A DNA stretch of 64,000 nt from Gammaproteobacteria bacterium (GTDB taxonomy: Bacteria; Pseudomonadota; Gammaproteobacteria; Xanthomonadales; SZUA-36): assembly GCA_024277815.1 (NCBI GenBank), contig JAJRUM010000019.1:1-64000 (forward strand), read 5' to 3'. The translations under genes and the position numbers were made by a program. The notes under the pieces were generated by a model. The model did not search any database. It saw only the letters and a list, made by a program, of their open reading frames with translations, and was not told where the DNA came from. Every line of letters begins with the position of its first letter. The stretch's first letter is position 1. Positions 1 to 64,000 of the stretch are shown here, one piece after another.

Positions 1-413
1 AGCAACTGTTCGGTGGGCGGGTAACAAAGTACGTCTTCAAGGCAACCCTGCGAACGGACGCGCAAGCTGACCAGGTCGACCCCGTCAGACACAGACTCCA
101 ACGGCAGCACCACAGTCAAACGCTGATGGTACTTAACCACTTCTTCGCCAAGCAATTCATCGAACTTGCGTTCACCCTCAGGGATCTGAGGTTTACCCAG
201 CACCACGCCCGCAGTATCCGTACTGAAGCGCAGGAATTTGTTGTTATACAGGTAGTAGTTCTCTGCGATATCCCAACTGACTTCCAACCGCTCATTGCTG
301 ATGGCGCGGGCAGAAACTTTGAACACGTCACCGTATTCCCTGATCTCCCCGAACTCCAGCGCATTGGCCAACAGGGGCAACAGCAACAAACCGGCCAGCC
401 ATTTAAGTTTCAT
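1..413 (-). CDS. dsbD: Thiol:disulfide interchange protein DsbD, N-terminal part (cut by window edge)
   Basis: Only the first ~137 codons are inside the window; the gene runs leftward off the edge. DsbD carries electrons from cytoplasmic thioredoxin across the inner membrane to periplasmic DsbC and DsbG. Reverse translation gives a signal peptide (MKLKWLAGLLLLPLLANA) followed by the periplasmic alpha domain, with the typical YYLYNNKF strand and QGCLEDVLCYPP, which holds the cysteine pair of this domain (E. coli has QGCADAGFCYPP). The ORF track missed it because the stop lies outside the window. In-frame ATGs at 422 and 425 are alternative starts; none has a strong ribosome binding site, and I use 413 because it gives a standard signal peptide. 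Confidence 0.88.
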   Translation of the reverse strand, partial: MKLKWLAGLLLLPLLANALEFGEIREYGDVFKVSARAISNERLEVSWDIAENYYLYNNKFLRFSTDTAGVVLGKPQIPEGERKFDELLGEEVVKYHQRLTVVLPLESVSDGVDLVSLRVRSQGCLEDVLCYPPTEQL

Positions 414-547
414 GTTTCTCATCATCGAATATGACCGTAGTTTGTCAGGATTTCGTTCAGTTCCGGCGATAGACGCTGATTTTGGCCAATAGTTCATCGC
501 ACAGACTGGAAATTTTACCTGAAGCGAACCACGGCAAGGCAGTTTTC

Positions 548-576
548 TTGTCTGGTACAGCACAAACACCTATACT
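548..576 (+). promoter_or_regulatory. Sigma-70-type promoter of the tetR-RND operon
   Basis: TTGTCT (548-553) and TATACT (571-576) are separated by 17 bases, a good sigma-70 arrangement. Transcription would start near 583, inside the palindrome listed next, and run into the TetR gene at 621. Confidence 0.5.
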
Positions 577-580
577 AACC

Positions 581-592
581 GACCGTTCGGTC
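581..592 (+). promoter_or_regulatory. Palindromic TetR operator candidate
   Basis: GACCGTTCGGTC has perfect 5-base arms around TT and sits on the predicted start point of the tetR-RND operon. Palindromes of the form accgacc/ggtcggt are common targets of TetR regulators of efflux pumps, so autoregulation by the adjacent TetR is the simplest reading. Confidence 0.5.
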
Positions 593-620
593 AGTTTTAT
601 CAGAAACAGGGGCAACAAGC

Positions 621-1268
621 ATGCATAGCGAGCTTAGCAGTACAAAAAAGTTCTCGGGCGGAGAAAAAGCCATCCTGGAAGCTGCCGAAACCCTGTTCGC
701 AGAGAAAGGTTTTGATGCTGTCTCGATGAGTGCAATTTCACAGCTTGCCAATACCAGCAAGCCCAATATTTACCACCATTTCGGATCCAAGAACGAACTC
801 TATCTGGCGGTCATGAAACAGGCAGTGCGGCGATCATCAGAGCTACTTGATGCGCTGGAAGACACACCGGGTACCTTCAGCCAGCGCCTGTCAGATTTTT
901 CTGCCGGGCAACTCAACAATATTCTTGCCCACAAACGCAGTACCCAACTGATACTGCGAGAGGCGCTATCAGGCGGCTCCCAACGCGGGCAAACAATTGC
1001 CAAGCATGTCGTCGGCGAGTTGTTTGCCCGACTCGTGGCCATGGTGACAAATGGTCAGCACAAGGGTGAGTTCAGGGGCGATGTTGACCCTGCGCTGGCC
1101 GCGTTTATGGTGGTAGCGGCCAATATGTTCTTTTTCCAGGCCGCTCCGGTCATGCAACATCTTCCCGAAGTAAATTTTGCCAGCGAAGCAAGCAATTTCA
1201 GCAGTGGTGTCATGGACATACTGTTCAACGGACTGCAGCCCACCAACCAGGACACTGAAGAGCACTAG
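621..1268 (+). CDS. TetR family regulator of the adjacent RND pump
   Basis: A 215-residue TetR-type repressor. The N-terminal helix-turn-helix is clear (residues ~15-65: ILEAAETLFAEKGFDAVSMSAISQLANTSKPNIYHHFGSK). The C-terminal half is the variable ligand-binding and dimerization region. The gene is followed after three bases by the efflux adaptor and pump genes, and a palindrome overlaps the predicted transcription start, so it most likely represses its own operon until an effector binds. The effector cannot be told from sequence. Confidence 0.88.
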   Translation: MHSELSSTKKFSGGEKAILEAAETLFAEKGFDAVSMSAISQLANTSKPNIYHHFGSKNELYLAVMKQAVRRSSELLDALEDTPGTFSQRLSDFSAGQLNNILAHKRSTQLILREALSGGSQRGQTIAKHVVGELFARLVAMVTNGQHKGEFRGDVDPALAAFMVVAANMFFFQAAPVMQHLPEVNFASEASNFSSGVMDILFNGLQPTNQDTEEH

Positions 1269-1271
1269 ATC

Positions 1272-2363
1272 ATGAAAAAGACAGCCATCAGCCTTGCTGC
1301 AACAGCCTTGCTGGCTTTGCTTCTAAGCGCCTGCGAAAAGCCGGAGAGCAGCGAACCCAAACCGGCAGAAAGTGAAAAATCCGTGCTGATCTCCACCCGC
1401 CAGGCAGAGGTTACAGACCTGCCAATCTGGTTGCAGACGGTCGGCCAGTTGCACAGCCTGTCTGCACCAACACTGGCTGCGGAGGTGGAAGGACGCATCA
1501 CCATGGTGAACGCAGATACCGGCGACCAGATCGAACGTGGGCAGCTTTTAGCGGAAACCGACACTTCTGCCTTGCTGTTACAAGAGCAGGCCGCGCAGGC
1601 CGGACTGGAACGGCTCGAAGTACACATCGCCAATGGTGAGCGCCGGGTTAACCGTTTCGCACAGCTGTCGGCCAAAAACCTGTCTTCGCAAACCCAGCTC
1701 GATGATGCACGCGAGCAACTGGAGGCCTTTCGTGCTGACTACAAAGCTGCCGGGGTCCAGCTCGCCATCGTTCAGGATTCCCTGCAGAAATCCCGTATCA
1801 TTGCCCCCGTTTCAGGGGTGGTGCAAAGCCGCCTTATTTCTACTGGCGATTTCGTGCGGCGCGGCCAGGCCCTGTTTAAAATAACCCGCCCCGGGCAGCT
1901 GCAAGCCTGGCTACCCTTTCCTGAAGCCGTTGCATTGAAGGTTCAGATCGGTCAGCCGGCAAAAATATACAGCCCCCTGACGCCGGGAGAGTTCGTCAGC
2001 GGCGAAGTTACGGAGTTGCAACCATCAGTTGGGCCAGGCAGCCGTGCTGTTATGGCTATTGTAAACCTGGAGGAACCCGGCCGCCTGAGGCCCGAAGCAA
2101 CACTGACCGGAAAGGTGCTGGTTGAAACCCGCCAGCAGGCCGTGATAGTGCCAAACATCAGCGTTGTACGCCGCCCTGCCGGGGAGGTGGTATACGTCAT
2201 CTACAACGATAAAGCTGAAGCCAGAGTGGTAGAAACCGGCTACCGCAAGGCTGGACGGGTGGAGATCGTGTCCGGCCTGGATGGGAATGAAACAATCGCT
2301 GCCGATGGGGCGGCCTTCCTCACCGATGGCGCCAGCGTAAAGTTTGCGGAGCCGCTAAATTGA
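1272..2363 (+). CDS. RND efflux periplasmic adaptor (membrane fusion) lipoprotein
   Basis: A 363-residue HlyD/AcrA-type adaptor that would bridge the inner-membrane RND pump to an outer-membrane channel. It starts with a lipoprotein signal (MKKTAISLAATALLALLLSACEK, lipobox LLSAC). A lipoyl/barrel-sandwich half (VEGRITMVNADTGDQIERGQLLAETD), a coiled-coil hairpin (~100-165), the second lipoyl half (IIAPVSGVVQSRLISTGDFVRRGQ) and beta-barrel regions follow. Its stop codon overlaps the TTG start of the pump gene. No outer-membrane factor gene is nearby, so a TolC-like protein encoded elsewhere is presumably shared. Confidence 0.9.
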   Translation: MKKTAISLAATALLALLLSACEKPESSEPKPAESEKSVLISTRQAEVTDLPIWLQTVGQLHSLSAPTLAAEVEGRITMVNADTGDQIERGQLLAETDTSALLLQEQAAQAGLERLEVHIANGERRVNRFAQLSAKNLSSQTQLDDAREQLEAFRADYKAAGVQLAIVQDSLQKSRIIAPVSGVVQSRLISTGDFVRRGQALFKITRPGQLQAWLPFPEAVALKVQIGQPAKIYSPLTPGEFVSGEVTELQPSVGPGSRAVMAIVNLEEPGRLRPEATLTGKVLVETRQQAVIVPNISVVRRPAGEVVYVIYNDKAEARVVETGYRKAGRVEIVSGLDGNETIAADGAAFLTDGASVKFAEPLN

Positions 2364-5300
2364 ATCTGCCTGAGATTTCCATCAAGCGACATGTGTTCGC
2401 CTACATGTTATCGGCTGTGCTGGTGCTGTTTGGCATCATCAGCTACAAGGATATTGGCGTTGACCGCTATCCAACCGTTGAGTTTCCAATGATTTCCATC
2501 ACCACAATACTGGCCGGGGCCACGCCGGAGATTATTGATTCAAGCATCACCAACCTGATCGAGACCTCGGTCAACAGTACGCCGGGCATTGACCACATTG
2601 AATCAAACTCCTCGCCCGGGATTTCAGTCGTCAATATCCGGTTTAATATGAATAAAGACGTTAACGTCGCTTTTAACGAGGTCCAGTCCCGCGTCAACCG
2701 GGTGCTGAGAAACCTGCCCAATGAGGCTGAACCGCCCGTGGTGGCAAAGATCGAGTTCGGTGCCTTGCCTGTCATGTGGCTGGTCCTGACCGGCGATCGC
2801 ACACTGCAACAACTCAATCAATATGCCCGTAATGTCATCAAGAAACGCCTTGAGACCATCGATGGAGTGGGTGAAATACGACTGGGTGGCGAGCAGCGTC
2901 GAACCATCCGGGTAAACCTGAACCCTGACCGCATGAAGCAACTTGGAATTACCGTGCCTGACGTGGTGCGTATGTTCAATCGTGAGCACCTGCGCCTGCC
3001 CGGCGGGTTTCTGATCAGCGGCGACCGGGAAGAACTGCTTGAGCTGGATCTTGAGTATCACAGTCCGGCAGCGCTTGGTGAAATGATCGTCAGCTATACC
3101 GGTAGCGCACCGCAACGTTTACACGATTTCGCCGAGATCGAAGACGGCCTGGCAGATTTTCGCCAACTGGCGAGGTTTAATGGCGAGCCCACTGTCGGTA
3201 TCGGCATCGTCAAAGTACAAAACGCCAATACTGTCGCGATGGTAGATGAAATAACCCGGCGTATGAATGACGAACTGATACCCCGACTGCCGCCGGGCAT
3301 CCAGTTGCGGATAGCCCACAATGACGGCGCACTGATACAGGGCATCATTGATTCGCTGGAAGAGCATTTGCTGTCCGGCACCTTACTGACAGCCTTGGTG
3401 GTGCTGTTGTTCCTCAAGAATATCCGCTCCACGCTCATCATTGCTGTGGCCATCCCGGTATCACTTCTGGGCGCCATTGCTGTGATGTACTTCCTCGGCT
3501 ACACCTTCAACACCATGACCATGCTGGGGCTTCTGCTATTGATTGGTGTGGTGGTGGACGATGCCATCGTGGTGCTGGAAAATATTTATCGCCATGCTGA
3601 AGAGCACGGCTCAGGCCGGGAAGATGCAGCCATTGAGGGCACCCGGCAGGTTGTTTTCGCAGTGATGGCTGCCACCCTGACCCTGGTGGCAATTTTTGCA
3701 CCGGTGATCTTCATGCAGGGCATTATCGGCCGCTTCTTCGAGGCCTTCGCAGTGGTAGTCACCTTCGGCGTACTGGCTTCGCTGTTTGTCTCTCTGACGC
3801 TCACGCCGATGCTGTGCTCCCGCTTCCTCAAGGTCGAAAAGAAACACGGAAAACTGTACCTGTTGATTGACCGCGGCTTCCACCATCTGGACGCGGTCTA
3901 TATCAAACTCCTGAACAGCGCGCTCAACCACCGCAGGCTGGTCGCCTGGATCACACTGGCTGTAGTGCTTTCCAGCGGCTACTTCTTTTCCCATACCGGC
4001 TCCGGGTTCATGCCGGTGCAGGATGAAGGCCGGTTCATGATCAGCGTCAAAACCCCGCTGGGTTCTTCAATCAGCTACACCGAGGAAAAACTCAAGGAGA
4101 TAGAGAACGTTCTGGCCCGGGAGAAAGACATCGCCGGCTACTTTGTAACCATCGGTGCCGACCAGTCCAGGCAGGTGAGCAAGGGCAGCTTTCTGGTCAG
4201 GATGGTGCCCTGGCAGGAGCGTGATGCCGCCCAGGTGGACATGATTCAGAAACTGCGTGAAGAATTGGCGGGTATTGCCGGCGTGCAAGCCTTTCCATCA
4301 CCCCTGCCGATGGTTGGCGGCCAGCGTGGTGAGCCACTGCACTTCATACTCAGTGGCCCGGATCTCAGTGAGGTCGCACGCCTGGCTGAATTGGTCAGGC
4401 AGCGCCTGGCCGGGCAAACAGGCCTCGGCAATCTGGACATGGAACTGCAGCTCAACCTGCCACAACTGAAAACAAAACTCAGGCGTTCTCTGGCCCGCAG
4501 CCTGGGCGTGTCTTCTGATGAGATTGCCCTGGCTATCAACGTGCTGGCCGGGGGGCTTGATATTGCCCGCTATAACGATGACCCCGGCGATGGAGAGCGC
4601 TACGACATACGGCTGAAAGCGGGGCAGGGTCAATTCGACTACAGCGATGATATTAGCAAAATTTATCTGCGCTCAGGAGATGGCCAAATGGTCAGCCTGG
4701 TCAACCTGGTCAAGCTGGAGCCAAAACTTGGAGCAGCGGTGATTTCGCGTTATGACCTCCAGTACGCTGCCAATTTCTTCAGCACGCCAACAGTATCGCT
4801 CGGCGAGGCGGTCGCTACGGTTAAAGCAGCTACCGCCGACCTGTTGCCACTCGGCTATGAGGTCAACATGTCCGGGCGGGCGGAGGAGTTCGGAAAAACT
4901 GCCTTCTACCTGCTATTCGCTTTCGTGGTCGCCATCATCCTCGTCTACATGGTGCTGGCCAGCCAGTTCAACTCATTTATTCAGCCCTTTATTATCATGG
5001 CCGCCCAGCCGCTGGCGATTATCGGTGGCGTAGTCGCACTGTGGGCCGCCGGGCATACGCTGAATATTTTTTCAATGATCGGGCTGGTGCTGCTGATGGG
5101 GCTGGTGGCCAAGAACTCCATTCTGCTGGTCGATCTGACCAACCAGCGCCGCGAGCAGGGCAAGAGCATTGAACAGGCCTTGAAAGAGGCCTGCCCGATA
5201 CGCCTGCGACCAATCCTGATGACCTCTTTGACCATTATTCTTGCAATGTTGCCGGCAGCTTTCGGGGTCGGCGCAGGTTCGGATTCAAACGCGCCAATGG

Positions 5301-5428
5301 CCGTTGCCGTTATTGGCGGCATGCTCAGCTCCACGCTGCTCTCGCTGGTGGTTGTTCCTGCCGTGTATTCTCTCGTCGAGGGCTCCCTTGAGCACAGGGC
5401 GGCCAGGCGGCAGGCGCGCTCAACATAA
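2360..5428 (+). CDS. RND multidrug efflux pump, HAE-1/AcrB type
   Basis: A 1022-residue inner-membrane proton/drug antiporter. It shows the two-repeat RND layout: TM1, a large periplasmic loop, TM2-6, then the same again. Proton-relay aspartates are present in TM4 (GVVVDDAIVVLENIYRH) and the lysine in TM10 (GLVAKNSILLVDL). The length is about right for the family. Translation starts at TTG 2360, whose last two bases are the first two of the adaptor's TGA stop, so the two proteins are translationally coupled. Substrates cannot be inferred. Confidence 0.92.
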   Translation: MNLPEISIKRHVFAYMLSAVLVLFGIISYKDIGVDRYPTVEFPMISITTILAGATPEIIDSSITNLIETSVNSTPGIDHIESNSSPGISVVNIRFNMNKDVNVAFNEVQSRVNRVLRNLPNEAEPPVVAKIEFGALPVMWLVLTGDRTLQQLNQYARNVIKKRLETIDGVGEIRLGGEQRRTIRVNLNPDRMKQLGITVPDVVRMFNREHLRLPGGFLISGDREELLELDLEYHSPAALGEMIVSYTGSAPQRLHDFAEIEDGLADFRQLARFNGEPTVGIGIVKVQNANTVAMVDEITRRMNDELIPRLPPGIQLRIAHNDGALIQGIIDSLEEHLLSGTLLTALVVLLFLKNIRSTLIIAVAIPVSLLGAIAVMYFLGYTFNTMTMLGLLLLIGVVVDDAIVVLENIYRHAEEHGSGREDAAIEGTRQVVFAVMAATLTLVAIFAPVIFMQGIIGRFFEAFAVVVTFGVLASLFVSLTLTPMLCSRFLKVEKKHGKLYLLIDRGFHHLDAVYIKLLNSALNHRRLVAWITLAVVLSSGYFFSHTGSGFMPVQDEGRFMISVKTPLGSSISYTEEKLKEIENVLAREKDIAGYFVTIGADQSRQVSKGSFLVRMVPWQERDAAQVDMIQKLREELAGIAGVQAFPSPLPMVGGQRGEPLHFILSGPDLSEVARLAELVRQRLAGQTGLGNLDMELQLNLPQLKTKLRRSLARSLGVSSDEIALAINVLAGGLDIARYNDDPGDGERYDIRLKAGQGQFDYSDDISKIYLRSGDGQMVSLVNLVKLEPKLGAAVISRYDLQYAANFFSTPTVSLGEAVATVKAATADLLPLGYEVNMSGRAEEFGKTAFYLLFAFVVAIILVYMVLASQFNSFIQPFIIMAAQPLAIIGGVVALWAAGHTLNIFSMIGLVLLMGLVAKNSILLVDLTNQRREQGKSIEQALKEACPIRLRPILMTSLTIILAMLPAAFGVGAGSDSNAPMAVAVIGGMLSSTLLSLVVVPAVYSLVEGSLEHRAARRQARST

Positions 5429-5466
5429 TCCAACCGCACGATTGGTGATTCTGGGATCAACGGGCG

Positions 5467-5472
5467 TATAAT
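5467..5472 (+). promoter_or_regulatory. -10 element upstream of trkA
   Basis: A perfect TATAAT lies 34 bases before the trkA start. The best -35 match, TTGGTG at 5442-5447, is 19 bases away, which is loose. It suggests that trkA-trkH has its own promoter in the 78-base gap after the RND gene. Confidence 0.35.
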
Positions 5473-5506
5473 CCGTCGCACGACCATCAACACAAGAACA
5501 TAACAA

Positions 5507-6865
5507 TTGAAAATTATCATACTTGGCGCAGGCAGAACCGGAACTTCGGTAGCCAAGCGCCTCGCCAGTGAGGGTGCCGACGTTGTCGTTGTGGACGTTG
5601 AGCCGCTGCGACTGCAAGAGTTGCAGGATCGGGTCGATATCTCCACAGTGACTGGAGCCGGAACCCACCCGGACACGCTTGCGCGGGCTGATGCCAGTTC
5701 AGCGGACCTGCTGGTCGCCGTCATGCCCCGCGATGAGGACAATATGATCGCCTGTCAGATAGCCTGGTCCCTGTACCAGCTACCCCTGAAGATCGCCCGG
5801 GTGCGTGATACCAACTTTCTTGAGCATGAAGAGCTTTTTAACCCGACCAACATCCCTGTCGACCTGATTATCAGCCCGGAAACGCTGGTCACCCGTCATA
5901 TCCAGAACCTTGTCGAGTATCCGGGCGCCAATTTTGTCTATGATTTCGCCGACGGTGCAGCCCGGCTGGTATCCGTCACAGTGCAGTCAGATGCGAAAAT
6001 GCTTGGTTTCTCAGCCCGTGAACTGCACGAGAAATTTCCGCAAATCCGTGTGCTTGGATTTGTCCACGAAGATGGCCTGACCATTCCCGAGGCAGATACA
6101 CGCATTCAGGAAAACCAGCAAATGATCTACGTTTCGCCACCCGATCTGGTGGTAGAGGTCATGCAGCAACTGCGGCGACCCGAGTACCCCTACAAACGCG
6201 TCATTCTGGCGGGCGGCGGACACATAGGTAAACGTGTGGCGCTGGCGCTGCAGCACAAGTTCAAGATCAAGATCATCGAAAAATCAGCAAAACGTGCGTC
6301 ACAAATCGCACCATTGCTGGAAAAAACCATTGTGCTCAATGCTGATGCCACTGACCGCGACCTGCTGGTGGATGAAGGCATCAGCGACACGGAAATCTTT
6401 TGTGCTCTGACCTGTGTGGATGAAACCAATATCCTTTCCAGCATGCTCGCCAAACGGTTAGGCGCGCATAAAACGATGTGCCTGGTTAACAAGCCGGACT
6501 ATGTTGACATGATTCAGGGCGGCTCTATCGACATCGCCTTTTCACCCGACAAAATAACCGCCGGTAGCATACTTCGGTACGCCCGCCGCGGTCATGTTGA
6601 AAAGATTTACCCTCTGCATGACAGCGGAGCTGAAGTCATGGAGGCAGTTGCTGAAGGTGGGCCGGAAAGCTCAAGGCTGGTGGGGCGCCGTATCGACCAG
6701 ATCAATATGCGTGAGGGCGTTGTGCTGGGTGCAATCGTGCGCAATGGCGCAATGGTCCCGGTGCACCACGATCTTGTCGTTGAAAATGGCGACCACCTTA
6801 TTTTGCTATTGCAGAATAAATCCCTGGTCAACAGGATTGCGGGTTATTTTCAGCCCAGGCCATGA
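5507..6865 (+). CDS. trkA: Trk potassium uptake regulatory subunit TrkA
   Basis: A 452-residue cytosolic NAD(H)-binding gating subunit of the Trk K+ uptake system. It has two tandem RCK units, each with a Rossmann nucleotide motif (GAGRTGTSVAKRLASEGADVVVVD at the N-terminus; AGGGHIGKRVALALQ near residue 235), and two RCK-C domains, the last near residues 370-450. TrkA length is as expected. The start is TTG at 5507; no better start lies downstream before the first Rossmann glycines. It overlaps trkH by four bases (ATGA). Confidence 0.94.
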   Translation: MKIIILGAGRTGTSVAKRLASEGADVVVVDVEPLRLQELQDRVDISTVTGAGTHPDTLARADASSADLLVAVMPRDEDNMIACQIAWSLYQLPLKIARVRDTNFLEHEELFNPTNIPVDLIISPETLVTRHIQNLVEYPGANFVYDFADGAARLVSVTVQSDAKMLGFSARELHEKFPQIRVLGFVHEDGLTIPEADTRIQENQQMIYVSPPDLVVEVMQQLRRPEYPYKRVILAGGGHIGKRVALALQHKFKIKIIEKSAKRASQIAPLLEKTIVLNADATDRDLLVDEGISDTEIFCALTCVDETNILSSMLAKRLGAHKTMCLVNKPDYVDMIQGGSIDIAFSPDKITAGSILRYARRGHVEKIYPLHDSGAEVMEAVAEGGPESSRLVGRRIDQINMREGVVLGAIVRNGAMVPVHHDLVVENGDHLILLLQNKSLVNRIAGYFQPRP

Positions 6866-8313
6866 ATACGCGATTGCTGCTGAAGATATTCGGGTTGCTG
6901 CTGGTTATTTTCAGCTTCAGCATGATTCCACCGATTATCGTTTCCATGCTGGACAACCAACGTGAACTGACCCCGTTTACCTACACTTTCGCAATCCTCA
7001 TTACCCTGGGTGCCATCTTGTGGCTACCGTTGCGGGGCTACCAACAGGAACTGCGCTCACGGGATGGTTTCATAATCGTAACCTTGTTCTGGGTAGTCTT
7101 CAGTGCACTGGGCGCTATTCCTTTCATGGTTTCAAGCTCTTTGTCGATGTCTTTCACCGATGCTTTTTTTGAAGCCATGTCCGGCTTTACCACCACCGGC
7201 GCCACCGTAGTATCGGGCCTGGACCTGCTGCCAAAATCCATTCTTTTTTACCGCCAGCAACTGCAATGGCTGGGTGGCATGGGCATCATCGTGCTGGCTG
7301 TCGCAGTACTGCCCATTTTAGGTATCGGCGGCATGCAGCTGTTCAGAGCAGAGACTCCGGGGCCTATCAAGGACACCAAGCTGACACCACGCATTACCAG
7401 CACGGCAAAGGCACTGTACTCGATCTACATTGTGATCACGCTGGCTTGCGCCCTGGCTTACTGGGCAGCTGGCATGAGTGGCTTTGATGCTATCGCACAC
7501 AGCTTTTCAACTGTTGCCAATGGCGGTTTTTCTACCCACGACAAGAGTTTTGCTTACTTCGACTCCACGCTGCTTGAGACCATTGCAATCGTTTTCATGA
7601 TCCTGTCAGGTGTGAATTTTGCACTGCACTACGGCGCCTGGCATTCCCGCAGCCTGAAGGCGTACTGGCGGGACACTGAGCTTCGAACCTACCTGTGGTT
7701 GCTGTTTCTGGCCTCGGTACTGGTGTCGGGCTACCTGGCCCTCAGCGATGGCTATCAATACATCATGAGTGATATCCACCACGGCTCATTCCAGCTGGTT
7801 TCTTTTATGACGACCTCCGGCTTCAGCGTTGCCGATTTTGCCAATTGGCCGGATTTCATTCCCGTTCTGCTGGTGTTTTCCGGCTTTGTAGGGGGTTGTG
7901 CAGGTTCCACTGCGGGCGGCCTGAAGATCATCAGGGTGGTGCTATTAGCCAAACAGTCTGCACGGGAAATTCGGGCTCTGGTACACCCTTCTGCGCAGTT
8001 GCCCATCATGCTGGCTGGTACGCAGGTGGGTGAAAAGGTAACCCAGGCCGTGTGGGGGTTCTTCGGCCTTTATGTTGCCTCGTTTGTCGTCCTGATGCTG
8101 TTAATGATGGCCGCCGGAGTTGACCATATCACGGCCTTTTCCGCCGTCGCAGCCTGCATCAACAATGTTGGGCCGGGGCTGGGCGAAGTCGCCTCTAGTT
8201 TTGCCGGAATGAGCGACTGGGTGAAATGGCTGAGTGCTTTCGCCATGTTGCTGGGCCGTTTGGAAATCTTCACCGTGCTGGTATTGTTCTCACCCACCTT
8301 CTGGCGCACCTAA
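6862..8313 (+). CDS. trkH: Trk potassium uptake transmembrane subunit TrkH
   Basis: A 483-residue K+-translocating membrane subunit that works with TrkA. Four selectivity-filter loops are visible, each with its conserved glycine: TTTGAT, ANGGFS, TTSGFS and NVGPGLG. The length and about ten or more hydrophobic segments fit TrkH/KtrB. Its ATG overlaps the trkA stop (ATGA), so the two subunits are coupled. It converges on hppA, with a terminator hairpin between them. Confidence 0.94.
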   Translation: MNTRLLLKIFGLLLVIFSFSMIPPIIVSMLDNQRELTPFTYTFAILITLGAILWLPLRGYQQELRSRDGFIIVTLFWVVFSALGAIPFMVSSSLSMSFTDAFFEAMSGFTTTGATVVSGLDLLPKSILFYRQQLQWLGGMGIIVLAVAVLPILGIGGMQLFRAETPGPIKDTKLTPRITSTAKALYSIYIVITLACALAYWAAGMSGFDAIAHSFSTVANGGFSTHDKSFAYFDSTLLETIAIVFMILSGVNFALHYGAWHSRSLKAYWRDTELRTYLWLLFLASVLVSGYLALSDGYQYIMSDIHHGSFQLVSFMTTSGFSVADFANWPDFIPVLLVFSGFVGGCAGSTAGGLKIIRVVLLAKQSAREIRALVHPSAQLPIMLAGTQVGEKVTQAVWGFFGLYVASFVVLMLLMMAAGVDHITAFSAVAACINNVGPGLGEVASSFAGMSDWVKWLSAFAMLLGRLEIFTVLVLFSPTFWRT

Positions 8314-8333
8314 CCAACGGTTGAAAACGAAAA

Positions 8334-8365
8334 ATGGCCCTGCCACCCAAAGGTAACAGGGCCAT
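8334..8365 (-). terminator. Rho-independent terminator of hppA
   Basis: ATGGCCCTG and CAGGGCCAT form a perfect 9-bp stem around a 14-base loop. Read leftward, the stem is followed by TTTTCGTTTTC, a U-rich tail, so it ends the hppA transcript 17 bases after its stop. The rightward side lacks a T-run, so it is probably weaker for trkH. Confidence 0.8.
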
Positions 8366-8381
8366 CCTCAAGCTGTGGAAA

Positions 8382-10397
8382 TTACAGCAGCGTAACGATC
8401 AACAAAGCAACAATATTGATGATCTTGATCAACGGGTTGATAGCGGGGCCAGCCGTATCTTTGTACGGGTCGCCAACGGTATCTCCGGTGATTGCCGCAG
8501 CATGTGCCGGCGTGCCTTTACCACCAAAGTTTCCGTCTTCGATGAACTTCTTGGCGTTATCCCATGCGCCACCGCCGGTGGTCATCGAGATAGCCACGAA
8601 CAAACCGGTAACAATGGTACCGACCAGTAAGCCGCCGAGAGCCTGCGGACCCAGCAACAGGCCCACCACAATCGGAACCAGTAGTGGCAGCAATGAGGGA
8701 ACGATCATTTCCTTGATGGCGGCCTTGGTCAACAGGTCTACTGCACGGGAATAATCCGGCTTGCCGGTACCTTCCATAATGCCTTCGATCTCACGGAACT
8801 GCCGTCGCACTTCTTCAACCACGGATGCGGCAGCGCGGCCAACGGCTTCCATCGCCATTGACGCGAACAGAAACGGCACCATGCCACCAATGAACAGGCC
8901 AATGATGACCAGGTGATTGGACAGGTCGAATGTAATCCCGACATGACCGGCCTTTTCCAGGCTGTGCGTGTAATCCGCAAACAGCACCAACGCTGCCAGT
9001 CCGGCTGAACCGATGGCATAGCCCTTGGTAACGGCCTTGGTGGTATTACCCACGGCATCCAGCGCATCAGTGGTTTTGCGTACGTCTTCCGGCAATTCAG
9101 CCATTTCTGCGATGCCGCCGGCGTTATCCGTAATCGGGCCAAAGGCGTCGAGTGCAACGATCATGCCAGTCATGGAAAGCATGGCGGTGGCCGCAATTGC
9201 GATGCCATAGAGACCGGCAAAATAATGTGCGCCCCAGATGGAAGCACACACCGCCAGTACCGGCAAAGCGGTTGCTTTCATCGAAATACCAAGCCCGGCG
9301 ATAATATTGGTTGCATCGCCGGTAGTGGACGCTGCAGCAATCTTCTGTACCGGGCTGTAATTGGTACCCGTGTAGTACTCGGTGATGACAACCATCGCAG
9401 CGGTGAGCACCAGGCCGATTAACGCAGCAAAGTACAGGTTCATAGCCTGTTCACCCATCATCGCCGTAGTCACAAAGTAGAATGCAATGGCTGCGAGGAT
9501 GCCGGAAACGATGACACCCTTGTACAAAGCACCCATGATGGAACCTCCTTCACTGGCCTTGACGAAAAACGTGCCAGCAACTGAAGCAATAATAGACAAG
9601 GCACCCAGCACCATCGGATAGAACACAGCGCTCGCACCCAACTCATCAACCATCAGGCTGCCGAGCAACATGGTGGCTATCAGGGTAACCGCATAGGTCT
9701 CAAACAAGTCGGCCGCCATGCCGGCACAGTCACCGACGTTGTCGCCAACGTTATCGGCAATAACCGCAGGGTTGCGCGGGTCGTCTTCCGGAATCCCGGC
9801 CTCAACTTTACCCACCAGGTCAGCACCAACATCCGCACCCTTGGTGAAAATACCGCCACCCAACCGGGCAAAGATGGAAATCAGAGAGCTACCAAATGCC
9901 AGGCCAATCAAGGCATGGATGGCGTCTCCGGTTGTGAAACCCTGGTGCAGCAGGATGGCGTAATACCCGGCCGTTCCCAACAGGCCCAGGCCAACAACCA
10001 GCAAGCCGGTAATGGCGCCACCGCGGAAAGCGATTTTCAGCGCCGGCGCAACGCCGTTGCGGGCTGCCTCAGCGGTGCGAACATTGGCCCGCACTGAAAC
10101 ATACATGCCGATATATCCGGCCAGCGCAGAGAATATTGCGCCGATTGCAAAACCAATTGCTGCGGCCCAGCCAATGAAAATACCGACCACTACAAACAGC
10201 AGGATACCCACCATTCCAATGGCTCGGTACTGACGATTCATGTAGGCGTTAGCGCCCTCGGTAATCGCGTTGGAAATTTCCTGCATTTTTTCATTGCCAG
10301 CAGGTTGCTTGACAATCCAGCGCGCCATCAAAATTCCGTAAATTACGGCCAGCAGTGATGCGCCGACTGCCAGATATAGTGCCATTCCACTATCCAT
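8382..10397 (-). CDS. hppA: Membrane H+-translocating pyrophosphatase, K+-independent type
   Basis: A 671-residue, ~16-TM enzyme that couples PPi hydrolysis to proton export. The PPi-binding signature is intact ([49 protein letters not shown]). At the position that sets cation dependence the sequence is GNTTKA; lysine here is the known mark of K+-independent H+-pumps, while K+-dependent enzymes have alanine (GNTTAA). The ORF track starts at a TTG five codons upstream, but ATG 10397 has an AGGGAGA ribosome site four bases away. It lies downstream of the PPi-type phosphofructokinase gene in the same orientation. Confidence 0.95.
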
Positions 10398-10401
10398 TTG
10401 T

Positions 10402-10408
10402 ATCTCCC
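10402..10408 (-). promoter_or_regulatory. Shine-Dalgarno deciding the hppA start
   Basis: AGGGAGA, read on the minus strand, sits four bases before ATG 10397. The TTG chosen by the ORF track (10412) would lie upstream of it. Confidence 0.7.
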
Positions 10409-10425
10409 TCAAGATATTCGCTCAA

Positions 10426-10431
10426 ATTATA
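10426..10431 (-). promoter_or_regulatory. Possible hppA promoter -10 element
   Basis: TATAAT on the minus strand, 28 bases before the hppA ATG, within the 117-base gap after the M28 peptidase gene. No convincing -35 is seen at 16-18 bases. hppA may therefore be transcribed both from here and by read-through from pfp. Confidence 0.35.
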
Positions 10432-10514
10432 GATACCGACTGTTATTTACCGGCCAGATGAAACGGCGATATGGTAGCACACACCCTGCAATAACACCTG
10501 CAAAATGCGGCTAA

Positions 10515-12215
10515 CTACCGCGCAAAAGTTCTACCGAAAAAATCTCCTTCATGCCAAACAGGTGGCTTTGTTTCACTGGCAATCAGTTCACCGATTTTTG
10601 CATTGATACGTGTAAACCGTGCCGCCGCACCATAGTTTATTGGCAGTTCCGGATCATCGCTGGGTTTGTGGTAGTGCCGCTGCAGAAAGTCATCCAAAAC
10701 CTGTTGGGCGTCTGTGCCGCCATCCAATGAGCGGGTCCCTGTGACCAGATACACCGATGGCACGCCTTGCTGCACAAACCGGTAGTGGTCACTGCGTACA
10801 AATATATTTTGTTCGGGAAACGGATCGGACGTGAGTGTAGTGCCAAAGGCTTTGGCGGCGTCACGCACAGTGTCTCCCAGGCTGGAGTGGCGGGCACCGA
10901 AAGCAATCACATCAGCAAAATCATAAAGCAGCACCGGCATGTCCAGGTTAACCTCGCTGACGATCTTGCCGATGGGAACCGTGGGGTTCATGGCAAAATA
11001 CTCTGAGCCAACCAGCCCTTTCTCCTCGGCGGTCACCGTAACAAACAAAATGGAGCGCCGGTGAGGCTTGCCCCCGGCGAGTAGTCGTGCTGTTTCAAGC
11101 AACACAGAGACGCCTGAAGCATTGTCCAGCGCGCCGTTATTGATGCGGTCACCGCCACCGTCTTCACCGCTCCTTGCAGCCAACTCACCGAGGTGGTCGA
11201 GGTGCGCGGTATACAGCACATACTGATCAGCCAGCAACGGGTCTGAGCCCGGCAGAACCGCAACCACGTTGGGGCTTTGCAGTAACCGATGGTGGCTGCG
11301 TTGGGACATCCTGACCTCGCCTTCGAGTACAAATGTGGGCAGTGGCTCAGCATTTTCATCTTTGGCGATCAGGGTGGCCAGGTCAAAGGGGGCACCTTCA
11401 AAAAGAACCTCTGCCGCGGTGTCGCTCAACATCGCAGATACCTGCAACTGATCGAGCACGCCGTGAACCCCGCCGGCAGCATTTACCCAGCCCATGGAAG
11501 GCATACCAACCGTACCTTTCAGTCGCTGCCACTTAAACCGTCGTGCCGCCCTGGGAGTATGAATTCTAAGCAGCCCCACGGCCCCCGCTCTGGCTGCGGC
11601 CAGTGCCCTTTCCCTACTGGCAGCGAAATGGGCGCCTTCTTCACTGGGAAAATCGTGTGGCTGTCCGGCAAAAGTGACCACTACCTTGCCACGAACATCG
11701 AGACCCGCAAAATCGTTGTAACCCAGTTCCGGCGCATTGATCCCATACCCGGCGAACACCAAACCCGCTTCCAGCATGGATGTAGTGCGCACCAGTGACG
11801 GCCGCATATAGAACTGCTCAACGAAAACCATGGGTATGGTTTCATCGCCATGCCGGAACACCATCTTCGCACTTCCGGGCTCCAGCAGCGCCTGGCGTAA
11901 CGGAACCTGCTGGAAGTAACTGCCCCCGACACCGGCTGGCAACAGGCCCATCTGCAGAAACTGGCTGGCAACATAATTAGCAGCGATATTGTAGCCGTCA
12001 CTACCCGGAAGCCTGCCGTGCAGCCGATCATCAGCAAGAAAGCCAATATGTGCGCGCAAGCGGGCCTGCAACAGTTGGTCTGGGCTGTCTTCCGCCCATA
12101 CCGGGCCCATAAGCAGTGACGTAACACCCAAAACCACCAACAGGGTACGCACCTGTGAACGCCTGCAAACCATGCACCACCGCCCGTAGTTCCGGACTTT
12201 CAGGTATGTGTTCAA
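10515..12215 (-). CDS. Secreted M28 family zinc metallopeptidase
   Basis: A 566-residue predicted periplasmic or secreted aminopeptidase-like enzyme. The N-terminus has a basic stretch and then a hydrophobic signal (VRTLLVVLGVTSLLMGPVWAED). A protease-associated (PA) insert follows around residues 130-300, then the M28 catalytic domain with the expected zinc ligands: YTAHLDHLGE, NGALDNASG, TAEEKGLVG, NLDMP and SDHYRF. The start overlaps the stop of pfp by four bases (ATGA), so it is co-translated with pfp. Substrate is unknown, and why a peptidase sits inside the PPi module is unclear. Confidence 0.88.
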   Translation of the reverse strand: MNTYLKVRNYGRWCMVCRRSQVRTLLVVLGVTSLLMGPVWAEDSPDQLLQARLRAHIGFLADDRLHGRLPGSDGYNIAANYVASQFLQMGLLPAGVGGSYFQQVPLRQALLEPGSAKMVFRHGDETIPMVFVEQFYMRPSLVRTTSMLEAGLVFAGYGINAPELGYNDFAGLDVRGKVVVTFAGQPHDFPSEEGAHFAASRERALAAARAGAVGLLRIHTPRAARRFKWQRLKGTVGMPSMGWVNAAGGVHGVLDQLQVSAMLSDTAAEVLFEGAPFDLATLIAKDENAEPLPTFVLEGEVRMSQRSHHRLLQSPNVVAVLPGSDPLLADQYVLYTAHLDHLGELAARSGEDGGGDRINNGALDNASGVSVLLETARLLAGGKPHRRSILFVTVTAEEKGLVGSEYFAMNPTVPIGKIVSEVNLDMPVLLYDFADVIAFGARHSSLGDTVRDAAKAFGTTLTSDPFPEQNIFVRSDHYRFVQQGVPSVYLVTGTRSLDGGTDAQQVLDDFLQRHYHKPSDDPELPINYGAAARFTRINAKIGELIASETKPPVWHEGDFFGRTFAR

Positions 12216-13474
12216 ACCTCAAACACGGGTAGCTTCCTGGCTACCAGCAGGTTTTTCAGCTGGACGTACTTCGGCAAACCATCACGACCATAGGGTGGAT
12301 AGTCCTCACCCCGGATCAGCGGCTCAAGATAGCGGCGCGCAGCTGCTGTAATGGCAAAACCATCTGCAGAAATAAAACGTCTTGGCATCATTTTTTCGCG
12401 GTTGGCAACTTTTGCCAGATCAGCCTCGCCCACTTTCCAGCGGTACGGTTTATCTGATGTCCTGACCACCACCGGCATCACCCCGGATTTACCCTGCAGC
12501 GCAAGATCAACAGCCGCTTTACCCATGGCGTAGGCCTGGTCCACATCTGTTTTCGCAGCCACATGACGGGCAGAGCGTTGTAGATAGTCACTAACGGCCC
12601 AATGGCTCTTGTAACCCAGACCTTCGGTAATCATGCCGGCAATCACCGGTGCCACGCCACCCAGTTGTGCGTGCCCGAAAGCATCACGTCGGCCCGAGTC
12701 GGCGAGAAACCGGCCCTGCTGGTCCCTGACCCCCTCAGACACCACGATGGAACAGTAACCGTGGGTTTGGACCGCCTTGTCCACCTTCTGCAGCAGTGCC
12801 GCCTGGTCCAGCAACAGTTCCGGAAACAAAATGACATGGGGTGGATCACCCTTTTTCTGTTGCGCAAGCCCGCCCGCCGCAGCGATCCAGCCGGCGTGGC
12901 GGCCCATCACTTCAAGCACAAACACGCGGGTTGAGCTGGACGCCATCGAGGCAACATCAAGGCTGGCCTCCTTGATGGACACGGCAACATACTTGGCAAC
13001 TGAACCGAAACCGGGACAGTTGTCCGTAATTGGCAGGTCGTTGTCGATAGTCTTGGGTACGCCGATACATTGCACAGGAAAGCCCAGCCTGGCACTGATC
13101 TGCGAAACCTTGTAAGCCGTATCCGCTGAGTCGCCACCGCCATTGTAAAAAAAGTAGCCAATATTGTGTGCCTTGAACACTTCAATCAGCCGCTCATACT
13201 GAGCCCGGCTTTCCTCGATACCTTTCAGCTTGAAGCGACAGGAACCAAAGGCACCCCCAGGCGTGTGGCGTAACGCTGCGATAGCCGTTTTACTTTCCTT
13301 GCTGGTGTCTATCAGTTCTTCATTGAGGATGCCCAGAATGCCATCTTTTCCAGCCAAAACCTTGCCCAGTTTCCGGCTGTTTTTACGTGCAGTTTCAATC
13401 AGGCCACAGGCCGTGGCGTTGATCACCGGCGTGACACCGCCGGATTGTGCGTAGAGCAAATTCTTGTTGCGCAT
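12212..13474 (-). CDS. pfp: Pyrophosphate-type 6-phosphofructokinase
   Basis: A 420-residue PFK that should interconvert fructose-6-phosphate and fructose-1,6-bisphosphate using PPi/Pi. The catalytic loop reads PKTIDNDLP, with the lysine typical of PPi-dependent enzymes (ATP-PFKs have PGTIDND). The phosphate-donor loop reads NGGGDSADT, with Asp at the position where ATP-PFKs have glycine, another PPi-type mark; the preceding aspartate of the usual GGD is glycine here. MGRHAGW is also present. The track start is a TTG; ATG 13474 is preferred, with AGGA five bases upstream. It is divergent from adk, and hppA lies two genes downstream. Confidence 0.88.
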   Translation of the reverse strand: MRNKNLLYAQSGGVTPVINATACGLIETARKNSRKLGKVLAGKDGILGILNEELIDTSKESKTAIAALRHTPGGAFGSCRFKLKGIEESRAQYERLIEVFKAHNIGYFFYNGGGDSADTAYKVSQISARLGFPVQCIGVPKTIDNDLPITDNCPGFGSVAKYVAVSIKEASLDVASMASSSTRVFVLEVMGRHAGWIAAAGGLAQQKKGDPPHVILFPELLLDQAALLQKVDKAVQTHGYCSIVVSEGVRDQQGRFLADSGRRDAFGHAQLGGVAPVIAGMITEGLGYKSHWAVSDYLQRSARHVAAKTDVDQAYAMGKAAVDLALQGKSGVMPVVVRTSDKPYRWKVGEADLAKVANREKMMPRRFISADGFAITAAARRYLEPLIRGEDYPPYGRDGLPKYVQLKNLLVARKLPVFEV

Positions 13475-13564
13475 ATTTTTCCTGAAAATCCCTTCCAAAC
13501 TACATTGACTTGGATGGTGTGAGGGGTTAGCGTTAGCCCTATTTTAGAGGACGAGAACCGTCTT

Positions 13565-14143
13565 ATGCGAATTGTATTGTTAGGGGCACCAGGTTCCGGC
13601 AAAGGAACCCAGGCAGCGCTGATGGTTGAGCGCTTGGGAATACCGCATATATCCACAGGGGCGTTGCTGCGAAACGCTGCGAAACGCGGTACCGAGCTTG
13701 GCTTGAAAGCCAAGTCCATTATCGACCGGGGCGAACTGGTACCCGACGAGATCATGTCCGACATGATTGAGGAGCGGCTCGGGCGTGAAGATGTCGCTGA
13801 TGGTTTCATCCTCGATGGCTATCCGCGCAACCTGGCGCAGGCCAAGTCGCTGGATACCATGCTGGAGCGGCTCAACCAGCCGACCAATGAAGCCATCCAG
13901 ATTGATGTAGACCTCGATCAGCTCGTCAAACGGATTGCCCGGCGCGCTAAAAAAGAAGGCCGCTCGGATGACACCGAGGAAGTCGTGCGTAACCGGATGC
14001 GTGTTTACCATGAACAAACGGCACCGGTGATAGATTATTATGCCGACCGGGGTTTGCTGTCCCATGTGCTGGGGGATGGCGAAGTTGAAGAAGTGCTGGA
14101 ACGCATCCTCAGCGTGCTGAGCGTGAACCAGACATCCACCTGA
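13565..14143 (+). CDS. adk: Adenylate kinase, short form
   Basis: Catalyses ATP + AMP = 2 ADP in the cytosol. The P-loop is GAPGSGKGTQ at residues 7-16. AMP-binding (HISTGALLRNA; GFILDGYPRNLAQA) and LID-hinge (RIARRAKKEGRSDDTEEVVRNRMRVY) segments are present. At 192 residues it is the short type that lacks the inserted LID/zinc subdomain of the 214-residue E. coli enzyme. It is divergent from pfp across an 90-base gap, placing three enzymes of phosphoanhydride balance (adk, pfp, hppA) side by side. Confidence 0.95.
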   Translation: MRIVLLGAPGSGKGTQAALMVERLGIPHISTGALLRNAAKRGTELGLKAKSIIDRGELVPDEIMSDMIEERLGREDVADGFILDGYPRNLAQAKSLDTMLERLNQPTNEAIQIDVDLDQLVKRIARRAKKEGRSDDTEEVVRNRMRVYHEQTAPVIDYYADRGLLSHVLGDGEVEEVLERILSVLSVNQTST

Positions 14144-14168
14144 CCGGAAAACACAGCACGGGCACGCA

Positions 14169-14687
14169 ATGCAGCAGGCGCCGATTATGAATAAGTTTTT
14201 CATAAATCTGGAAAATTTGCTGCGCCTGCGCGGTGGCCCGCAGGAATTCCCTTTTTCGTGGCAGTTGACAATTTTTCTGGTGGCTGCCTACCTGATGCAG
14301 AATCTGCTTGCCGGGTCTCAGCTGGATGACAGCAACGCGGCAGCAAAAAGCCTGCTGGCCATCACTTTGCAGGTAATCGTGTTATTCGCGTTGCTGGGTT
14401 GGCGGCAGCACCTGGAGCGATTTTCACAAACCCTGAGTGCGCTGGCAGCGGTCGGTATTGTGTTTAACCTGGTCACCCGGATGCTGCTCACGCTGTCAGA
14501 CCCGCTGGTCAACCAGCCAGTGTTGGCGATGGTCTGGTTCGCAGTATTTTTCTGGAGTTTGTTTGTGGATGCCAACATTTACCGCCACGCTCTGGCGATC
14601 ACACTCTCAACCGGTGTGCTGATTTCAGTTTTAACGCTGGCGGTAAGTTACGTATTGATCGAAACCTTGTTTCTTGGTGGTGGCTAA
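14169..14687 (+). CDS. Conserved small inner-membrane protein of unknown function
   Basis: A 172-residue protein with four hydrophobic segments (around residues 30-47, 65-80, 95-115 and 125-170) and a short charged N-terminus (NKFFINLENLLRLRGGPQEFPFS). I do not recognise a named family. It lies between adk and mpl in the same direction; its stop immediately precedes the mpl GTG, so it is likely co-transcribed with mpl. A second in-frame ATG at 14187 (MNKFFINLENL) is an equally good start; neither has a clear ribosome site. Confidence 0.7.
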   Translation: MQQAPIMNKFFINLENLLRLRGGPQEFPFSWQLTIFLVAAYLMQNLLAGSQLDDSNAAAKSLLAITLQVIVLFALLGWRQHLERFSQTLSALAAVGIVFNLVTRMLLTLSDPLVNQPVLAMVWFAVFFWSLFVDANIYRHALAITLSTGVLISVLTLAVSYVLIETLFLGGG

Positions 14688-14690
14688 GTG

Positions 14691-16049
14691 ATGAAAATTC
14701 ATATTCTGGGCGCCTGTGGAACATTTATGGGAGGGGTAGCCATCCTCGCCCGCCGCGCCGGCCATGAGGTTTCCGGTGCTGACCAGCACACCTACCCGCC
14801 AATGAGCACCCTGCTGGAAAAAGAAGGCATCGTCCTATATGAAGGCTACAGCGAAGAACCCATGCGCGAACCGCCGGACCTGGTGATTGTCGGTAACGCA
14901 CTCAGTCGCGGTAACCCGGCCGTTGAATACATGCTGAATCAGCGCCTGAACTATACATCCGGCCCCCGCTGGCTCGGTGAAAACTACTTGCGCAACCGCA
15001 AAGTTATCGCTGTTGCAGGTACCCACGGGAAAACAACCACCGCCAGCATGCTCGCCTGGATTCTTGAATACGCAGGCCTGAATCCCGGTTTCCTGATCGG
15101 GGGCGTACCACTGAATTTCAACGTTTCAGCCCGTGAGGGCTCCGGTTACTTCGTTGTTGAAGCAGATGAGTACGACACGGCTTTTTTCGACAAGCGTTCC
15201 AAGTTTGTCCACTACCGTCCCCAGGTCGCCATCCTCAACAATCTGGAATATGACCACGCAGATATTTTCCCCGATCTTGCCGCTATCGAAACCCAGTTTC
15301 ATCATCTGATGCGCGCCATTCCCGGCAATGGAACCATCATCAGCAATGCAGCCGATACCAACCTTGAAGACGTCATCAACCGGGGCTGCTGGAGTGAACT
15401 GCAACGATTTTCTCTCGATGGTGAGTACGACTGGCAGGTCGAGCTTCTAAGGCCCGATGGCAGTGAGTTACGCTTTTTGTACCAACAACAGGACATGGGC
15501 AGCGTGGCCTGGGATGAGTACGGCCGCCACAATGCCACCAACGCCTGCGCGGCCGTTGCCGCGGCGGTGGCTGCAGACGTTCCAGCCGCCACCGCGATTG
15601 CCGCACTGCCGTCCTTCAAAGGCGTCAAGCGACGCATGGAGTTGATTTCACAAGCGGCCGGTATCCATGTCTATGACGATTTCGCGCATCACCCAACCGC
15701 TATCCGCCTGACCCTCGAGGGCTTGCGCCGCAAGGTTGGCAATGCCCGTATCCTGGTTGCCCTTGAACCCCGCAGCAATACCATGCGAGCCGGTGTCCAC
15801 GCCGACGAACTGGGGCCCGCACTGATCGCGGCAGACTATGTCTGGCTAAAAACCGGCGACGGTATCGACTGGGATCCCCAGGTCGCACTGGCACCGCTGA
15901 AAGGGCGCTGCAAAATAGTCACACGTGTCGATGACATGCTGCAGCAGTTGCGCAACAACCTGACTCCAGGCGACCATGTCGTATTCATGAGCAACGGTGG
16001 CTTTGAAGCTGCGCCTCGGCGGCTGAGTGAATCTCTGGAAGATGCCTGA
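14691..16049 (+). CDS. mpl: UDP-MurNAc:L-Ala-gamma-D-Glu-meso-DAP ligase (murein tripeptide recycling)
   Basis: Reattaches the recycled murein tripeptide to UDP-N-acetylmuramic acid in the cytosol. The Mur ligase N-terminal Rossmann motif (IHILGACGTFMGGVAILARRAGHEVSGAD), the ATP loop (GTHGKTTTASM), the central ligase domain (EADEYDTAFFDKRSKFVHYRP) and the C-terminal domain (HHPTAIRLTLEGLR) are all intact. The YPPMSTLLE segment is typical of Mpl rather than MurC. A GTG at 14688 directly after the previous stop is an alternative start one codon upstream. Confidence 0.95.
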   Translation: MKIHILGACGTFMGGVAILARRAGHEVSGADQHTYPPMSTLLEKEGIVLYEGYSEEPMREPPDLVIVGNALSRGNPAVEYMLNQRLNYTSGPRWLGENYLRNRKVIAVAGTHGKTTTASMLAWILEYAGLNPGFLIGGVPLNFNVSAREGSGYFVVEADEYDTAFFDKRSKFVHYRPQVAILNNLEYDHADIFPDLAAIETQFHHLMRAIPGNGTIISNAADTNLEDVINRGCWSELQRFSLDGEYDWQVELLRPDGSELRFLYQQQDMGSVAWDEYGRHNATNACAAVAAAVAADVPAATAIAALPSFKGVKRRMELISQAAGIHVYDDFAHHPTAIRLTLEGLRRKVGNARILVALEPRSNTMRAGVHADELGPALIAADYVWLKTGDGIDWDPQVALAPLKGRCKIVTRVDDMLQQLRNNLTPGDHVVFMSNGGFEAAPRRLSESLEDA

Positions 16050-16083
16050 CAGATACGCCAATAACACCTGAACCGGCGAAGCA

Positions 16084-18075
16084 TCAGGGCGTGGTATCCG
16101 GCTCCCTGAGCAGTAACATCGTCTTGTCCGCCCACCTGCTTTGCAGATTCCGGGCCTCCCGTACCAGGCGGCGCATGTCCGCCTCGCCAGCCGGAACAGC
16201 ACTCCAGTAACTGTAGACACCCATCCGCTGGATCAGCGACTCATGCGCCACCTGCCCCAGGTACACTGTTTGCCCGGAAGGCTTCAGCCGGGTGCCGGAA
16301 TCCCAGATTCGTATGGTTTCCTGCTGCAGGGGGTCGCCACCCACCCGGTGTAACAACAGGGCATCAGCATGGCCCAGGTAATCCTTCTTCAACGGCGGCA
16401 GTGTCAACTCCGTGGGAGATGGGTTCAATGACAGAATAACCCACCGCCAGTTGGCTGGCTCCGTGACCTCCCACCCATGTTCTGCCAGTAACCGTGCCAA
16501 CCGGTCAGGCTCCCCTGCAAACTGAAAACTGAAGTCGCGGGCGGCTACCGAAATCAGGCGGGTACGTTCCCGTGGTAAGGTCGCCCACCCCTCTGCCCAC
16601 CAACTCTCCGCCCGCATCTGGTGCTGCGGTAAAGGCAGTTTAAGTGCAACAAGGTCATCCTCAAGGTTTTGCCCGACCTGCCAGGCAAATGTAAAAGCCA
16701 GCATGCCGAAGAAAATCAGGCTGGCCGTTAAGCCGCTGAAAGAACGCACAGCCCTTTGCCGATAGGCAATACCCACCACAAAAGTCCAGAACATACCCAG
16801 CGCGATGCCCATCAGCGCCCCGCTTAACCAGTCCAGGCCCAGATACAGGCGGGCCAGCACCAGCATGGTAAGCAACAGGCCGGTAATAGCATATGGCCAC
16901 TTCCGCTTACGTCGTTTCAATTCCCTCGCGACCATCACCGCAAAATATCCCAGCACAACGGTCACCAGGGTCAATGCTGCGCTGGGGTGGTAAAGCGTGA
17001 CAACACCACTTTCGCTCAGCAGCGGGGTTGAACGCAGGGTCCAGCCCAGCAACAACTGCAGGATGACGCCACCACCCATGGCCACCAACCAGTGCAGGGC
17101 TGCCTTTTGGCGCCCGGCACCCAGCAGCCACAACAGCAATGCAACAGATGTGGGTATCAACACCCACAAACGCGCCAACTGCGCCAACGCCACCATCAGC
17201 GGGTCCGCAATATGGTTCCGCAGGGCCAGTGCATAGGCAGCCACTGCCTGGTCTATCGATTGGGGATGGGCTGCAAACGGTGACAGGAACAGCAACATGA
17301 TCATGCCCCAGAAAAACACCACCAGCAACAAGCCCATCATCAGTATAGAAAGTACTTCGGGCTGTGAAGAATCCAGCAGCGGCCCGGCGACCCGCCTGAA
17401 TACCGGGTGCCGGCGCAACCAGCGGATAACATGTCGCAGCCATCGCGCGGAGCGACTGGCCAGCAATTCATACGCCGTCCAGATCACCCACCAGGACAGC
17501 CACAAAACCGCAACCGTAATTGCCAGCACCAGCGCCATACGGCCGGCATACTCCGAAGCCACCTCGAGCGATGCACCAAACAACATACCGGGCAACAGAT
17601 AGACGGGAGTCCAGGCAATACAGGCTGGAACGGCCACCGCCAGAAAACGGCGCGGCGTCATACCCAACATGCCGGCTGTAACCGGTATCACCGGTCTAAG
17701 CGGGCCAATAAAGCGACCGATGGCAACACTTTTTGCACCATGTTTCTGAAAGTAACCATGGCCACGCTCCAGCATTCCAGGGAAGTGCGTGAAGGGCCAC
17801 ACATCCGCCAGTCGCTCCCGGTACCGGCGTCCCACCGCAAAACTGACCACATCACCGACCAGCGCACCTGTGGTTCCCCAAATCCAGACGGGCAACATAT
17901 CGATCGCCCCGAAACTCACCAGCGCACCAATACCAAACAGGATAATGATGCCGGGAACCAGGATGCCAACGAAGGCCAGCGACTCGACAAAGGACATGAC
18001 AAAAATCCAGAAACCGGCCCAGCCGGGGTTGGCTGACAACCAGTTCAGCAGATCCTGAGTCCAGCCCGTATCCAT
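16084..18075 (-). CDS. DedA / degenerate PAP2 / LssY-C three-domain membrane protein
   Basis: A 663-residue fusion. Residues ~1-200 form a DedA (SNARE-associated) domain with the GRFIGPLRPVIPVTAGMLGM motif of lipid flippase-like proteins. Residues ~240-440 align with a PAP2 phosphatase membrane core. Residues ~480-640 resemble the soluble LssY C-terminal domain. The PAP2 signature is broken: where active enzymes have PSGH this protein has HPSAA, and where they have SRxxxGxHxxxD it has ARLYLGLDWLSG, so both catalytic histidines and the aspartate are gone. It probably acts in lipid transport or binding rather than dephosphorylation. It converges on mpl. Confidence 0.85.
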   Translation of the reverse strand: MDTGWTQDLLNWLSANPGWAGFWIFVMSFVESLAFVGILVPGIIILFGIGALVSFGAIDMLPVWIWGTTGALVGDVVSFAVGRRYRERLADVWPFTHFPGMLERGHGYFQKHGAKSVAIGRFIGPLRPVIPVTAGMLGMTPRRFLAVAVPACIAWTPVYLLPGMLFGASLEVASEYAGRMALVLAITVAVLWLSWWVIWTAYELLASRSARWLRHVIRWLRRHPVFRRVAGPLLDSSQPEVLSILMMGLLLVVFFWGMIMLLFLSPFAAHPQSIDQAVAAYALALRNHIADPLMVALAQLARLWVLIPTSVALLLWLLGAGRQKAALHWLVAMGGGVILQLLLGWTLRSTPLLSESGVVTLYHPSAALTLVTVVLGYFAVMVARELKRRKRKWPYAITGLLLTMLVLARLYLGLDWLSGALMGIALGMFWTFVVGIAYRQRAVRSFSGLTASLIFFGMLAFTFAWQVGQNLEDDLVALKLPLPQHQMRAESWWAEGWATLPRERTRLISVAARDFSFQFAGEPDRLARLLAEHGWEVTEPANWRWVILSLNPSPTELTLPPLKKDYLGHADALLLHRVGGDPLQQETIRIWDSGTRLKPSGQTVYLGQVAHESLIQRMGVYSYWSAVPAGEADMRRLVREARNLQSRWADKTMLLLREPDTTP

Positions 18076-18098
18076 TGTCAGCCCTTAGTCGAACCTGA

Positions 18099-19394
18099 TC
18101 ACGCCGTACAAACCTGGAAGGCTTCCCTGGCCGCATCGATGGTCGCTGAAAGGTGTTCCTCACTGTGCGCTGACGAAACGAACCCGGCCTCATAAGCTGA
18201 AGGTGCCAGGTAGATCCCCTTGTCCAGCATCAGGTGAAAAAACTGCCGGAACATATCGACATCCACAGCCCCTGATTGCTCGAAGTTGATAATTTTGTCG
18301 GTCTGGCTGAAAAACAAGCCGAACATGCCGCCGACACTCGTGGTTGTAAATGGTATCCCGGCAATATCTGCCTGCTGCTGAATGCCAGCGGTCAGCGTGT
18401 GTGTTTTTTCCGCCAGCTCTGCATAGAAACCAGGCACGGAAACCTGGTCCAGCGTGGCCAGGCCCGCGGCCATGGCAACCGGGTTGCCGGAAAGCGTGCC
18501 TGCCTGGTAAACCGGCCCGGCAGGGGCGACCAGTTCCATAAACTCCCGCTTGCCCCCAAATGCCCCAACCGGCATCCCGCCACCAATGACCTTGCCAAAC
18601 GTCGACAGGTCGGGCGTGACACCATACAGAGACTGCGCACCACCCAGGGCCACCCGGAACCCGGTCATGACCTCGTCAAATATCAATACCACACCATGCC
18701 GGTCACAAAGATCCCGCAGGCCCTTCAGGTACCCCTCTACCGGCGGAATGCAGTTCATGTTGCCGGCCACTGGTTCAACGATCAAACAGGCAATTTCGTC
18801 GCCCTGCCGACCAAAGCACTCGCGCACCGCCTCCAGATCATTGAACGGCAGGGTCAGCGTCAGGTCTGCACAGGCAGCCGGTACACCGGGGGAGTTCGGT
18901 ACACCAAGCGTCAACGCACCACTGCCAGCCTTGACCAGAAACGCATCCGCATGGCCGTGGTAACAGCCGTCAAACTTCAGAATCCGGTCACGGCCGGTGG
19001 CTGCACGAGCCACACGCACGGCACTCATGGTTGCTTCCGTTCCGGAATTGACCATGCGCACCATATCCATACCGTCTATCAGGTCACACAACCGCTCAGC
19101 CATAGTGACCTCCGCAGCAGCCGGCGCACCAAAGCTCAGTCCTTTAACCACGGCATCCTGCACCGCCGAAATAATGGCGGGGTTGGCATGGCCGGCGATC
19201 ATCGGACCCCATGAGCCGACATAGTCAATGTAAGAGCGGCCATCGACATCGTATAAACAGGCGCCCTGCGCATGATCAAAAAATACCGGATCACCACCCA
19301 CACCATTGAACGCCCTGACCGGCGAGTTCACGCCACCCGGTATATGTAACCGCGCCCGTTCGATCAATTCTTTGCTGCTCGTCATTGTCGTCAT
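18099..19394 (-). CDS. hemL: Glutamate-1-semialdehyde 2,1-aminomutase
   Basis: A PLP enzyme that makes 5-aminolevulinate in the C5 tetrapyrrole pathway. At 431 residues it has the usual length. The PLP lysine motif is present ([16 protein letters not shown], ~residue 265), with the substrate region ([10 protein letters not shown]), the gating segment [32 protein letters not shown] and FDEVMTGFR. An in-frame ATG three codons downstream (19385) is an alternative start. It is divergent from the rubredoxin gene, a neighbour pair seen in other gammaproteobacteria. Confidence 0.96.
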
Positions 19395-19479
19395 GCTTCC
19401 GCTATTTAAAGAGCAATTTTAACCCGTATATTACTTCTTTGCTGTTCCAGCATTGAGCAGCGCGTGGCAAACTAGCGTT

Positions 19480-19485
19480 TATAAT
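19480..19485 (+). promoter_or_regulatory. -10 element of the rubredoxin gene
   Basis: A perfect TATAAT lies 18 bases before the GTG start and just ahead of the GAGGGAAG ribosome site. The nearest TTGAGC is 21 bases upstream, too far for a good -35. The short leader supports the GTG at 19504 over the longer ORF in the track. Confidence 0.4.
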
Positions 19486-19503
19486 CAATTGAGGGAAGTT
19501 AAC

Positions 19504-19683
19504 GTGGCAGAAAATGACTACAAAGTCTGGATGTGTATTATCTGTGGCTGGGTGTACGAAGAAGAAAAAGGCTGCCCTGAAGAGGGTCTGGCACCCGGTA
19601 CACGCTGGCAGGATATTCCTGAATTCTGGGTCTGCCCGGATTGCAGCGCAGGCAAAGAAGACTTTGAAATGATTGAGATCTGA
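19504..19683 (+). CDS. Rubredoxin
   Basis: A small cytosolic one-iron electron carrier. Two CxxC knuckles bind the iron: CIICGWVY and CPDCSAGKEDF. The core spacing and the G-x-RWxDIPEFW motif are standard. The track extends the ORF 17 codons upstream, but GTG 19504 has a strong GAGGGAAG ribosome site five bases away and gives a normal 59-residue rubredoxin. The electron partner is not encoded in the window. Confidence 0.93.
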   Translation: MAENDYKVWMCIICGWVYEEEKGCPEEGLAPGTRWQDIPEFWVCPDCSAGKEDFEMIEI

Positions 19684-19694
19684 CGGAGAAGACC

Positions 19695-19889
19695 ATGACA
19701 ACCGCAAGTATTACCCGGGACAAACGCAACGCGATGGTCGGGGGCGTCTGCGCTGGTCTGGCACGACATTTCGGCTGGTCGGTGACAGGAACACGGGTGG
19801 TCTATGTCCTGCTTTCTCTCCTGTCCGCCGCTTTCCCCGGAATACTTGTTTATCTCATTCTATGGTTGTTGCTGCCCGGGTCAGACTGA
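19695..19889 (+). CDS. PspC-domain small membrane protein
   Basis: A 64-residue protein that is almost entirely a PspC domain: the cytosolic GGVCAGLARHFGW motif followed by one long hydrophobic stretch (VVYVLLSLLSAAFPGILVYLILWLLLP). PspC domains act in envelope stress sensing with PspB and PspF, but stand-alone short copies like this are common and their role is not settled. It lies 11 bases after the rubredoxin stop and is probably co-transcribed with it. Confidence 0.88.
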   Translation: MTTASITRDKRNAMVGGVCAGLARHFGWSVTGTRVVYVLLSLLSAAFPGILVYLILWLLLPGSD

Positions 19890-19893
19890 AACC

Positions 19894-21162
19894 TCACTTC
19901 AACTGCCGTCTGAGTCGTAACCACAACAATGCTGCCAGCAATAGAAAAAATAACTGCGCCGATACGAAATTTGACCACCTGGCATGCAACATAGGCACAA
20001 CAAGACTGGCGACACCGGCATTGCTCATCATCTGCAGGAAGCCCTGCATTGAGGCTGCTGTGCCGCGGTGGTGGGGCAGGCAATCCAGTGCCAGCACAGT
20101 AATAGCCGGCATGATCAAGGCCAGCCCGACCACATAAAGCACCAGCGGACCGATGACTGAAAACACGCTGACTGCGGTAAAATTAGATGCCAACAAATTG
20201 ATTCCGGCCGCTAGTATCATCACTATGAAGCCAACCGAGATCGTACGTTGTGCTGGCCACCTGTGCGCCAGCATGCTGGAGATGGATGCGCCCACGATCA
20301 AGCCTGCAACAATGGGTATGAACAACCAGCCGAAATCATTGGCACCAAGACCAAGGAGCTCATAAATAACCGCAGGTGCTGCTGCGATATAGTGAAACAA
20401 ACCGGCAAAAGCCAATGAAACGCTAAGCACCAATGCAGGAAACTGCGGGTGCCACGCAGCCCGTAGGTAGATCTGCATAACTGCCCCGGGATGAATAGAC
20501 CTCCGGTTTTTGTCAACCAGCGTTTCCTGGATAAACACCCCCATCAACGTCAGCAGGCTTCCGTAGAATGTCAGAAACCAGAACACGCTGCGCCAACCAA
20601 AATTGTCATGCAACCAGCCACCCAGAATCGGAGCAAGCGCTGGTGCCAGGGCAAACAACAGCATGACCTGGGACATTGCTCGACGGGCCGACTCAGCGTC
20701 ATGCGCATCACGGATCATGGCCCTGCCGGCAATAAAGCCGCCACTGGCCGCCAGGCCCTGCACCACACGCCAAAACAGAAACGTCTGGAAACCGTCTGCA
20801 AGCGCACAGCCAATCGAACCCAGCGTGTAAATCAACATACTGACCACGATCACCAAGCGGCGGCCGAACCGGTCTGCAAGCGGTCCCCAGATCAAGGTTG
20901 AAAACGCGAAAGCGAGCAAATAGATGCCGAGGCTCTGCGACAACAGGCTACGACTAATGGCAAATTCAATCTCTATATCCGGAAACGAGGGCAGGTAAGC
21001 ATCTATAGAGAACGGCCCCAGCATCGACAACAATGCTGCCACCAGCGTCAAGTGCCGGGTCCCGGGCCTGGTCAAGCTGATGCCTTTACCGCGCATGCTC
21101 AGGTTGCTGCCCGACCGTATTCCACACGCCGAAGGGTAGACCTGCTCTTCTGAAACCATCAC
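19894..21162 (-). CDS. Bcr/CflA family MFS drug exporter
   Basis: A 422-residue, 12-TM proton antiporter. It shows the Bcr/CflA hallmarks: LSMLGPFSIDAYLPSFPDI in TM1, GPLADRFGRRLV in loop 2-3, FWRVVQGLAASGG and the antiporter motif C region in TM5 (LAPALAPILGGWL). The first ~22 residues are polar and cysteine-containing, so an internal start at MRGKGISLTRPG (21096) is possible and would give a typical N-terminus. It ends four bases from the PspC gene, convergent and without a visible terminator. Confidence 0.88.
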   Translation of the reverse strand: MMVSEEQVYPSACGIRSGSNLSMRGKGISLTRPGTRHLTLVAALLSMLGPFSIDAYLPSFPDIEIEFAISRSLLSQSLGIYLLAFAFSTLIWGPLADRFGRRLVIVVSMLIYTLGSIGCALADGFQTFLFWRVVQGLAASGGFIAGRAMIRDAHDAESARRAMSQVMLLFALAPALAPILGGWLHDNFGWRSVFWFLTFYGSLLTLMGVFIQETLVDKNRRSIHPGAVMQIYLRAAWHPQFPALVLSVSLAFAGLFHYIAAAPAVIYELLGLGANDFGWLFIPIVAGLIVGASISSMLAHRWPAQRTISVGFIVMILAAGINLLASNFTAVSVFSVIGPLVLYVVGLALIMPAITVLALDCLPHHRGTAASMQGFLQMMSNAGVASLVVPMLHARWSNFVSAQLFFLLLAALLWLRLRRQLK

Positions 21163-21185
21163 ACATCAGGCTATCATCTCACAGG

Positions 21186-22859
21186 TTAGGTGAGCCGGCC
21201 CCGGTCAATCAATGCGGCACAATCCACACCCACTGGCAGCATGCCATAAGTGTTCCCGGAGCCGTCACCCAGGCGGCCGGCACAGAAGGCATGAGCAACA
21301 GGGGGCGGGGCCTGGCGAAGCAACAGGGAGCCCTGTAGTAAAAGGGCCATTTGCTCAATAATGGCGCGCGCCCGGTACTCGATGTCCTGCGCGTTATCCA
21401 GCTGTTCCTGCAGCCTAGCAAAATGACTGTCAAAGTGCGGGTCCCGACCAACTGCCAGGGCGATCTCATCGACAAAGGCCTGCATTGATTCCGGCTCTTT
21501 GCGCATCACCCGTAACACATCCAGGCACTGGACATTGCCGGAGCCTTCCCAGATTGCATTGACCGGTGCCTCCCGGTAAAACCGGGGCATGACGCTGCTT
21601 TCCATCACCGCGGACCCACCTATACATTCCATCGCTTCGTAGGCATGACCGGGCTGGCGCTTGCATACCCAGTATTTACCGACGGCGGTGGCTATGCGGG
21701 CAAAGCGGGCTTGTTGCCCGTCTCCCGCCGCTGCTGCATCGAGCGCACTGGCTACACGGAAAGCCAGGTGTGTGGCCGCTTCTGCCTCCAACTCAAGGTC
21801 TGCGAGTACATTCTGCATCAGGGGTTGCCGGTCGAGGTAGTTGCCGAACGCCTTGCGGTGGCTGGTGTGATGAATAATCTGGGTCATATGCTGGCGCATA
21901 GCACCTGCTGAAGCGACCAGGCAATCAAAGCGCGTCATGGCCACCATTTCGAGAATATTGGCCACACCACGCCCTTCTTCGCCGATCAACCAGCCCAGGG
22001 CACCACGCAAATCAGTTTCGCTGGAAGCATTGGAGGCGTTGCCCATTTTGTCTTTCAGTTGTATCAGTTGCAGCGGGTTTTTGCTGCCATCCGGCCGCCA
22101 GCGGGGCACCAGAAAGCAGGAAAGGCCTTCACCGGCCTGGGCCAGCACCAGGAATGCATCGCTCATGGGTGCCGATACAAAATACTTGTGCCCCACCAGT
22201 TCATACGCCTGCCCGGGGCCCGCCTGGCCGACCGCATAAGCCCGGGTTGAGTTGCTGCGGACATCGCTGCCCCCCTGCTTTTCAGTCAGGGCCATGCCTA
22301 TGGTTACACTGTCTTTTTCGCTATGCGGGATGTTGCGGGGGTCGTACGCTCTGGATAGCACTTTGGGTAGCCACTCTCTGGCTATCTCCGCTTGTTTTTT
22401 CAACGTGGGCACACAGGCAAACGTCATGGTGATGGGGCAGCAGTGGCCCGCCTCCACCTGGCAGGCCATATAGCTGCCGGCAGCCCTGGTGACATGTGCA
22501 CCATGGCCGGGCTGCGCCCATGGTGATCCAGCCAGCCCCTGCGCCCTGGAAGCGCTCATCAGCTCATGGTAGGCGGGGTGAAAGGTCACCAGGTCACTGC
22601 GGTTACCATAACGGTCATGCGTTTCCAGCACGGGTTTGACCCGGTTTGCCTCAATACCGCGCATAATCCACTCAGCACTGCCGCAGCAGCCCCCAAACGC
22701 TGTCAGGCCCTCAACGGCAGTTTTATCCCCTTCCCGGTCAACAGCTTCACACAATGTGGTGTCGCTGGAAAACATGTTGTAGTTCTCCAATACCGGTGGC
22801 ATGTTTTCGACTATGTGGGTAGCAGCAGTACTGGCTTCGGCTTGTGGGTAATTACTCAT
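21186..22859 (-). CDS. aidB: AidB-type acyl-CoA dehydrogenase-fold flavoprotein
   Basis: A 557-residue FAD protein of the AidB family, linked in E. coli to the adaptive response to alkylation damage. The match to E. coli AidB is extensive: LCEAVxREG, FHPAYHELM, CPITMTFACVPTL, MTEKQGGSDVRSN, LKDKMGNASNASSE, MTRFDCLVASAGAMR, REAPVNAIWEGSGNVQCLDVLRV (the glutamate of WEGSG aligns with the acyl-CoA dehydrogenase base). The track start is a TTG; ATG 22859 has AGGATGG upstream. The start overlaps the end of a TetR gene by eight bases, so expression is coupled to that regulator; I see no Ada box. Confidence 0.92.
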   Translation of the reverse strand: MSNYPQAEASTAATHIVENMPPVLENYNMFSSDTTLCEAVDREGDKTAVEGLTAFGGCCGSAEWIMRGIEANRVKPVLETHDRYGNRSDLVTFHPAYHELMSASRAQGLAGSPWAQPGHGAHVTRAAGSYMACQVEAGHCCPITMTFACVPTLKKQAEIAREWLPKVLSRAYDPRNIPHSEKDSVTIGMALTEKQGGSDVRSNSTRAYAVGQAGPGQAYELVGHKYFVSAPMSDAFLVLAQAGEGLSCFLVPRWRPDGSKNPLQLIQLKDKMGNASNASSETDLRGALGWLIGEEGRGVANILEMVAMTRFDCLVASAGAMRQHMTQIIHHTSHRKAFGNYLDRQPLMQNVLADLELEAEAATHLAFRVASALDAAAAGDGQQARFARIATAVGKYWVCKRQPGHAYEAMECIGGSAVMESSVMPRFYREAPVNAIWEGSGNVQCLDVLRVMRKEPESMQAFVDEIALAVGRDPHFDSHFARLQEQLDNAQDIEYRARAIIEQMALLLQGSLLLRQAPPPVAHAFCAGRLGDGSGNTYGMLPVGVDCAALIDRGRLT

Positions 22860-23484
22860 TTTTTTCCATCCTGTTGCAAGCAACTGCCCGCAGGCAGAAG
22901 TTGCTGATTTCTTCTATCAAATGCTGTTGTCCTGACCCGCTCAGCGCATGGCTCGACGGAGCCAGTGGGCCAACCAGCGACTCGGCCAGCAATCCGACCA
23001 GGGCAGTTGCTGCGATATGCGGGTCCAGGGGTGCAAACTCCTTGTTGGCTACGCCTTCTTCCAACAAACTGCGAAACACCGTTGCATAAGCCCGCCTGAA
23101 ATCCAGACGTTGCTGCTCAAGTGCAGGATCCAGGGGTTCTGCGATTAACGCGTAGGCCAAGTGCCGCCCGCGAATGGCGCGACGGGCAAACAACCTGGCG
23201 GTATCAGCCAGGCGCTGCGATGCATTGCCGGGCCCCTCAACAGACCGCCTCACCCGGTCTACCTCTGCCTTTGATGCCGCGCAAAAAAGCTCCGCACACA
23301 ATGCTTCTTTACTGCTGAAATGTCGGTAGATAGTACCCGTAGCCACGCCGGCACGTACCGCAACTGCAGCCATGGAAACCTCGGTAAAGCCGCCTGCCAG
23401 CACCAGGCCTCTGGCAGCACTCAGTATGTTTTGCCGGGTACTTACACGGTGTGCTTCGGTTCGTGCAGTGGCTCGATAGGCCAT
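22852..23484 (-). CDS. TetR family regulator coupled to aidB
   Basis: A ~210-residue TetR repressor with a clear helix-turn-helix (ILSAARGLVLAGGFTEVSMAAVAVRAGVATGTIYRHFSSKEAL). The track begins at a GTG (23529) that lies inside the perfect palindrome at 23519-23538; I prefer ATG 23484 (MAYRATARTEAHRVS), which leaves the palindrome in the untranslated leader. It overlaps aidB by eight bases and probably represses itself and aidB. The ligand is unknown; many relatives of this type respond to acyl-CoAs. Confidence 0.85.
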   Translation of the reverse strand: MAYRATARTEAHRVSTRQNILSAARGLVLAGGFTEVSMAAVAVRAGVATGTIYRHFSSKEALCAELFCAASKAEVDRVRRSVEGPGNASQRLADTARLFARRAIRGRHLAYALIAEPLDPALEQQRLDFRRAYATVFRSLLEEGVANKEFAPLDPHIAATALVGLLAESLVGPLAPSSHALSGSGQQHLIEEISNFCLRAVACNRMEKNE

Positions 23485-23518
23485 AGGAAAACGGACTCCA
23501 TTCACTTCCTGAACAAAG

Positions 23519-23538
23519 AAGTGAATCACAATTCACTT
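23519..23538 (-). promoter_or_regulatory. Perfect palindromic operator of the tetR-aidB operon
   Basis: AAGTGAATCACAATTCACTT has perfect 7-base arms (AAGTGAA / TTCACTT) with a 6-base centre. A third half-site, TTCACTT, lies at 23501-23507. Read leftward, TTGACTTTATAAAG just upstream could supply promoter elements. Size and position match a TetR operator. Confidence 0.7.
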
Positions 23539-23571
23539 TATAAAGTCAATAACAACTGGTATACCCGGGTT

Positions 23572-24315
23572 TCAGCGAATAACACGGGTACTTACCGAGC
23601 CATCTGTCCGCAACTCCAGCCACCGGCAGGCAGGCCCTTGCAAGTCGTCTGAGAATTTATCTTTACCGGGCAGGCTGTTGATGGCACTCGAAGGGCCACC
23701 CAGCAAGGCAACACCATCCATTTCTGTTTCACTGGCCCGGTGAACATGCCCCCAGACCACAGCTTTCACGCTGCCGGTTCGGGTGACCAGATCCAGTAAG
23801 GCCCGGGGCTCAAGCAGCCGGTACTTGTCTATCCACGGGCTGTGCGCAGCAACCGGTTGGTGATGCAGGGCGACAAGCCTCGGCCGCTGGGGCTCCTGCG
23901 CCAGCAACCGCGCCAGCTGTTCCAGCGCCTGGCGGGTCAAGCGCCCTTCCGGCGAACCCTGGATAGATGAATTCAGGCGAATGATTTGCCATTGTTGGTG
24001 GTTTGATACAGCAATGTCGTCAACCGGGCTGCCGGGAAAGGTATGCGCCAGCAATGCGGCATCATCATGGTTACCCGGCAAGGCCAGCACCGGGATGCCC
24101 AGAGCCTCAAAGTACGCCTGTATCGCCGAATAGGAAGCCCGGCTGGCATCTTCACTCAGATCGCCGGTGGCCAATAACAGGTCAGGCTTAAAGGCACCGG
24201 CTTTTTGCAGCAATGCCCTGAGATTTTGGTGCGGATAAATTCCCCGGTACGCCTGCTGCGGGTCAGCAGGCAAGTGGCAGTCGGAAATCTGGACGATACG
24301 AATTGCCTGGCTCAT
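23572..24315 (-). CDS. cpdA: 3',5'-cyclic AMP phosphodiesterase, CpdA/Icc type
   Basis: A 247-residue class III phosphodiesterase that hydrolyses cAMP and so lowers CRP signalling. The metallophosphoesterase ligand set is complete: ISDCHL (D-x-H), GDLSED, GNHDD, HHQPV and GHVHR. Length and order match CpdA. It lies in the same direction as the DUF192 gene upstream (20-base gap). Other class III metallophosphoesterase activities cannot be excluded from sequence. Confidence 0.88.
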   Translation of the reverse strand: MSQAIRIVQISDCHLPADPQQAYRGIYPHQNLRALLQKAGAFKPDLLLATGDLSEDASRASYSAIQAYFEALGIPVLALPGNHDDAALLAHTFPGSPVDDIAVSNHQQWQIIRLNSSIQGSPEGRLTRQALEQLARLLAQEPQRPRLVALHHQPVAAHSPWIDKYRLLEPRALLDLVTRTGSVKAVVWGHVHRASETEMDGVALLGGPSSAINSLPGKDKFSDDLQGPACRWLELRTDGSVSTRVIR

Positions 24316-24335
24316 GCTCCCCGGCCCAGGTGCGA

Positions 24336-24758
24336 TCAGTGCAGTTGCATGGTCATACGTGCGCCCAGATCAACACCCAGCTTCGCGGCTGTGCCAGCAT
24401 TGAGCTCAAGGACATACATGGCAGGTGCGATACTGGGATAGGGCGGGCAGCGCCGCACCCGGCATGGCGGGGTATCGAAAGAGGCAGCCACCATCACCAG
24501 GTCTTTATCAAAATAAAGAATATCCAGTGGAATCCGCGTATTCTTCATCCAGAAGCTGCGTGGCGCTTCATTGGGAAAGACAAACAACATGCCATGGTCA
24601 GCAGCCATTTCATCACGGTACATCAAGCCCAGGGTTTGCTTTTGCTGGGTATCCGCTATTTCGACGCTAAAGCGCTGCCCGCCCAGCTCCACACTGGCAC
24701 CGCCTGCCGAACAGCCCGTGTAAACTGCCAGCATAAGAATAGATAGCAAAAAACGCAT
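24336..24758 (-). CDS. DUF192 family lipoprotein
   Basis: A ~140-residue secreted protein of the DUF192 family, whose function is unknown. It has a lipoprotein signal (MRFLLSILMLAVYTGCSAGG, lipobox YTGC). The DUF192 core reads QTLGLMYRDEMAADHGMLFVFPNEAPRSFWMKNTRIPLDILYFD, then ...PSIAPAMYVLELNAGTAAKLGVDLGARM. In-frame GTG 24767 and ATG 24764 are alternatives; ATG 24758 has GGTGA five bases upstream. Confidence 0.85.
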   Translation of the reverse strand: MRFLLSILMLAVYTGCSAGGASVELGGQRFSVEIADTQQKQTLGLMYRDEMAADHGMLFVFPNEAPRSFWMKNTRIPLDILYFDKDLVMVAASFDTPPCRVRRCPPYPSIAPAMYVLELNAGTAAKLGVDLGARMTMQLH

Positions 24759-24808
24759 GTGCATCACCCGCTTGTTGATTCAAACGCATGATAGCAATCA
24801 CCCGGGTT

Positions 24809-25342
24809 TCATTCCACGGCGGTGACCTGAATTTCAGGCGTGTCATTGATATCCAGAGCCAGCATGACATCGCTGTAGTAGGCAGGGTCGATGTCGCCCA
24901 TGACATTGACTACCACAACTTCGGACTCGTCCGCAGACACGATCGTAAGCCCGCGGATTCCTGCGCCCGTAACCCTCGCGTACATCTGTACTAACTCGCC
25001 TTCCTCGCGCACCAGGACGACCGGTTCCCAGCCGTCATCCAGCAGCTTGCCTCCCATGTGCGCAAAATTCCGCTTGATGCGATCTATATCGCCATAGACG
25101 TCGTAAGTCCGTACCCGCACACCTTCCAGGCTCCTCAACAATGCCTGGGTTTCCGGGTCATCATCCAGGAAGCGGGCCACGAACCACAGGGTCGTTGGGC
25201 CGATAGACAGGCTCAATGTCCGGTTGGTGTCGTTCATTCCCGGGGAGTCAAGATTGGCAAAGCCCGGATTGCTGCGCGGGGCAGTGATACCACAGGAAGA
25301 CAGCACCAGCACAACCATGAGCAACACAATCGTGCGGTTCAT
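24809..25342 (-). CDS. DUF4252 lipoprotein, second copy in the ECF operon
   Basis: A ~177-residue predicted lipoprotein (MNRTIVLLMVVLVLSSCG, lipobox LSSC). The remainder resembles DUF4252: LEGVRVRTYDVYGD, LLDDGWEPVVLVREEGELVQMYARV, IRGLTIVSADESEVVVVNVMGDIDP. The function of the family is unknown; such proteins are often encoded beside ECF sigma/anti-sigma pairs. ATG 25342 is chosen (GGGGA eight bases upstream); ATG 25357 and TTG 25366 are alternatives. It follows a paralogous DUF4252 gene after 20 bases. Confidence 0.78.
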   Translation of the reverse strand: MNRTIVLLMVVLVLSSCGITAPRSNPGFANLDSPGMNDTNRTLSLSIGPTTLWFVARFLDDDPETQALLRSLEGVRVRTYDVYGDIDRIKRNFAHMGGKLLDDGWEPVVLVREEGELVQMYARVTGAGIRGLTIVSADESEVVVVNVMGDIDPAYYSDVMLALDINDTPEIQVTAVE

Positions 25343-25362
25343 TTTACGTATCCCCATCTTGT

Positions 25363-25905
25363 TCAATCCAGCCCCAGTTCCACGTTCACATCCATGGCTT
25401 CCATCACCTTGCCCAGTTCAGCCGGGTTCAGCTGGCCGATAACGTTGACGAAAACAGCCTCTTCCTGATCAACAACCATCACCGTCAGGCCCTCCATGTT
25501 GCCATCGACCATCTTCATGTAGATCATCACCTGCTCATCGTCCTCATTGATCTGCACGATGGGCTCCCATCCCGATGATTTCAACTTACCCCTGACCTCG
25601 GCAAACTGCTTTTGGGCGGCATCAGAACCTGCTCCAACATCGTACATCTGTACGCGGACACCCTTGAGCTTGGAAATAAGCTCGGCTGTCTCAGGGCTTT
25701 CTCCCGAGCTCATCATGCCGACGAAATTAAGCATTGTCCCACCCAGGTTAATGACTATTTTTGGTTCGCCATACAAAGCGGACAAATCACCAAAGTCCAC
25801 ATATCCCGGCAGGTCTTTGAGTTCATCCTCCTGCGCCAGCACAGGTAGTGACAACAGGACACACAGCAACCCGGTCAACAATTTTCTTAGCTTTGAATAT
25901 TTCAT
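25363..25905 (-). CDS. DUF4252 exported protein, first copy in the ECF operon
   Basis: A 180-residue protein with a Sec signal peptide (RKLLTGLLCVLLSLPVLAQE) rather than a lipobox. The DUF4252 core is clear: INLGGTMLNFVGMM, LKGVRVQMYDVG, LKSSGWEPIVQINEDDEQVMIYMKMVDGNMEGLTVMVVDQEEAVFVNVIGQLNP. It is similar along its length to the next gene, so the two are likely a tandem duplication with different export fates. Its ATG overlaps the anti-sigma stop by four bases (ATGA). Confidence 0.82.
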   Translation of the reverse strand: MKYSKLRKLLTGLLCVLLSLPVLAQEDELKDLPGYVDFGDLSALYGEPKIVINLGGTMLNFVGMMSSGESPETAELISKLKGVRVQMYDVGAGSDAAQKQFAEVRGKLKSSGWEPIVQINEDDEQVMIYMKMVDGNMEGLTVMVVDQEEAVFVNVIGQLNPAELGKVMEAMDVNVELGLD

Positions 25906-26414
25906 GCTTTAATCTCCTTCAATACTTCATTCTGTAATTTAATGGTCCGGTTAACGGATCCGGTGACGGCATCCGCCATCGTATGTCCAACCGTTTGTTC
26001 TATTTCACGCCCGGTCACAGCTCCCGCCTTGTCCAGATAAGCAAATGCTATGGCCAATTCCTGGCGGGCTTTAGCGATCTCACTGGCGGAAGGCTCGTCT
26101 GGCTGCAGCAGGGCAAACGTGATGACAACCAGCGGGATTGCCGCCAGCGCCCCGATCCAGCGTGGCTGGAATAGCGGCCGCACAGGCCGCTGTTCCCGGG
26201 GTATCGCCCGCAACCGCCTGTTCAGGCTGGCGGGTGCGGGCTCAACCCGGACGTCCTCCATCAGCTGTTGCAGTTGGTGGGCCTCAACGATTGCCCGGGC
26301 CAGCTCGTGGTCCTAGGCAGCAGCCGTCTTGAGCTTGTCTGCCTCAGGCTCTGCCAACTCACCGTTCAGTAGTGCGTTAATCTGTTGTTCCCGTTTGTCA
26401 TCATATGTCTTCAT
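25902..26414 (-). pseudogene. Anti-sigma factor gene interrupted by an in-frame amber codon
   Basis: From ATG 26414, which overlaps the sigma gene stop (ATGA), the frame reads MKTYDDKREQQINALLNG...TAAA, then TAG (26315-26313) at codon 34, then continues without a break as DHELARAIVEAHQLQQLMEDVR... to the TGA at 25902. Ignoring the TAG, the 170-residue product has the layout of a membrane anti-sigma factor: a cytoplasmic sigma-binding region, one TM segment (~residues 85-100, WIGALAAIPLVVITFALL) and a periplasmic tail. The track shows only the remainder from an internal ATG (26261). A truncated product starting there would keep the membrane anchor but lose the sigma-binding part. Amber suppression or a sequencing error are alternatives. 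Confidence 0.8.
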
Positions 26415-26899
26415 GGTCTTACCTCAGCGAGTTGCTCACGCAACTCTTTTCTTGCCCGGTGCAGATAAACCTTTACCTGTGCCAGGCTTAATTCAAGCAT
26501 TCCTGCTACTTCTTCGTAGCTGTGCTGGTGTATATCACGCAACACCACCAGTGAACGGTAGGGCTCCCTGAGCCCCTCAATAGCACGTTGCAACCATCCG
26601 CCCAGCTCGTTGTCTGCCAGGCCCTGCATCGGCCCGCTAACCTCACCCGCCATATGGGCCTCATTAAACTCGACGTTCTCCCGCCTGCGCCGCAGGCGAT
26701 CCAGGCAGCCATTGCGCGTGACTTTCATTAACCAGGGCTTTATCTTTTGCGGATCAATGTTGTCCTGGTTGTGCCACAACTTCACGAAAGCATCCTGGGT
26801 GGCGTCCTCAGCCTCCTGCGCATCTTTCAGCAAGTAACGCGCCAGCGTCCAGGCCTGATCCTGGTAGTCCTTTACCCACTGACGGTATCTTCTGCTCAT
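26411..26899 (-). CDS. ECF-type RNA polymerase sigma factor
   Basis: A 162-residue sigma factor with only regions 2 and 4. Region 2: YLLKDAQEAEDATQDAFVKLWHN and the DNA-melting part PWLMKVTRNGCLDRLRRR. Region 4: LREPYRSLVVLRDIHQHSYEEVAGMLELSLAQVKVYLHRARKELRE, a full helix-turn-helix. It heads a four-gene operon with the anti-sigma frame and two DUF4252 genes, linked by ATGA overlaps. Because the anti-sigma frame is interrupted, this sigma factor may be poorly controlled in this strain. Confidence 0.92.
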   Translation of the reverse strand: MSRRYRQWVKDYQDQAWTLARYLLKDAQEAEDATQDAFVKLWHNQDNIDPQKIKPWLMKVTRNGCLDRLRRRRENVEFNEAHMAGEVSGPMQGLADNELGGWLQRAIEGLREPYRSLVVLRDIHQHSYEEVAGMLELSLAQVKVYLHRARKELREQLAEVRP

Positions 26900-26909
26900 G
26901 ACACCAGAA

Positions 26910-26937
26910 TAAACGCAGCAGGTAAGAAATGGTTACA
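26910..26937 (-). promoter_or_regulatory. Possible autoregulated ECF promoter
   Basis: Read leftward, TGTAAC (26937-26932) and CGTTTA (26915-26910) are 16 bases apart, which resembles ECF promoters with an AAC-type -35 and a CGT-type -10. The start would fall only a few bases before the sigma ATG, leaving almost no leader, so the call is weak. Confidence 0.25.
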
Positions 26938-26995
26938 GTCCGGGCCAAAATATTTTCCCCGACGGCTCGCCGGACTTGCTAGGCTGTATCCACTA

Positions 26996-27346
26996 ATGAA
27001 AACCCCCAAGCAAAAGTTCCGCCTGTATGAAGACCTTCTGCAGGCACAAAAGCAGGCCTTTCTCGAAGCTGACATAACGGGTGGTGAGGCTCAGCAGGTC
27101 GTTGAACTCGATCAGGCCCGTGTCGGCCGTCTTTCCCGCATGGACGCTTTGCAGGCACAGGCAATGTCACTGGCAACCGGACGGCGGCGACTACAGCACT
27201 TGCAGAAAATCGATGCGGCCCTGGGGCGCATAAAGGAAGGGGATTTTGGTGATTGTCTTGGCTGCGGTGAACCCGTCAACCCCAAGCGCCTGGCAGCAGA
27301 TCCAACCGTCACTTTATGTATAAGTTGCGCACAGGCACTTGAATAA
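26996..27346 (+). CDS. DksA/TraR-family zinc-finger protein
   Basis: A 116-residue protein with a C-terminal four-cysteine finger of the DksA/TraR type (GDFGDCLGCGEPVNPKRLAADPTVTLCISCAQ; CxxC-17-CxxC). The N-terminal part is helical (KFRLYEDLLQAQKQAFLEAD...). True DksA binds the RNA polymerase secondary channel with ppGpp, but this protein is shorter and lacks an obvious DxxDxA coiled-coil tip, so it is a DksA-like protein of uncertain role. The track extends the ORF upstream into the sigma gene; ATG 26996 is the sensible start. It is divergent from the ECF operon. Confidence 0.82.
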   Translation: MKTPKQKFRLYEDLLQAQKQAFLEADITGGEAQQVVELDQARVGRLSRMDALQAQAMSLATGRRRLQHLQKIDAALGRIKEGDFGDCLGCGEPVNPKRLAADPTVTLCISCAQALE

Positions 27347-27388
27347 CGCCTGTATTTGACCAATCCGCCTAAAAACCCCGCTGTTACT

Positions 27389-27417
27389 CTTGAAATACCG
27401 GCCCCATATCCCCAACT
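27389..27417 (+). promoter_or_regulatory. Heat-shock (sigma-32) promoter of groESL
   Basis: CTTGAAA (27389-27395), 14 bases, then CCCCAACT (27410-27417). This matches the sigma-32 pattern CTTGAAA - 13 to 15 - CCCCATnT with small deviations in the -10, and lies ~120 bases before groES, as expected for gammaproteobacterial groE operons. Confidence 0.65.
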
Positions 27418-27472
27418 CTGCAGGCAGACTGAGGAATACCTTCAAAACCGGTATCCACAGGTATTAAACAGC

Positions 27473-27495
27473 CCGCAGCGGTTTAGCCGTTGCGG
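27473..27495 (+). other. Stem-loop in the groES 5' leader
   Basis: CCGCAGCGG - TTTAG - CCGTTGCGG forms a 9-bp stem (one G-U pair) with a 5-base loop, inside the leader between the heat-shock promoter and groES. There is no T-run, so it is not a terminator. It may stabilise the mRNA. Confidence 0.5.
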
Positions 27496-27537
27496 CATGT
27501 TATTCATTTATTTTAACTAACAACCAGGGAGAACCCG

Positions 27538-27828
27538 ATGAAACTTCGTCCTTTACACGATCGAGTGATTGTGAAACGAATGGAAGAAGAACGTATGTCC
27601 GCTGGCGGCATCGTTATTCCAGATTCAGCTACAGAAAAGCCGGTCCGCGGTGAGGTGTTGGCGGTAGGTAACGGCAAAATTCTCGAAAGCGGTGACAAGC
27701 GCGCGCTGGACATCAGCGTTGGTGACACCGTCCTGTTTGGTAAGTATTCAGGAACTGAGGTCAAAGTAGATGGCGAGGAACTGCTCGTCATGCGCGAAGA
27801 AGACATCATGGCGGTTATCGAAGACTGA
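27538..27828 (+). CDS. groES: Co-chaperonin GroES
   Basis: The 96-residue lid of the GroEL folding chamber. The sequence is canonical: [31 protein letters not shown] (with the mobile loop), [53 protein letters not shown] sits seven bases before the ATG. groEL follows after 51 bases. Confidence 0.98.
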
Positions 27829-27876
27829 TAGTACCTGAAATACGATTTGAACGAATTTAACGAATTGAGGATTTAA

Positions 27877-29535
<1,659 letters not shown>

Positions 29536-29574
29536 TTCAGCCGTTCTGCTTTCCCTGCCCGGTTCACCCGGCAC

Positions 29575-29602
29575 AAAAAACCCCGCTCCGGCGGGGTTTT
29601 TT
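29575..29602. terminator. Bidirectional terminator between groEL and the kdgK operon
   Basis: AAAAAA-CCCCGC-TCCG-GCGGGG-TTTTTT is a perfect 6-bp GC stem, extended by A:T pairing, with a T-run on either strand. It can end both the groESL transcript and the leftward aco-dhaKL-eda-kdgK transcript. Confidence 0.9.
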
Positions 29603-29630
29603 ATGCCGGGTCGAAATGACCTTTCTACAT

Positions 29631-29837
29631 TCAGTTTCGCAGGATAAAAGGCAGCAGCACCAGTACGGCACCAATAATCAGGAGCAGGATTACGTTTGAT
29701 ACGAAATAAGGAAACAGAAACAGGCTGACCGCCACCAGCAACAACATGACTGATTTTTGTCGCTTGGCATAGCTAAAATAACCAAGACCGATAATGCCGA
29801 ATACCAGTCCTAAAATAAACTGTGTCGGGTTCTCCAC
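29631..29837 (-). CDS. Small conserved two- to three-TM membrane protein
   Basis: A 68-residue hydrophobic protein (MENPTQFILGLVFGIIGLGYFSYAKRQKSVMLLLVAVSLFLFPYFVSNVILLLIIGAVLVLLPFILRN) with three hydrophobic segments and one short basic loop (YAKRQK). The pattern resembles a small membrane protein family common in gammaproteobacteria, but I cannot assign a function. The start is GTG 29837, which shares one base with the kdgK stop (TAGTG), so it is the last gene of that operon. Confidence 0.75.
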   Translation of the reverse strand: MENPTQFILGLVFGIIGLGYFSYAKRQKSVMLLLVAVSLFLFPYFVSNVILLLIIGAVLVLLPFILRN

Positions 29838-30865
29838 TAGCGCTGCACGCGGCCCGACCCATCACCCGCCAGCAACCGCTCTACCTCGGCCACCGATATC
29901 AGGTTGAAGTCACCGGCAATAGAGTGCTTGAGGCAACTGGCTGCCACAGCGAACTCCAGCGATTGTTGGGGGTCATCACGGGTATTTAGTGCATAGATCA
30001 GTGCCGAGGCAAAACTGTCTCCGCCACCCACACGATCCACAATGTCTGTGATTTCATAGCTGCGGGACACCCTGAACCCGTCCCTGTCCCGCAAACAGGC
30101 AGACCAGCCATTGCAGTCCGCGCTTTCAGACTTGCGCAGCGTAATCGCCACCAGGGACAACCCGGGGTAAAGACTCATGACTTCCTCGCTCAGCGCCGCA
30201 TACCTGGCGCTGTCCAGCGCACCGTGCGATGTATCGAGATCTACACCGATACCGAGAGACTTCTGACAGTCCTCCTCGTTCGCAATACCAACATCAACAT
30301 AACTGACCAACTCCTGCATGACTTCCGGTGCTGATTTTCCATAGTTCCAAAGCTTGCCGCGATAATTGAAGTCACAGGAAACGGTAAGCCCCTGATTCTT
30401 TGCCACTTTAAGCGCCTCAAGACTCAAGTCTGCGGCTGACTGGCTGAGGGCGGGTGTTATGCCGGTGATATGAAACCACTTTGAGCCAGCAAAAATCTCC
30501 TGCCAGTCGAAATCACCAGGCTGCGCCTCAGCTATTGACGAGTGTTCACGGTCGTAAACTACTTTGGATGGGCGCTGGTTGGCCCCGGCCTCCAGAAAAT
30601 AGATACCCAGCCGCCTGCCGGTGCGCCGAATCATACCGGTATCCACACCGAACTTGCGCAGCTCCCTGATCGCAGCCTCCCCAACATCGTTGGAAGGAAT
30701 GGCAGATACAAAGCCGGAGTCCAGGCCATAATTTGCCAAGGCCACTGCGACATTGGCCTCACCGCCACCAAAAGTTGCTTCGAATCCCGGTGACTGAAAC
30801 AAACGCTCATGCCCGCCTGGCTTCAACCGCAGCATGATCTCTCCAAATGAAACAAACTCAGCCAT
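29837..30865 (-). CDS. kdgK: 2-keto-3-deoxygluconate kinase
   Basis: A 342-residue PfkB-family sugar kinase that would phosphorylate KDG, the end product of the uronate pathways encoded in this window, to KDPG. N-terminal [11 protein letters not shown] and [16 protein letters not shown], and the C-terminal anion-hole/catalytic motif [17 protein letters not shown] (catalytic Asp of GGGD), are intact. It starts five bases after eda, in the same operon, so KdgK and Eda act in sequence. Other ketose kinases of the family are possible, but the context favours KDG. Confidence 0.9.
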
Positions 30866-30870
30866 ACTCT

Positions 30871-31509
30871 TTATCCCCGACTGGCAGCGGCAACAGATAC
30901 CGCTTCAGCTGCCAGTTTTGTGATGGTATCGAAATCCCCTGACTCCAGCGCAGCTTTGGGGGTTAGCCAGCTACCACCGCAGGCAAGCACGGCAGGCAGC
31001 CTGAGGTATTCGCCAAGATTGTCTGCCGAAATACCTCCGGTGGGCATGAATCGCACCCCGCCAAAAACCGAGCTTAGCGTCTTTATCATGGCCGCACCGC
31101 CAGACAGCTCGGCAGGAAAGAACTTCAGTACCCGCAAACCCATATTCCAGGCCTGCTGGACCTCGGTCGCTGATGCGACACCGGGAAAAACCGGCAGCGC
31201 GTGCTCCCTGGCAACATCAACAACCTCCCGCTGCAAACCAGGTGACACAACAAACTTCGCACCTGCCGCTATCGCCTCGCTGGCCTGGCCTGCACTCAGG
31301 ACTGTACCAACACCAACGATGGCTTCAGGTACTGCGCTGGCAGCTGCAACCATACAGCTCAGTGCCTGAGGCGTGCGCAATACAAACTCAACAACAGAGA
31401 GGCCACCGGCTGCCAATGCTCGCGTGGTCTGAATGGCAACCGCTGGGTCATCAGACTGCACAATAGGAATGACCGCTGTCTGCTCTAGCTGTTGTTCGAT
31501 TCTGTTCAT
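30871..31509 (-). CDS. eda: KDPG aldolase
   Basis: A class I aldolase splitting KDPG into pyruvate and glyceraldehyde-3-phosphate, the final step of uronate breakdown. At 212 residues it has the usual size. The substrate and Schiff-base region are present: [36 protein letters not shown] and [11 protein letters not shown] (Schiff-base lysine). The track begins at an upstream in-frame ATG that overlaps dhaKL; ATG 31509 ([17 protein letters not shown]) gives the family N-terminus and has AGGCG upstream. Confidence 0.93.
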
Positions 31510-31528
31510 TACGCCTATAGACCGGCTG

Positions 31529-33175
31529 TCAGGAGTTGTTCGCCGCCGCTGCGAACGCACGCGCTATCGCCTCGGCACCTGGATCCACCACACCGTTGAG
31601 GCTTGCACCCGGCACGTAGGCGGCCCGCCCGGCTTTAGCCCGGGTCATATCTGCCGTTCCATCTGCCCCCTCGCGAGCTGCTTTGGCTGCTTCAGCCAGT
31701 GAACTGCCAGCCTGCAGCGCCTCAAGTCCGGGCAATAGTGCGTCCAGCATCGTACGGTCTCCCTGCTTCGCACCACCATAGAACATCATTCGCTGCGCAC
31801 CGCTCATCAGTGCCGAGGGCCAACTCGCAGCCTGCTCTTTGGCTTCGCCCGCAGCCGCAAAGAGTATTGCCATCAGGGCACCACTCGAGCCACCCATGTG
31901 GCGGGCCAGCAGATCGCTGAGCGCAAAACATAAACTGGCATCCGTAGCATAAGGCAGTTGCTCAAGAGCGTCCTTTATATAACGCGCGGCATTGCCAAAA
32001 GTCGTACCGGTATCGCCGTCACCAATCAGGGCATCCAGTTGGTTCAAGTCTTCAGCAGCAGCCAACAGCGTATTGCAGACCGTCAACACGGTAGCCTTGA
32101 TAGCCTTATTCTCTGAAGGCTCGAAGCCGGGCCTGTCCTCCGCTGGTGAGGCCACCACAGACACGCTGGCGGTGCCGTGCAATTCCCGGGCGCCGGGCCA
32201 ACTGGCTACGGTCACATCAGCAAATAAAGCCTCCTTGTCGCCTGGAGCCAGTTGCAGCAGTGAGATTGAAAAGCCATTCATGTCCAGCGAGGTCATCAGG
32301 TGGGCCGGGCCAATGACCAAACCCACCTTTTCCGACAGCGTTGTCTGCAGAAATGAATGCGCGAGTACTTGCATTTCAATAGGTGGTACAGATCCCAGGT
32401 TATTGAGAATCAGTGCGTAGTGATCATGGTCATCACCGATGGCCTTTTCAATTTCATTACACGCTGTCTGCATCAGGCTTGCTGCCGCTGCGAACGTGAT
32501 TTTTGCCACACCCGGCTCACCGTGAATTCCCAGGCCCAACTCCGCCTCCGTTGCAGCCAGATAGTCCTGCCGCTGATTGCCGGGCACCGTACAGGTATCC
32601 AGCGACAGGCCAATAGAAAAAATTCTGCGGGTCAGTTCATTGGCAGCCTGTGCCAGTTGTTGCAATGAAGCGCCTTGCTCCGCCAGGAAGCCAATAATTT
32701 TATGCACAAACAGTGTTCCGGCGACCCCCCGTGGCTGATGCGCACCCGGAATTGCCACATCATCTGCAACGATCACCATTTCAACTTTGTAGCCCATTGC
32801 TTTGGCACGTTCTGCCGCCAGCCCGAAATTCAGCCGGTCACCGGTATAGTTCTTGACGATCAAAAGACAACCCGCATCACCGGTAACCGCGAGAATGGCC
32901 GCCAGGACGGCTTCCACACTGGGGGATGCAAAAATTTCGCCGCAAACGGCTGCCGTCAACATACCCTGGCCGACAAAACCAGCATGTGCCGGTTCATGCC
33001 CGGAACCACCGCCGGAAATAATGGTAACGCGGGATTTATCCCAGTCTGTACGGACAATGACCTTGGTGTGTGGATAGGCATCAAGCCGTGCCAGGAATGC
33101 ATTGGGTGTTGTTGCCAGGAACCCGTCCAGTGCCTCGGTAACAATATCGCTTTTTGAATTGATGAAACGCTTCAT
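31529..33175 (-). CDS. ATP-dependent dihydroxyacetone kinase, DhaK-DhaL fusion
   Basis: A 548-residue single-chain kinase. The N-terminal DhaK half (~1-325) has GGGSGHEPAHAGFVG and GLGIHGEPG with the histidine that covalently binds the ketose. The C-terminal DhaL half (~345-548) has the Mg-ATP motif IGDGDTGTTFGNAARYI and MGGSSGALMAILF. It would phosphorylate dihydroxyacetone or glyceraldehyde with ATP; related enzymes act on other short ketoses. Placement between acoC and eda suggests a triose released by a pathway in this operon. The single-chain form needs no PTS partner. Confidence 0.9.
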   Translation of the reverse strand: MKRFINSKSDIVTEALDGFLATTPNAFLARLDAYPHTKVIVRTDWDKSRVTIISGGGSGHEPAHAGFVGQGMLTAAVCGEIFASPSVEAVLAAILAVTGDAGCLLIVKNYTGDRLNFGLAAERAKAMGYKVEMVIVADDVAIPGAHQPRGVAGTLFVHKIIGFLAEQGASLQQLAQAANELTRRIFSIGLSLDTCTVPGNQRQDYLAATEAELGLGIHGEPGVAKITFAAAASLMQTACNEIEKAIGDDHDHYALILNNLGSVPPIEMQVLAHSFLQTTLSEKVGLVIGPAHLMTSLDMNGFSISLLQLAPGDKEALFADVTVASWPGARELHGTASVSVVASPAEDRPGFEPSENKAIKATVLTVCNTLLAAAEDLNQLDALIGDGDTGTTFGNAARYIKDALEQLPYATDASLCFALSDLLARHMGGSSGALMAILFAAAGEAKEQAASWPSALMSGAQRMMFYGGAKQGDRTMLDALLPGLEALQAGSSLAEAAKAAREGADGTADMTRAKAGRAAYVPGASLNGVVDPGAEAIARAFAAAANNS

Positions 33176-33210
33176 ATATCCATCCGACCATGATTGTGGG
33201 CTTTTGCAGG

Positions 33211-34344
33211 CTAGTGGCTGGTGTCCAGGAACGCCCTGATCAGCGTGTTTAGCTGCCCGGCAGCTTCAATGTGACCCATATGCCCTGCCTGGTCAATAAT
33301 TTGCACCTCAACGTTGGCGGGCAAGCTGTCAGTCTGCGCCACGTCTGCTACCTGGTCCTGGCCACCCCATACAACCAGCACTGGAACCCTGAGCAGCGTC
33401 AGCTTATCTGCTGGCCGGGCACCTTCCTCAGCATATATAGAGGCTTGTGCCAACTTGCTCAGGGCGGCATCGGTACCTTCAATGCGCTTGGCACGAAGCA
33501 ACCCCTCAAGCATGTCGCGGGTAACGTATTTCGGGTCAGAGAAAAGCCGCTGTATGTAGGGCTTGAGGCGGGCTCGCCGGTTGGCTGCAATAAACCCCTC
33601 GATATACTCCCTGTCCACTGCGGTTCCCGCTCCGACACCACTGAGGAGTACCAGCGACGCCACCTGTTCCGGTTGCTGCAGTGCGATTTCAACAGCAACA
33701 GCCGCGCCCAGCGAATGCCCGACCAGGTGCACCCTGGGCTCGGCCAGTGCAGACATCAGTCCCGCAACCACTTCTGCCAGGCCGCCCAGCGAGCCATTGC
33801 CAACCTGTCGCGATGACTCTCCGTGGGCAGGAAGGTCCACGGTATAGACCGGATATTGCTCAGTAAGTGCTGTTACGTTGAACATCCAGCCATTCTGGTC
33901 GCCGCCGAAACCATGGATAAAGACGATCGGCAGCTTGTCACTGTCCTGCCGGGACGGGTACTTCCGGTAGGCAATGGAAATATCATTGATGACAATTTTC
34001 TCCGCTGCCTGATCTGCTTCACTGCCAGCATCCTCAACGACAAAATGTGAGCGAAATGTCTCAACAAACGCATCGACCGCTACCGGGTCTTCAGTGCCTT
34101 GTGTGATCACACCCAGTAAACCACCCACAGGCAGCTCATCGCCTGGTTGTGCTACCTGCCGGGACAACACCCCATCTGCAGGCGCTTCCATCGCCACAAC
34201 CGCCTTATCTGTCTCTATATCCAGTATCTCATCGCCTTTCCTGACCCTGACACCGGCCTCCACCAACCACTCGACGACCTTGCCCGAAGACATTGCCATA
34301 CCCCATTTGGGCATCGTAAGCGCTATGGTTTGTTTGTCACTCAT
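33211..34344 (-). CDS. acoC: Acetoin-dehydrogenase-type E2: lipoyl domain fused to alpha/beta hydrolase
   Basis: A 377-residue protein. Residues ~5-82 form a lipoyl domain (lipoyl lysine in DIETDKAVVAMEAP). Residues ~115-377 form an alpha/beta hydrolase with nucleophile GHSLGA, acid WGGQDQVAD and His GHMGHIE. This is the AcoC layout of acetoin dehydrogenases, in which the usual acyltransferase core is replaced. It follows the E1 beta gene after 19 bases. No E3 (lipoamide dehydrogenase) gene is in the window, so one must be shared. Confidence 0.86.
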   Translation of the reverse strand: MSDKQTIALTMPKWGMAMSSGKVVEWLVEAGVRVRKGDEILDIETDKAVVAMEAPADGVLSRQVAQPGDELPVGGLLGVITQGTEDPVAVDAFVETFRSHFVVEDAGSEADQAAEKIVINDISIAYRKYPSRQDSDKLPIVFIHGFGGDQNGWMFNVTALTEQYPVYTVDLPAHGESSRQVGNGSLGGLAEVVAGLMSALAEPRVHLVGHSLGAAVAVEIALQQPEQVASLVLLSGVGAGTAVDREYIEGFIAANRRARLKPYIQRLFSDPKYVTRDMLEGLLRAKRIEGTDAALSKLAQASIYAEEGARPADKLTLLRVPVLVVWGGQDQVADVAQTDSLPANVEVQIIDQAGHMGHIEAAGQLNTLIRAFLDTSH

Positions 34345-34363
34345 ATGTCAAACCAGCCGGTTC

Positions 34364-35371
34364 CTAGCTTTGCATGACTTTGTTGACCGCAGCGATGACC
34401 TGCCGGGAATCAGGAATATACAGGCTCTCCAGATTGGGGGCAGCAGGAATGGGTACGAACGGCGGCGTGACCTTCCCGATGGGCGCCTTTAACGAGGCAA
34501 AGGCCTCTTCTGCAACAATGGATGAAATCTCTGACGCCATGCCAAAACGTGGGCCTGACTCATCAACGATCACCAGCCGACCGGTTTCTTCAACACTTTC
34601 CAGAATACTCTCAGTATCCAGCGGTGAACTGGTGCGAGGGTCAATAATATCGCACTCAATTCCCTGTTTGGACAGCTCGTCTGCCGCTTCAGACGCGATA
34701 TGCACCATGCGTGAAAATGCCACGATGGTGACATCCCCGCCTGAACGTACGAAATTGGCTTCACCCAGTGGTATCTCGTAGGACTCATCCGGAACTTCTT
34801 CACTCATTTCATAGAGCATTTTGTGCTCACAGAATATGACCGGGTCGTCATCACGAATGGCGGCAATCAATAGCCCCTTGGCATCATACGGCCCGGAAGG
34901 GATCACAACCTTCAAGCCGGCAAAATAGCTGAAAATAGGATAAAAACTCTGTGAGTGTTGGGAAGAAATCCCCAGGCCGGCGCCCATCATGGTGCGAATA
35001 GTCAGCGGGATTTTATCCTGGCCACCATACATATAACGGTATTTTGCTGCCTGGTTCACAATCTGATCGAAGCAGACGCCAGCAAAATCAATGAACATGA
35101 GATCCGCGACCGGACGCATTCCGGATGCAGCAGCACCAATGGCAGCGCCAATATATGCGGCTTCGCTGATGGGCGTGTCGAGCACACGGTCACTGCCAAA
35201 CTCACCAACCAGCCCCCGCGTAACACCCATTGGCCCCCCCCACGCATCATCCTGCCCGGCACTGCCGGTCCCGCCCGCGACGTCTTCTCCCATCAGGATA
35301 ACGGCCGGGTCGCGGCGCATTTCCTGCACCAGGGCTTCATTAATTGCCTGTTTATAGGTCTTGACGGACAT
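34364..35371 (-). CDS. acoB: Acetoin-dehydrogenase-type E1 component, beta subunit
   Basis: A 335-residue transketolase-like E1 beta subunit, with MGEDVAGGTG, FGSDRVLDTPISEAAYIGAAIGAAASGMRPVADLMFIDF and the C-terminal domain EEAFASLKAPIGKVTPPFVPIPAAPNLESLYIPD. It pairs with the alpha subunit encoded six bases upstream to form the TPP site. Sequence alone does not separate acetoin from other 2-oxo or alpha-ketol substrates; the adjacent AcoC-type E2 favours acetoin-like chemistry. Confidence 0.88.
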   Translation of the reverse strand: MSVKTYKQAINEALVQEMRRDPAVILMGEDVAGGTGSAGQDDAWGGPMGVTRGLVGEFGSDRVLDTPISEAAYIGAAIGAAASGMRPVADLMFIDFAGVCFDQIVNQAAKYRYMYGGQDKIPLTIRTMMGAGLGISSQHSQSFYPIFSYFAGLKVVIPSGPYDAKGLLIAAIRDDDPVIFCEHKMLYEMSEEVPDESYEIPLGEANFVRSGGDVTIVAFSRMVHIASEAADELSKQGIECDIIDPRTSSPLDTESILESVEETGRLVIVDESGPRFGMASEISSIVAEEAFASLKAPIGKVTPPFVPIPAAPNLESLYIPDSRQVIAAVNKVMQS

Positions 35372-35377
35372 GCCTAC

Positions 35378-36352
35378 TCAAACCTGGTATTCGCTGGCAT
35401 AAATGAACTGCATTAGCTCATCATCTGCAGGGTAGGGGGCTGACTGGGCCTCGGCATAAACCCGGTTGATCAGGTCAGCAACCTCGCTGTCAATACTGTC
35501 CAACTCGGTTTCCCCTATAAATTCCCCAGCGGTGACAACGTCTCTGAACAACTGCAGGCAGTCAGTCTCGCGACGACATGTTTCCACTTCCTGCTGCGGT
35601 CGATAAGTTTGCGCATCACCCTCGAAATGGCCAAAATAACGTAGTTGTTTCACCTCAACGAGGCTCGGGCCATCACCGCAGCGCGCCCTGGCTGCTGCAG
35701 CCTCAATAGCATCGCTCACCGCAAAAAAATCATGCCCGTCAACCTGCACACCCGGAATATCAAACGCTGCAGCGCGGGTGTACAAGTCCTTGCCCGCACT
35801 CGCATATTCCACAGTAGTTGCTTCGCCATAACCGTTATTTTCAATTGCAATAATCAACGGCAGCTTCCAGATTGAAGCAAGGTTAAGAGCTTCGGACACC
35901 ACGCCCTGGTTGATTGCACCATCGCCAACCAGGGCAACAGCGATGCCACCCGTTTTTTGGTTGCGGGCTGCAAGTGCGGCACCGCAACCCAGAGCTACAC
36001 CACTGCCTACTCCGCTGTTTGCACCCCACAGACCGGAACGGGGATCATGCAGGTGGGCGGAACCGCCCCGCCCTCTGCACAACCCGCCTTTGCGAAGGTA
36101 AATTTCCTTCGCCACCGCAAAAATATCTGCCCCTCGGGCAATGGCCGGGCCATGGGCCCGATGGGTGTTCAGCAAGACATCCTTATCTGTCAGGTTGGCA
36201 CATATACCCGCAGCGGATGCTTCCTGGCCGGCATATAAATGTACAAATCCGGGCACTCCACCGGTAGCAAATTCGACATGCATACGCTCTTCGAAGTCAC
36301 GCATCGTGCGCATGCTTCGATAAGCTGCCAGTAACTCATTTATACTTTGCAT
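35378..36352 (-). CDS. acoA: Acetoin-dehydrogenase-type E1 component, alpha subunit
   Basis: A 324-residue TPP-dependent E1 alpha subunit. The thiamine diphosphate motif GDGAINQGVVSEALNLASIWKLPLIIAIENN is complete, and HLYAGQEASAAGI and CRGRGGSAHLHDP are typical. The track ORF begins 22 codons upstream; ATG 36352 (MQSINELLAAYRSM) matches the family N-terminus and has AAGGCG before it. It is the first gene of the aco-dhaKL-eda-kdgK operon. Confidence 0.88.
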   Translation of the reverse strand: MQSINELLAAYRSMRTMRDFEERMHVEFATGGVPGFVHLYAGQEASAAGICANLTDKDVLLNTHRAHGPAIARGADIFAVAKEIYLRKGGLCRGRGGSAHLHDPRSGLWGANSGVGSGVALGCGAALAARNQKTGGIAVALVGDGAINQGVVSEALNLASIWKLPLIIAIENNGYGEATTVEYASAGKDLYTRAAAFDIPGVQVDGHDFFAVSDAIEAAAARARCGDGPSLVEVKQLRYFGHFEGDAQTYRPQQEVETCRRETDCLQLFRDVVTAGEFIGETELDSIDSEVADLINRVYAEAQSAPYPADDELMQFIYASEYQV

Positions 36353-36537
36353 TGTCGCCTTTGCCCGATGAGCCAATTCGTCTTCCGGCCATTCTGAAAA
36401 GCCGTCCCCCGGTACCACTCATCCCATTCGCCAACCGGCACACAGGCGCATTAATGCAGTACCCCGACTAGTAAACTAGCAGCAATCCCCAGCGGGGCAA
36501 TAGCGCAAATGGCGTATTTTGACCGTACGGTTGATAG

Positions 36538-37740
36538 TCAGCCCTGAATTGAATCTGCTTCTTTTGGTTGCGCAGCCGAGTTGGCCCGGATCACCGGGTA
36601 GAGCAGGGGGAACGATATCACGAGGCACGCTACACCGAAAAGCAGTACTGCGTTGTAGTTCAATTCGCCACCCGCAGGCTGCGCAACCTCCAGTATGGTT
36701 GCCGCCACTGCCGGCCCCAGGCCCATACCACAAGCGATTACAAAATTTGTCAGGATGGCGACCCGCCCGGAAGGATCCAGCAAGGTCATATTAGCTAACA
36801 GGTAGGGCAGCGTGAACCACCAGGCAAACTTGAACAGCTGTGACGAAATCGCGTAGAAAGTGATGCTTTGCAGGTTGAGCAGCAACAAGACTCCGGCAGC
36901 AACCAGCAGGTAGCCCGCTAACGGCGGCAGCAGGCGACCCATTCTGGTGCTTAACCAGGTTGCGACAGCCGCACCCGCAACACCGACAATGGAAGCCGCA
37001 GACAAGACGTAGCCTATCATTTCTGCATCCAGGCTTGCCGCTGACGCTATGCGTTCGACATAAGCCCAAACGCCGCCAATAGTAGTAAAAAACAACAGCA
37101 GGGCCAGCAGACCCAGAGGTGCCAATCGACGTGCCCTGGGAGGCATACCTTTCCAGCCGGACTTGTGATCAGATGAGCCCGTCGCCGGCATATAGCGAAC
37201 GGGATACAACAGCAATGCCATGGCCACGGCCATGACCAGGAAAAAACCCTGCAAGCCAAACACGGGCAGTAAATGTGGAAGCACCGCAAAGCCCAGTACG
37301 GCAACAACGATCTGCCCGAGCGACCAGAAACCAAATGTTCTCTCCTGATTCTGCGTCATGCCGGTCACCACGATTGTCATCGTCATGATGGTGCCAAGGG
37401 CGAGGCCTGAGATGAACCTTGTGGGCAACAGCAGCTCGAATGTCGTCAGGCTGGCTGAAATTATATAGGCTACAACAATGATGCCAATTGAAGCATAGAG
37501 GATCCTGTGCCAGTTGAAGCGCGCAATGATCAAGAGTGTCGAAAAAGTTGATAACGCTGCGCCAATAAGCTCTGCCGCAATCAGGTAACCCCCTTGTTGT
37601 GCTGAAAACCCAAGACTGGTGACATAGGCACCAACCAGTAGCGGGCTTAATACGGCAGCGGCGGGTGTGACGGCAGCCAGCAGTGTAATAGCCCAAAGGG
37701 TGGGTGCCCGGTTTACGTCAATTTTATGGTTAATGTCCAC
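36538..37740 (-). CDS. MFS transporter of unknown substrate
   Basis: A 400-residue, 12-TM major facilitator protein with long hydrophobic helices and a charged central loop (MPATGSSDHKSGWKGMPPRARR). I do not recognise a subfamily motif. It is upstream of acoA by 185 bases in the same direction and divergent from the LuxR regulator, so it may import a substrate of the aco operon. Export is also possible. Confidence 0.78.
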   Translation of the reverse strand: MDINHKIDVNRAPTLWAITLLAAVTPAAAVLSPLLVGAYVTSLGFSAQQGGYLIAAELIGAALSTFSTLLIIARFNWHRILYASIGIIVVAYIISASLTTFELLLPTRFISGLALGTIMTMTIVVTGMTQNQERTFGFWSLGQIVVAVLGFAVLPHLLPVFGLQGFFLVMAVAMALLLYPVRYMPATGSSDHKSGWKGMPPRARRLAPLGLLALLLFFTTIGGVWAYVERIASAASLDAEMIGYVLSAASIVGVAGAAVATWLSTRMGRLLPPLAGYLLVAAGVLLLLNLQSITFYAISSQLFKFAWWFTLPYLLANMTLLDPSGRVAILTNFVIACGMGLGPAVAATILEVAQPAGGELNYNAVLLFGVACLVISFPLLYPVIRANSAAQPKEADSIQG

Positions 37741-37949
37741 GGCCTTATTCAGCGATTGGGGTTCATCGGGTTAATACTACCTCACCCGCGTTTTGGTAAC
37801 GCCAACGGAGAAACCACACCTGACAAGGTGCGAAAACGAAAAACATGTATACTGACAGAAGAGGTTAACGGCTAATATCATCGGTTTAAATAGCGCAAAG
37901 TGCCTATTCCAGAAGCACCGGAGCACCACATCTGCAGCCTGCTAAACAT

Positions 37950-39083
37950 ATGATAGAATTGCAGAAAAATGATCTACATGAAATTCTCGACCTGAGCAGA
38001 GTCGCTCTGGAATGCGATACCCTGGGTAGCCTGCAAAAGAATATTCTGCTGGAAATCCAGCATATGGTGCACGCAGATACCAGCGTCTATTTTGATGTCA
38101 GCCGCACAACCCTTGGCTGGCAATTTACCAACGGTATCTCCCATGGCGTCCCTGAAGAAGCACCCAAAACCTGGTGCGACAAGTACCAGACCATGGATCC
38201 TTTCGTGTTCCTCCTGTCCAGCCCGCTTCAGTCCGGCAACAAGCAGGTACTCACTTCACGTGATATCGCCGGAGCGAAAGATTATGTCGATACGGAGTTC
38301 TATACTGACTTTCTAAAACCTCAGTCGATTTTCCACATGATGGCAGTAGGTCTGACCACCGGATCCGGACTGATAGGCCTGCTGGGCTTGCACCGTTCAG
38401 CCAAAGGTTCTGCCTTTTCCCGTAAGAGCATTGCCAAAGTGAGCGCGATGGTTCCGTATATCTCAGCAGCGGTTCAGAAAATCAAACTCGCAGAGATGAC
38501 CGACATTCGTGAAGAACTCATCCGCACCCTGACCGCCGACCTGAGCCACCGGGGACTGGTGATCCTCAATAAGGACTTCCTGCCGGTTTTCCTCGACAAG
38601 AAAACCCGCAACATACTCAATATTCCGACCTATGGCGGCCATGAAATAGTCAAGCCTGTTACCAATTTGCTGCCTGCAGAAATTATGCAGGCCTGCCTGG
38701 AGATAAAAAGAAAAGTACCCGCCTTTGGCAGCAACCAGCGCAACGAACGGGTCCGGTTTGAAGTGAAGCACGAGGGCAGCTACCTCGCGGGTTACCTGTA
38801 CGCCTACCAACCCCAGGGCAAAGACCTGTACTTTGTCATCTGCCTCGACACAAAACCCGGGCTGTCGTCAACATCTGAAGATTTTTCTGAGTTTCACCTG
38901 ACCCCCCGGGAGGTTGAGGTTGCTTACCTAATCAGCGCGGGCATGACGAACCCGGAAATTGCAGAGAAGCTCTATATCAGCATACGTACCGTGCAAGCAC
39001 ATTTGCGCACAATTTATAGAAAAGTAAAAGTGCACAACAGAACCAGCCTGGTCTCACGCCTGATGCTGGACAACCGCCACTGA
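37950..39083 (+). CDS. LuxR-type transcriptional regulator with GAF-like N-terminus
   Basis: A 377-residue regulator. The C-terminal ~60 residues are a LuxR helix-turn-helix (LTPREVEVAYLISAGMTNPEIAEKLYISIRTVQAHLRTIYRKVKVHNRTSLVSRL). The first ~175 residues look like a GAF sensor (HMVHADTSVYFDVSRTTLGWQFTNG... MMAVGLTTGSGLIGLLGLHR). It is longer than acyl-homoserine-lactone LuxR proteins and lacks their signature, so quorum sensing is unlikely. It lies between the MFS-aco cluster and DUF3604-nagBA and could regulate either or both. Confidence 0.85.
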   Translation: MIELQKNDLHEILDLSRVALECDTLGSLQKNILLEIQHMVHADTSVYFDVSRTTLGWQFTNGISHGVPEEAPKTWCDKYQTMDPFVFLLSSPLQSGNKQVLTSRDIAGAKDYVDTEFYTDFLKPQSIFHMMAVGLTTGSGLIGLLGLHRSAKGSAFSRKSIAKVSAMVPYISAAVQKIKLAEMTDIREELIRTLTADLSHRGLVILNKDFLPVFLDKKTRNILNIPTYGGHEIVKPVTNLLPAEIMQACLEIKRKVPAFGSNQRNERVRFEVKHEGSYLAGYLYAYQPQGKDLYFVICLDTKPGLSSTSEDFSEFHLTPREVEVAYLISAGMTNPEIAEKLYISIRTVQAHLRTIYRKVKVHNRTSLVSRLMLDNRH

Positions 39084-39193
39084 GTACTCCCGGCCAACTG
39101 CACCAACCTGCCTGATACATTGCCTGTTACCGCTTTCTGAATTACAGTCTTGCACCGCTACCCCATTATTTATTATCGGGATGAGAAACCACT

Positions 39194-41188
39194 GTGATCA
39201 AGAAACTGAGTTTAAGCCTGGCCATACTATCCGCCGCATTATTGCTGCCCGTTCCGGAGTCCAGCGCGTCAGGATCTCCAACCAGCCAGCCCGGTAAAGG
39301 CTTTGCGGCTGTCCAGCCCAATGAGGGTACGGCAGCGCAGTTTGGAACCTGGACCGTCACCTATACCGTCGGCCAAAAACAGATCTATCCGGGTGGCGGG
39401 ATCAGGGTGCAACTACCGGATGAATGGCACTCCGGATCACGGAATTCTGCCAGCCGCTTACAAACCATAGACCCAACTGACAACAACTACATTACCGCAG
39501 CGTCTTCTAACCCAAAGGTTGCAGTCAAAGCCATTGTTGAAGATGAGCGCGGCGATATTCTGATCAAGCACGCGAAAGTTTCAATGGATGGCCGCAGTGA
39601 GCGCTACGTGTTTGTAACCCGGGCGATACTGGAAAGTGGCACGCTGAAGCAGGGCGATACGATATCAGTGGTCTACGGCGATCGCTCCGCCGGGTCACCC
39701 GGATACCGGGCATCAGCAATCTCGACACCACCTACCGCGATCCTGGTGGCCGTTGACTACAACGGCGATGGCAACTTTCAACTACTGAAAAACCTGCCAC
39801 AGATAGCGGCCCGGCCCGCATCAGCTGAAGATATGTGGGTCCACCTGCCTTCTCAGGCCATGGTCGGGGAAACCATTGTTGGGCGGGTGGCGCTGGTGGA
39901 TCAGGGCACCAATGCCATCGACCATGTCGCCGCCCTGCAACTGGCCCGCTTTCATGGTGAGGCTGATTTTCCAGAAGAATTGCTGATTGAGGCTGACAAA
40001 GGATATGTGGAGTTTGCAATAACACCGCAGCAAACCGGTGTCTTCCGCCTCAAGGTCAGGACCAAAGACCTGGAGCTCGAAACCATCTCCAACCCAATGC
40101 TGGTTACCCGGACTGAAGCAAAGCAAAAGATCTATTGGGGGGACCTGCACTCTCATTCATTCTATAGCTGGGATGGCGTTGGTCACCAGAATTTTGACTA
40201 TGCGCGATATATTGCCGGCCTGGATTTCTACGCCATGACCGACCACTCCCAACTGCCCAGGGGCGAGAACCTTTACCGCGGCCTCAGCGAAGCCAACTGG
40301 GATGAGTACACGGCTCTGATTGACCACTACAACGATCCGCCACGGTTTGTCACCATCCAGGCCTATGAGTGTTCCTTCGGCGCGCCTTATGGCCACCACA
40401 ATGTCTACTTTCGCGACAAGCCAGGCGTGATGGAATATCCAGGACAAACTACCCTGCCTGAGCTCTGGAGCCGTCTTCATCAGGGTAATGCCATCACCAT
40501 TCCACACCACAGCGGCAAATTTCCGAAGGACCTGGATTTCTCTGTTGACAACCCGGGCCTGAGGCGAAACTTTGAGGTCTACTCCGGACACGGACTCAGC
40601 GAGGCATACGACCCGTCTCACCCGCTCGCCTTTGAGCAAAGCATTTTTACCTGGGATTCTGTCTCCATACAGCAGCCGTCATACCTGCAGGATGTGTGGC
40701 AGATGGGCTTGCTCATGTCGACCATTGCCTCCTCCGATGACCACCGTTCCCACCCCGGTCAGCCACAGTACGGCTTGGCCGCCGTCAGGGCTCCTGAACA
40801 AACCCGTGATGCAATATTTCAGGGCCTGTATGACCGCCGGACCTATGGCACCACCGGTGCAAAAATTATCCTCGATTTCCATGTTGATGATATTCCCATG
40901 GGGTTGTCGGGCCAGGTCAGTGCTACACCGGTCATCAGTATTGAAGCCTACGGAACAGATGAAATTGACTGGATTGAATTATTACGCCTGCAGGCGGGAG
41001 ACGATGGTTTCCAAATCATTCAGAGGTGGGAGCCTGACAGTTGGGACTTTAAAGCATTCTGGGTGGACGAGAGCCATACACCAGGCGCTATGTATTACTA
41101 TCGCCTCAAACAGAAAAGTAAAATTCGCAAGCGTGCCGTCATGGCCTGGTCTTCGCCAATATGGACGAAGCAGGATAACCAACCCTGA
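39194..41188 (+). CDS. Secreted DUF3604 (PHP-type metallohydrolase-like) protein
   Basis: A 664-residue protein with a signal peptide (KLSLSLAILSAALLLPVPESSASG). Residues ~1-310 are beta-rich. From ~315 the DUF3604 domain shows PHP-like metal motifs: YWGDLHSHSFYSWDG, YAMTDHSQLP, IPHHSGK and ASSDDHRSHPG. The family has no settled reaction; the ligands suggest a metal-dependent hydrolase, perhaps a phospho- or phosphonoesterase. It starts at GTG 39194 and precedes nagB by 42 bases, hinting at a periplasmic role on a modified amino sugar. Confidence 0.82.
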   Translation: MIKKLSLSLAILSAALLLPVPESSASGSPTSQPGKGFAAVQPNEGTAAQFGTWTVTYTVGQKQIYPGGGIRVQLPDEWHSGSRNSASRLQTIDPTDNNYITAASSNPKVAVKAIVEDERGDILIKHAKVSMDGRSERYVFVTRAILESGTLKQGDTISVVYGDRSAGSPGYRASAISTPPTAILVAVDYNGDGNFQLLKNLPQIAARPASAEDMWVHLPSQAMVGETIVGRVALVDQGTNAIDHVAALQLARFHGEADFPEELLIEADKGYVEFAITPQQTGVFRLKVRTKDLELETISNPMLVTRTEAKQKIYWGDLHSHSFYSWDGVGHQNFDYARYIAGLDFYAMTDHSQLPRGENLYRGLSEANWDEYTALIDHYNDPPRFVTIQAYECSFGAPYGHHNVYFRDKPGVMEYPGQTTLPELWSRLHQGNAITIPHHSGKFPKDLDFSVDNPGLRRNFEVYSGHGLSEAYDPSHPLAFEQSIFTWDSVSIQQPSYLQDVWQMGLLMSTIASSDDHRSHPGQPQYGLAAVRAPEQTRDAIFQGLYDRRTYGTTGAKIILDFHVDDIPMGLSGQVSATPVISIEAYGTDEIDWIELLRLQAGDDGFQIIQRWEPDSWDFKAFWVDESHTPGAMYYYRLKQKSKIRKRAVMAWSSPIWTKQDNQP

Positions 41189-41230
41189 ACCGCCGCTGAA
41201 TGCAGAGAACCACCAACAGGATTACCCCGC

Positions 41231-41971
41231 ATGAAGATTGAAATTTGTAATACCCAAAAAGAACTGGGGGTGCTGGCTGCAAAAATTGGCACGGTCGCCA
41301 TTCGCAAAGCCGCGGCCAGCAAAGACCGGGTAACGGCCATCCTGCCCACCGGTGCCAGCCAGTTCTCAATGTTTAAACAGTTAACCTCCGAACCCGATAT
41401 TCCGTGGCCACGTATTGATGTCTTTCACCTGGATGAATATGTGGGCATAGGTGACGACCACCCTGCCAGCTTCCGACGCTACCTGTACGATCGCCTGGTC
41501 GCAAAAGTCCCAAACCTGGGTTCTTTCCACGGTATCGAGGGAGATGCACAGGATATCGGGCAGGAGATCGCCAGGCTGAATGGCCTGCTCGGTGACAGGG
41601 GGGTTGATATCTGCTTCGCCGGGATAGGCGAGAACGGGCACCTGGCCTTTAATGACCCGCCCGCCGATTTCGCTACCACAGACCCCTATATCCAGGTGAG
41701 CCTTGATACCGTGTGCCGACAGCAGCAGGTCAACGAAGGCTGGTTTGAGAGCCTTGATGTTGTGCCGACTCAGGCCGTCACGATGAGCATCAGCCAAATG
41801 ATGAAAAGTGACTGTCTGATCATCACCGTACCGGAATCCCGTAAAGCAAAGGCTGTCAAAAATGCTCTCGAGAGTGCGGTCAGTCCACAGTTCCCGGCAT
41901 CCATACTGCAACAACATCCCAACTGCTACCTGTTGCTGGATCTTGATTCATCTGCCTTATTGAAAAAGTAG
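41231..41971 (+). CDS. nagB: Glucosamine-6-phosphate deaminase
   Basis: Converts glucosamine-6-phosphate to fructose-6-phosphate and ammonia in the cytosol. At 246 residues it is the short, probably non-allosteric form. Motifs: LPTGASQFSMF (phosphate loop), VFHLDEYVGIGDDHPASFRRYL with the catalytic Asp, and GIGENGHLAFNDPPADF with the active-site histidine. nagA follows six bases downstream. Confidence 0.93.
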   Translation: MKIEICNTQKELGVLAAKIGTVAIRKAAASKDRVTAILPTGASQFSMFKQLTSEPDIPWPRIDVFHLDEYVGIGDDHPASFRRYLYDRLVAKVPNLGSFHGIEGDAQDIGQEIARLNGLLGDRGVDICFAGIGENGHLAFNDPPADFATTDPYIQVSLDTVCRQQQVNEGWFESLDVVPTQAVTMSISQMMKSDCLIITVPESRKAKAVKNALESAVSPQFPASILQQHPNCYLLLDLDSSALLKK

Positions 41972-41977
41972 CAACCA

Positions 41978-43144
41978 ATGAACGGCGACAGCGGCATACC
42001 AAACCCCCGGCGGTCACCGTCTTCGCAAATACTTGATACGGGCAATGAGTACCTGGCCGTCACCAAAGGCCCTGACCAACAGACCACCATTTCCCGCTAC
42101 TCACCCGGACCAGAATATGTTCCAACAGCCACAGCCGGCCTGGTGGATTTACAGGTAAACGGCTTTGCCGGCATAGACTTCAACAATGGCAACCTGAGTG
42201 CCAATGATATGGACCACGCTCTGGGCGCAATGCTCGCAACCGGCGTTACCACCTGCCTTCCCACCATCATCACCGCATCAGAACACTGTCTGCGTGAGCG
42301 ATTGATGGCATTGGACCAGGCGGTTACTGCAAGTGAGCTTGGCCCCCGAATGGTTCCTGGCTACCACCTTGAGGGCCCGTTCCTCAACCCCAAACCAGGC
42401 TATGCGGGCTGTCACCCGCCGCAGGAGATGGTCTTGCCGTCTGTCGAGCTTCTGCGCAGGCTCGAACAGGATCTGGCCCGGCCAATTCTCTATCTCACGC
42501 TGGCACCCGAACTTGACCGTGCACCCGAAATAATTCACTGGGCCGCCAGCCAGCATAAAATCGTCGGTGCCGGTCACTCAGCCGTCACTCAAAAATCACT
42601 TTCTGAGGCCATCGCCGCAGGCTTGAGTGTGGCAACACACCTCGGCAACGGGGTCGCCCAGGTACTACCAAAGTTTGACAACCCCGTTCAATGGCAACTT
42701 GCAGAAGACCGGGTAACCGGCTGCTTTATCGCCGATGGGGTACATATCCCCGCTCCGATCCTCAAGTCCTTGATACGTGCCAAGGGCATCAACCGGTCTG
42801 TGCTGGTCACCGATGCCATGGCGGCCGCTGCAGCGCCTGCAGGCACCTACTCCCTGGCCGGGATGGCCGTGGAATCCAATGACGCGGGTGTTGTGAACTT
42901 GAAGGACAGCCCCCTGCTGGCCGGTTCTGCACTCACCATGGGCAAGGCGGTGGCCAATATTACCCGCTGGGGAATTGCAGATTTTCGTTCTGCTTTGAGA
43001 ATGGCATGCGCCAACCCGCTGGGCCTGCTCGCGCCCGTACTTAAAGCGCACGACATTACCATCAACCTTGGCGAACTCGAATGGGGACATGACGGCCAAC
43101 CCCTGAAAACCAGCCTGGGTTACCCTCTTCCACCTGGTTTGTAA
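41978..43144 (+). CDS. nagA: N-acetylglucosamine-6-phosphate deacetylase
   Basis: A 388-residue amidohydrolase producing glucosamine-6-phosphate for NagB. Metal and catalytic residues are visible: LVDLQVNGFAGIDFNNG, YHLEGPFLNPKPGYAGCH, GAGHSA and VTDAMAAAAAPAGTYSLAG (catalytic Asp). The usual HLFNAM is HLGNGVAQ here, a variant. The product of nagA feeds nagB in the same operon. No GlcNAc kinase or PTS is seen in the window, so the source of the 6-phosphate is not explained. Confidence 0.92.
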   Translation: MNGDSGIPNPRRSPSSQILDTGNEYLAVTKGPDQQTTISRYSPGPEYVPTATAGLVDLQVNGFAGIDFNNGNLSANDMDHALGAMLATGVTTCLPTIITASEHCLRERLMALDQAVTASELGPRMVPGYHLEGPFLNPKPGYAGCHPPQEMVLPSVELLRRLEQDLARPILYLTLAPELDRAPEIIHWAASQHKIVGAGHSAVTQKSLSEAIAAGLSVATHLGNGVAQVLPKFDNPVQWQLAEDRVTGCFIADGVHIPAPILKSLIRAKGINRSVLVTDAMAAAAAPAGTYSLAGMAVESNDAGVVNLKDSPLLAGSALTMGKAVANITRWGIADFRSALRMACANPLGLLAPVLKAHDITINLGELEWGHDGQPLKTSLGYPLPPGL

Positions 43145-43203
43145 CGGGCCCTGCATCCTTGGCATAGGCAGTTTGCGCTATGTTTTTCGCTAAAAGAAAA
43201 TGA

Positions 43204-43219
43204 TAGCTTGATCATGCTA
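43204..43219. promoter_or_regulatory. Imperfect palindrome upstream of the TonB receptor
   Basis: TAGCTTGATCATGCTA is a 16-base palindrome with one mismatched pair, 135 bases before the receptor ATG. It may be an operator, but it differs from the LacI site found further right. The rest of this 210-base gap shows nothing I can name. Confidence 0.3.
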
Positions 43220-43354
43220 AGAGAGGTTTGGTTAGAGAATCCTGCCCAAGTGCATGGCTTTACCTTTCCGATCAGAGGCGCTATTGGTGGGGTTCGGGCG
43301 GCGGTTCCAACAGCCGCTCCGGCAGTTACATAAACTTGAAATGGGATATACGTC

Positions 43355-45649
43355 ATGAGAGTACACGTCAGAAAATTTATTGGTTTTGCTGCGCGCTTGA
43401 ATTTAACGCTGTTGTTTATTCTTGGCCTGGCGGCATTCTCCAGCCCGCTGGCGGCGCAAGACGCAGCCGGAGAAGGCTCTTTCGTTCTTGAGGAGGTCAT
43501 TGTCACCGCCCAGAAACGGGAAGAGAACCTGCAGGACGTACCCGTTGCGATCACGGCAATTACTGCCGACATGATCGACAGGGCCCGGATTGTATCCATT
43601 GAGGATATTGCCAACATATCAACGTCAGTTAACTGGCAACGGGGCCTCACCTCTTCCAACAGTACAGTCTCAATTCGTGGCGTGGGTACCATCAATTTTG
43701 GTACCGGCGTAGAATCCAGTGTGGGTATCGTCCAGGACGGCGTTGTTCTCAGTAAGCAGAATGAAGCTTTCGGCGACCTTTTCAACCTGGATCGCATTGA
43801 AGTGCTGCGCGGTCCCCAGGGCACCCTGTTTGGTAAAAATGCTTCTGCGGGTGTTATTCATCTGATCACCAGAGCGCCGACCGAAGAGTTTGAAAGCAAG
43901 GGCGACCTGTTCTACGGATCATTCAATGAAATAGTCGCCCGCGGCACCGTATCGGGAGCGCTGTCAGATTCCGGAAAAGTGCTGGGAAGAGTCACTGCCT
44001 ACTACCGCTCAGTTAATGGCAACGTCAACAATTTGTTTGATGGCTCAAAACTCAACGGCATTGACAGCAGTTACGGCATTCGTGGAAAACTGGCGTTTGA
44101 GGCCAGCGATAAACTTAATTTCCTCTTCATCGCCGACTATTCAAGCCTGAATTCAGACTGTTGTGCTGAGCCTTACCGGACATTGCCACCCAACACCAAT
44201 ATCTTTGGTATCCCGGGTGGTGATTTTAATGTCTACGATGCCGCTGCCGGTGCAGAAATCAGCCCATCCAGCCTTGATACATCCATTGACGCACCCGCAT
44301 TTGGCAACTACAAGAGCAGTGGTGTTTCCATGCAGGTCAACTATGACATGGAGTCTGGCCGGTTCATTTCGATCACTTCATTGCGTCAGTGGGAAGAAGA
44401 GAATAACAACGACATCGACTGGAGCCCGATTTCGGTTTTCCAGATCAATGGCGGACATAAAGAGCAGGATACATTTACCCAGGAGTTTCGCTTTGAGTCA
44501 GCTTCAGACGGCCCATGGGAATACGTCGCTGGCCTGTTCTACTATGACAACAAGGCTGTCAATGATTTCAACAGAACCTTTTTTGAAGTACTCAAACATG
44601 ATTTTGATACGACCAATAACACGCTCAACTATGCCGGGTTTGGTGACCTGCGTTACACCTTCGATACCGGTACAACGGTGGCGGTTGGTGCTCGCTGGCA
44701 GCATGAAAAAATTGACTACAAAGCCAACGCGCAAAGAACGGGGTTCAATACCGAAGACTTCCCGGATCTGGCGACTTCATTCTCAGATAGTGCCACAACT
44801 TTCAAGACCTCTTTACAACAGGCCTTTGGCGAAAGCAGCATGGCCTATGTTTCCTTCTCACAGGGCTACAAAGGGCAGGCGCTTGACCTTGGCTCAGGCC
44901 TGAACCTGGCAGCTGCCGAGCGCTTTCCAATCGCGCCTGAAACTGTGGACTCCTGGGAAATTGGCATGAAATCAGAATTTCTTGACCATCGTCTGCGCTT
45001 CAACATCGTGGGCTTTTACTCCGACTTTAAAAACTTCCAAACCCAGGCTTTTGACAGCGAAGCATTGGCTTTCCGGATACTCAACGCCGGAGATGTACGC
45101 TCGAAGGGTATAGAAATTGAGTCTCAGTTAGCAGCTACAGAATCTCTCGTGCTGACCTTGAACGCCACGCTCCAGGATATCGAGATCATCAATATGGTCG
45201 ACGTTGGCTGTTATGCCGGACAAACTGAAGAGCAAGGGTGCTTCCCGGTACCGAATAGCCGCCGCAAAACCCAAAGTGTGGTTGGTGGAACCCTGCCTAA
45301 CGCACCTGACACCAAGATCTACGTTGCCGGCGACTGGACTGGAACGGCCGGAGCCTACGACAGCTTCGTAAACCTGAACTACACCTGGCAAAGTAAAGTG
45401 CTGTATGAATTGAACCAGAACCCACTGGCTTACCAGGACAGCTTTGGCATCACCAACCTCAGTTTTGGTTTACGCAAGCCGGATAGCGGGTTGGAACTGA
45501 CCCTCTATGTTAACAACATGCTGGATCAAAGCTACGTATCGTCCATCCGCGCGCCTGGCGGGCTTTGGGGTGGCTCAACCGGTACGGTACACCAGATACC
45601 GAGAGGTTCTGAGCGTACCTTTGGTATCAGGGTTGGCTTCTCTCGTTAG
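43355..45649 (+). CDS. TonB-dependent outer-membrane receptor
   Basis: A 764-residue outer-membrane active importer. The signal peptide ends near SSPLAAQD. A TonB box (LEEVIVTAQK) is followed by the plug (DVPVAITAITADMIDRARIVSIEDIA..., VLRGPQGTLFGKNASAGVIHLITRAP) and a 22-strand-type barrel ending in an aromatic-containing C-terminus (SERTFGIRVGFSR). Placed between nagA and the GH2/uronate genes, it probably imports an oligosaccharide containing uronate or amino sugar. It converges on the GH2 gene at a long nested terminator. Confidence 0.92.
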   Translation: MRVHVRKFIGFAARLNLTLLFILGLAAFSSPLAAQDAAGEGSFVLEEVIVTAQKREENLQDVPVAITAITADMIDRARIVSIEDIANISTSVNWQRGLTSSNSTVSIRGVGTINFGTGVESSVGIVQDGVVLSKQNEAFGDLFNLDRIEVLRGPQGTLFGKNASAGVIHLITRAPTEEFESKGDLFYGSFNEIVARGTVSGALSDSGKVLGRVTAYYRSVNGNVNNLFDGSKLNGIDSSYGIRGKLAFEASDKLNFLFIADYSSLNSDCCAEPYRTLPPNTNIFGIPGGDFNVYDAAAGAEISPSSLDTSIDAPAFGNYKSSGVSMQVNYDMESGRFISITSLRQWEEENNNDIDWSPISVFQINGGHKEQDTFTQEFRFESASDGPWEYVAGLFYYDNKAVNDFNRTFFEVLKHDFDTTNNTLNYAGFGDLRYTFDTGTTVAVGARWQHEKIDYKANAQRTGFNTEDFPDLATSFSDSATTFKTSLQQAFGESSMAYVSFSQGYKGQALDLGSGLNLAAAERFPIAPETVDSWEIGMKSEFLDHRLRFNIVGFYSDFKNFQTQAFDSEALAFRILNAGDVRSKGIEIESQLAATESLVLTLNATLQDIEIINMVDVGCYAGQTEEQGCFPVPNSRRKTQSVVGGTLPNAPDTKIYVAGDWTGTAGAYDSFVNLNYTWQSKVLYELNQNPLAYQDSFGITNLSFGLRKPDSGLELTLYVNNMLDQSYVSSIRAPGGLWGGSTGTVHQIPRGSERTFGIRVGFSR

Positions 45650-45681
45650 CAACAACTAACCGGTCAGGCATACATTGCTTA

Positions 45682-45746
45682 TGCCGTACCCAGGCACAAA
45701 AAGGCCACTTCCTGTGAAGTGGCCTTTTTTATGCCTGGGTACGGCA
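45682..45746. terminator. Nested bidirectional terminator hairpin between TonB receptor and GH2
   Basis: An inner stem GGCCACTTC-CTGT-GAAGTGGCC flanked by A5 and T6 runs is a terminator on both strands. It is enclosed by perfect 15-base outer arms TGCCGTACCCAGGCA / TGCCTGGGTACGGCA, making a 65-base, nearly perfect palindrome. It separates two convergent genes. Confidence 0.9.
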
Positions 45747-45751
45747 CCCGC

Positions 45752-47827
45752 TCATTTACTGGCACTGCGAGTATAAAAATCCTTCAATACGAAGAACGCC
45801 TGCTTCTTTTCTCCAGCTTCAGACACGATCCCTTTGCGATTGTAACCATCCTGGATACCGTTGAGTGGGCGCATCGCTGAACGAAAATCCATCAACAACC
45901 AGGGGGACATGCCTTGCACTTCCGAATTGCGACTCAGCATGTCCACCTGCTTCTCGTAAACCCTGGCCTGGTATTCTTCAGACCAGAGCTTGCCCGGCCC
46001 AAATTTTGATTGATAGCCCTTTTTTGCGCCAGCACCGAACTCGGAAATTATGATGGGCTTGCCAAATACATTGCGAAAGCGGATGTCATGCATGATCCCG
46101 AACATGACCCTGCGCGTGGTCCCCTCATCGACCGGCAACATCCTGCTGAGACCCGCTGAGTAATACCAGCCGAAGTATTCGTTGTAACCGATAATATCCA
46201 CAATATTGCCAAGCTTGTCATCGAGCATCACCTCAATTTCACTATTGAGTACCGCCTCTATATCATCACCAATCAGTTCATCAGCCATTGTTTGTAGCTG
46301 TTGGTGCGTTTGCGGGTCGTTGATTGTCGGATCGGTCAGCATCTCAGCCACCAGGCGCCGGGTCACCGCCGCAAACTCTTTCGCCATATCACCCACCAGC
46401 GCCGAGGCGATCGGCCGACCGCTCTCATCGACCGACCTCGCCAGTGCGGCCAGTTCACCAAGGAAAACCAGGCGCTGTTCCGACTGCGGCATGGTTTCGT
46501 TACCAATCGACCAGATAATCACCGCAGCCCGATTGAGGTCACGATAAATATTTGCTGACAGTTGGGTTTTTGCCAGCGCCAGTGTTCCCTTATTGGTCCA
46601 GTCAATCAGCGACACAATCGGGATCTCACTCCAGACCAGCAGGCCAAGTTCATCGGCAGTACGAACGGTATGCTCGTTGTGCGGGTAATGCGCGAGCCGC
46701 ACAAAATTTCCATTCAGCTCCTTGATCAGCCCAAGCTGGGCTTCGGCATCAGCCCGATCGAACGCAACACCCGGCTTCAGGTATGACGCCTCATGCATGT
46801 TGATGCCACGCAGGAATACAGGCTTACCATTGAGCAGTATCCGGCCGCCGGCAATTTTTATACTGCGGAAGCCAATGCGGTCCGGCACACTGTTACCGGT
46901 GGTAGAAATTTTGACCTCATAGCGCTTCGGGTGCGCTGGCGACCACAGTGCCAGATCCGCCTTGAATACCAGCCTGGCCAGGCCGTTTTGGTCGGTCTCT
47001 GCCACCACCCGAACACCGGCCTCACGGATACTCAATTCAACTTTACGACCTGCTGCAGCAGCACCATCAAGCTGCACCCAGGCCTTCAACGTGCCGGATT
47101 TCAGATCATCCAGCCAGACATGATACTGGCGCACAAACGTTTCCGGGACAGTGACCAGATTGACATCACGCGTGATACCGCTGTATTTGAAAAAGTCGGA
47201 GGTCTTGAGGGTTGGTACGGTCGTATCGTCAAGCCTGGCATCTACCCGCACAACCAGAAAGTTCTCGCCGTCGACCAACGCTGCCGTCGCCTCAACATTG
47301 AATGCTACGTAGCCCCCTTTGTGGGTGGCCAGTGGCTGTCCGTTCAGGTAGATATTGGCAGCGTAATTAACCCCGTCAAAATGGATGAAGTAACGCTTGT
47401 TGCCTTCCTTGACGACAGAAAAACTTCGCTGATACCAGACCACACCGCGGTACCGGAACAGGCGGTCATCCTGTGTATTCCAGTCCCCAGGAACGCGCAA
47501 CTGACGGCGCTCATCAAAGTGGTGCTCAAAATGCTCCATGCCGGTTGTCTGTTCGAGCCTCTCGAAGTAAGTCCCGCCAAAGCGACCAGCTTCGCCAACT
47601 TCATGTTCGTCAACGATGATGTTCCAGTCACCGTTGAGGGAAACAGTCTCACGACCTGCAACGTTCGTCAGCAATGCTGCCGGAGCAGCCAGCAGCGCGC
47701 TGGTTGAAGCAAATATCTCGGCAATATCGCGTGGTTTTTCGGTCTCTTTATCTGCTGCAACGAGCACCCCGCCAGTAATTATTGCCAACAACAGCGGCAA
47801 TATTTGTGCGGTTCTATTTTTCGTCAT
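45752..47827 (-). CDS. Exported GH2 glycoside hydrolase, beta-glucuronidase-like
   Basis: A 691-residue retaining glycosidase with a signal peptide (ILPLLLAIITGGVLVAADK). The GH2 sugar-binding domain (~75-240), Ig-like domain (~245-330) and TIM barrel (~335-690) are in order. The acid/base glutamate is in WSIGNETMPQS (~residue 440) and the nucleophile in IISEFGAG (~596). NEYFGWY, LWSEEYQ and the C-terminal NRKGIVSEAGEKKQAFFVLKDFY resemble E. coli beta-glucuronidase, not beta-galactosidase. It would release glucuronic acid in the periplasm, feeding UxaC. It is divergent from lacI and shares its operator region. Confidence 0.87.
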   Translation of the reverse strand: MTKNRTAQILPLLLAIITGGVLVAADKETEKPRDIAEIFASTSALLAAPAALLTNVAGRETVSLNGDWNIIVDEHEVGEAGRFGGTYFERLEQTTGMEHFEHHFDERRQLRVPGDWNTQDDRLFRYRGVVWYQRSFSVVKEGNKRYFIHFDGVNYAANIYLNGQPLATHKGGYVAFNVEATAALVDGENFLVVRVDARLDDTTVPTLKTSDFFKYSGITRDVNLVTVPETFVRQYHVWLDDLKSGTLKAWVQLDGAAAAGRKVELSIREAGVRVVAETDQNGLARLVFKADLALWSPAHPKRYEVKISTTGNSVPDRIGFRSIKIAGGRILLNGKPVFLRGINMHEASYLKPGVAFDRADAEAQLGLIKELNGNFVRLAHYPHNEHTVRTADELGLLVWSEIPIVSLIDWTNKGTLALAKTQLSANIYRDLNRAAVIIWSIGNETMPQSEQRLVFLGELAALARSVDESGRPIASALVGDMAKEFAAVTRRLVAEMLTDPTINDPQTHQQLQTMADELIGDDIEAVLNSEIEVMLDDKLGNIVDIIGYNEYFGWYYSAGLSRMLPVDEGTTRRVMFGIMHDIRFRNVFGKPIIISEFGAGAKKGYQSKFGPGKLWSEEYQARVYEKQVDMLSRNSEVQGMSPWLLMDFRSAMRPLNGIQDGYNRKGIVSEAGEKKQAFFVLKDFYTRSASK

Positions 47828-47933
47828 AAGTACACCTGGTGGAATCCAGTAGTGGTCAGAAGTGCGCAGTCGCGGAAGCTCTTTCCTGAACCGGCAAAAC
47901 CAGAGAAAACAGCTGACAAAACTCTAGCACCTC

Positions 47934-47963
47934 TTGACACCGGTGTCACCTTCGATGCATAAA
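47934..47963 (+). promoter_or_regulatory. lacI promoter with overlapping operator
   Basis: TTGACA (47934-47939) and CATAAA (47958-47963) are 18 bases apart. The perfect 14-base palindrome TGACACCGGTGTCA (47935-47948) overlaps the -35, so a bound regulator would block this promoter. It lies 107 bases from the divergent GH2 start. Confidence 0.55.
47935..47948. promoter_or_regulatory. LacI-type operator, perfect palindrome
   Basis: TGACACCGGTGTCA has a central CpG-containing CCGG, as LacI-family operators usually do. The same word, with one or four changes, occurs twice in front of uxaC (49076-49089 and 49053-49066). Confidence 0.7.
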
Positions 47964-47993
47964 GGCTCTGTAGAAGTGCCAGGCGGGTGAACG

Positions 47994-49013
47994 GTGAGCA
48001 AACGACCAACTATAAATGATGTTGCAAGGTTATCCGGGGTATCCAAAAAAACGGTCTCCCGGGTAATCAATGACTCGCCAAATGTGACGCAAGATACCCG
48101 CATGAAAGTGCAGGCGATCATTGAGCAGCTTGATTATGCGCCGGACCCACAGGCCCGGGGGCTGGCGTTTCGGCGGTCATTTCTGATTGGCCTGGTATAT
48201 GACAACCCAAACGCGCTGTACATCTCGGATATCCAGGCCGGCATTCTGCGTGCGTGCCGTGGCACCGGTTATGAGTTGATCATGCACCCGGCCAGTTTTT
48301 CCGACCAGCGCCTGGTTGAAGATGTACAGCAATTCATTCAACGTGCGCGTCTGGATGGCATTATTCTGCTGTCACCCATATCCCAACTGGGCAAGCTGGC
48401 GCGTAACCTGAAGCGCCAACACTGCCCCTATGTCCGCATCTCGCCCAAGAAAATTGACAGCTGGCGAAATGTTGTCGTTTCTAACGACCGCAGTGGTGCA
48501 AGCCTGATGACAGACTATTTGATTGGACTAGGCCACCGGGAAATCAGCTTTGTACTCGGGCCCGCATCCAACCTGTCGTCACAGGAAAAGTTTGCAGGCT
48601 TTTGCGAAGCGATGCAGCAACACCGGATTCCCGTACGTAAGCGCTTGCTGGTCCAGGGGGCCAACACTTTTGCCTCTGGCGAGCTTGCCGGCAGTCAGGT
48701 ACTGGGCCGGGCAGTACCTCCCACTGCAATTTTTGCCAGCAACGACATGATGGCGCTGGGTGTACTGAAGACGGCTCAAATGATGGGGGTTGATGTGCCC
48801 CGGGCGCTGTCCGTTGCCGGCTACGATGACAGTGCGCATGCTTCCCTGGTCTGGCCTGACCTGACCACGGTTAACCAGTCGGTGGAATACATGGGAGACC
48901 TGGCCGCACAGAAGCTGATGTCTCAGCTGGCAACCCGGGAGGGAGCGGTACCTGCTGCAACTTCACGGGTACAACCGCAACTGGTTATCCGCCACTCAAC
49001 GGTCGCCATTTAG
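47994..49013 (+). CDS. LacI family repressor of uronate genes
   Basis: A 339-residue regulator with a LacI helix-turn-helix (TINDVARLSGVSKKTVSRVINDSPNVTQDTRMKVQAIIEQLDYAPDPQARGLA) and a periplasmic-binding-protein-like effector domain. It starts at GTG 47994 with AGGCGGG just upstream. It sits between the divergent GH2 gene and the uxaC operon, and the same palindrome is found at both promoters, so it probably represses GH2, itself and the uronate operon until a uronate or a product binds. Confidence 0.9.
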   Translation: MSKRPTINDVARLSGVSKKTVSRVINDSPNVTQDTRMKVQAIIEQLDYAPDPQARGLAFRRSFLIGLVYDNPNALYISDIQAGILRACRGTGYELIMHPASFSDQRLVEDVQQFIQRARLDGIILLSPISQLGKLARNLKRQHCPYVRISPKKIDSWRNVVVSNDRSGASLMTDYLIGLGHREISFVLGPASNLSSQEKFAGFCEAMQQHRIPVRKRLLVQGANTFASGELAGSQVLGRAVPPTAIFASNDMMALGVLKTAQMMGVDVPRALSVAGYDDSAHASLVWPDLTTVNQSVEYMGDLAAQKLMSQLATREGAVPAATSRVQPQLVIRHSTVAI

Positions 49014-49045
49014 AGCCATGGCTTACCGTGTCAGGGTGTGGATTA

Positions 49046-49089
49046 TTGCAGATGACACCGGTTACCGTTACAGTGTGACACCGGTGGCA
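49046..49089 (+). promoter_or_regulatory. Promoter of the uxaC operon with two operator copies
   Basis: TTGCAG (49046-49051), 17 bases, TACAGT (49069-49074) form a plausible promoter. Operator copy A, TGACACCGGTTACC (49053-49066), fills the spacer. Copy B, TGACACCGGTGGCA (49076-49089), matches the palindrome at 13 of 14 positions and covers the start point. This is a classic repression layout. Confidence 0.6.
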
Positions 49090-49121
49090 AACCTTCTTGA
49101 CAGACTGCAGGACCTGGACTT

Positions 49122-50564
49122 GTGAACGACAGACTACTCCACGAAGACCGACTCTTCCCCGCCGACCCAGGCACCAGAAATATTGCACGCGATCTCTACG
49201 CGCAGGTTAGACATCTGCCAATCGTCAGCCCCCATGGACATACCGATCCCCGCTGGTTTGCCGACAATGCAGCATTCAGTAACCCGACCGAGTTGCTGCT
49301 GGCCCCTGATCATTACCTTTACCGCATGCTGTATAGCCAGGGCATCAGCTTGCAACAACTGGCCGTGCCTGACCGAAACGGTGTCACACATACCGATCCA
49401 AGAGCAGCGTGGCATGTGTTTGCCGAGCACTATTACCTGTTCAGAGGTACGCCATCAGCCCTGTGGCTGGAGCACGTATTCGCAGGGTTGTTTGGTATTG
49501 ACCGGGTGCTGAATACAGCCAGTGCTGATTATTACTATGACATCATCGACACTGCACTCCAGCAGGCTGCATTCCGTCCCCGCGCATTGTTCGATGCCTT
49601 CAATATAGAGGTTCTGGCGACCACAGAATCCCCGCTTGATGCACTGGACCATCACCGCACAATCAATAACAGCGGCTGGCAGGGCCGGGTAATAACGACT
49701 TACCGCCCTGACCCGATCGTGGATCCTGAGTACGAGGACTTTGAGGCATCCCTGGCCACCTTCGGATCAATGACCGGCGAAAACACCTCAACCTGGCAGG
49801 GCTATTTGAACGCACACCGAACCCGCAGGGCGTATTTCAGGTCAATGGGGGCAACCGCGACAGACCATGGGCACCCCACCGCCCAGACGGCCGACCTGTC
49901 AGTTAGTGAATGCGAAACCCTGTTTGCAAAAATCCGCAACAGCAACGTGAGCGCCGACGACGCGGAACTGTTCCGTGCCCAGATGCTGACCGAGATGGCA
50001 CGGATGTCCATAGACGACGGCATGGTCATGCAAATTCATGCCGGGGCCCACCGCAACCACAACCGTTGGCTTCTGGCGCATTACGGCCGGGACAAGGGCG
50101 CAGATATTCCGCAGCGCGTCAATTTTGTAGATGGGCTGAAGCCCCTGCTGACCACACTGGGAAATGAGCCGGAACTGTCCATCATCCTCTTCAACCTCGA
50201 TGAATCCACCTACGCCAGAGAGCTCGCACCACTGGCCGGACACTACCCCTGCCTCAAGCTTGGGCCGCCCTGGTGGTTCTTTGACAGCCCCGAAGGTATG
50301 CGGCGCTTTCGCGAGTTAACCACGGAAACAGCCGGCTTTTACAACACGGTTGGTTTCAACGATGACACGCGTGCATTCCTTTCAATACCGGCGCGGCATG
50401 ATGTCGCACGCCGGTCAGACTGCAGTTTTCTGGCCCGCATGGTAGCGGAACACAGGATCCGGCGGGATGAGGCATTGGAGCTTGCAACCGAACTGGCCTA
50501 CAAGCTACCTAAGAAGGCCTATCGTCTTGATCAGCACACCAGCAGCGATGGCAGCCCGGTTTAG
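49122..50564 (+). CDS. uxaC: Glucuronate (uronate) isomerase
   Basis: A 480-residue cytosolic isomerase turning glucuronate into fructuronate (and galacturonate into tagaturonate). The metal site HGHTDPRWFADN near residue 39 and HAGAHRNHN, AHYGRDKGADIPQRV and KLGPPWWFFDSPEGMRRFRE near the C-terminus are characteristic. It starts at GTG 49122 and is the first gene of an 11-gene operon that continues to the GH20 enzyme at 62734. Confidence 0.94.
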   Translation: MNDRLLHEDRLFPADPGTRNIARDLYAQVRHLPIVSPHGHTDPRWFADNAAFSNPTELLLAPDHYLYRMLYSQGISLQQLAVPDRNGVTHTDPRAAWHVFAEHYYLFRGTPSALWLEHVFAGLFGIDRVLNTASADYYYDIIDTALQQAAFRPRALFDAFNIEVLATTESPLDALDHHRTINNSGWQGRVITTYRPDPIVDPEYEDFEASLATFGSMTGENTSTWQGYLNAHRTRRAYFRSMGATATDHGHPTAQTADLSVSECETLFAKIRNSNVSADDAELFRAQMLTEMARMSIDDGMVMQIHAGAHRNHNRWLLAHYGRDKGADIPQRVNFVDGLKPLLTTLGNEPELSIILFNLDESTYARELAPLAGHYPCLKLGPPWWFFDSPEGMRRFRELTTETAGFYNTVGFNDDTRAFLSIPARHDVARRSDCSFLARMVAEHRIRRDEALELATELAYKLPKKAYRLDQHTSSDGSPV

Positions 50565-51531
50565 TCTGCTTATTGGCACCTTGCTGCTGGCAGCAGCCCT
50601 GACGGCGGTCGCCGCGGAACAACGGGTGCTGCGCGTTGCCGACACCCAGCCTGCCGACTACCCGACCGTACAGGCGCTGGTTTACATGGGCGACCTGCTG
50701 GAGCAGTGGAGCGATGGGGAACTCGGCCTGAAAATCTACGCTGGCGGCCAGCTGGGTGAAGAAAAAGACACGCTGGAATTAACTGTTTTCGGCGGTATTG
50801 ATATCAACCGCGTCAACCTCGCACCGCTCAACTCCATCGTCCCTGAAACCACCGTGCTGGCCATGCCGTTTCTGTTCCGCTCCATTGCGCATATGCGGGC
50901 AACCGTTGACGGTCCAATCGGTGATGAAATTCTGGCTGCCTTCGAGCCACATGGTTTGATCGGCCTGGCCTATTACGACTCCGGCGCACGCAGCTTTTAC
51001 AACACCAAGCGGCCCATTCGCACACCGGCTGATCTGGCCGGCATGAAAATCCGCGTGCAAAATTCTGACCTGTTTGTCGAAATGGTCAAAGCATTGGGTG
51101 GCAACCCGACACCCATGGGGTTTGGCCAGGTGTATGAGTCCCTGGTGCTGGGCACTATTGATGGCAGCGAAAACAACTGGCCATCTTACGAATCTACACG
51201 TCACTTTGAAGCCGCCCCGTTCTACACCCTGACGCAACACACCATGACGCCCGAGGTGCTGGTCATGTCGAGGCATCGCTGGGAGCGCCTGTCCGGCGAA
51301 CAACAAAGCCTGGTCCGGCGCGCGGCAAAAGCTTCGGTGGCGCATATGCGCGTGTTGTGGGAACAGCGGGTCGTGCGCTCACGACAGGTGGTGCTGGCCG
51401 CAGGGGTGGAGGTGATCGAAGATCTTGATAAGCGGCCGTTTATGCAAGCGGTTGCACCGCTGTATGACATGTTTCTGACCGATGCCCGTCTGCGAGATCT
51501 GGTCAGACGAATCCGGGCCGTGCAGGAATGA
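50548..51531 (+). CDS. TRAP transporter substrate-binding protein, set 1
   Basis: A ~327-residue DctP-family periplasmic receptor. The track begins inside uxaC; ATG 50548, 17 bases before the uxaC stop, gives a proper signal peptide (MAARFSLLIGTLLLAAALTAVAAEQ). The family core is present: GGQLGEEKDTLELTVFGGIDINRVN, ADLAGMKIRVQNSDLFVEMVKALGGNPTPMGFGQVYESLVLGTIDGSENNWPSY (with the Arg that binds carboxylates). It delivers a sugar acid, likely a uronate, to DctQM of set 1. Confidence 0.9.
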   Translation: MAARFSLLIGTLLLAAALTAVAAEQRVLRVADTQPADYPTVQALVYMGDLLEQWSDGELGLKIYAGGQLGEEKDTLELTVFGGIDINRVNLAPLNSIVPETTVLAMPFLFRSIAHMRATVDGPIGDEILAAFEPHGLIGLAYYDSGARSFYNTKRPIRTPADLAGMKIRVQNSDLFVEMVKALGGNPTPMGFGQVYESLVLGTIDGSENNWPSYESTRHFEAAPFYTLTQHTMTPEVLVMSRHRWERLSGEQQSLVRRAAKASVAHMRVLWEQRVVRSRQVVLAAGVEVIEDLDKRPFMQAVAPLYDMFLTDARLRDLVRRIRAVQE

Positions 51532-52031
51532 GGTTTCGCAAGCAAATCCTGGCGCTGTCCCGTGCAACCGGGGTGATCGAAAACATCGCCATGGGCATCG
51601 CGGCAGGTGGCCTGGTGCTCATGACCATCATTATTGGCTGGCAGGTCTTCGGGCGTTACGCACTCAATGAGAGCCCGGCGTGGTCCGAGTCACTGGCTCT
51701 TATCCTGATGCTGTATTACGTGTTGCTGGCGGCAGCGGTTGGCGTGCGTCAGGGGTTCCACCTCGGCATGCGTATTGTGGTTGATAACCTGCCCCCGGCA
51801 GCGCGCAAATGGGCCGCTGTTCTTGCCCTGCTGCTGGTGGCTGTGTTTGGCGGCATGATGACGCTCAACGGTATGTACCTGGTTGAGTACACCGCTACCC
51901 ACCTGGTTCCAACACTGGGGATTTCACGCGCAGTTGCCTACTGGCCTTTTTCAATTGCCGGTTTCCTGATGGTGCTGTTTGCGGTCGAAAGAATCGCCCA
52001 TGCCCTGCTCAGCGAAACGGAGATCCCGTAG
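51528..52031 (+). CDS. TRAP transporter small permease (DctQ type), set 1
   Basis: A 167-residue, four-TM subunit with the family pattern IIGWQVFGRYALNESPAWSESLALILMLYYVLLAAAVGVRQGFHLG. It overlaps the receptor gene by four bases (ATGA) and dctM by one base. Confidence 0.9.
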   Translation: MRFRKQILALSRATGVIENIAMGIAAGGLVLMTIIIGWQVFGRYALNESPAWSESLALILMLYYVLLAAAVGVRQGFHLGMRIVVDNLPPAARKWAAVLALLLVAVFGGMMTLNGMYLVEYTATHLVPTLGISRAVAYWPFSIAGFLMVLFAVERIAHALLSETEIP

Positions 52032-53308
52032 TGGAACTGTTCATCCTGTTCGGAGCCTTCATCGTGTTGCTGCTACTGGGCGTTCCGGTTGCCTTTTGCC
52101 TTGGGCTGTCATCAATCGCGACCCTGATGTACCTGGACATCCCTCCCATCGTGGCATTTCAACGCATGGCCGCCGGCATGAACATCTTCGCCCTGATGGC
52201 AATACCCTTTTTCATCTACGCGGGTGAATTGATGAACCAGTCGGGCATAGCCGGTCGCCTGATTCAGTTTGCAAACGCGCTTCTGGGCCGGGTACAGGGC
52301 GGGCTCGGCCAGGTAAATGTGGCTTCCAGCATGATGTTTGGTGCCATTTCCGGCTCAGCGGTTGCCAGCGCATCAGCCATGGGCTCAGCACTTATTCCGA
52401 CCATGAAGAGCGAAGGCTATGATGTGGACTACGCAGTAAACGTAACTGTTACCGCCTCAACCACCGGCCTGCTGATACCACCTTCACACAACATGATCAT
52501 CTACTCGGTAGCGGCAGGCGGTGGCGTCTCAATTGCGGCGCTGTTCCTGGCAGGCCTGATACCCGGCCTGCTGCTGGGTGCCGGTTTGATGGTAGCCGCC
52601 TACTGGGTCGCGCTGCGGCGCGGCTATCCCGCCGGCCGCTTCCCGGGTTGGCGACAGGTTTTCATGTATTTTATTGCCGCCATCCCCGGCCTGCTGTCCG
52701 CGTTGATCATTGTCGGTGGCATCCTGTCCGGAGTGTTCACCGCCACCGAATCATCCGCCATTGCCGTGATTTACACCTGGCTGGTCGCCACCTTTGTCTA
52801 CCGCAGCCTCGGATGGAAGGGCTTTGTCACCGCCAGCATCAATGCGGTGAAAACGACCTCACTGGTGTTGCTGATCATTGGCGCGGCGGCGGCTTTCGGG
52901 TGGGTCCTGGCGCTCACCGAGGTACCGTTGCGACTGTCTGAGCTGTTACTCTCTATTTCTGATAACCCCATAATTATTCTGTTGATTATCAATGTTATAC
53001 TGTTAATGCTCGGTACCTTCATGGACATGTCCCCATTGATTGTAATCACCACTCCCATCTTTCTGCCTGTGGTCACCAATCTGGGCATGGACCCGGTACA
53101 GTTTGGCATCATGTTAATACTCAACCTTGGACTTGGGCTGGTAACGCCACCCGTTGGCACAGCATTATTTGTCGGTTGCAGCGTGGGTGGGATTCGCATC
53201 GAAGACACCATTCGTTCGATCCTGCCTTTTTATGTGCCGTTTCTGCTGGTGCTGCTGGCGGTAACATTTATCCCCTCCGTGTCATTGTTTCTCACCAGGC
53301 TACTGTAG
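52031..53308 (+). CDS. TRAP transporter large permease (DctM type), set 1
   Basis: A 425-residue, ~12-TM Na+-coupled permease subunit. Typical segments: LFGAFIVLLLLGVPVAFCLGLSS, GAISGSAVASASAMGSALIPTMKSEGYDVDYA, IPPSHNMIIYS and PPVGTALFVGC. The start is GTG 52031, overlapping the dctQ stop by one base (TAGTG). It works with set 1 DctP and DctQ. Confidence 0.93.
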   Translation: MELFILFGAFIVLLLLGVPVAFCLGLSSIATLMYLDIPPIVAFQRMAAGMNIFALMAIPFFIYAGELMNQSGIAGRLIQFANALLGRVQGGLGQVNVASSMMFGAISGSAVASASAMGSALIPTMKSEGYDVDYAVNVTVTASTTGLLIPPSHNMIIYSVAAGGGVSIAALFLAGLIPGLLLGAGLMVAAYWVALRRGYPAGRFPGWRQVFMYFIAAIPGLLSALIIVGGILSGVFTATESSAIAVIYTWLVATFVYRSLGWKGFVTASINAVKTTSLVLLIIGAAAAFGWVLALTEVPLRLSELLLSISDNPIIILLIINVILLMLGTFMDMSPLIVITTPIFLPVVTNLGMDPVQFGIMLILNLGLGLVTPPVGTALFVGCSVGGIRIEDTIRSILPFYVPFLLVLLAVTFIPSVSLFLTRLL

Positions 53309-54810
53309 TGACTAACGCGCCGAACGCCATTCAGGTTCACAACAGCGACAACGTAGCCGTGGCGCTGCAGGACATCACCGCCGGTGAACATTTGCTATTG
53401 CCGGGGCACAGCGTGCTTGCGACCGGGCACATCCAGGCGGGACACAAGATCGCGCTGGAGGAAATCGCCACCGGCGCCTCGTTGCGAAAATTTGGAGCGC
53501 CGTTTGGCCGGGCAACCCGCACGATTGCAGCCGGGGCACAGGTGCATACGCACAACGTAAGCACCTCGTTATCCGATACCGAAGCCTATACCTTTGAAGC
53601 CCCTGACCCGGCAGACTTTTCACTTCTCCAGGAACCTGCAGCGCCGCGCTTTAAAGGTTACCGCCGCAGCGATGGGCGGGTCGCCACCCGCAATGAAATC
53701 TGGATAATCAGTACCGTGGGCTGCGTCAGTCGCACTGTGGATCGAATCGCCCGCCTGGCGCAGCAGCGCTTCAGCGGCCAGGTTGACGGGGTACATGCAT
53801 TCAGCCACCCCTATGGGTGTTCACAACTGGGCGATGACCTGGAGTATACGCAGAAAATTCTGGCCGGCCTGATCAACCACCCCAATGCCGGCGGGGTACT
53901 CGTGGTTGGCCTCGGCTGCGAAACCAACCAGGTTACTTCCTTATTGCAGCATGTTGCGGGCAGGACAAGCGACCGGATTCGTTACTTCGATGCCCAGGCC
54001 GTTACTGATGAGGTTGATGTCGGCATCAAAGCCATTGAACAGCTTGTACAAGTAGCAAAGCACGACCAGCGAACCACCTGCTCCCTGAGTGATCTGTCGG
54101 TTGGTTTGAAGTGCGGCGGTTCAGATGGTTTCAGCGGACTCACAGCGAACCCGTTAGTCGGAAATGCCTGTGACCAGGTTACACAGGCCGGTGGGCGCGC
54201 CATACTCAGCGAAATACCGGAAATGTTTGGCGCGGAACGCCAGTTGATGCGCCGCTGCACCAACAAAACAGTTTTTGCACGTCTGGTCAGCGTCGTCAAT
54301 GACTTCAAGCAGTACTTCATTGGCCATGACCAGCCGATATATGAAAACCCGTCACCTGGAAATATCGCCGGCGGCATTACCACGCTTGAGGAAAAGTCCC
54401 TGGGTGCGATACAGAAAGGCGGGGCTGCCCCGGTCAGTGCCGTGCTGCGCTATGGGGAACCTGCTCTGGAGCCCGGCCTGTCCATACTCGAGGCACCTGG
54501 CAATGACGGTGTGTCGAGCACCGCAATGGTGGCCAGCGGTGCGACCCTGTTGCTGTTTACCACCGGACGCGGTACGCCTCTGGGTTTTCCTGTTCCGACC
54601 ATCAAGATTGCTTCCAATTCTGATATTGCGCGCAACAAACCACACTGGATTGATTTCGATGCGGGCAGGCTGCTGCAAGGAGCCCGTATGGAAGCCATCA
54701 CGGCTGAGTTGATGACAAAGATCATCGACACGGCCTCTGGCGCAAGTACCTGCAATGAGACCAATGACGAACGTGAGATCGCAATATGGAAAAAGGGGGT
54801 CACGCTCTGA
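53308..54810 (+). CDS. uxaA: Altronate dehydratase
   Basis: A 500-residue iron-dependent dehydratase converting altronate to KDG. The N-terminal SAF domain (~1-90: VALQDITAGEHLLLPG...) is joined to the catalytic domain with GYRRSDGRVATRNEIWIISTVGCVSRT, HPYGCSQLGDD, VGLGCETNQ and LKCGGSDGFSGLTANP. The track extends it into dctM; GTG 53308, sharing one base with the dctM stop, is the natural start. UxaB, the enzyme that makes altronate, is not in the window. Confidence 0.9.
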   Translation: MTNAPNAIQVHNSDNVAVALQDITAGEHLLLPGHSVLATGHIQAGHKIALEEIATGASLRKFGAPFGRATRTIAAGAQVHTHNVSTSLSDTEAYTFEAPDPADFSLLQEPAAPRFKGYRRSDGRVATRNEIWIISTVGCVSRTVDRIARLAQQRFSGQVDGVHAFSHPYGCSQLGDDLEYTQKILAGLINHPNAGGVLVVGLGCETNQVTSLLQHVAGRTSDRIRYFDAQAVTDEVDVGIKAIEQLVQVAKHDQRTTCSLSDLSVGLKCGGSDGFSGLTANPLVGNACDQVTQAGGRAILSEIPEMFGAERQLMRRCTNKTVFARLVSVVNDFKQYFIGHDQPIYENPSPGNIAGGITTLEEKSLGAIQKGGAAPVSAVLRYGEPALEPGLSILEAPGNDGVSSTAMVASGATLLLFTTGRGTPLGFPVPTIKIASNSDIARNKPHWIDFDAGRLLQGARMEAITAELMTKIIDTASGASTCNETNDEREIAIWKKGVTL

Positions 54811-56300
54811 TGCGTCAGCGAGCAACTCCGACCGTGCTCTCAAACCGCTCCATCGGGAAAATAGCGGCAACTACTGCCGTACCGGGCTACGACCGGCAAG
54901 CTTGCAGCACTGGCATCGTGCATCTGGGGCCAGGTGCTTTCCACCGGGCCCATCAGGCCGTTTATATCGACAATGTGCTCGCCCAGGGTGAAACCAGCTG
55001 GGCCTTGTGTGGCGTCTCATTGCGCAGCAGTCAAGTGCGTGACTCGCTGATGGCACAAAACAACCTGTACACGCTGGCGATACTGGATGAACAGGTACAG
55101 TTCAGGGTGATTGGCGCCATCCGTGAACTGCTTACTGCCAGCCAGCAGGCCCCCGTGGTCATTGAACGGCTTAGCGCCGCTACCACCAGGGTCGTGACCC
55201 TTACCATTACAGAAAAGGGCTACTGCCTGACACCAGCGGGTGACCTGGACGTCGCGCACCCGGACATCCAGCAAGACCTTGCCAGGCCTGAAGCACCCGT
55301 TTCCGCCGTTGGGTTTATTGTTGAGGGACTGCGCCGCAGGCGGCAAGCCGGCATTACTTCTTTCAGTGTGTTGAGCTGTGACAACCTGGCCGACAATGGC
55401 CGGCGGATGGCGCATGCCGTCCAACAATATGCCAGCCTGCTGGATCCGGCCCTGGCGCGCTGGATTGACAGCGAAACCTGCTTTCCCAACTCCATGGTAG
55501 ACAGCATCACACCGGCCACCGATGACGCACTGCGCCCACGGGTTGAATGGGCCACCGGGCTGGCAGATGCGTGGCCGGTGCAAAGGGAGGCTTTCTCACA
55601 ATGGGTGGTTGAAGATCAATTTAGCTGTGGCAGGCCCAGCTGGCAGAACGCCGGCGTTACCATGACCAGTGATGTCGCCCCGTTCGAGCAGGCCAAACTG
55701 CGCCTGCTGAATGGAGCACACTCGACCATGGCATACCTTGGCACCCTGTATGGTTACGCAACCATCAACGACGTGGTGGCTGACAAGGAATTCATGCAGC
55801 ATGTCAAACTGCTGATGCACGAAGAAATCAGCCCCAGCCTCGGTGACATGCCTTTTGATATCAACGGCTATATCGATTCCATCCTGTCGCGATTTGCCAA
55901 TCCGGCCATTGCTCACCAGTTGTCACAAATTGCCTGGGATGGGTCGCAAAAACTGCCGTTTCGCATACTCGATACCGTGCGGGATAACCTGCTGGCGGGG
56001 CAGGGTATTGAGCGACTATGCTTTACTATTGCTGCTTGGTTTCACTTTATCAGGCACCGAGTGCACAACGAAGTCGGGATTGTGGATCCCCTGGCTGGCG
56101 TGCTGGCAGAGGCTGGCCATGGGTGTACCGGCAATGCGGCGAGCGATGTTGCCCGGTTTTCACTGCTGGAGACGGTTTTTGATGCCGCGCTTTACAGCGA
56201 ACCCCGCTTTCATCGTTCGCTTTGCGCTGCCTATGAGAAGATTGAAACACGGGGCGCGGCAGGTGCCGTTAAGTACCTGCTTTCCAGGCCGCAGAAATAA
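54810..56300 (+). CDS. uxuB: Fructuronate reductase (mannonate oxidoreductase)
   Basis: A ~496-residue NAD-dependent enzyme of the long-chain mannitol dehydrogenase family, reducing fructuronate to mannonate. It shows GIVHLGPGAFHRAHQAVYIDNVL (NAD region), VTLTITEKGYCL, FPNSMVDSITPAT, QWVVEDQF and KLRLLNGAHSTMAYLG with the catalytic lysine. The match to E. coli UxuB is close; UxaB proteins differ at the N-terminus. ATG 54810 shares one base with the uxaA stop (TGATG); ATG 54786 is an alternative. Confidence 0.88.
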   Translation: MRQRATPTVLSNRSIGKIAATTAVPGYDRQACSTGIVHLGPGAFHRAHQAVYIDNVLAQGETSWALCGVSLRSSQVRDSLMAQNNLYTLAILDEQVQFRVIGAIRELLTASQQAPVVIERLSAATTRVVTLTITEKGYCLTPAGDLDVAHPDIQQDLARPEAPVSAVGFIVEGLRRRRQAGITSFSVLSCDNLADNGRRMAHAVQQYASLLDPALARWIDSETCFPNSMVDSITPATDDALRPRVEWATGLADAWPVQREAFSQWVVEDQFSCGRPSWQNAGVTMTSDVAPFEQAKLRLLNGAHSTMAYLGTLYGYATINDVVADKEFMQHVKLLMHEEISPSLGDMPFDINGYIDSILSRFANPAIAHQLSQIAWDGSQKLPFRILDTVRDNLLAGQGIERLCFTIAAWFHFIRHRVHNEVGIVDPLAGVLAEAGHGCTGNAASDVARFSLLETVFDAALYSEPRFHRSLCAAYEKIETRGAAGAVKYLLSRPQK

Positions 56301-56339
56301 TGTATGAATACAAATTGACAGAATTTAAGGAGTGGTTTT

Positions 56340-57539
56340 ATGCGTGAAGCGTGGCGGTGGTTTGGGCCGGATGACCCGGTAAGCCTGGAGGACATTCGGC
56401 AAACGGGTGCAGCAGATGTTGTCACTGCGCTCTATCACATCCCGGCCCACGACGTCTGGCCGGTTGATGAAATCAAAGCTTTGCCAAGCCTGATTGAGGA
56501 AGTGCCGGATACACGTTCAGCCCTCAAGTGGTCGGTTGTCGAGAGCATACCTGTGCATGAGTACATCAAGCTCGGCAAACCCGGTCGCGACCGACATATC
56601 TCTGCTTTTATCGACAGCATGAAGAACCTGGCCGCCTGCAACATTCGCACCATCTGTTACAACTTCATGCCCGTCATTGACGCGACCCGGACAAACCTGG
56701 CGTACGAACGCCCTTCCGGCGCCACGGCGTTGCGCTTCGATCAGGATCAGTACACTGTTTTCGATCTTTTCATCCTCGACCGGGAGGGTGCCAGAAAAGA
56801 CTATTCGTACAAGGAAATTGATGCCGCCCGGGCCGCTTTCCGACAAATGACGGAAGCAGAAAAAACCACGCTGGCGAGGAATATCACTGAAGGTATGCCG
56901 GGGAAAATGACCGCTGCCTACGGCGTCGAGGAGTTCCGGCAGGCCCTCGCCCAGTACAAGGGCATCAACAAGGCCGCCCTGCGGAAGAACCTCTATCACT
57001 TCCTCGGCCAGGTACTGCCGGAAGCTGAAAAGCTGAACGTAAAACTGGCCATTCACCCTGACGACCCGCCACGGGATCTGTTTGGCCTGCCAAGAATCAT
57101 TTGTACAGCCGATGACCTGGAAACCCTGTTCGCTGAACTGCCAAGTGCTTCCAATGGTGTCACGCTGTGCGTCGGCACCTTTGGCAGCAGGCCGGATAAC
57201 GATCTTCCGGCGATGGTGAAGCAGTTTGGACCACGCATACACTTTGCGCATTTGCGGGGTGTTAAGCGCGACCTGGACGACCCCCGGTCATTCTATGAAG
57301 CCTCCCACCTGGAGGGCGATGTCGACATGATCAGCATCATCCGATGCCTGCTGCATGAAGAAAGTATGCGCAAGCCCGGTTCCGGTGCCATGGATATCCC
57401 CATTCGACCTGACCACGGGCACCAGATGATGGATGACCTGGACCGGAAGGTTAACCCCGGTTACTCCTGCATTGGCCGTTTGCGCGGGCTGGCAGAAATA
57501 CGCGGGGTGATCAGAACCCTGGAAAAGCTGGGTGTTTGA
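56340..57539 (+). CDS. uxuA: Mannonate dehydratase
   Basis: A 399-residue dehydratase of the UxuA family, forming KDG from mannonate. Motifs: WRWFGPDDPVSLEDIRQTGAADVVTALYHIP at the N-terminus, LAIHPDDPPRDLFGLPRI, IHFAHLRGVKRD, FYEASHLEGDVDM and IPIRPDHGHQMMDD, supplying the metal ligands. It has a good ribosome site (AAGGAG). With UxaC and UxuB it completes glucuronate-to-KDG conversion inside this operon. Confidence 0.95.
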   Translation: MREAWRWFGPDDPVSLEDIRQTGAADVVTALYHIPAHDVWPVDEIKALPSLIEEVPDTRSALKWSVVESIPVHEYIKLGKPGRDRHISAFIDSMKNLAACNIRTICYNFMPVIDATRTNLAYERPSGATALRFDQDQYTVFDLFILDREGARKDYSYKEIDAARAAFRQMTEAEKTTLARNITEGMPGKMTAAYGVEEFRQALAQYKGINKAALRKNLYHFLGQVLPEAEKLNVKLAIHPDDPPRDLFGLPRIICTADDLETLFAELPSASNGVTLCVGTFGSRPDNDLPAMVKQFGPRIHFAHLRGVKRDLDDPRSFYEASHLEGDVDMISIIRCLLHEESMRKPGSGAMDIPIRPDHGHQMMDDLDRKVNPGYSCIGRLRGLAEIRGVIRTLEKLGV

Positions 57540-58542
57540 TATCCGGCACAACCTGCCCCTGAGAATCGCGATCATTGTCGTGCTGGTAACGACCTCTTTC
57601 GTCGTGCTGCGATACTCAGCGCCCCACAGGCTGGTGCCAGGTGAAAAAATCACCTTGCGGCTGGCCGAAGCATTGCCCGAACACAATCCCGTTACCATTG
57701 CGATGCGCCGCTTCGCCGCGCTGGTCAATGAAAAAACCAACGGCGCTGTGACGGTCAGAATTCATTCCAGTGCGCAGTTCGGCCAGGAGTCTGAAGCCAT
57801 CGAACAGGTTCAGCTTGGTATCATTGATTTCACCCGCGTGAACTCCGTTGTAGTTGCCAACGTCAGCCCCTCCATGGGGGTTTTTACACTACCGTACATC
57901 TTCAGGAATTTTGAACACAAGTACAAAGTACTGGATGGCAAGCCTGGCGACCAGGTGCGTGCTGACCTGAACAAAGTCGGGTTGATCGGCTTTGACTATA
58001 TGGATGCGGGTTCCCGTTGCTTCTATACCCGCGACAAGGAGATTAAAAGTCTGGCCGACCTGAAGGGTTTGAAAATTCGTGTGCAACCCTCCCATATCAC
58101 CATCCGCATGATTGAACTGATGGGCGCGATCCCCACCCCCATGAACTACGGGGAGGTCTACTCAGCACTTTCAACTGGGATCGTTGATGGTGCCGAAAAC
58201 GACTATGTCAGTTACTCAACATCGGGACATTACGAGGTTGCGCCTTTTTATGTTGAAGACAACCACCTGAGCCCACCAGCCATTCTGCTGATGAACCAGG
58301 ACAGGTTCAATTCGCTGGCCGCTGAGTATCAACAAGCCATTCAGGAAGCAGCGCAGGAAGCGGCCTATTACGAGCGGGAGATCATGACGCAGGCCAACCT
58401 GGAGGCCAAACAGCTAATGCTGGCCGCCAAGGTTTCCATTTCCAGCATTGACAGCGCCCCTTTCCGGGCTGCTGTTGAGCCCATTTACGCTGAGTTCCCG
58501 GCCTATGCCAGCCTGATTCAACAGATTGATTCAACAGAATAA
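57532..58542 (+). CDS. TRAP transporter substrate-binding protein, set 2
   Basis: A 336-residue DctP-family receptor starting at GTG 57532, overlapping uxuA by eight bases. The N-terminus (IAIIVVLVTTSFVVLRYSA) looks more like an uncleaved anchor than a clean signal peptide. The core is typical: AQFGQESEAIEQVQLGIIDFTRVN, LADLKGLKIRVQPSHITIRMIELMGAIPTPMNYGEVYSALSTGIVDGAENDYVSY. It differs clearly from the set 1 receptor and so may bind a different uronate or oligomer. Confidence 0.9.
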   Translation: MFDIRHNLPLRIAIIVVLVTTSFVVLRYSAPHRLVPGEKITLRLAEALPEHNPVTIAMRRFAALVNEKTNGAVTVRIHSSAQFGQESEAIEQVQLGIIDFTRVNSVVVANVSPSMGVFTLPYIFRNFEHKYKVLDGKPGDQVRADLNKVGLIGFDYMDAGSRCFYTRDKEIKSLADLKGLKIRVQPSHITIRMIELMGAIPTPMNYGEVYSALSTGIVDGAENDYVSYSTSGHYEVAPFYVEDNHLSPPAILLMNQDRFNSLAAEYQQAIQEAAQEAAYYEREIMTQANLEAKQLMLAAKVSISSIDSAPFRAAVEPIYAEFPAYASLIQQIDSTE

Positions 58543-58543
58543 T

Positions 58544-59050
58544 ATGAAAAATCTCACCACGCAGTTTTTTGAATATATTAACCGTGCTGCAGAGTGGGTT
58601 TGTTACTTACTGCTGGCCACGTTGGTGGGTATTATTGTGCTGCAGGTTTTCCTGCGCTATGTACTGAAATCACCCGTCAGTTGGTCTGAAGAAGTGGCGC
58701 TGCTACTGCTGGTGTGGTTTGCCATGCTGGCGGTTGCGATCGCCGTTTACCGACACACCCACATGGCCATCTCCGTCGTCTGGGACCGCCTTTCCCCGCC
58801 AGGCCAGCATGTGTTGAACATTATCGTTGAATTCCTGGTGTTGGCTTTTGCGCTCAACGTCAGCATTAATGCGGGCATGTTAATCGACATTGTGGGTGAC
58901 CAGGCGCTTTCTGCCTCGGGCTTTCCCAAATCCTGGCTTTATCTTCCGCTCCAGGTTGGCGGCATACTGATGGCCCTGAATTCCATCGGTAACCTGCTGC
59001 TGGATCACTTTCCCGGTAAGGATGCCGGCACCTCGGGTTTCGAGGTTTAA
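58544..59050 (+). CDS. TRAP transporter small permease (DctQ type), set 2
   Basis: A 168-residue four-TM subunit (LATLVGIIVLQVFLRYVLKSPVSWSEEVALLLLVWFAMLAVAIAVYRHTHM). ATG 58544 directly follows the dctP stop; the track's earlier ATG (58526) lies inside dctP. It precedes dctM set 2 by two bases. Confidence 0.88.
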   Translation: MKNLTTQFFEYINRAAEWVCYLLLATLVGIIVLQVFLRYVLKSPVSWSEEVALLLLVWFAMLAVAIAVYRHTHMAISVVWDRLSPPGQHVLNIIVEFLVLAFALNVSINAGMLIDIVGDQALSASGFPKSWLYLPLQVGGILMALNSIGNLLLDHFPGKDAGTSGFEV

Positions 59051-59052
59051 CG

Positions 59053-60345
59053 ATGGACCAGCAAACCATTGCCACGACCCTGTTGCTCGGCCTGTTTCTG
59101 CTGCTGATGTTTATCCGCGTGCCCATTGCTTTCGCACTTGGTCTGGCCTCGCTGGCCACTGCCTTTTACCTGGATATTCCAACCCTGGTCATTGCCCACA
59201 GGATGGTCAACGGCCTGAACAGCTTTACCTTCCTGGCGGTACCCTTTTTTATCCTTGCCGGGCAACTAATGGCCGAGGGTGGTATCTCCGACCGCCTGGT
59301 GCGCTTTGCCGACACACTGGTTGGCCGCATGCGGGGTGGCCTGGCGCAGGCCAATATTGTTTCCAGCACCATGTTTGGCGGGATTTCCGGTTCTTCTGTT
59401 GCCGATATTGCCTCGGTCGGTTCTTTCCTGATCCCGTCGATGACCAAGCGTGGTTACCGGCCCAGCTACGCGGTTGCCGTCACCATTACTTCATCGGTGC
59501 AGGGCGTGTTGATACCCCCAAGCCAGAACATGATCTATTTCGCCCTCGCCGCCGGCGGCCTGTCGCTTGAAAAACTGTTTTTAGCCGGCTATATCCCGGG
59601 GTTAATACTGGGTGGTTCGCTGATGCTGTTGTGCTGGGTTCTGGCCGTACGCCAGGGACACCCTGCGGGCGAAAAGTACGCCTTCAAAGAGGCCATTGGC
59701 GTAGCGCTGGAGGCCTCCATCGGCCTGTTCACCGTGGTGATCATTATCGGTGGCATCGTGCTGGGGATTTTCACTGCCACTGAATCAGCAGCGGTCGCGA
59801 CGGTCTATGCGCTGATTGTTGCGCGATTCATATATCGCAGCATGCCGATGAGCAAGCTTTTGGCTGTGCTTAAAAAATCCCTCAATACACTGGCAACCGT
59901 AGTCGCCATTATCATGACTTCGTCGGGATTTGCGTTCCTGTTGTCCTACCTTGAGATTCCGGCGGCACTGGCCAAGCTGATATTTTCAATCTCCTCTGAC
60001 CCGATCATCGCCATGCTGGCGATCAATGTGCTGCTGCTGGGTTTGGGGATGCTCATGGACATGGGCATACTCATACTCCTGCTCACCCCGATGCTGCTGC
60101 CTATCGCGGTTCAGCTCGGCATAGACCCCATTCATTTCGGCGTCATCATGATGATCAACCTCGGTATCGGCCTGTGCACCCCGCCAGTCGGCACGTCACT
60201 GATGATTGGCTGTGCAATCGGCGAAGTGAGCATTGAAAAAACCATCAAGGATCTGGTGCCATTTTATGTGATCATGCTGGCAGTATTGATGCTGGTAACA
60301 TTTATTCCTCAATTGACCTTATGGCTCCCCAGCCTGCTTGACTAG
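59053..60345 (+). CDS. TRAP transporter large permease (DctM type), set 2
   Basis: A 430-residue, ~12-TM permease with LLLMFIRVPIAFALGLASLA, GGISGSSVADIASVGSFLIPSMTKRGYRPSYAVAVTITSS, IPPSQNMIYFA and TPPVGTSLMIGCAIGEV. It completes the second TRAP set. It ends seven bases before the GH20 start. Confidence 0.93.
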   Translation: MDQQTIATTLLLGLFLLLMFIRVPIAFALGLASLATAFYLDIPTLVIAHRMVNGLNSFTFLAVPFFILAGQLMAEGGISDRLVRFADTLVGRMRGGLAQANIVSSTMFGGISGSSVADIASVGSFLIPSMTKRGYRPSYAVAVTITSSVQGVLIPPSQNMIYFALAAGGLSLEKLFLAGYIPGLILGGSLMLLCWVLAVRQGHPAGEKYAFKEAIGVALEASIGLFTVVIIIGGIVLGIFTATESAAVATVYALIVARFIYRSMPMSKLLAVLKKSLNTLATVVAIIMTSSGFAFLLSYLEIPAALAKLIFSISSDPIIAMLAINVLLLGLGMLMDMGILILLLTPMLLPIAVQLGIDPIHFGVIMMINLGIGLCTPPVGTSLMIGCAIGEVSIEKTIKDLVPFYVIMLAVLMLVTFIPQLTLWLPSLLD

Positions 60346-60352
60346 AGAACCG

Positions 60353-62734
60353 ATGATACTGATAAAGCGCACAGGCATACCGTGTCAACACCTCGCCCTG
60401 CTGGCAGCGTTGCTGGGTATTGTATTGAGCCTGCTTGTTGCGGCCTCGGCCCATGCCGGTCCTTCGGGCCAGCCAACGGCGGTTGGCCAGTACGGGATTA
60501 TTCCTGTACCCGCCTACCTGCAGGCAAGGCCGGGCAAATTTACGCTGACGCGCGACACACAACTATTGATCAACAAACAGCAGGCACGTGACGTTGCCGA
60601 TTACTTGCAGGCGCTGATTGTTCCTGCAACCGGCTTCAAGCTGGAAATACTTGCTGCTGAAACGCCACAGGAAAACTCCATCAGCCTGCTGATTACCGAT
60701 GGCTTCGACTCTCCGGAAGCCTATGAACTCAGCGTGGACTCCCGGCAAGTCATCATCAGCGCAGCCAGTTCTAAGGGCTTGTTTTATGGTGTCCAGAGTT
60801 TGCGCCAGATGTTGCCTGCAGAAATCGAAAGCGCTTACCCCTTCAATACCGTGCAATGGCAACTTGCCGGCGTACTGATCAGAGACCAGCCAGCGTATCC
60901 TTACCGCGGCATGCACCTGGATGTAAGCCGCCATTTCTTTTCCGCAGCGTTCATCAAGCGTTACATTGATTTTCTGGCACTGCACAAAATGAATTATTTC
61001 CATTGGCACCTGACCGATGACCAGGGCTGGCGAATCGAGATCAAGAAGTACCCCCGGCTGACTTCCGTCGGCAGCACGCGTCCACGCACCATGCTTTCTC
61101 ACCCCTATGACAGGGAGCCCCGCTTTTATGACAATACGGCTGTCAGCGGCTTCTACACCCAGCAGGATATCCGTGAAATTGTCGAGTACGCCCGGCGGCG
61201 GCAGGTGACCATCGTTCCTGAAATAGATGTTCCGGGACACACGTCCGCGCTATTGGCAGCCTACCCGGAGTACGCCTGCGTTAAAAAAGATTTTGAAGTT
61301 AAAACAGAGTTTCACATTTTTCGTGACGTTATGTGCCCCACGGAAGCGAGCTTTGCTTTTCTGCAAGATGTGTTTGCTGAAGTCGCTGCCCTGTTCCCCG
61401 GGCCCTATATTCATATTGGCGGGGACGAGGTCATCAAGGACCAGTGGAAAACCTGTGAAAGCTGCACGGCGCTGATGCGCGCCGAAGGTCTGGAAAACTA
61501 TCAGCAACTGCAAAGCTACTTTGTGCACCGGGTCGAGGACATCATCAACGGCCTCGGCAAAAAGATGGCTGGCTGGGAAGAGATTCTTGAGGGCGGTATC
61601 AACCCCAGCGCTACAATTACCACCTGGCTGATGCCCGGACAGGCCATCAATGCAGTGAAGGCAGGCCACGATGTCATTATCGGCGCCAGTGAACGCCTGT
61701 ACTTCAACCAGTTTGAGTCCCTGTCGCTGGACGAGCCGATGTCATCCAGCTGGCAGCCACCGATATCACTGCGGGATGTGTACGAACTTGAACCCCTGCC
61801 CGAAGGACTGACACCGGCACAGGCCAAACATATCATCGGCGCTCAAGGCCATGTCTGGGGTAACTTTATCAAGACACCGGCACAAGTAGAGAATGCTGCG
61901 TTGCCGCGCATGAGCGCGCTTTCGGAGGCTCTCTGGTCCTCACCGGACAACCGTGCATGGCCGAACTTTCTGTTGCGACTGGAGCGCTTCTACCAACGCC
62001 TGGACCGACTGGGAATCAATGCATCAAGAGCCGTTTATAAAGTTTCCGCTGAACACCAGTTGATGGGTACAGACATGGAGTTGCGCCTGCACGTTGAGGG
62101 GGCTGAGACCATCATTCGCTATACGCTGGACGGATCTGAGCCCAATACCCATTCCGCACGCTATAAGGAACCACTGATACTCAAGCAGGACACTGTCGTC
62201 AGGGCGGCAGGGCAGAACCCGCGAAGCGGTACACTCTACGGCGCATTCAGGCTGTCATTCATAAAGCACAAGGCGCTGGGTAAAAAACTGGTTTTTAGCC
62301 ACCCGCCAAAGACCAACTACAAGCCTGGCCCGCTGGTGACAATCCTCGATGGCGCACTTGCCCATGACCGGATTTTCCACCCGACGGAGTGGGCCGAGTT
62401 CAATGACGGTGACCTGGACGCAGTCATAGATTTTGCCAGCAAAACACGCCTGCGGTACGTTGGGTTTGGTTTTGATGCCGGCCAGTACCGGCGCCTGAAC
62501 CGGCCACAGGGCGTACAAGTCCTGGTCTCAGATGACGCTGAACACTGGCGAACGGTGGCCTCGGTAAATGAAGAAGAAATCAGGCTGAGCAGCCCTTTTC
62601 TGGGTATTGATTTTCCCGCTGTGGAGGCTCGCTACCTCAGGGTGATCGCAAAAAACAGGCGGCAGGTGTATAGCACCCGCCTGGAAAAAACGCTGCCGGT
62701 TTCAATTTTTATTGATGAAATAATCGTACGCTGA
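60353..62734 (+). CDS. Exported GH20 beta-N-acetylhexosaminidase
   Basis: A ~793-residue exo-glycosidase with a signal peptide (LLAALLGIVLSLLVAASAHAG). An N-terminal GH20b domain (~35-165) precedes the GH20 barrel (~170-500): YRGMHLDVSRHFF, HWHLTDDQGWRIEIKKYP, VPEIDVPGHTSA and HIGGDEV with the catalytic Asp-Glu pair near residue 365. A beta-rich C-terminal region (IIRYTLDGSEPNTHSARYKEPLIL...) ends in an F5/8-type-like domain. It removes terminal GlcNAc or GalNAc. ATG 60353 is preferred over the track's TTG. It is the last gene of the uronate operon. Confidence 0.92.
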   Translation: MILIKRTGIPCQHLALLAALLGIVLSLLVAASAHAGPSGQPTAVGQYGIIPVPAYLQARPGKFTLTRDTQLLINKQQARDVADYLQALIVPATGFKLEILAAETPQENSISLLITDGFDSPEAYELSVDSRQVIISAASSKGLFYGVQSLRQMLPAEIESAYPFNTVQWQLAGVLIRDQPAYPYRGMHLDVSRHFFSAAFIKRYIDFLALHKMNYFHWHLTDDQGWRIEIKKYPRLTSVGSTRPRTMLSHPYDREPRFYDNTAVSGFYTQQDIREIVEYARRRQVTIVPEIDVPGHTSALLAAYPEYACVKKDFEVKTEFHIFRDVMCPTEASFAFLQDVFAEVAALFPGPYIHIGGDEVIKDQWKTCESCTALMRAEGLENYQQLQSYFVHRVEDIINGLGKKMAGWEEILEGGINPSATITTWLMPGQAINAVKAGHDVIIGASERLYFNQFESLSLDEPMSSSWQPPISLRDVYELEPLPEGLTPAQAKHIIGAQGHVWGNFIKTPAQVENAALPRMSALSEALWSSPDNRAWPNFLLRLERFYQRLDRLGINASRAVYKVSAEHQLMGTDMELRLHVEGAETIIRYTLDGSEPNTHSARYKEPLILKQDTVVRAAGQNPRSGTLYGAFRLSFIKHKALGKKLVFSHPPKTNYKPGPLVTILDGALAHDRIFHPTEWAEFNDGDLDAVIDFASKTRLRYVGFGFDAGQYRRLNRPQGVQVLVSDDAEHWRTVASVNEEEIRLSSPFLGIDFPAVEARYLRVIAKNRRQVYSTRLEKTLPVSIFIDEIIVR

Positions 62735-62846
62735 CGGGAATGCTTGTCAGGCACGACCATAGAATCTCCCGGCGACCGGGCAGGCCAGGCTTGTACCGTT
62801 GCACAAACCTGTCGGCGCAACCGGCTGCCAACGTTATACTGCAGGC

Positions 62847-64000
62847 ATGCAAAAAGGCAGCGCGGTCGATTTAAGTCCTTTTCTGGGCCGGCTTGTGGCC
62901 AGACACCCGGAGTGGCTCGAAGAACTACGGGCATCAGGCCGGCTTGAGCACAGCAGCCCACCAAGTCCTGGGTCTCTGACTGCCGAGCAGGACAGCAACG
63001 ATCTGGATGCTGCTCTGCGCAAGTTTCGCAACCGTGAAATGCTGCGCATCATCTGGCGTGACTTGAACGCGCTGGCAAGCGTCCAGGAAACCCTTACCGA
63101 CCTCAGTGCGCTGGCAGATGTTTGCCTGCAGGCGGCGGTCAACCATCACTCAGCGCAGCTTGAAGACAAACATGGCATTCCCCGCAATGTTGACGGCCGG
63201 CAGCAAAAACTAATCATTATCGGCCTTGGTAAACTCGGCGGGTTTGAGCTCAACATGTCTTCCGATATCGACATCATTTTCTGTTATGCCGAAAGTGGTG
63301 TCTGCGACGGCCGCCGGGGCCTGGCGAATGAGCAGTTCTTTACCCGCCTGGCACGCAAGGTCATTCACAGCCTGGCAACCATAACCGCTGATGGGTTTTG
63401 TTTCCGTGTCGACACCCGCTTGCGCCCATTCGGCGATTCCGGGCCATTGGTCAGCAGTTTTGCTGCGCTGGAGCAGTACTACCAGAGAGAAGGTCGCGAC
63501 TGGGAGCGCTACGCACTGATCAAGGCACGGCCAGTTGCTGGCGACCAGGATGGCGGTAAACAGTTACTGGACATGCTCAGGCCTTTTGTCTACCGCCGCT
63601 ACATCGACTTCGGTGCCATTGAGGCTTTGCACGACATGCACCAGAATGTTCGTGAAGACGCCTTGCGTAAAGGCCGGCTGGACGATATCAAACGCGGTCC
63701 TGGCGGCATCCGCGAGATCGAGTTCCTGGTGCAAACCTTTCAGCTGCTCCGCGGCGGGCGCGAACCGGCACTACAAACACCTTCCTTGTTGTCTGCTCTG
63801 GACCAGTTACAAAAACTTCAGTTATTGCCAACACCTGTAACGGACGAACTGCGTTCTGCATACTGTTATCTGCGCCGGGTGGAAAATTGCATCCAGGCCT
63901 TGCATGACCAGCAAACCCATACGGTCCCTGGTGGTGAAGACGGTTTGAGGGTTGCAATAGCGATGGGTTGCGCCACCAGCGATGCTTTTCACAGCCAGCT
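62847..64000 (+). CDS. glnE: Glutamate-ammonia-ligase adenylyltransferase, N-terminal part (cut by window edge)
   Basis: The track omits it because the stop lies beyond the window. From ATG 62847 the frame stays open for 384 codons to the edge. It encodes the deadenylylating nucleotidyltransferase half: IIIGLGKLGGFELNMSSDIDIIFCY, RVDTRLRPFGDSGPLVSSFAALEQYYQREGRDWERYALIKARPVAGD, FVYRRYIDFGAIEALHDMH and KRGPGGIREIEFLVQTFQL. GlnE modifies glutamine synthetase according to nitrogen supply. It starts 112 bases after the GH20 stop and is probably not part of that operon. Confidence 0.93.
   Translation, partial: MQKGSAVDLSPFLGRLVARHPEWLEELRASGRLEHSSPPSPGSLTAEQDSNDLDAALRKFRNREMLRIIWRDLNALASVQETLTDLSALADVCLQAAVNHHSAQLEDKHGIPRNVDGRQQKLIIIGLGKLGGFELNMSSDIDIIFCYAESGVCDGRRGLANEQFFTRLARKVIHSLATITADGFCFRVDTRLRPFGDSGPLVSSFAALEQYYQREGRDWERYALIKARPVAGDQDGGKQLLDMLRPFVYRRYIDFGAIEALHDMHQNVREDALRKGRLDDIKRGPGGIREIEFLVQTFQLLRGGREPALQTPSLLSALDQLQKLQLLPTPVTDELRSAYCYLRRVENCIQALHDQQTHTVPGGEDGLRVAIAMGCATSDAFHSQ

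Follow-up and report, generated by a model that had tools for sequence, protein, structure and literature searches.

Can a marine bacterium strip hexuronate and N-acetylhexosamine from a glycan with exo-hydrolases and no lyase, and do the two sugars come from one glycan? This question is raised by a locus within the window (the whole 64,000-nucleotide stretch analysed here), which is part of a 2.98-Mb assembly that is 93.8% complete. Genes were identified from the ORF listing and from Pfam and NCBIfam scans. On the plus strand, 37950-45649 carries a LuxR regulator, a DUF3604/CehA-McbA-type metallohydrolase, nagB, nagA and a TonB receptor. A GH2 gene follows on the minus strand (45752-47827), and the plus strand resumes at 47994-62734 with lacI, uxaC, dctPQM1, uxaA, uxuB, uxuA, dctPQM2 and a GH20 gene, after which comes glnE. 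By its GC content, the region does not stand out as foreign. A relative from another genus, Dive100_bin2.37 (JAJRRA010000011.1; G012), served for comparison. The features are listed below.

29837-30865 and 30871-31560, minus strand: KDG kinase and KDPG aldolase, the final steps of the uronate route
37950-39083, plus strand: LuxR-family regulator heading the DUF3604-nagBA run (PF00196; 79% identity in G012, at the same place)
39194-41188, plus strand: exported DUF3604/CehA-McbA-type (PHP-like) metallohydrolase (PF12228, 51 bits over a short stretch, cut-off 20.4; NF038032, 62 bits, below the cut-off of 80)
41231-41971, plus strand: divergent nagB-like glucosamine-6-phosphate deaminase (PF01182; TIGR00502, 138 bits against a cut-off of 237; best PDB match 2bkv, NagB)
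41978-43144, plus strand: divergent nagA-like N-acetylglucosamine-6-phosphate deacetylase (TIGR00221, 167 bits against a cut-off of 226; best PDB match 2vhl; HLEGP motif)
43355-45649, plus strand: TonB-dependent outer-membrane receptor (PF00593/PF07715; 81% orthologue in the uxaC run of G012)
45752-47827, minus strand: GH2 exo-beta-hexuronidase of the glucuronidase/galacturonidase type (PF02836/PF02837/PF00703; signal peptide by inspection)
47935-47948, no strand: perfect palindromic LacI-type predicted operator TGACACCGGTGTCA, between GH2 and lacI
47994-49013, plus strand: LacI-family repressor (PF00356/PF13377)
49053-49089, no strand: two more predicted operator copies, TGACACCGGTTACC and TGACACCGGTGGCA, just upstream of uxaC
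49122-50564, plus strand: uxaC, hexuronate isomerase (PRK02925, 564 bits, cut-off 387)
50548-51531, 51528-52031 and 52031-53308, plus strand: dctP1, dctQ1 and dctM1 of TRAP transporter 1, hexuronate type (profile matches)
53308-54810, plus strand: uxaA-type member of the altronate/galactarate dehydratase family (PF20629, PF04295, PF08666; PDB 6u7l, 3k3s)
54810-56300, plus strand: uxuB-like hexuronate reductase of the mannitol-dehydrogenase family (PF01232/PF08125)
56340-57539, plus strand: uxuA, mannonate dehydratase (TIGR00695, 466 bits, cut-off 200)
57532-58542, 58526-59050 and 59053-60345, plus strand: dctP2, dctQ2 and dctM2 of TRAP transporter 2 (profile matches)
60338-62734, plus strand: GH20 beta-N-acetylhexosaminidase (PF00728, 374 bits; PF02838, PF13290, PF00754)

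The locus seems to be an uncommon combination of known parts. The genes named in the earlier note (GH2, GH20, UxaC, UxuB-like, UxuA, two TRAP sets, TonB receptor, nagB and nagA) were all found open and in place by Pfam and NCBIfam matches; absent from its list were uxaA, the genes for KDG kinase and KDPG aldolase, and the DUF3604 gene, which precedes nagBA.

The catalytic residues of the GH2 protein are intact (acid/base E444, nucleophile E596) and invariant across 34 sequences, and so is the carboxylate motif N663-R664-K665 in the same 34 homologues. This NxK motif binds the C6 carboxylate and marks GH2 hexuronidases (PMC12243196). An AlphaFold model (pLDDT 90.9) was closest to the solved structures of BuGUS-1, the beta-galacturonidase AqGalA with a galacturonide, another Bacteroides glucuronidase and a hybrid glucuronidase/galacturonidase from Fusicatenibacter. 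Since the closest solved enzymes thus include a glucuronidase, a galacturonidase and a hybrid, sequence and model make the assignment as a hexuronidase secure at the level of the family, and glucuronidase specificity only likely. Between barrel strands, a helical insertion (residues 478-533; window 46229-46396) adds about 50 residues; marine proteobacterial homologues retain it at varying length, Bacteroidota ones have a short form, and it could shape the aglycone site.

The GH20 protein contains the catalytic D-E pair in HIGGDEV (HxGGDE motif), matches a hexosaminidase of known structure over its full length (6q63), and ends in CHB_HEX_C and F5/8-like domains. No second GH20 was found in the same genome at E<=1e-60. 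As the earlier note had proposed, both exo-enzymes are probably exported: the GH2 and GH20 N-termini each have a hydrophobic leader segment, judged by eye as a signal peptide.

The uxaC-TRAP1-uxaA-uxuB-uxuA-TRAP2-GH20 run comprises 11 genes (49122-62734). Intergenic gaps are only -17 to +39 bases and the majority are overlaps, so a single transcript is likely. The GH20 start lies 7 bases past dctM2 or, with a TTG start, overlaps it by 8 bases, and the placement of GH20 within the uronate operon proposed earlier thus holds by sequence. The best NCBIfam subfamily for the uxuB-like reductase is fructuronate reductase, with a score below the cut-off; the protein is not UxaB-like. The uronate route is completed by KDG kinase and KDPG aldolase, which are also encoded in the window. 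The nearest solved proteins to DctP1 and DctP2 are 4n8y and 4ovr, respectively, whose ligands we take to be of the hexuronate type. Hexuronate-type TRAP binding proteins are among the nearest solved relatives of both; 4mhf is a glucuronate/galacturonate-binding TRAP protein (PMC7660916).

Other runs were observed in the window. At 29837-37740, the KDG kinase and KDPG aldolase genes share a run with genes for dihydroxyacetone kinase, a lipoyl-domain alpha/beta-hydrolase and a two-part E1 dehydrogenase and with an MFS gene; in G012 this same run, without the MFS gene, continues from the uxaC operon. Another run (8382-13498) combines a proton-pumping pyrophosphatase with an M28 peptidase and a phosphofructokinase, which suggests a pyrophosphate-linked glycolysis step.

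On the N-acetylhexosamine side, the identification of nagBA was borne out by homology to NagB and NagA, with both proteins scoring under the NCBIfam equivalog cut-offs. Several searches for a kinase were made. No ROK kinase and no GlcNAc-type BadF kinase was found in the same genome, where the BadF-family matches resemble activators of CoA dehydratases. A search of 2.1 of the 3.0 Mb gave no convincing glc-type PTS EIIB motif. The BadF match on contig C16 was rejected as a GlcNAc kinase because it adjoins a 2-hydroxyacyl-CoA dehydratase-like gene. As a separate observation, BcrA/BcrD-BadF-type activator ATPases (L156 1432-3499 on G000 contig C16, and G000 contig C51), one of them beside a 2-hydroxyacyl-CoA dehydratase/benzoyl-CoA-reductase-like subunit, occur in an otherwise marine-heterotroph-like genome. 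The locus has no obvious HexNAc importer apart from the MFS gene (36538-37740), a candidate for this role, which adjoins luxR in the window and lies near luxR in G012.

The DUF3604 protein keeps metal-ligand-like motifs (H-x-H, TDH and DDH). A sequence search found no solved relative, a structure model was set aside (model confidence 37.5), and no role for the family was found in the literature searched. Metallohydrolases of this family recur near or beside GH2 hexuronidase genes in marine relatives (window 39194-41188; L047 7980-9872; L072 840-2459), and in Pseudohalioglobus lutimaris the DUF3604 gene directly abuts the GH2 hexuronidase gene.

The predicted operators stand on both sides of lacI, at the promoters of the GH2 and uxaC units, and LacI would be the repressor. 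TGACACCGGTGTCA overlaps the -35 element of a predicted GH2 promoter; promoter-like matches overall were no commoner than chance. At no more than one mismatch, the operator gave only two matches in 1.47 Mb of related loci, both upstream of a GH2-adjacent lacI; it occupies the same place in G012 (perfect) and stands next to lacI in Pseudomaricurvus (1 mismatch). In the window, no copy was found before DUF3604-nagBA or the TonB receptor. A wider LacI regulon was rejected, as the near-matches in the same genome lie in or near genes without visible relation to the locus.

The earlier note had stated that the locus has neither a polysaccharide lyase nor an unsaturated glucuronyl hydrolase, and this holds genome-wide for the families tested. 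GH88/GH105 (PF07470) is absent from the 93.8% complete genome, with positive controls, as are PL8 (PF02278) and heparinase II/III (PF07940), for which the searches were positive elsewhere. The saturated-uronate route fits hydrolysis rather than lysis. PF00884 had six matches in the same genome, two of them with the formylglycine motif of sulfatases and both away from the locus. No endo-acting enzyme was identified, which leaves attack on long chains unexplained; the locus therefore suits imported oligosaccharides rather than polymers.

The distribution of the genes was compared among relatives. Among 39 genomes of the family, only G012 has a close GH2 (75%), with a more distant one in G008. 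At E<=1e-100, two of the order's 399 genomes have DctP2, one of them being the window's own, and the sampled genus mates have a distant GH2 or none, a single distant GH20 and no DctP2 orthologue. Because these genus mates are without close homologues of GH2, GH20 or DctP2, the gene set seems, from these comparisons, to travel as a unit. G012 retains every part of the window locus in a different order, with a sulfatase added. One block, on one strand, holds kdgK, KDPG aldolase, Dak, E2/E1 genes, the TonB receptor, the sulfatase, uxuB, uxaA, TRAP1, uxaC and lacI; GH2 is divergent, and then a single run holds luxR-DUF3604-nagB-nagA-uxuA-TRAP2-GH20. The set was kept despite this rearrangement, which argues for joint function. 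The G012 sulfatase is lipoprotein-like with a CAPSR motif and lies between uxuB and the TonB receptor (L027 2446-3876; contig C11 22446-23876); no close counterpart was found at the window locus or in the searched parts of the window's own genome.

Only these two genomes have the whole combination. At 79 other GH2 loci, nagBA was found nowhere except in G012, so the GH2 enzyme usually works without nagBA. GH20 was likewise not found near the other 79 GH2 genes, a weak result, as the loci reach 10 kb and the GH20-GH2 distance is 12-13 kb in both positive genomes. A GH2-TRAP-uxu/uxa cassette without nagBA occurs in Pseudohalioglobus, Pseudomaricurvus, UBA1847 and others (Cellvibrionales/Halieaceae-type loci); the hexuronide cassette is thus the usual arrangement, and the HexNAc genes are the addition. 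The GH2-TRAP cassette of Pseudomaricurvus alcaniphilus has a lipoprotein-like GH3 gene on each side (L046 3169-5664 and 15126-17270), which points to another glycan there.

The reading that we prefer, with a probability of about one half, is a LacI-controlled scavenging locus for oligosaccharides with terminal beta-hexuronate and beta-HexNAc, which would be trimmed by exo-enzymes in the periplasm and feed a saturated-uronate pathway. The TonB receptor would import glycan fragments into the periplasm, where the exported GH2 and GH20 enzymes would presumably act, releasing hexuronate and HexNAc by plain hydrolysis. The hexuronate would feed the saturated-uronate route through transporters whose substrates are predicted, and NagA and NagB would process the HexNAc once it is phosphorylated, a step for which no kinase was identified. 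Both sugars would derive from one glycan. The earlier proposal that the locus ties the two sugars together stands in part: the linkage of uronate genes, nagBA, GH2 and GH20 is kept in a second genus, and nagBA and the TonB receptor are without an operator. Its further proposal of a specific GlcA-HexNAc polymer was not upheld, as the GH2 enzyme groups with glucuronidase, galacturonidase and hybrid alike, uxaA lies in the operon, and neither an endo-enzyme nor a GlcNAc kinase was found.

The locus could instead combine two independent scavenging functions side by side, a beta-hexuronide cassette (GH2, TRAP1 and uxa/uxu) and a GH20-nagBA pair for unrelated glycans. We regard this as unlikely but worth serious attention. 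It would agree with the cassettes that are without nagBA, with the position of GH20 and nagBA outside the LacI-marked operon in G012, and with accessory genes that differ from host to host (the GH3 pair and DUF3604). On the other side, uxuA-TRAP2-GH20 is united in both genomes, joining nagBA in G012 and uxuB in the window; the window GH20 lies in the uxaC transcript predicted from the gaps; and no GH18 is there to give GH20 a role in chitin use. Such a role, in which GH20 and nagBA would serve chitin oligosaccharides, was itself considered, since chitin breakdown usually ends with this pairing. It was rejected as highly improbable: GH18 chitinase is absent from both the window's own genome and G012, with positive controls, and the GH20 gene belongs to the predicted uronate transcript. 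An unlikely variant, compatible with the scavenging reading that we prefer, is that the GH2 enzyme acts mainly as a beta-galacturonidase or a GlcA/GalA hybrid, and that the locus serves a marine glycan with beta-GalA. Among the kinds of solved enzyme, AqGalA (7vqm) ranks second in both sequence and structure, with the FsGUS hybrid (6ncz) next, and uxaA of the galacturonate branch lies inside the LacI operon. However, a beta-glucuronidase (6d1n, 6d89) ranks first in both, the reductase resembles fructuronate reductase rather than UxaB, uxuA is also present, and the GH2 protein has D-F-F from D211 where both solved neighbours have D-W-W.

Animal lysosomes trim glycosaminoglycans with a GH2 beta-glucuronidase and a GH20 hexosaminidase, and also have an endo-hyaluronidase and dedicated sulfatases. 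The earlier note had proposed alternate exo-trimming of chains such as hyaluronan or unsulfated chondroitin; a lysosome-like route of this kind for hyaluronan or chondroitin chains themselves we consider improbable. The exo-hydrolase pair is the same, no tested lyase or GH88 is in the genome, and the G012 sulfatase has, among its nearest solved relatives, some named N-acetylgalactosamine-6-sulfatase. The window locus, in contrast, has no identified endo-enzyme, no recognised GalNAc-specific genes, no GlcNAc kinase and no sulfatase, the two formylglycine-type ones of the genome lying elsewhere; PL8, GH88 and a PTS are all present in a marine hyaluronan locus described before (PMC8222515). The broader idea of a bacterial lysosome-like glycosaminoglycan pathway, in which alternating periplasmic GH2 and GH20 exo-hydrolases (joined by a sulfatase in G012) and a saturated-uronate TRAP/Uxu route form one mobile set in marine Gammaproteobacteria, is speculative and rather unlikely. 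Marine glycosaminoglycan-like metabolism is annotated largely from lyases and GH88. Should loci with hydrolases alone act on this material, their hosts are being overlooked, and the saturated products would feed a different uronate pathway. With its predicted operator and small gene set, the locus is a clear test case.

Among known systems, the hyaluronan locus of Vibrio alginolyticus LWW-9 uses PL8 lyases, GH88 and a PTS, and sends unsaturated uronate through the DHU/KDG route (PMC8222515). Both loci cluster enzymes, sugar uptake and uronate catabolism, with uronate and GlcNAc as end products (PMC8222515), whereas the window locus pairs exo-hydrolases with TRAP uptake and handles saturated uronate through UxaC/UxuB/UxuA. 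The NxK-type GH2 beta-hexuronidases BuGUS-1 (6d1n), AqGalA (7vqm) and FsGUS (6ncz) share the fold, catalytic pair and NxK motif of the window enzyme at about 33-38% identity; the window enzyme differs from them by its insertion of about 50 residues at 478-533. Hexuronate TRAP genes adjoin uxuAB/uxaC in clusters such as those of STM3169 orthologues (PMC7660916); the window locus has the same TRAP and uxuAB/uxaC core and adds a second TRAP transporter, GH2, GH20 and nagBA.
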